A stretch of DNA of 21,243 bases. Origin: a virus. Location: the IMG/VR virus record IMGVR_UViG_3300009104_000826, positions 1 through 21,243 of that record; one strand, written 5' to 3'. A program made the position numbers and the translations under genes. Under the pieces are notes generated by a model. The model had not been told where the DNA came from, ran no database searches, and worked only from the letters and a program-made list of their open reading frames with translations. The first letter of the stretch is position 1. The number at the start of each line of letters is the position of its first letter. Shown piece after piece: positions 1-21,243 of this stretch.

Positions 1-1187
1 CTAACTACTTCATACCCCTATATGGTAACCTCTGGTGCCTCTCCATCTCAGAGAGCGGATCATTCAAAACCACAGCACTGAACGCTGGCTCCGCCAGACT
101 CAGGGACAGGGAGGAGAAGTTAATCTACGAGGTGAGGGATATTGAATCCAGAATAGATTCATTGCGTGACAGTGGATTACAGGAAGGGGATGATGAGTTA
201 ATGGAATCCATGAACGAACTGGATAGGTACAAATCAATGCGGAGGGTACTCCCTAACAAGGCCAGTTGGGAAGCCTGTATTGACAGGATAGATGAGACAG
301 GCGGTGGCGTGTGGCTACTCTCTGAGTTTGGTGCATGGCTGGCGACACTGGAGACCGTACACAATAGGGGATTCAGGCAACATCTCACAGAATTGTATGA
401 TGTCCCTGCCTACTTTGAGGATGTAACACGCACACGTGGCAGTAAGATACTCCGCCATCCATTCGTGTCTATCTCAGGGGTATCCACAATGGAATTTTTA
501 CAGGGACTACTAGGTAAGGATGATGCAGGGTCAGGCTTCTTGGCACGATTCCTGCTGTTTAAACCACCATCTACGGATAACATTCCAAGCGCACTACCGC
601 AGAAGAAGACTAAGATTCAGGAACTACATTCGTACAGATTATTGTCCGAAATCTATAATCAACTCGACAATATCTCCGTTCCGTTAGAATATAGTTTATC
701 CGCTGATGCACAGAAACTATTTGAGGACTTCCACAATGATATGTTCTCAAGGTTTCAAGAGAGTAACGAGGGTACTAAGTCAATACTAGACCCATTTCTC
801 AAGAGGTGGTCACCCAACGTGTTGAAATCAGCGATCCTTTTCCAGTATCTACTTGATAGTGAGACCCAAACTATTAGCGATTCCGCTGTTATGGGAGGGA
901 TCTCTCTTTCTTTATATGCTGAGAAGTGTACACGTTACCTGTTTGATAGGGAACTTGGCGAGAGTGTACACCAGAACAAACAGAGAAAGCTAATTGAATA
1001 CATAGCCGTAAGGGGTGGTGCTGTAGCTAGGAGACAGCTTCTTGCATCCAGAATACTTGACGGTGGTCACAGCGAATATGATTACGTTATCACCTCTCTT
1101 GAAGAAGCAGGCAAGATTTACATGGAAAGGACTGAAGGTAAGGCAGTAGCAAGTTCAAGGATAATCTTAATGGAGCATAAGAAATGA
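1..1187 (+). CDS. DUF3987-like primase/helicase-associated protein, 5'-truncated by window edge
   Basis: The frame is open from base 3 to the TGA at 1185-1187, so the gene begins outside the window. The GTG at 132 is only the first internal start-like codon. About 394 residues are visible. A P-loop-like stretch lies at 48-74 (SESGSFKTT): the lysine and threonine are kept, but two usual glycines are Ser and Phe. A Walker-B-like strand follows (GGGVWLLSEFGAWL, about 300-345). Next comes RHPFVSISGVSTMEFLQGLL and then SGFLARFLLF. This order (P-loop, acidic strand, 'sisg.st..fl..ll', 'GflaRfl') is that of the DUF3987 family, which occurs in phage and plasmid replication proteins, often behind a primase domain. 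I infer a replication role; any primase part would be upstream. The next gene overlaps its stop by 4 nt (ATGA). Confidence 0.8.
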   Translation, partial: NYFIPLYGNLWCLSISESGSFKTTALNAGSARLRDREEKLIYEVRDIESRIDSLRDSGLQEGDDELMESMNELDRYKSMRRVLPNKASWEACIDRIDETGGGVWLLSEFGAWLATLETVHNRGFRQHLTELYDVPAYFEDVTRTRGSKILRHPFVSISGVSTMEFLQGLLGKDDAGSGFLARFLLFKPPSTDNIPSALPQKKTKIQELHSYRLLSEIYNQLDNISVPLEYSLSADAQKLFEDFHNDMFSRFQESNEGTKSILDPFLKRWSPNVLKSAILFQYLLDSETQTISDSAVMGGISLSLYAEKCTRYLFDRELGESVHQNKQRKLIEYIAVRGGAVARRQLLASRILDGGHSEYDYVITSLEEAGKIYMERTEGKAVASSRIILMEHKK

Positions 1188-1456
1188 CTAACTATAATTG
1201 GGAAAGAGAAAGAGACCATCAGGATAAATTGGAAGCCATAGAGAGTAAAAAATTAGAGGAGGGAAAACCACCTCGTCACTACGACACATCATGTATAAAG
1301 ATACAACCACTGGAATATATCATCGCAAACAATTTAGATTTTCTGGAGGGAAATATAGTTAAGTATGTAACACGCTACCCAAACAAGGGAGGGGTAGATG
1401 ATTTAATTAAAGCACGGAATTATATAGACAAGTTAATAGAAAGGGAAAGGGCATGA
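1184..1456 (+). CDS. DUF3310 family small phage protein
   Basis: This 90-aa protein matches the DUF3310 pattern along residues 31-86: HYD, then IQPLEYIIANNLDFLEGN, VKYVTRYPNKGG, DLIKARNYIDKLIE. The family is common in tailed phages next to nucleotide and replication genes. A related domain has been linked to nucleotide kinase activity in T7 gp1.7, but no kinase P-loop is visible here, so a catalytic role is not shown. The ATG overlaps the upstream stop as ATGA, with GGAG at 1172-1175 eight bases before it. Its own stop overlaps the next start in the same way. The N-terminal 30 residues are charged and unlike the family core. Confidence 0.85.
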   Translation: MTNYNWERERDHQDKLEAIESKKLEEGKPPRHYDTSCIKIQPLEYIIANNLDFLEGNIVKYVTRYPNKGGVDDLIKARNYIDKLIERERA

Positions 1457-3357
1457 CTACATTACCAACAGAGTATCAACAGTTTATTCATCTATCTCGC
1501 TACTCCAGATGGGACTACGATAAGGGCAGGCGAGAGACTTGGGAGGAGACAGTAGACAGATACTTCAACTTCTTCAAGGAACACTTACAGGATAACTATA
1601 ACTATGAGTTTAAGGAAGAGGACATCAAGGAATTAAGGGAAGCTGTCCTCCAGTTAAAGATCATGCCCTCCATGCGGTGCCTCATGACCGCAGGGCCAGC
1701 CTTGAAAAAAGAAAATGTAGCAGGATACAATTGCAGTTACGTACACGTGGACAGCATCCGCTCCTTTGATGAGATACTCTACGTACTGATGAACGGTACA
1801 GGCATAGGTTTCTCTGTAGAGAGACGCTTCACTGACAAACTCCCTGTACTACCGTATGAATTACATAAGACTGACACTACCATTATGGTAGCAGATTCAA
1901 AACTAGGATGGGCACGTGCCTTTAAGGAGTTGGTAGCCCTCATATACTCAGGTCACATACCCAAGTGGGACTTATCTAATGTGCGTGAGGCTGGTGCAAT
2001 CCTCAAAACATTTGGAGGTAGAGCCAGTGGGCCGGAACCATTAGATAATTTATTTCATTTCACAATTAAGATTGCACAGGAAGCGAGGGGTAGAAGACTT
2101 AAACCAATAGAGTGTCACGATATTGTATGCAAGATAGCAGAGGTGGTAGTAGTTGGTGGCGTAAGACGATCCGCTTTACTCAGCCTGAGTGATATTGATG
2201 ATGATGAAATGCGCTACGCAAAATCTGGTGAGTGGTGGAAAGAGAATCCACAACGTGCTTTGGCTAATAATTCTGCCAATTATCACCAAGAACCACAGGC
2301 TGGTACGTTCCTACGTGAGTGGACTGCCCTATATGATAGCAAATCTGGTGAAAGAGGTATATTTTCTACAAAAGCATCAACTCTCCAAGCAAAAAGATCT
2401 TCAGATCGCCTTGTAAACGAAGAACTATACCCCTTTGGTACTAATCCATGCTCTGAAATCATCTTGCGTTCACGGCAGTTCTGTAACTTATCTGAGGTAG
2501 TTGTCCGTTCTGGCGATAAATTAACTGATATTGCTAAGAAGGTCAGACTAGCTACGATGTTGGGTACAATTCAGTCAACCCTCACTAATTTCAAGTATTT
2601 ACCTAGGGAGTGGGTCAAGAATTGTGATGAAGAACGGCTACTTGGCGTGAGCCTGACTGGTATTATGGACAACCCACTTACTGCCAACCCCACCCCAAAG
2701 GACTTACAGTACCTTAGAAGTATAGCCATTGAAACAAACAAGGCATTTGCAGAGGAGATGCAAATCAATCCAAGTGCATCCATCACCTGTGTAAAACCAT
2801 CCGGCACTGTGTCCCAATTAGTAGACAGTGCGAGTGGTATCCACGCTCGTCACTCCCCATATTATATAAGGCGAGTACGCATGGATAGGAAAGATCCAAT
2901 GACCACGTTCATGCAGGATTTGAATTGGGTATGGGAACCAGACATCACCAAGCCTAATGACACCGTGGTGTTCTCATTCCCTATGCAGTCACCAGAGGAT
3001 TGTGTCACACGGCACAAGCAGTCTGCCATTGAACAGCTAGAGATATGGAAATTATATCAGGAACACTGGTGCCAGCATAAGCCATCCATCACCATCTCAG
3101 TCAAGGAGAATGAGTGGCTGGATGTGGGTGCATGGGTATTTAACAACTTTGAAATAATGTCAGGCGTATCATTCCTGCCACACTCAGATCATAACTACAA
3201 GCAGGCTCCCTATGAGGACTGTAACAAGCGCACCTTTAACCAACTTAATTCCAAGATGCACGAGGCTGACTGGTCTACTCTCAACCAGTACGAGGCAGAA
3301 GACTACACCATTGCCAGTCAGGAGTTAGCGTGTACCGCTGGATCATGTGAAATATAA
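1453..3357 (+). CDS. nrdJ: Class II (adenosylcobalamin-dependent) ribonucleotide reductase
   Basis: This enzyme reduces ribonucleotides to deoxyribonucleotides using a thiyl radical generated by coenzyme B12, with no second subunit. The 634-aa sequence carries every expected catalytic residue. C94 (in YNCSYVH) and C344 (FCNLSE) form the active-site redox pair. In NPCSEI, N331, C333 and E335 are the radical cysteine and its partners. C627 and C632, in the C-terminal CTAGSCEI, are the swinging-arm pair. The spacings C333-C344 (11) and C627-C632 (5) equal those of the monomeric Lactobacillus leichmannii enzyme (C408/C419, C731/C736). VKPSGTVSQL (447-456) and HARHSPYYIRRVR (464-476) are further family motifs. 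At 634 aa it is about 100 shorter than the 739-aa reference, with about 50 residues missing between the first cysteine and NPC. The start is ATGA-coupled to DUF3310. It probably supplies dNTPs for phage replication. Confidence 0.95.
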   Translation: MTTLPTEYQQFIHLSRYSRWDYDKGRRETWEETVDRYFNFFKEHLQDNYNYEFKEEDIKELREAVLQLKIMPSMRCLMTAGPALKKENVAGYNCSYVHVDSIRSFDEILYVLMNGTGIGFSVERRFTDKLPVLPYELHKTDTTIMVADSKLGWARAFKELVALIYSGHIPKWDLSNVREAGAILKTFGGRASGPEPLDNLFHFTIKIAQEARGRRLKPIECHDIVCKIAEVVVVGGVRRSALLSLSDIDDDEMRYAKSGEWWKENPQRALANNSANYHQEPQAGTFLREWTALYDSKSGERGIFSTKASTLQAKRSSDRLVNEELYPFGTNPCSEIILRSRQFCNLSEVVVRSGDKLTDIAKKVRLATMLGTIQSTLTNFKYLPREWVKNCDEERLLGVSLTGIMDNPLTANPTPKDLQYLRSIAIETNKAFAEEMQINPSASITCVKPSGTVSQLVDSASGIHARHSPYYIRRVRMDRKDPMTTFMQDLNWVWEPDITKPNDTVVFSFPMQSPEDCVTRHKQSAIEQLEIWKLYQEHWCQHKPSITISVKENEWLDVGAWVFNNFEIMSGVSFLPHSDHNYKQAPYEDCNKRTFNQLNSKMHEADWSTLNQYEAEDYTIASQELACTAGSCEI

Positions 3358-3893
3358 TGGATGTAAAAATCATAGATAATTTTTTTAGTAAGACAGCCTT
3401 TAATGATTTTAAATATGCCCTTGAAGAACCTAAGTGGGAAATTCGTCCACGGATTACACAAAAATATAACAGGGGAGCAGGGGCACAGCGTCATTTTGGA
3501 AACGAGGAGGGAGCATTTCACCTATCCCTTTATCCTGCTCATATTATTTCAAAGGAATTAGATAAGGAATACTACTGCCATAGGATGAGGTTCAGGGTTG
3601 CTTGGCTTTGTGATAACGCAGGAGTAAGACCACACATTGATGACTATGAGAATGACGGCTATAAAAACTATGACATCACAGCGGTCATCTACATGAATGA
3701 TTCAGATGGTGACCTTATTATCTATGATTGTGTTGCACCTGATCCTTATGTTGAAGGGTCAGAATATATTCGTATAACTCCAGAGAAAAACAAATGTGTA
3801 ATTATGATGAAACACTACTGGCATCATCCCTTAACCCCAAGGGAAACTGATCTAAGATACAGTATTAATATAAACCTTAAAGAATCAAAATGA
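3357..3893 (+). CDS. Putative 2-oxoglutarate/Fe(II)-dependent dioxygenase
   Basis: This 178-aa protein has the double-stranded beta-helix dioxygenase signature. The iron-binding HxD is at H93-D95 (VRPHIDDYE), a distal histidine is at H156 or H157 (YWHHPLTPRE), and ten residues later lies R167 (LRYSINI), the expected 2-oxoglutarate-binding arginine. Between them are strands typical of the prolyl-4-hydroxylase-like group (YDITAVIYMND, GDLIIYD). Such enzymes hydroxylate proteins, small molecules or nucleic-acid bases; the substrate cannot be told here. The start is TAATG, sharing one base with the reductase stop, and no Shine-Dalgarno sequence is evident, so it is probably made by re-initiation. 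Its place directly behind the reductase makes a nucleotide or DNA substrate possible, which is inference only. Confidence 0.8.
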   Translation: MDVKIIDNFFSKTAFNDFKYALEEPKWEIRPRITQKYNRGAGAQRHFGNEEGAFHLSLYPAHIISKELDKEYYCHRMRFRVAWLCDNAGVRPHIDDYENDGYKNYDITAVIYMNDSDGDLIIYDCVAPDPYVEGSEYIRITPEKNKCVIMMKHYWHHPLTPRETDLRYSININLKESK

Positions 3894-4114
3894 AAAGACT
3901 ACCAGTAAATAAATCAGACTTTAAGAAGGAGATCAGGGCATTCATTAGTGGAGGAGGTAAGATACAAAAACTGCCAGACGAAATAGAATGGGAGATGTTT
4001 CCATTTTGGGATGACAGTGCAATTGAGAGGAATAAAAATGAAAAAGGAATCCTCGACTACGAGGAAAGTCGTAAGCCTATCGGAGGAGAAGTTTTCAAGA
4101 ATGACAGAAGATGA
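3890..4114 (+). CDS. Small hypothetical protein
   Basis: This 74-aa charged protein is not recognised. It starts in an ATGA overlap with the dioxygenase stop, which supports it as the next gene of the operon. The N-terminal half contains SDFKKEIRAFISGGGKIQKL, a basic helix followed by a Gly-rich turn. The acidic and aromatic middle is EIEWEMFPFWDD. There is no signal peptide, membrane segment or cysteine. It overlaps the following small ORF by 14 nt if that gene starts at 4101. Confidence 0.7.
   Translation: MKRLPVNKSDFKKEIRAFISGGGKIQKLPDEIEWEMFPFWDDSAIERNKNEKGILDYEESRKPIGGEVFKNDRR
4082..4088 (+). promoter_or_regulatory. Shine-Dalgarno GGAGGAG for the last + strand ORF
   Basis: A near-perfect ribosome-binding sequence lies inside the end of the 74-aa gene, 12 nt before ATG 4101. 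It is the main reason to prefer that start, though the spacing is longer than usual. Confidence 0.45.
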
Positions 4115-4262
4115 GCTACTGGCTCACGTGATTGATCAGCTAGTCACACAAGTAAATCAACTAGCCGTACTGACCGCTGACTTTTCTACGAGGCTTTCTT
4201 CTGTTGAAGACGCTCTCGCATCTTCTTCAACGCCTGCTCTCTTTGACGCAACAGAGTCATAG
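4101..4262 (+). CDS. Small predicted coiled-coil protein at operon end
   Basis: This frame encodes 53 residues from ATG 4101. It is strongly heptad-like (DELLAHVIDQLVTQVNQLAV, then a second LSSVEDAL), so a short coiled coil is likely. The start at 4101 is chosen because it overlaps the previous gene by only 14 nt and follows GGAGGAG at 4082-4088, although the 12-nt spacer is long. In-frame ATGs at 4038 (behind AGAGGAA, 7-9 nt away) and 4011 would lengthen it to 74 or 83 aa but overlap the previous gene by 77 or 104 nt. The last 77 nt lie antisense to the 3' end of the giant - strand gene, so coding here is less certain than in its neighbours. Confidence 0.5.
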   Translation: MTEDELLAHVIDQLVTQVNQLAVLTADFSTRLSSVEDALASSSTPALFDATES

Positions 4263-7200
4263 GTGGTGCGCTCTTACCTACTCTCTCCTTAAACTCATTA
4301 GCCAAGTTCTGTATTTTTTCCCTGTAATCCAGAGCGGCTTCCCTAATATCTTCCGCATCTTCCTGCATTATAATCATATTGGTAAGGTCACGCTTGGCTA
4401 GTCTCTGGAGCTTCTGTAATCTGGAGTACTCGTAACGCAGTTGTTTATTCCTACCTTCTGGTACAGCAATAGGTGTAATGTTGATACCGCCTAATCGTGC
4501 CGTGGCTTGTGGTAAGGTAAACCTAGCTTCCCCCTCCTTAGTTAGCTGACCTGTAACTGCTTCATACACACGCTTCCATGCACCGTACCCCTGTCCCGGC
4601 CCTTGACCTACGCCGTGGAGCATCGGAGGCATGGTCAGGTTGAAAGCAAACCATCCAATGTCAGCGGCCTGCTCGTCCCACGTACCGAAGTCATCTACTA
4701 TAGGCTGTCTTGTAAAACTATCTCTGCCTGACATAATAGCGGAAGCCACAGTTAGGGTAGGGCTACCCATTAATCCAGCGGTACGCATGGCCTTGCCAAA
4801 ATTACCATCAAACATTTCACCTAGTACCTCAGAGAACATACCCCACGGATAGAGGTAACTCACATCAATAAACTGTACCCTGCCATTTTCATCTAGGTAA
4901 GGCCACGGTATCACAGGATATGGGCCAACACCTTCTGCTTTTTCTCTAAGGTAATCACTCATGCTCACCCTAAGCCCCTTATACTTTTCCTCATCTAGAT
5001 CATGCATCTCTTTAAACAATTCCTTAGCACTCCATCCTAGTACGTAATACGGTAGAAACTTCCATGGTTTAGTGATTATAGTTTCCATTACAATAGGAAG
5101 GACAAAGCTAACAAATGACATGAAGGGTGCTCCAAACGGTGCCTGTCTTACCCACTTAACTGACGGTAGCGGATTGCTGTAATCAAACAAATACTTCTCC
5201 GCATCGTAAGCGGCATCATTGAGCTTTACTAACTCAGCATCTGAGTACGCATCGTAATCCTTTATCTTCAGTCCGGCCTTCTCCATTTTATATTTCAACA
5301 TCATCATCTTGCCAAGCGAGTCAATCCCGCCGTAAAAATCTGAGGTAGAATCACGCAGTACATTGAACGCTCCCTTTATTGGGCCAAGTACACGCATACC
5401 TGACTTCTCTTTTGCACTCATGCGTTGCATCAGGTCTTTAAATTCCTTCTCTATCCTGCCTAGCTCTGCGTTGCTGAAGTTACCAGCGGTCAGACCTAGG
5501 TCTTTAGAAAGCTGGTGTAGTTTACCACCATGCTTACCCATCTTCCGCATATCGGCGAGGGAGGAAAGCATCAGTCCCGGCATCCTATAGAAAGGAACGT
5601 CACCCAAGTTCATTAGTGTCAGGTTAGAAATGAAGTTACGTACCCACGATGGTGGATTGGCGGAGACCTTTGACCATTTCCACAGACGGTTATAGTCACC
5701 TATCTTACCGCCGTCACCGAACACACTCTCTGCCAGTGAGATATCACCTGTCGCCATGTTCATACTGCCGAAGATATCCTGCGCTATCTCCTTGCGTACC
5801 ACCATGCCAGCGAGTTGTCCATACTTAGGTGTTGCTGGTACCTGAGAGTAGAGTTTAGGATCAATCTTACCCTGTGTCTTTTCCATCTGCGCTTCCGCTT
5901 GCTTCCTCATATCCATAGTTAAATCTTTAACCATCTTGGTTTCTGCCTCACTAATATCAAGCAGTTGTGATTGCTTTAGAATCCTATCTGATTCGTTAGC
6001 TAACCAATAAGCGGAGACTGGACTACCTTCTGTGTCCACCAACTCTAATTGTTTCTGGAGATCGACACTGGCGGTGAAACTTTTCATCTTGCCTAGGACA
6101 TCGTACTGTACGAGGGAGGTAGGCAGTACCCAATTCTTATTCCCTGCAATAGTCTTGAGCCAGTCGATGATAGCGATGTCCTTCTGTGGTACAGCCACGG
6201 CTTTGCTGGCTAGGTAACCGGGGTCTTGTATCTCACCCAAGATCAGCTTGCGTATCCCCTCTGGAATATCCTTACGGCCTATGAGGTATGACATATCCAA
6301 GCCTAGCCCACCCTTAGTGGACGCTTTCCTGAAATTTTCCTCACCCAATAGGTACTTGAGGTATACCCTAGGGAGGTATTCACCTTCATGAAGTTCTTTA
6401 GTTTTTTGCTTCATGAGTTTGCGCTCGACTAGCATGTTACCTATCTCGTTGATCCTCTTCTTGGCAGAGAGAGCGGCCTGTCGCTCATTCAAATTTGAAA
6501 TCCTATTGGGATCAAAGTCCTTAGTGGTGAGGTACTTAAAAATCAAGTCCTTCTGCTTAGACTTCTTGAGTGCATCGTACAGCTTCTTGCCTGCCGTTTC
6601 TGCACTGGTAATTATGCCCTTCACCCTGCGCCTCAGAGCCTTATATTGAGCAGAGTCGGGGAGCGTACCTTGAGACACCAGACGCTTGGTTAGCCTGTCC
6701 GCAAATGGCTGAGTTGCCTGTGTCCATCTGGTAAATGGATTCCAACTACGTGTATCAATAGCATGTTTAGCTACACGTGACATCAGCACCTTGGAAGAGC
6801 GGACATTCCCTCTTGGATTTAGTATTGCTTCTGGCGTGAGGTCTTTCCTAGTAGGCTTGGCATCGTATATAGCACGTGCTTCCTTGCTGATAGTAACCTT
6901 ATCTCCTAGCTTCCTAGCAACTATACCACGTGATGTAACAGGCTTTGCCGTTACTCTTCTAACATTAGTTAATGGATAGCCATACTTAACCTTACCTCGT
7001 TTAATATCATAGTCTGATCCAGTCTTAACGAGATGCTTAGACTGATCCTTCTTAAACTCTGCACGGTTGTTGTATACCATTGGCTCACCCACGGTCATGT
7101 AGCCTACCAGTTGGGCTGGCCCCTTACCTGTACTGACTATACCAACTTCACTGCCTACATATTTCCTGAGACTATCGGTGTCTCTGGTTTCCATGGTCTT

Positions 7201-10200
7201 CCTGCCAGACAGTATCTGTCCTGTGAAGTCTTGTGTCTTGTCATTGATATTGACTCCCATTTTGCGTGGCAACTCTGACGCAGGCTTACCTTTAGTTTTA
7301 CCTCTCCACTCTGCTTCCAGTTCTTTTGCAGTTGGCCTGCGTACCATTCTGGAGAAGCGCAATAACTGCCGTGTACGTGGGTCTAGTTCTGTTCCTCTAA
7401 GAGCTTCACTAAGATAAGGACGGAACTCATCTTTAAAGGTCATTTCTTCGATTGCCGCATGGCCCTCTTCTTTCAGTTTATCAGCCAATGCTTTCCGTTT
7501 ATCTTTATAATATTTATACATGGTATTGAGATAGTCCTTAGACTCTTGGTCAAGGTCTTCGTCAATGGCAGATAACTTTAAATCCCCCTCTTCCTTATAG
7601 TCCTTCTGTATCAACGCTATTCTATCATTACCAATAAATTCTAACTGTGGTGCAATATCAGGGAGCGTCTGTATTTTAGTTACCTTTAAAGATTCTGCTG
7701 AAAAATCTTTAAGATAATCTTCTGCCATTTTTTTTAATTCCCTATTCTTCCCCTCTTCACTCATTATGAAAGCACCTACTGATTGCTCATGGCCTATGTT
7801 ACCCCATTGTAATTTTGCCAGAGCCTCTTCATTATCTAACGCCCTTTGCCCCCACGATCCTTTTCCTATTTTTTTCTGATCCTTGTAAGGTTGCATTATA
7901 TTCCTACCATCATCTGATACCTTCTCAAACCTTAGTGTAGATATACGTCCTCCGGGGTGGAGATATCGCTTAACACCTTCTGCACTACTATCATCTTTTT
8001 TATATATTATAATTTGTCCACCTACGTGAGTTAAGCTAGGTAGGATATTATTCAAATCAGCATCATCATCTATAAATATACGCACATCTTTTCCTACTCG
8101 CTGTAAATTAGGAAAGTAAGAATTAGCAAACACATCTACATTACCACCTACTAAGGTTAGTTCAGGTGCACTAATACCATGATTATCAAATTTAAAATTC
8201 CAACTAGCTGTTTCTATACTACGGTCTGGCCCCCAAGTAAGTTGTTTATGTTTTAGATTAAGGATAACATTACCCACCACAGCATAAAGACTAGGAAAAT
8301 CAGGATTAGATATTGTATGTGTTTTGTAAGGATTGTCTCCTATCCAATCCTTTTCTAAATGATTAGGTGCCGTTAGTAAATCACCACCTATAGTACGCAG
8401 GCTGTTAAACTGTAACTGTGCCGCTGAACTTTCATTTTCATCATACTGAGGACTATCTATAGGTGAACCTAATTCTACAAACTCTCCTACAGTTTCTAGT
8501 TTATTAAAATCTATAGCATGGTCTGCAAATTTATTTGATAAATCACCCTCTGCATCTGCATTATCCATGTGTCCCATTTCAAATCTAAAATCCTTATCAA
8601 TATTTACTAAGTTAGGTAACCCACGTACAGCATAATATTTATCCCATCTTAATGTTACATATTCATCACTCATAGGAGGTGACAATACAACTCTTCCAGC
8701 AGTTTCTAAATTATCAGCGGTGCCATTACCTTCTAAATTAACAAGGCCCGGTACTGCAGTAAGGTTAGGTAGTTCTACATGGCTCTTTAAATATAAACCA
8801 CTAACAGATTGTAGTGCATTAAACTTAATACGCATCTTCTCTATAGCATTTTCAAACTCCTCCTGTGATTTAAACGCAGGCTTATCCGCATCTTTATCTT
8901 CACTTAATCTTGCATAGTAGTCACTGAATGCTTTTGTAGCTCCATTATTAGTAAGTCCTACTTCAAATTCACCATATACTGTATGTAAGTTAGGTACATC
9001 CTTTTGGGTGCCGACTTTTTCATCATGCAAAATTTTGTCTCGTAAAGCACTTTCCTCTATATTTAATTTTCCTCCAGCAATTTTTATAATATCTAATATA
9101 TTTACCTGTTGAAAAGAATTTGCAGAGGTACTAATTACTGCATCTCCTGCTAATACTTCTACTGGAAACTCTCTTTGATCTGGCAAAATCTCTAGCTTTT
9201 CTCCACCAGTCCACCTAGCGGCATACCCCTCACCACTAGCTAACTCAGCCAATAGCGTTTTATCTTTTTTATCTGCCATCTGTTCCTGATATGCTTTATC
9301 TCCCCTGACCTTCCACTTTATTTTCTGTGTTTTTTCATCAGGTTTAAAATCTTTTAATAGCGGATAAATCTTTTCAATAGCAACCATTTCTTTTGTAGCA
9401 TTTTTAATCAAACGCTTAGCCTGAGATTCAATCTCTATTTTCCTACCCCACTCCTTACCTTTAGCTTCCAAGAACTCATTAACCGCAGGCGCATACTCTG
9501 GAATTAATGTGTTGTTATTATTCTGACCTTGAATTTCCACAACAGTTCTTTTTGTTTCTCCTTTAGCATATTTCTTTAATCCCTCCCCTTCATGAGATGC
9601 ACCTTCAAGTGTGTTGTCACTGTATTGCATTCGCAACCCTACTAAAGACCTTCCATTCCTTTGGTACACCCACATTGGCCCTTTCGGTGCAAACACTTTT
9701 TGATGCGTGAAAGCAGTACACCATGTATCATGGGAATGCTTTGCCCAGTAGTCGTAAATTTCCTGCTCTTCTACTGTGTTCCTTTTCTCTATAGGCATCA
9801 TAGGTAGTTCCCTCCATGCACCACCTTCTAATGTTAAGACAGGCTCACCTAATACTTTTAAATCTCGCAGGCGTTGCTCCTCTAAACGAATCACAATTTC
9901 AAGAAAGTCTTCACGTAAATGTCTAAGACTTGTATATTCTCCTTCTAAAAACCTTTCAAAAACCTGACTCACTGCATCGCCATGTCCCACTATAAGAGGT
10001 GGAGGAGTTGTATCAGTCTTGCCTACCTTCAGATTAAGTGCCCTCATCATTGCAGATTTAAAGAATGTAGGTGATCCCCAACCTTCTTCCATAAGATCAA
10101 TACCACCTTCTTGATTTTCTTGCATTGCTCCATCATCTTCATATGACATTTCAAGATACTCAGCATTCTGCCTATGAATATATTCATGCTCTTGAATTAT

Positions 10201-13200
10201 TATATCTTGATAGTTAGTATTTATTTTTTGAAGTTGATCCTCAGTTAAGTTTCGTATCTTAGTAAGTGCAGTAGAATGCATTCTTGGAGGTGGCCCTTGA
10301 GGGAATCCCTCAGTCATAAACTCATCATCACTTAACCCCATTGTCTGTGTAAATGCCGCCCTTAGATTATCATTGACAAGTAACATTGGTTGTGGATGAT
10401 CTTTAGCATAGTCAATGTGTCTTCTCAAATCCTCTATTCGTGATGGGGGTTTATAATTGTCAAAGGCTTTAAAGAAATCATAAAAAGGAAAATCGTCTGG
10501 TGCTTGTTTAAATTTATCCTTCTTTCTTTGAATGTAATTCTTTACAACTTCAGGCATATCTTTATTATTTATTATGTCCTTCTCATATTTCTTCCTTAAT
10601 CTTGCTACGGCTCCTGCATGTTCAGTGGATGCATGCCGAGGAGGTCGTCTGAGAAATGACCCTGATGTTTCACGATCTTTACCATAATATTGACTAGCAG
10701 TATCTATTAGTGTTTCTTTATGGAGTTCAAAATCTTCTTGGGCAACAAAATATAATTCTTCTATATCATTTATATAAGGTTTATTACCCGGCCCAAAATT
10801 AAACCACTGCTCTGCCCATTCCAGATAAGATGCTTCATGTGGCTGTAATCCTCTTCCTGTTCCCATCATCCCCTTATTTTCCTTATCCCATTGCTTGGTT
10901 CTCTTGGAATGGCGTACACGTTTCAGTACCTTCCTCAAGTCTTTTCGTGCACGTTTTACTTGTTTATCTAATTGTTTATCTAACTCCCTTAAATTCTTTA
11001 AGGCATCTGCTGATTTCTTTTCACCTCTTTGGAGGGGGATTTGGTCTCCAATCCTTTTAGCAATCTTGCCAATTCTCCTGACTCTGTTAGAAGCTGTAAT
11101 CCCTTTCTTTGCTTGGGTGACATTAGGTCTAGCAGAGAGTTGTTTGATTTGTTTTTCATAACCACCTTTTATTAAAATTTTACCTAGTTTATCTCCTGAA
11201 AGTAATATATCAAAATCAGGTACCTCCGCAATGATACCACTCAGATCATCTTCTACTGCTATCCTTTCTAATGTACGTGGATCACCTTCACCTTTTTCTG
11301 TTAATGCTTTTATAAAACTCCACACAGTTTCCTGCACCTCTGCTGGCTTCCATGTCTCACCAGTTTTTTCAGTTAAAAAATTTGCGGCTCTTCTAGCTGA
11401 AGCAGAAGCTATAATATATTCAGGGGTTTTTAATTCTACTGGAGTACCTATAACATCTCCGGGCAATTTCCTTTTAATATTCTTAATAGAACTATCTACA
11501 ATACCATAGGCTTTCCACATCCACGCATCATTAGTTACTTCATCTAAATTACCTAAGAGGTTTTGTAGGAAACTATTAACCTTGGCTCCAGAAAGTACTA
11601 GATTATCTGGATCAGTTGTAGCTAAAGCACGGATAGAGTTTGGTATCCATGTTGGTAAAATAGAACTACCCCTAGTCGCCACGCCTTTTTCTACAGAGTT
11701 TTCCATAATATCAAGTATAGACTTTCGATCTGTAGGTCTTCCTGCTTTATCCCAATTAACCCATACAGACACAGCATTAAAAGCATTAGATTCTACGCTA
11801 GTACGTGGGGAAAGTGCGGATAGCAATGCAGTAAATCTAGTAGCATCTTTACCAAAGACAGTTTTAATTGTCCCCATAGAGTTAATGTACCATCCTTTTT
11901 TTATCCTTCCGGCAAGAGACATTGAAACTAAGTCCCCTAACTTTGTTCCTGTCTGACCGGGTATTCTAGTTATACCAAAATCCCCTTCTCCTAGTCTTGC
12001 TCGTACAACATCAATCATTCTATCCACATTCTCAGGCTTCAGCATATCCAGTTCTTCTGCTGTCATGTACTCAATGAGGGGGCGAACTCTTGAGTCTGAT
12101 TTAAGTGCCGCTATGACATTCTCCTCTACCTGAGCAGTGCCACCGTATGCCTTGATCTTTTGTTTAGCGAATCGTATGGTCTTACCATCTACCACCTGAG
12201 TAGGTACAGCTTTAGTCACAGGATTCTTTGCTAATACAAAGCCACCTATCTGGATTACCTCATCGGCAGAAGCTAGTGGTGTCCCCTTAGTAAACTTACC
12301 CTTAGTTTCCTTGATATAAAAAGATGACTGGACTTCTGGATTGTATCCTATCTGTATCCACGCAGATCTATTCTTCCTTACATCTGCTAATTTTTTAAGG
12401 TCACTATCTGATGTTCCCTTCCATATACCCCTCATAGTTGCAAAAGGAGTTTTTGTTTCCCCCTCTGCTACTTCAAGTGCGGCAGTAGGTAAAGGTGCTT
12501 TAAATGTAACATCTTCTAAATGTGCTGTGCTTCCGTAGATTTTAGGTGTGCCTTTGCGTGGGTAACGAGAAATAGTAGGCACCCATGTATCAAATTTTTC
12601 ATAGGCAGGAATATCCAGACGGACATCTACCATCTCGTCAATTGAGTTGCCTTCCTTATCAATTCCTAAGTTTGCCTCCCTAACCAGTAATCCTTCTTTA
12701 TACTTGCGTGTATTTATAGACCCTAAGATTTCTTCTTCAGTAGCAGGGGTAGGTACGGTCTCAAATTTTCTGATAGGTAAATATTTATCAACGCCTTCTT
12801 GATATTCTTCATACGTGGCCTCGCCCTTTCTTAGTCTCTCAGCTATTGCCTGTAGTTCTGGTACTCTAGGTCTGCGCCCCTTACCTTTTTGATTCTCAGT
12901 TTTAGCGGCCCAAGTTTGTGCTTCCCTTAGAGTCATCCTGCGTTTGGATGCACGTACACCCTTAGCTTTTTTAGCTTCCCTCGCCGCAGTGACATCCTCT
13001 GTCAGCATATCTATAGGTCTTCTCTTTTCGTCAAGTACCTCAGTCACATCTGTCTTAGCTTTAGTCTTACGCAAATGCTCTTGGTATTTCTGTACCTTTT
13101 CTTTCTGAGTCAGTTCTTTCTCTTCTGGCTTCTCCTCTTCAACCACAGCTAGTGGCTTAGACTTCACCCAGTTAGAAGGATCAAACAAGTCGCCTGTGAT

Positions 13201-15816
13201 AATGTTACGCTTACCGCCTAGGTATTCACGTTGTACACTTGCCAGCATCTCCCTTGCCTTGACCTTAGATGCTCTATCCTTACCTAGTATCTTTGAGAAA
13301 TAAGTACTCAATGCATCTGTAGTTCTCTCTAGGATATGAGGATCACGTACACCATACTCTGTAAATTTATGTGCTAGATATTCCTCTGCAAGTTCTCGCT
13401 TCTTTTCAGTAGTAAGTTCTGTATCTACTTTCTTCTTCAATCCTAAACGTTGTCTCAGGCCGGGACGCTTTAACTTTTCAGGATCGTAATCCTTATCCAG
13501 ATACGCTGGTACATTCTCTGGAGTAACTTCAGTTACTGCCCATTCGTTAATGTCCTGCATATTAGTTTCATAGAAACGATCTAGGAATGAATTAAATTCC
13601 TCATCACCTAAAGTCTTTCTCATACCTAGGTGAGCGATAGGCTCATGGAAAACTCCTACCTCTACGGCCCTGCCTATAGCATCCTGTATTGTTTCTCCCC
13701 TGATGTTATCTGCTACTAAGTAGACCTTATCTTCACCTTCAATAATAAAGGCTTCGCTGTCACTAAGATACCCTTGTGCATCTGCCAAATACTCCGGCCC
13801 ACCTAAGATATTAGCAAGTCGGTTAGTATCGTTCTTATCCAGTACTACATACTTAACATCTTTCTTAGGTTGGAACTGCCTGAACAGTGCTTCTAGTTTT
13901 ACTTTAGGTACGGATACTCCACCTTCTATTGCTCCTGTTACAGCGGACTTGAGAACTTTAGGAGCCTTTAACTTCTTCTTAACCTCTCTCTTGGTTTCCT
14001 TTTTTAATTGTTCAGATGTTTTTAACGGACGCTTTGCAAAGTCTGCCTCTGCTTTTTCAAGTGCCTTGAGCCTATTCTGATAATTTAACAACTGACGCTC
14101 ACGCTTTATTCGTATAGCATTAGCCTCAACTATTTCCTCTGCAGTTAGCATTGAGCCGTCCTTTCTTACTGGTGAAGTAACTGACGGCAATCTCTTTTTA
14201 ATATTATCTAGTACCTCTCGCTCTCTCTCTAACGCCTTTCTTGTAGCCGCAAAATCAGTCCCTCTAGATAAACGAATACTCTCCTCTTCGGCTCTTTCCA
14301 TTGCTAGAACTTCTTCCCTAGCGTATTGTTCCTGCTCTTGTTGCTTTGCTTTTTCTCCCTGCTTCTCTATTTCATTGGCTCGTTTGACTGCCGCTCTCCT
14401 TGCATCGTAGGCTTTTTTCCCTGCGGCAAATTTTAAAGTATTAAGATATGACTTATCAGAAGCCTCCATCTGCTCCCAACTTTCAAAACCATTTTCCCTT
14501 GCTACAGCATTCTGAGCATCCCTCTTTCTTCTCTGTGTATCTGTTCCTAGTAATCTTTGTTCGTCTGATTTAGCTAGAGTTTCGTTGTACCTCTTTATAA
14601 AATCTGCTTTGAGTTCTTGTTGTTTTTTAGTTGAGGTTCTAGGTGCATCCACACGTTTGTCTGCTACCAATTGTTCGACTGTAGTAAAGCCAGCACCGTA
14701 GAGTCCTTCCTGTACCAGAGACTTTGTCCACAATTCCTTATCACTTGGGCCTAGATTTAAGATAGCCAAGCGCATTTCCTCAGCTTTGTCTTTAGGTATA
14801 CCATACTCCGCTAGGGTATCTGTAACATCTTCTGCATATAGGTAGTTATCCCACACCTCAGAGGTAGCACCTAATCCCATGTCTGCCATCCAACGGAATA
14901 GTGGTTTACCAAACCGTGCAAAGGACATCATTTCTAACAGTCCTGATGTATACAGTCTATGACCAAAGGAAGTTTGTGATGCATCCTCTGCAAATTCCTG
15001 TACTATTCGTTTTTCTTGTTCTGGAAGGTCTTTGAATGGAATGTGAGTGGACACACCCAATGCTAAACGTACAGTCTCATCTTCTTGTGCCCTGCTATAG
15101 GCTTCACCAGATACGTAAGCAGACGATGCTAGATTCCCTGCGGTCATTGCAAGAGCAGAACTGCCTGCCATTAATCCCAAACCTGTCAGTCCTCCTGCCG
15201 CTAATAATGGTGTGCCAGCAAGACTAACTCCTAAGCCTACTGCCGCAGGAGTTAAACTTGGAGCCGCACTTCTAGCTAGTTCATGACCTGTGGGCCAGTA
15301 TTCAGGGAGATGTTGATATAGGGATTCGGGATCTTCTTTTAGGATTTCTTCACGTGTTTGGGGACGAGCTACCAGATCAGCCTTACGTTGCTGTTCGGCT
15401 CCCCATTCCTCAGCCGCATCTCGTACATAACCTTCGTATTCTTCTGGCATCCAGCCAGCTAAAGGGCCGCCAACAAAGTCGGCTATGCCTGCACCAGCTT
15501 CATATCCTCCTGCTTTAAGTTGATCTATAAAATCAGGATCATCTATGTATTTCTCTTCTTCAGCATCTGGTGTAGGAGTATACTCAGGTCTGCGACCTAC
15601 ATCAAATGCTGTTCCAAAATAATCCTTATGAATGTCCTGATAATAATTATCTGAATCAGAGAAAAAATCTGCAGGGGTAGGGGTAGTTAGTTGGTTTTTT
15701 GCTGACTCTTTTTCTGCAGGGTCATCAATACCTTGTTCATCTATATATCTTCTTACAGCCTCCTCACGTGATTCTCCGGGGTGCCTGTAAAGAGCTAACC
15801 AAGTTTCTAAATTCAT
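4186..15816 (-). CDS. Giant polyvalent internal-virion/ejection protein
   Basis: One uninterrupted 3876-aa frame fills 55% of the window. Regions in order: Gly/Ala-rich hydrophobic stretch (about 185-240); Glu/Lys/Arg coiled coil (about 470-660); metallopeptidase-like FHEPIAHLG (H724, E725, H729), preceded by IRGETIQDAIGRAVEVG; RRPRVPELQ and a 'KYLP' segment (about 980-1020); WIQIGYNP and SADEVIQIGGFVLAKNP (about 1150-1200), both frequent in phage polyvalent proteins; SPRTSVESN (1336) with SGAKVNSFLQNLLG (1409) and WMW (1432), resembling DUF7178; HEYIH (1877); WCTA (2032) with EIQGQNNNN (2094); LRR/beta-solenoid-like repeats (about 2273-2615); ASCH-like ILSGRKTMETR (2868-2878); and an LPD38-like C-terminus with APFGAPFMSF (about 3555) and a terminal coiled coil. 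Polyvalent proteins are carried in the virion and enter the host with the DNA to counter host defences or prepare infection. That role is inferred from architecture, and no virion RNA polymerase motifs were found. The ATG lies 7 nt after the previous stop, with no Shine-Dalgarno. Confidence 0.93.
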   Translation of the reverse strand: MNLETWLALYRHPGESREEAVRRYIDEQGIDDPAEKESAKNQLTTPTPADFFSDSDNYYQDIHKDYFGTAFDVGRRPEYTPTPDAEEEKYIDDPDFIDQLKAGGYEAGAGIADFVGGPLAGWMPEEYEGYVRDAAEEWGAEQQRKADLVARPQTREEILKEDPESLYQHLPEYWPTGHELARSAAPSLTPAAVGLGVSLAGTPLLAAGGLTGLGLMAGSSALAMTAGNLASSAYVSGEAYSRAQEDETVRLALGVSTHIPFKDLPEQEKRIVQEFAEDASQTSFGHRLYTSGLLEMMSFARFGKPLFRWMADMGLGATSEVWDNYLYAEDVTDTLAEYGIPKDKAEEMRLAILNLGPSDKELWTKSLVQEGLYGAGFTTVEQLVADKRVDAPRTSTKKQQELKADFIKRYNETLAKSDEQRLLGTDTQRRKRDAQNAVARENGFESWEQMEASDKSYLNTLKFAAGKKAYDARRAAVKRANEIEKQGEKAKQQEQEQYAREEVLAMERAEEESIRLSRGTDFAATRKALEREREVLDNIKKRLPSVTSPVRKDGSMLTAEEIVEANAIRIKRERQLLNYQNRLKALEKAEADFAKRPLKTSEQLKKETKREVKKKLKAPKVLKSAVTGAIEGGVSVPKVKLEALFRQFQPKKDVKYVVLDKNDTNRLANILGGPEYLADAQGYLSDSEAFIIEGEDKVYLVADNIRGETIQDAIGRAVEVGVFHEPIAHLGMRKTLGDEEFNSFLDRFYETNMQDINEWAVTEVTPENVPAYLDKDYDPEKLKRPGLRQRLGLKKKVDTELTTEKKRELAEEYLAHKFTEYGVRDPHILERTTDALSTYFSKILGKDRASKVKAREMLASVQREYLGGKRNIITGDLFDPSNWVKSKPLAVVEEEKPEEKELTQKEKVQKYQEHLRKTKAKTDVTEVLDEKRRPIDMLTEDVTAAREAKKAKGVRASKRRMTLREAQTWAAKTENQKGKGRRPRVPELQAIAERLRKGEATYEEYQEGVDKYLPIRKFETVPTPATEEEILGSINTRKYKEGLLVREANLGIDKEGNSIDEMVDVRLDIPAYEKFDTWVPTISRYPRKGTPKIYGSTAHLEDVTFKAPLPTAALEVAEGETKTPFATMRGIWKGTSDSDLKKLADVRKNRSAWIQIGYNPEVQSSFYIKETKGKFTKGTPLASADEVIQIGGFVLAKNPVTKAVPTQVVDGKTIRFAKQKIKAYGGTAQVEENVIAALKSDSRVRPLIEYMTAEELDMLKPENVDRMIDVVRARLGEGDFGITRIPGQTGTKLGDLVSMSLAGRIKKGWYINSMGTIKTVFGKDATRFTALLSALSPRTSVESNAFNAVSVWVNWDKAGRPTDRKSILDIMENSVEKGVATRGSSILPTWIPNSIRALATTDPDNLVLSGAKVNSFLQNLLGNLDEVTNDAWMWKAYGIVDSSIKNIKRKLPGDVIGTPVELKTPEYIIASASARRAANFLTEKTGETWKPAEVQETVWSFIKALTEKGEGDPRTLERIAVEDDLSGIIAEVPDFDILLSGDKLGKILIKGGYEKQIKQLSARPNVTQAKKGITASNRVRRIGKIAKRIGDQIPLQRGEKKSADALKNLRELDKQLDKQVKRARKDLRKVLKRVRHSKRTKQWDKENKGMMGTGRGLQPHEASYLEWAEQWFNFGPGNKPYINDIEELYFVAQEDFELHKETLIDTASQYYGKDRETSGSFLRRPPRHASTEHAGAVARLRKKYEKDIINNKDMPEVVKNYIQRKKDKFKQAPDDFPFYDFFKAFDNYKPPSRIEDLRRHIDYAKDHPQPMLLVNDNLRAAFTQTMGLSDDEFMTEGFPQGPPPRMHSTALTKIRNLTEDQLQKINTNYQDIIIQEHEYIHRQNAEYLEMSYEDDGAMQENQEGGIDLMEEGWGSPTFFKSAMMRALNLKVGKTDTTPPPLIVGHGDAVSQVFERFLEGEYTSLRHLREDFLEIVIRLEEQRLRDLKVLGEPVLTLEGGAWRELPMMPIEKRNTVEEQEIYDYWAKHSHDTWCTAFTHQKVFAPKGPMWVYQRNGRSLVGLRMQYSDNTLEGASHEGEGLKKYAKGETKRTVVEIQGQNNNNTLIPEYAPAVNEFLEAKGKEWGRKIEIESQAKRLIKNATKEMVAIEKIYPLLKDFKPDEKTQKIKWKVRGDKAYQEQMADKKDKTLLAELASGEGYAARWTGGEKLEILPDQREFPVEVLAGDAVISTSANSFQQVNILDIIKIAGGKLNIEESALRDKILHDEKVGTQKDVPNLHTVYGEFEVGLTNNGATKAFSDYYARLSEDKDADKPAFKSQEEFENAIEKMRIKFNALQSVSGLYLKSHVELPNLTAVPGLVNLEGNGTADNLETAGRVVLSPPMSDEYVTLRWDKYYAVRGLPNLVNIDKDFRFEMGHMDNADAEGDLSNKFADHAIDFNKLETVGEFVELGSPIDSPQYDENESSAAQLQFNSLRTIGGDLLTAPNHLEKDWIGDNPYKTHTISNPDFPSLYAVVGNVILNLKHKQLTWGPDRSIETASWNFKFDNHGISAPELTLVGGNVDVFANSYFPNLQRVGKDVRIFIDDDADLNNILPSLTHVGGQIIIYKKDDSSAEGVKRYLHPGGRISTLRFEKVSDDGRNIMQPYKDQKKIGKGSWGQRALDNEEALAKLQWGNIGHEQSVGAFIMSEEGKNRELKKMAEDYLKDFSAESLKVTKIQTLPDIAPQLEFIGNDRIALIQKDYKEEGDLKLSAIDEDLDQESKDYLNTMYKYYKDKRKALADKLKEEGHAAIEEMTFKDEFRPYLSEALRGTELDPRTRQLLRFSRMVRRPTAKELEAEWRGKTKGKPASELPRKMGVNINDKTQDFTGQILSGRKTMETRDTDSLRKYVGSEVGIVSTGKGPAQLVGYMTVGEPMVYNNRAEFKKDQSKHLVKTGSDYDIKRGKVKYGYPLTNVRRVTAKPVTSRGIVARKLGDKVTISKEARAIYDAKPTRKDLTPEAILNPRGNVRSSKVLMSRVAKHAIDTRSWNPFTRWTQATQPFADRLTKRLVSQGTLPDSAQYKALRRRVKGIITSAETAGKKLYDALKKSKQKDLIFKYLTTKDFDPNRISNLNERQAALSAKKRINEIGNMLVERKLMKQKTKELHEGEYLPRVYLKYLLGEENFRKASTKGGLGLDMSYLIGRKDIPEGIRKLILGEIQDPGYLASKAVAVPQKDIAIIDWLKTIAGNKNWVLPTSLVQYDVLGKMKSFTASVDLQKQLELVDTEGSPVSAYWLANESDRILKQSQLLDISEAETKMVKDLTMDMRKQAEAQMEKTQGKIDPKLYSQVPATPKYGQLAGMVVRKEIAQDIFGSMNMATGDISLAESVFGDGGKIGDYNRLWKWSKVSANPPSWVRNFISNLTLMNLGDVPFYRMPGLMLSSLADMRKMGKHGGKLHQLSKDLGLTAGNFSNAELGRIEKEFKDLMQRMSAKEKSGMRVLGPIKGAFNVLRDSTSDFYGGIDSLGKMMMLKYKMEKAGLKIKDYDAYSDAELVKLNDAAYDAEKYLFDYSNPLPSVKWVRQAPFGAPFMSFVSFVLPIVMETIITKPWKFLPYYVLGWSAKELFKEMHDLDEEKYKGLRVSMSDYLREKAEGVGPYPVIPWPYLDENGRVQFIDVSYLYPWGMFSEVLGEMFDGNFGKAMRTAGLMGSPTLTVASAIMSGRDSFTRQPIVDDFGTWDEQAADIGWFAFNLTMPPMLHGVGQGPGQGYGAWKRVYEAVTGQLTKEGEARFTLPQATARLGGINITPIAVPEGRNKQLRYEYSRLQKLQRLAKRDLTNMIIMQEDAEDIREAALDYREKIQNLANEFKERVGKSAPPMTLLRQREQALKKMRERLQQKKAS
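7970..9000 (-). repeat. Leucine-rich beta-solenoid-like repeat array inside the giant gene
   Basis: Residues about 2273-2615 of the giant protein contain eight or more degenerate units of the form [L/F]PxLxxVGGxVxI. Examples are VPNLHTVYGEFEV, LPNLTAVPGLVNLEG, FNKLETVGEFVELG, FNSLRTIGGDLLTAPN, FPSLYAVVGNVILN, APELTLVGGNVDVF, FPNLQRVGKDVRIF and LPSLTHVGGQIIIY. Each has a leucine, a VGG-like turn and a short hydrophobic strand, as in receptor-L/leucine-rich solenoids. The repeats are protein-level: the DNA has diverged and shows no exact tandem copies. Spacing is irregular because loops such as DNESSAAQ are inserted. Confidence 0.7.
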
Positions 15817-15823
15817 GAATTAA

Positions 15824-18034
15824 CTATCGAACTTTAATTGATCTGGAACCGTATCTCTTTTTTCCTTTTGATCCTTTTTGGTTTGCCTCCCTATCTTTTT
15901 TACGTTGTAACATTTCTACTAACTTATTCCTTAATCTTGCATTACCTAATGGGCCTTCATACAAACCATACTGATCATTTTCTTTAAGGAACACAGCCTC
16001 ATCTTCCAATTCAACTTCCTCCTCTTCTGTTAAATTCTTTTTCATTTTAGATAACTTATCATCAGGCTCTTCTATGCGTTCTACTTCCTTTAATGGATCA
16101 GATTTTTTAGGATTATTTACTTTTTCTTGAAGCTCTGTAGTTTTATTATCCTGTGCAGTACGCAATCCACCTTCTATCATATCATGCCACTTACCATAGT
16201 TACCTTTCATTATCTTGTCACGAATCCTAGGCAGAACATACCCCATATATTGCTGTCTAGATATCTCCGATATATTATTACTCTTACCATTAGTTATAGC
16301 TAATGCTATTTCCGGCTTATCTCCTGCCGCCATTCCTTCAATAGTTTGCCATGAGGGTATTCCCTGACCTTCCAAAATATCAGACCACGTTTTACCTTTA
16401 TTATCTCCTGTATCTATAGTAGTTCCTAAGAGTTGATCTAATGCCTTGCTATCACCTGATCGTTTAACAAGATCAATTTTTTCTACAAGTTTATTTCTAA
16501 AACTAAAGTAACCATTAAATACCTCCTTACCCATTTGTGACTTTGCTTTTTGTAATGGTGGTAATTTTTTTAACCTATCATCTATAGCTTTTTGTACATT
16601 ATCGACATTGAAATTTTTCTGTGACCCCGGCAATATAGATTCTAGAGTATCACTGTAGGCTTGTGCCTCATCCCAACGTCTGCTTTTTACAGCATCTTGA
16701 AATCCACTAGCGGCGGCATTAAACTGTGCCTTATCTGAATCAGACATTTTTTCTGTACTTGATTTACTTTTTAATTCTGCTATCTGTAGCTTTAATTTTT
16801 CTAACTCTAGTAATTCCTTAGCAGATTTTTTCTGTGTTAAATTAAAATCTTCATCATCAATAAGTTTCCATTTATGTAATAGTGCCGCACGATCTTCTTG
16901 TGGTATATTCTGTAACAGATTCATCTTCTCTTTTCTATCGAATAAATTATCTAGTTCCCCCTTATTAAGAACAAATCCACCTTCGCCAGTGCCTGCACCC
17001 TCGTACCGTACATATCTACCTGTCGCTTCCTTAGCGGCTAGGTATCCTTCATCCTGTCTACCATTAGGTGCAGTCTTAGCTATCTCTTCAAAAACTTCTT
17101 TTGCCTCCTCCTGTGGCATATTCTGCATATTCTCTTGGACTGTAAACTCCTCATTAACTGCTCGCTCCTCTTCGTCCTGAGCCATGCGCTTCATCATCTT
17201 CTCTTTATCTTGAGCCATACCCTCCATCATCTGCTCTTCTATACCAGCTTGTCGTTCTGAAGATAAACGACCAATGCCTGTTTCTGCTAGTCTGTCTAGC
17301 TCACTCATCTCCGTATCTTCTTTAGTTTTACCATACTGCTTTTTATGAAGTCCCGGCATAATTTCATTTTTCATATGCCCTGTTTCAAAAGTTTCGCCCG
17401 GATATGGTATTCCTAAAACGTGTCTTTGATATTTTAATCTTTCTAATTTATTTTGAATCTCCCCTGCTTGATTTGCCTCTAATTCTGAAAGTGGTATTCC
17501 TTCTAATTCACCTCTTCTTTTATGTCTTTCTTTTTGGTGTTGGAATAGTGGTACAGAAGCTAATGTTCTTTTATCGTATTCCTCATCCATCATCTTATCT
17601 GTTGCTTCTTTACGAGCACTGTAATCATCTAACCTACTTTTTACACGTGAGTCTTGTCTCCAACTATCTGTTAAACCTATACCTTCACGTTTTGCTTTTT
17701 CCTGAAGTCTTGCTTCTACTTCCTCTTGTGATCTAAGAGTTGGAAACTTTTCCTTGGCATATTCTTTCATTCGATCCAGCAATCCCGGCCCTTCTACCTC
17801 ATCACTTGTTCTTTTATAATTATAAAACTGAGGTGCAATATCTCTAATTTTTTCCATCTCCCTCTTCCTTTTTAATTCCACTAAATCAGGAGCTAGTTTT
17901 TTTGCGGCTTCTTTACCTTTTAACCTTGCTCTTATTTGAGCATCAGTTGGTGGTCTATAAAGTTTTGGCTCTGGCTTTTCTGCCGCAATTTTTCTAAGTT
18001 CTTCTAGGGTATATCCTTCTTCTTCTCTAGCCAT
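15824..18034 (-). CDS. Charged coiled-coil protein, probable internal virion protein
   Basis: This 736-aa protein is not recognised by family. It is very rich in Lys, Glu, Asp and Gln, with long predicted helices, for example residues about 240-320 (Met/Gln/Glu-rich) and about 405-440 (LLELEKLKLQIAELKSK). An 11-residue near-repeat, MMEGMAQDKEK then MMKRMAQDEEE, lies near residues 268-290. The C-terminus is strongly basic (KKRYGSRSIKVR), as in proteins that contact packaged DNA. No signal peptide, membrane segment or catalytic motif is visible. AGGAAGG at 18041-18047 lies 6 nt before the ATG, supporting this start. Its place between the 257-aa protein and the giant, with spacing of 13 and 7 nt, suggests a virion ejection component; that is inferred from context. 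Confidence 0.85.
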   Translation of the reverse strand: MAREEEGYTLEELRKIAAEKPEPKLYRPPTDAQIRARLKGKEAAKKLAPDLVELKRKREMEKIRDIAPQFYNYKRTSDEVEGPGLLDRMKEYAKEKFPTLRSQEEVEARLQEKAKREGIGLTDSWRQDSRVKSRLDDYSARKEATDKMMDEEYDKRTLASVPLFQHQKERHKRRGELEGIPLSELEANQAGEIQNKLERLKYQRHVLGIPYPGETFETGHMKNEIMPGLHKKQYGKTKEDTEMSELDRLAETGIGRLSSERQAGIEEQMMEGMAQDKEKMMKRMAQDEEERAVNEEFTVQENMQNMPQEEAKEVFEEIAKTAPNGRQDEGYLAAKEATGRYVRYEGAGTGEGGFVLNKGELDNLFDRKEKMNLLQNIPQEDRAALLHKWKLIDDEDFNLTQKKSAKELLELEKLKLQIAELKSKSSTEKMSDSDKAQFNAAASGFQDAVKSRRWDEAQAYSDTLESILPGSQKNFNVDNVQKAIDDRLKKLPPLQKAKSQMGKEVFNGYFSFRNKLVEKIDLVKRSGDSKALDQLLGTTIDTGDNKGKTWSDILEGQGIPSWQTIEGMAAGDKPEIALAITNGKSNNISEISRQQYMGYVLPRIRDKIMKGNYGKWHDMIEGGLRTAQDNKTTELQEKVNNPKKSDPLKEVERIEEPDDKLSKMKKNLTEEEEVELEDEAVFLKENDQYGLYEGPLGNARLRNKLVEMLQRKKDREANQKGSKGKKRYGSRSIKVR

Positions 18035-18040
18035 AATGTT

Positions 18041-18047
18041 CCTTCCT
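18041..18047 (-). promoter_or_regulatory. Shine-Dalgarno AGGAAGG for the 736-aa gene
   Basis: Read on the - strand, AGGAAGG is followed by AACATT and the ATG at 18034, a 6-nt spacer. It sits in the 13-nt gap after the upstream stop and fixes the start. Confidence 0.6.
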
Positions 18048-18821
18048 TTATGCCATAGCTTTTAATTCTGCATCTTGCTTCTGCTTCTTTGCTAAAGCCT
18101 CGTCAATAAAAGATGCTTGTTGCCCCTTTTGATCTACTTCTGTTACCTTCTTTGGTTGTAAAAATCCTCCACCCTCATGTTGAAAAGTCTCTGTCTCAAT
18201 ATAATTTGATGGTTTTGCTTCAGGAGTCTGTGCTTTTGCAATTACATTCTCCCAATCTCCCATAGTAGTAGGCTTTAAGTCTAACCCTTCTACATCTTTA
18301 TTCAATAGCCCCATAAATCCACCCTTATGTTTCTGCAATGCGGCTGTATTCCTTGTATTCTTATCTTCCAATCTTAATGCATACTCCATCCCTAACCTTC
18401 CTGAAGGATCAAGATTATCTAAGCGTGTCTGCATAGCTTGATCAGCCTTTGCTTGATTTGTTAATTGCAATGCGGCCTCTCCAGCTTTCTTTGCTGACAT
18501 AGCACTACCTACCTGAGATGCCATACCAACTAAATCTCCATACTCATTACGGACAGCCCTGCCCTCTGAGTCTGTGCCTAGCATAGCCTGATCAATCATG
18601 GCTCCACCACCCATTTTTTCACTCATACCCATCGTGTAGTATGCGGCGGCGGCTCTAGCTCCGGCACTTAGTAATTTTTGCAGTCCTGAACGCTGTCCGC
18701 TTTTCCTTATTCTAGCTTCCCTTGCTGATTCAGCTTCTCGCCTCTTTGCATCAGTAGTTTTATCTAATGCCCTTTGCCTTATATCTAATTGGTAATCTGT
18801 TCCGCCTGCTTGGAATGCCAT
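18048..18821 (-). CDS. Hypothetical structural protein, possible small internal virion protein
   Basis: This 257-aa protein was not matched to a family. The N-terminal half is helical and basic (DKTTDAKRREAESAREARIR, residues about 20-39). A short Ala-rich segment follows (LLSAGARAAAAYYTMGM, about 50-66), then Ala/Gln-rich helices (AMSAKKAGEAALQLTNQAK). The C-terminal part is polar and Gly/Lys/Glu-rich and probably flexible. The moderate hydrophobicity around 50-66 is too weak and too short to call a membrane helix. AAGGAG at 18827-18832, 5 nt before the ATG, supports the start and overlaps the stop codon of the upstream gene. It lies between two large virion-type genes of the same operon, which is the only hint of function. 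Confidence 0.82.
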   Translation of the reverse strand: MAFQAGGTDYQLDIRQRALDKTTDAKRREAESAREARIRKSGQRSGLQKLLSAGARAAAAYYTMGMSEKMGGGAMIDQAMLGTDSEGRAVRNEYGDLVGMASQVGSAMSAKKAGEAALQLTNQAKADQAMQTRLDNLDPSGRLGMEYALRLEDKNTRNTAALQKHKGGFMGLLNKDVEGLDLKPTTMGDWENVIAKAQTPEAKPSNYIETETFQHEGGGFLQPKKVTEVDQKGQQASFIDEALAKKQKQDAELKAMA

Positions 18822-18825
18822 GTTT

Positions 18826-18832
18826 ACTCCTT
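18826..18832 (-). promoter_or_regulatory. Shine-Dalgarno AAGGAGT for the 257-aa gene
   Basis: On the - strand, AAGGAGT is followed by AAAC and the ATG at 18821. It overlaps the end of the upstream stop codon (18831-18833), so translation of the two genes is probably coupled. Confidence 0.65.
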
Positions 18833-21044
18833 ATGATAATAATTTCATCTGGATACCAAGTTTATGGTAGTCAACCATATAGTATCCATCTGAGTGTTTT
18901 CTTACTGAATCAGCGTGTTTAGTTCCTAGTAGTTCCTGAGCCATTACACCTGACCATCTATGCTTTGGTTGCCATTTATAATTAAATGAATAGATATTTG
19001 GATCACCGCCCTTTCCTTCTTCAAGAAGTTCAATGTTTTCTTTGAGTCTAATATCTGATATGCCTAATGCTCTAGTGACTCCCCCAAGGATTCCTCCTCC
19101 TCCACCACCACCACCGCCTGCATTTGCGGCGGCATTAGCTTGCCTCTGTTTCTCTGCTTCACTTAATTGAAATTGCTCAGTCTGTTGAGCAATAACATCA
19201 TTCAACTGAGCCTGTGTCATACCAGCCTGTTCGCCTATCATGCCACCTTTAGCTTGCAGTGCCCCCATACCCTGACCATACATTGAGGCTTGTTGCTGTA
19301 TGCCTTGACCAGTCATGCCAGCGGCTCCTTGTGCCATTGCCGCCTGACCTTGTAGTGACTGTAGTTGTGCTGATTGCTGTGCTTGTGCACCCTGCATTGC
19401 CATACCAGCGGCCTGACCTCTGAGTGCGGCTTGCTGTGCGCCCTGACTCTGTAGCTGTGCCTGACCCTGCATCTGTTGACCAGTTGCACCTAGAGCTTGC
19501 CCCATTAATCCTGCGGCGGCTCCCATCTGTGCCTGCCCCATCTGCTGGCCTTGTAGTTGTGATGATAGTGCTTCAGACCTTGAGGCCATTGACTGGTCAC
19601 TAGCAGATTGTCTCTGGAACTGTGCCACTTTAGCGGCTATCTCTGCAGGGGATGCACCAGACTGTGCCATTTCACGCCGTAGCTTTTCCTCACTACCCTT
19701 CTGGCCTGCCATGCGTTGCTGTTCCATCTGGCCCTGCAACATTGCCGCCTGTGATTGACCAGCTTCACCAGATGCTACCTTGTCTGCCATGCCTGCTATT
19801 TGACTTTCATAGCCAGCCTGACGGCCCATAATATCCTGTGTGCCTGCTTCCAGTCCGCCTATTTTATCTGCGCCTGCACTTATTCCTGCTTCACCCTTCT
19901 TAGCTTCAGCGGCTATTGCATCACCAGTTATCCCTTTGTATTGTTCACCTAGTCCTTCCAACTGACCAGCACCCTTGTCTTGTGCCGCTCTAGCTTCTCC
20001 TGCCATAGTGTCAAACTTACTCTGGTATCCACCCAGTTTATCACCTAGTTCCTTATACTCACCCTTGTAACCTTCGTAGGAACCGCTAGTATCCATCTTT
20101 GCTGTAGATTCATCAAAACCACCTTTCATTGTTGCAGTTTCAAAATCAAACCCTTCTTCACCTTCTTTCTTACCAGAAGCATCCGTCATAACTCCACGGT
20201 CTTCTGCTGTCCTGCCTTCGGCATCTCTCATTACCCCCTTAGTATGCCTCTCTCTTTCACGGCCTAGTCTACCTCCTTCATGTTTTTCTGTAGCGGCCTT
20301 TCTATCTGATTCCCACTTCTCTTTTGCCCTTGCTTTTCTTTGTGCTTCTATCTGTTCAGGAGTCATAACTGGGGCACCAAAGGCACCAAAACCGCCTCCG
20401 CCGCCTCCGCCTCCACCACCAGTCATACGCTTATGGTACTGTTCTGCATTCTCACCCGGTCTCATACCTCCTCCCGGTGCTTTCCCTTTTGGTTTTGGGC
20501 CTTTTCCTGCTTTCCAATCTTGCATCCTAGATGCCCATCTATCTATATTCTTAAAATATTCCTTTTGATTTCTAGAGTGTAAGGTTCCAGTACTTCTCAT
20601 TCCTTGCCTTCTTTCACTTGCAGATTCTTTTTTACCAGAATGAGTAGCTCTCTGCCCTCCTCCTCTATCACTTTTTTTACTGGTCATTCTTTTATCACCA
20701 CCACCCGGAGGCCGAAAACTAGGTACACCATACGGAGTCATTTCACCACTACCGCCTTGTTCTTTTAACATCTCCATCTCTTCAGGGGTAACATAGGCTA
20801 ACTGTTCAGTTTCACCCTGTGGAGTTTCATACTGCTCAGGAACTTGCACCATCCTCTCTTTATCTTTCTGTAGCTGTTTCCAAGCCATCATTTTGTCCAT
20901 CATGCCTTTACTTTGGGCCTGATCAGCTTGTATCATCTTGCCTACTTCTTGACGATGCATCTGTTGTGCTGGTGTTAATGGTCTGCCTTTAGCCATTTGT
21001 TTTGCGAGTCCAGTCATTCCTCGTTGTCTTTTTTTAAATGCCAT
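18831..21044 (-). CDS. Gly/Gln/Ala-rich virion protein with C-terminal peptidase-S74-like domain
   Basis: This 737-aa protein has three parts. The N-terminal 300 residues are charged and low in complexity, with a basic start and a run of ten glycines. Residues about 330-655 are a long Gln/Ala/Gly/Met-rich region with many QGQ, QAQ and GMG units and a second run of nine glycines; it may be helical or disordered. The last 75 residues, from S663, read SDIRLKENIELL, then YSFNYKW, WSGVMAQELL and YYMVDYHKLG. This is the signature of the S74 intramolecular chaperone, which helps trimeric phage fibres fold and can cleave itself before the Ser. Such domains usually end tail fibres or spikes, but here the body is not fibre-like and the neighbours look like ejection proteins. 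A fibre role is therefore uncertain. The start lies 1 nt after the upstream stop (TAATATG). Confidence 0.88.
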   Translation of the reverse strand: MAFKKRQRGMTGLAKQMAKGRPLTPAQQMHRQEVGKMIQADQAQSKGMMDKMMAWKQLQKDKERMVQVPEQYETPQGETEQLAYVTPEEMEMLKEQGGSGEMTPYGVPSFRPPGGGDKRMTSKKSDRGGGQRATHSGKKESASERRQGMRSTGTLHSRNQKEYFKNIDRWASRMQDWKAGKGPKPKGKAPGGGMRPGENAEQYHKRMTGGGGGGGGGGFGAFGAPVMTPEQIEAQRKARAKEKWESDRKAATEKHEGGRLGRERERHTKGVMRDAEGRTAEDRGVMTDASGKKEGEEGFDFETATMKGGFDESTAKMDTSGSYEGYKGEYKELGDKLGGYQSKFDTMAGEARAAQDKGAGQLEGLGEQYKGITGDAIAAEAKKGEAGISAGADKIGGLEAGTQDIMGRQAGYESQIAGMADKVASGEAGQSQAAMLQGQMEQQRMAGQKGSEEKLRREMAQSGASPAEIAAKVAQFQRQSASDQSMASRSEALSSQLQGQQMGQAQMGAAAGLMGQALGATGQQMQGQAQLQSQGAQQAALRGQAAGMAMQGAQAQQSAQLQSLQGQAAMAQGAAGMTGQGIQQQASMYGQGMGALQAKGGMIGEQAGMTQAQLNDVIAQQTEQFQLSEAEKQRQANAAANAGGGGGGGGGILGGVTRALGISDIRLKENIELLEEGKGGDPNIYSFNYKWQPKHRWSGVMAQELLGTKHADSVRKHSDGYYMVDYHKLGIQMKLLS
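19092..19118 (-). repeat. Triplet repeat encoding nine glycines
   Basis: Nine consecutive GGN codons (four GGA, four GGT, one GGC) lie just before the hydrophobic ILGGV segment that precedes the S74-like domain. The tract is probably a flexible hinge and could change length by polymerase slippage. Confidence 0.8.
20391..20420 (-). repeat. Triplet repeat encoding ten glycines
   Basis: Ten consecutive GGN codons (GGT, GGA and GGC mixed) follow KRMT in the N-terminal part of the 737-aa protein. The mixed codons suggest selection for glycine rather than recent pure-triplet expansion. Confidence 0.8.
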
Positions 21045-21045
21045 A

Positions 21046-21243
21046 TTACTGTCCCTGTGGTGTTTGTTGCTGTGGTTGCTCCATGTCTAGTAGAGTCTGA
21101 TCTGTTTCAAATAATGCTATGTCCCCATCGCCATCTGTCTGCACCCACTGTAGTACCTGTCCTGCAGAATTAGCTGGTAAATAATCCTTGTGTGTTTTGT
21201 ATCCGCCATCCTGTGGTATCTGTATTTCTGGTAGCCACTCATT
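21046..21243 (-). CDS. C-terminal end of a hypothetical virion protein, truncated by right window edge
   Basis: The frame is open from the right edge to the TAA at 21046-21048 and gives 65 residues. It begins NEWLPEIQIPQDGGYKTHKD, continues with SAGQVLQWVQTDGDGDIALF, and ends in a Gln/Pro-rich tail (MEQPQQQTPQGQ). The stop lies one base before the ATG of the 737-aa gene, as expected for adjacent genes of one operon. SAGQVLQWVQTDGDG resembles short 'aGqvLq...dg..' repeats of phage fibre and structural proteins, but too little is visible to name a family. The start lies outside the window. Confidence 0.7.
   Translation of the reverse strand, partial: NEWLPEIQIPQDGGYKTHKDYLPANSAGQVLQWVQTDGDGDIALFETDQTLLDMEQPQQQTPQGQ

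Follow-up and report, generated by a model that had tools for sequence, protein, structure and literature searches.

The IMG/VR virus fragment analyzed in this study (21,243 bases; the window) contains an open reading frame of 3876 aa, which raises the questions of whether so long a frame encodes a real protein and what such a protein could do for a virus. According to the ORF listing and its translation, the frame runs uninterrupted on the minus strand from an ATG at position 15816 to a stop at position 4186, and reading the same stretch on the plus strand encounters stops throughout. An open frame of 11.6 kb excludes chance, and conservation of the frame in the related loci L001, L002, and L005 rules out both a chance ORF and a frameshift artefact. 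Hence, the large protein at 4186-15816 proposed in a preliminary description of this DNA, which had named no strand, is real and encoded on the minus strand.

In transcription order, the operon comprises the truncated end of a gene (65 aa) and genes for proteins of 737, 257, 736, and 3876 aa. The genes past the stop of the giant gene run in the opposite direction and include ribonucleotide reductase-like and DUF3987 helicase/primase-like genes, among others; capsid, portal, and tail genes were not found in the 21-kb fragment. The gene context is of a late, structural type, with a DNA-ejection PHROG matched in a neighbor of the giant gene and structural neighbors in its relatives. In L025, head closure (Hc3) and DNA ejection proteins are encoded upstream of the corresponding gene; in L021, the upstream genes specify a tail spike, a DNA ejection protein, and a structural protein of the virion. 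The 737-aa neighbor (18831-21044) is rich in Gln, Gly, and Ala, and its DNA-ejection PHROG match is confined to the S74-type intramolecular chaperone end. On the plus strand, a 178-aa protein (3357-3893) has a PHIDD...H pattern which, judged by eye, resembles 2-oxoglutarate/Fe(II) dioxygenases.

Table 1 Features of the giant gene and its operon. Positions refer to the window and residues to the 3876-aa protein.
Feature	Positions	Strand	Remarks
Whole gene, 3876 aa	4186..15816	(-)	Closes the late-type operon; ORF listing and translation
N-terminal region, residues 1-470	14407..15816	(-)	Among relatives, related to L005 only
Putative HExxxH zincin-like metallopeptidase region, residues 685-845 (HEPIAHLGMR)	13282..13764	(-)	Homologous region in many relatives
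WIQIGYNP/SADEVIQIGG module, residues 965-1199	12220..12924	(-)	Also in CRP-207, CRP-9, MW202701, L005, and L024
DUF7178/phrog_3842 domain, residues 1308-1446	11479..11895	(-)	Weak matches; also matched in L002
Second HExxH motif, EHEYIHRQNAEYL	10147..10209	(-)	Counterpart in L002: EHEEIHKENALYL
WCTA-motif region, residues 1998-2130	9427..9825	(-)	Without family profile match
LPNLxxV-type repeat solenoid, residues about 2270-2730	7627..9009	(-)	Repeats; common to L001 and L002
Probable ASCH domain, residues 2855-2977	6886..7254	(-)	Sub-threshold Pfam match; 42.6% identity to L028
C-terminal chassis module, residues 3014-3876	4189..6777	(-)	C-terminal in 42 IMG/VR loci and MW202615
Part of the chassis aligning with C2/A-4L ORF26, about residues 3318-3594	5035..5865	(-)	hhalign
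LPD38-equivalent segment, residues 3683-3722 (DSFTRQPI)	4651..4770	(-)	Weak Pfam LPD38 match in L024
736-aa neighbor	15824..18034	(-)	N4 gp51-like by position and size only
257-aa neighbor	18048..18821	(-)	N4 gp52-like by position only
737-aa neighbor	18831..21044	(-)	C-terminus matches phrog_4287 'DNA ejection protein'/S74-like chaperone

The giant combines several unrelated parts in one chain, namely the HExxxH region, the DUF7178/phrog_3842 domain, a repeat solenoid, a probable ASCH domain, and a C-terminal module that we refer to as the chassis. The preliminary description had listed a hydrophobic N-terminus, an HExxxH domain, the motifs WIQIGYNP and SADEVIQIGG, a 'WCTA domain', a solenoid, and an ASCH-like part. 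Most of these were recovered, whereas the WCTA domain is reduced to a motif and the hydrophobic N-terminus comes down to one segment (residues 192-210) of modest mean hydropathy (1.55). Residues 1-470 are 29% identical to L005. The HEPIAH motif is located at residue 724, and the counterparts of HEPIAHLGMR in the homologous regions of relatives (HEYLGHYGLR, HESLGHDGLR, HEIGVHYGKR, HELGHFGMR, and others) follow the pattern HExx(x)HxGxR. The HExxxH form is known from one group of metallopeptidases in polyvalent proteins (Iyer et al. 2017, PMC5512222), and the region is a putative zincin-like metallopeptidase of the polyvalent clades. The WIQIGYNP and SADEVIQIGG motifs were located at residues 1153 and 1183, respectively, within a segment (residues 965-1199) that is ~30% identical in gp58 of Roseobacter phage CRP-207, encoded two genes past the portal gene, and ~34% identical in L005 and L024. 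As judged from sequence, this segment is a mobile module. In CRP-207 (L004, 10600-13437) it resides in a 945-aa protein without the chassis.

For the DUF7178 region, the phage collection contained no close homologue, and the patterns used retrieved none from IMG/VR beyond L002. The second HExxH motif (HEYIH, residue 1877) is kept in L002. The WCTAF sequence at residue 2032 had zero family profile matches, and the sister L002 reads WCWF in place of WCTA. The solenoid rests on its repeats, as the LPNLxxV-type pattern was matched seven times in residues 2260-2730, compared to a mean of 0.47 and a maximum of 4 matches in 2000 shuffles. The WCT/solenoid region had no close homologue in the phage collection and, with the patterns used, none beyond L002 in IMG/VR. 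An AlphaFold model of residues 1975-2985 (WCT-solenoid-ASCH) reached a pLDDT of 44 and was left out of the fold search. The match of the window to ASCH (PF04266; 13.4 bits, E 0.002, nt 7114-7233) is below the Pfam cut-off of 21.2 bits, whereas the L028 segment, to which it is 42.6% identical, exceeds this cut-off with 28.2 bits. Searching PDB sequences with the ASCH segment, A5, or A6 likewise produced no useful match.

In contrast to the variable part preceding it, the chassis is constant. It forms the C-terminus in every complete case among 42 IMG/VR loci and in the podovirus ctwe8250 protein, and its length is fairly uniform across the 42 loci (about 740-960 aa). The preceding part ranges from ~140 aa (L007, L025) to ~3000 aa (L043, L044), and minimal family members of 927-1109 aa consist almost entirely of the chassis. 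Pfam scans of the variable part detected ART-PolyVal (L005, L028, L043), InPase (L042, L043), an Eco57I-type methylase with a helicase (L043), a strawberry-notch helicase (L027, L042), Acb1 with a methylase (L010), GGDEF (L037), and ASCH (L028). These domains are of a kind typical of early effectors, and the list of polyvalent domains in PMC5512222 covers ART-PolyVal, InPase, methylase-helicase, and GGDEF. In bacterial genomes only one chassis locus was found, in a Deferrisomatales MAG. An N-terminal injection domain shared across the family was not found, except between the window and L005, between L003 and L037, and within the group L012/L014/L038; as the N-terminal regions are mostly unrelated, a common injection mechanism is no more than a possibility.

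Comparison of close relatives points to an exchange of cargo onto a constant C-terminal carrier. The chassis is about 80% identical among the window, L001, and L002, and the stretch just upstream of it holds ASCH in the window, a different insert in L002, and neither in L001. Between the window and L028, ASCH is 42.6% identical and the chassis 26%. A variable stretch before a constant chassis, together with an ASCH domain that is closer than the chassis, is the pattern expected of cargo exchange. The L002 insert, which lies between solenoid and chassis in the place of ASCH and contains a GKGHATKTM motif, was considered as a GNAT and gave no Acetyltransf_1 match. The preliminary description had further suggested that the combination of WCTA, solenoid, and ASCH may be new. 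Indeed, none of the other proteins found here shows it: both L002 and the 5'-truncated L001 possess the solenoid but lack ASCH, and L002 additionally contains the WCT-like motif. However, since cargo varies freely in this family, one more combination is unsurprising, and the novelty lies more in the C-terminal module.

The window chassis had zero Pfam or PHROG family matches. Its AlphaFold model is all-helical (pLDDT 77, pTM 0.75). Foldseek returned no match among solved structures, and VIA-align yielded only generic helical or membrane-protein/helical-bundle matches. Since both missed PDB entry 9k3a despite the profile homology described below, the absence of matches there proves nothing. A fold search against viral predicted structures (BFVD) retrieved 33 proteins at E ≤ 0.001. 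Names such as large polyvalent protein, ART, helicase, or Zeta toxin were frequent among them, and they included the Anabaena phage A-4L tail protein (E 2e-8), whereas N4-like vRNAPs (8e-3 and 1.6e-2) narrowly missed this threshold. Profile comparison aligned the chassis with the C2 family of N4 vRNAP (hhalign 95.3%, E 2.2e-8, 253 columns; profile built from ten Schitoviridae polymerase C-terminal regions) and with the A-4L ORF26 family (hhalign 98.1%, E 1e-13, 350 columns; profile built from five cyanophage ORF26-type proteins). A-4L ORF26 corresponds to chain A of 9k3a (1114/1114 residues identical), which is named tail protein. The alignment with C2 covers only about one third of the chassis, and this part contains the motifs NPPSWVRNFISN (3387-3398) and LFDYSNPLPSVKWVRQAPFGAPF (about 3543-3565).

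Whether these matches reflect common ancestry or merely helical composition had to be considered, as the proteins are helix-rich, the VIA-align matches were to helical bundles only, and the N4 C2 and A-4L profiles did not match each other directly (0.4%), so that the window's family bridges both. We regard a compositional origin as improbable. Reversed profiles gave 0.4% and 0.0% and eight column shuffles ≤0.3%, and four controls from unrelated large ejection-type proteins and the vRNAP N-terminal part (N4 gp51, A-4L ORF27, A-4L ORF28, and N4 gp50 residues 1-2375) likewise stayed at ≤0.3%. Furthermore, the aligned motifs are specific (N..SN..L...GVP; F.NYD/FDYS..P..VK followed by PF), and the BFVD fold search found the A-4L tail protein and the vRNAPs independently. 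These results argue that C2 of N4 vRNAP is a homologous member of a widespread chassis family.

The N4 vRNAP gp50 (Schitoviridae) resembles the window protein in its size, its place at the end of a late operon, its zincin-like domain, and its C2 region. The gene layout is also alike, with a 16.5-kDa gp52, a 66-kDa gp51, a 3500-aa gp50, and convergent genes, although the partners in the window are matched by position and size alone. The C-terminal 1,400 aa of gp50, which contain two domains, are required for encapsidation (PMC5512222; the requirement is also stated in PMC4496689, citing unpublished data). Of these two domains, the metallopeptidase alone was connected to other proteins and the downstream one was not (PMC5512222). 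More recently, C2, which belongs to the region required for encapsidation, was described as a new fold without structural homologue, and N4 vRNAP as being ejected together with gp51 and gp52 (2025, PMC12633501). N4 C2 also regulates (represses) its polymerase. Unlike gp50, the window protein had no RNA polymerase match in Pfam and PHROG scans of the full protein, its HExxxH domain is located in the N-terminal third instead of directly before C2, and the N-terminal regions of the two proteins are not detectably related.

Other known proteins share parts of this architecture. Over ~350 columns the chassis is homologous to ORF26 of cyanopodophage A-4L, whose gene likewise belongs to a series of genes for large late proteins; unlike the giant, ORF26 has 1114 aa with little extra cargo and is annotated as tail protein or tail fibre. 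The 2166-aa protein of MW202615 (Podoviridae sp. ctwe8250) has the full-length chassis (25% identity, E 2e-44) and an HExxH metallopeptidase and is encoded by the last gene before convergent genes, whereas its cargo differs and its N-terminus matches N4 vRNAP and DarB PHROGs. This chassis polyvalent protein (L003, 10978-17478) is annotated as 'DNA repair protein'. The protein at L058 (16766-20110) and its homologues in Leptolyngbya and Phormidium phages are annotated as tail protein or 'tail fiber; host specificity'; given their homology to the N4 vRNAP-related chassis family, proteins of this type are probably core or ejection proteins. With the polyvalent proteins (PMC5512222), the giant shares a very large chain of unrelated domains, the HExxxH metallopeptidase, and a late-gene neighborhood. 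The terms ASCH, WCT, and leucine-rich are absent from the main text of that study, and the C-terminal module of the window has no Pfam LPD match.

The late-operon position beside ejection-type proteins, the HExxxH metallopeptidase, the ASCH domain, and the C2-homologous C-terminus make a virion-delivered multi-effector polyvalent protein the best reading of the giant, well supported by inference. Specifically, the giant is probably packaged in the virion, injected, and built on a reusable C-terminal carrier. For packaging, ejection order, cleavage, and all cargo activities we infer the following course. The giant would be made late, packed into the capsid via its chassis, and ejected after the 257-aa and 736-aa partners, which would act like N4 gp52 and gp51. 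It would pass the tail and an envelope channel as a string of small domains. The new host would then be the target of its cargo (the DUF7178 domain, the WIQIGYNP module, the WCT/solenoid region, and ASCH), which the giant's own HExxxH metallopeptidase may first set free. As N4 C2 also regulates its polymerase, the chassis need not be a carrier only; it may be part of the ejection channel too, and 'carrier' is a working name.

The conserved C-terminus could instead be essentially structural, as the pore or core of an ejectosome comparable to the T7 gp16-like channel, with the N-terminal domains being accessories and not effectors. A gene that is third in an ejection-protein-like operon, the hydrophobic helix within the chassis (residues 3559-3581), the minimal members with hardly any cargo, and the placement of A-4L ORF26 in a row with large internal or tail proteins would all suit such a role. 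Yet the cargo of the relatives is enzymatic and highly variable, a misfit with a purely structural role, and Foldseek found no match to solved ejection proteins. We therefore consider this explanation a serious but lesser possibility, and it may overlap with virion delivery, since the carrier could form a channel as well. ASCH and GGDEF are also known as single domains of non-virion proteins, which would be compatible with an unpackaged, intracellular late protein that targets host defence or the replicating genome in the late phase. The location of the gene among ejection-type and structural genes and the homology to both the vRNAP region needed for encapsidation and a solved protein named tail protein render such a function unlikely.

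Beyond virion delivery of the giant itself, the constancy of C2 combined with exchangeable cargo suggests that phage effectors are delivered on a common chassis. Whether the chassis is a general phage carrier for capsid entry and ejection, with one homologous C-terminal module and varied cargo, we consider evenly balanced. If it is, N4-like phages would use it to deliver their RNA polymerase, and others to deliver ARTs, helicases, methylases, an anti-CBASS nuclease, cyclases, or a solenoid with ASCH. New injected anti-defence effectors could then be found by reading what precedes the chassis, for example in the Acb1-bearing protein of L010. This protein (5510-9952) combines the chassis with Acb1 (anti-CBASS) and a methylase-like domain, which makes it a candidate for an anti-CBASS effector that is injected. 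With C2 recognized as the constant element of the family, its role in N4 also becomes directly testable, and labels like 'DNA repair protein' and 'tail fiber' are corrected by the chassis homology.

The C-terminus of the giant had been described as LPD38-like. In Pfam terms this did not stand, as the window protein remained below every threshold for LPD38 (PF18857); its end is a much larger module, to which LPD38 proteins may be distantly related. The chassis HMM matched the LPD38-positive prophage giants L072 and L073 with E 1e-4 to 2e-4 (hhalign 62.7%, at the FDYS motif). Pfam LPD38 proteins resemble the window protein in the C-terminal position of the domain in giant phage proteins and in the FDYS-type motif region, where the relation is faint. 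Bacterial genomes of one phylum (10/395 genomes searched) contained LPD38-positive frames (L063-L073), with lengths reaching 5154 aa.
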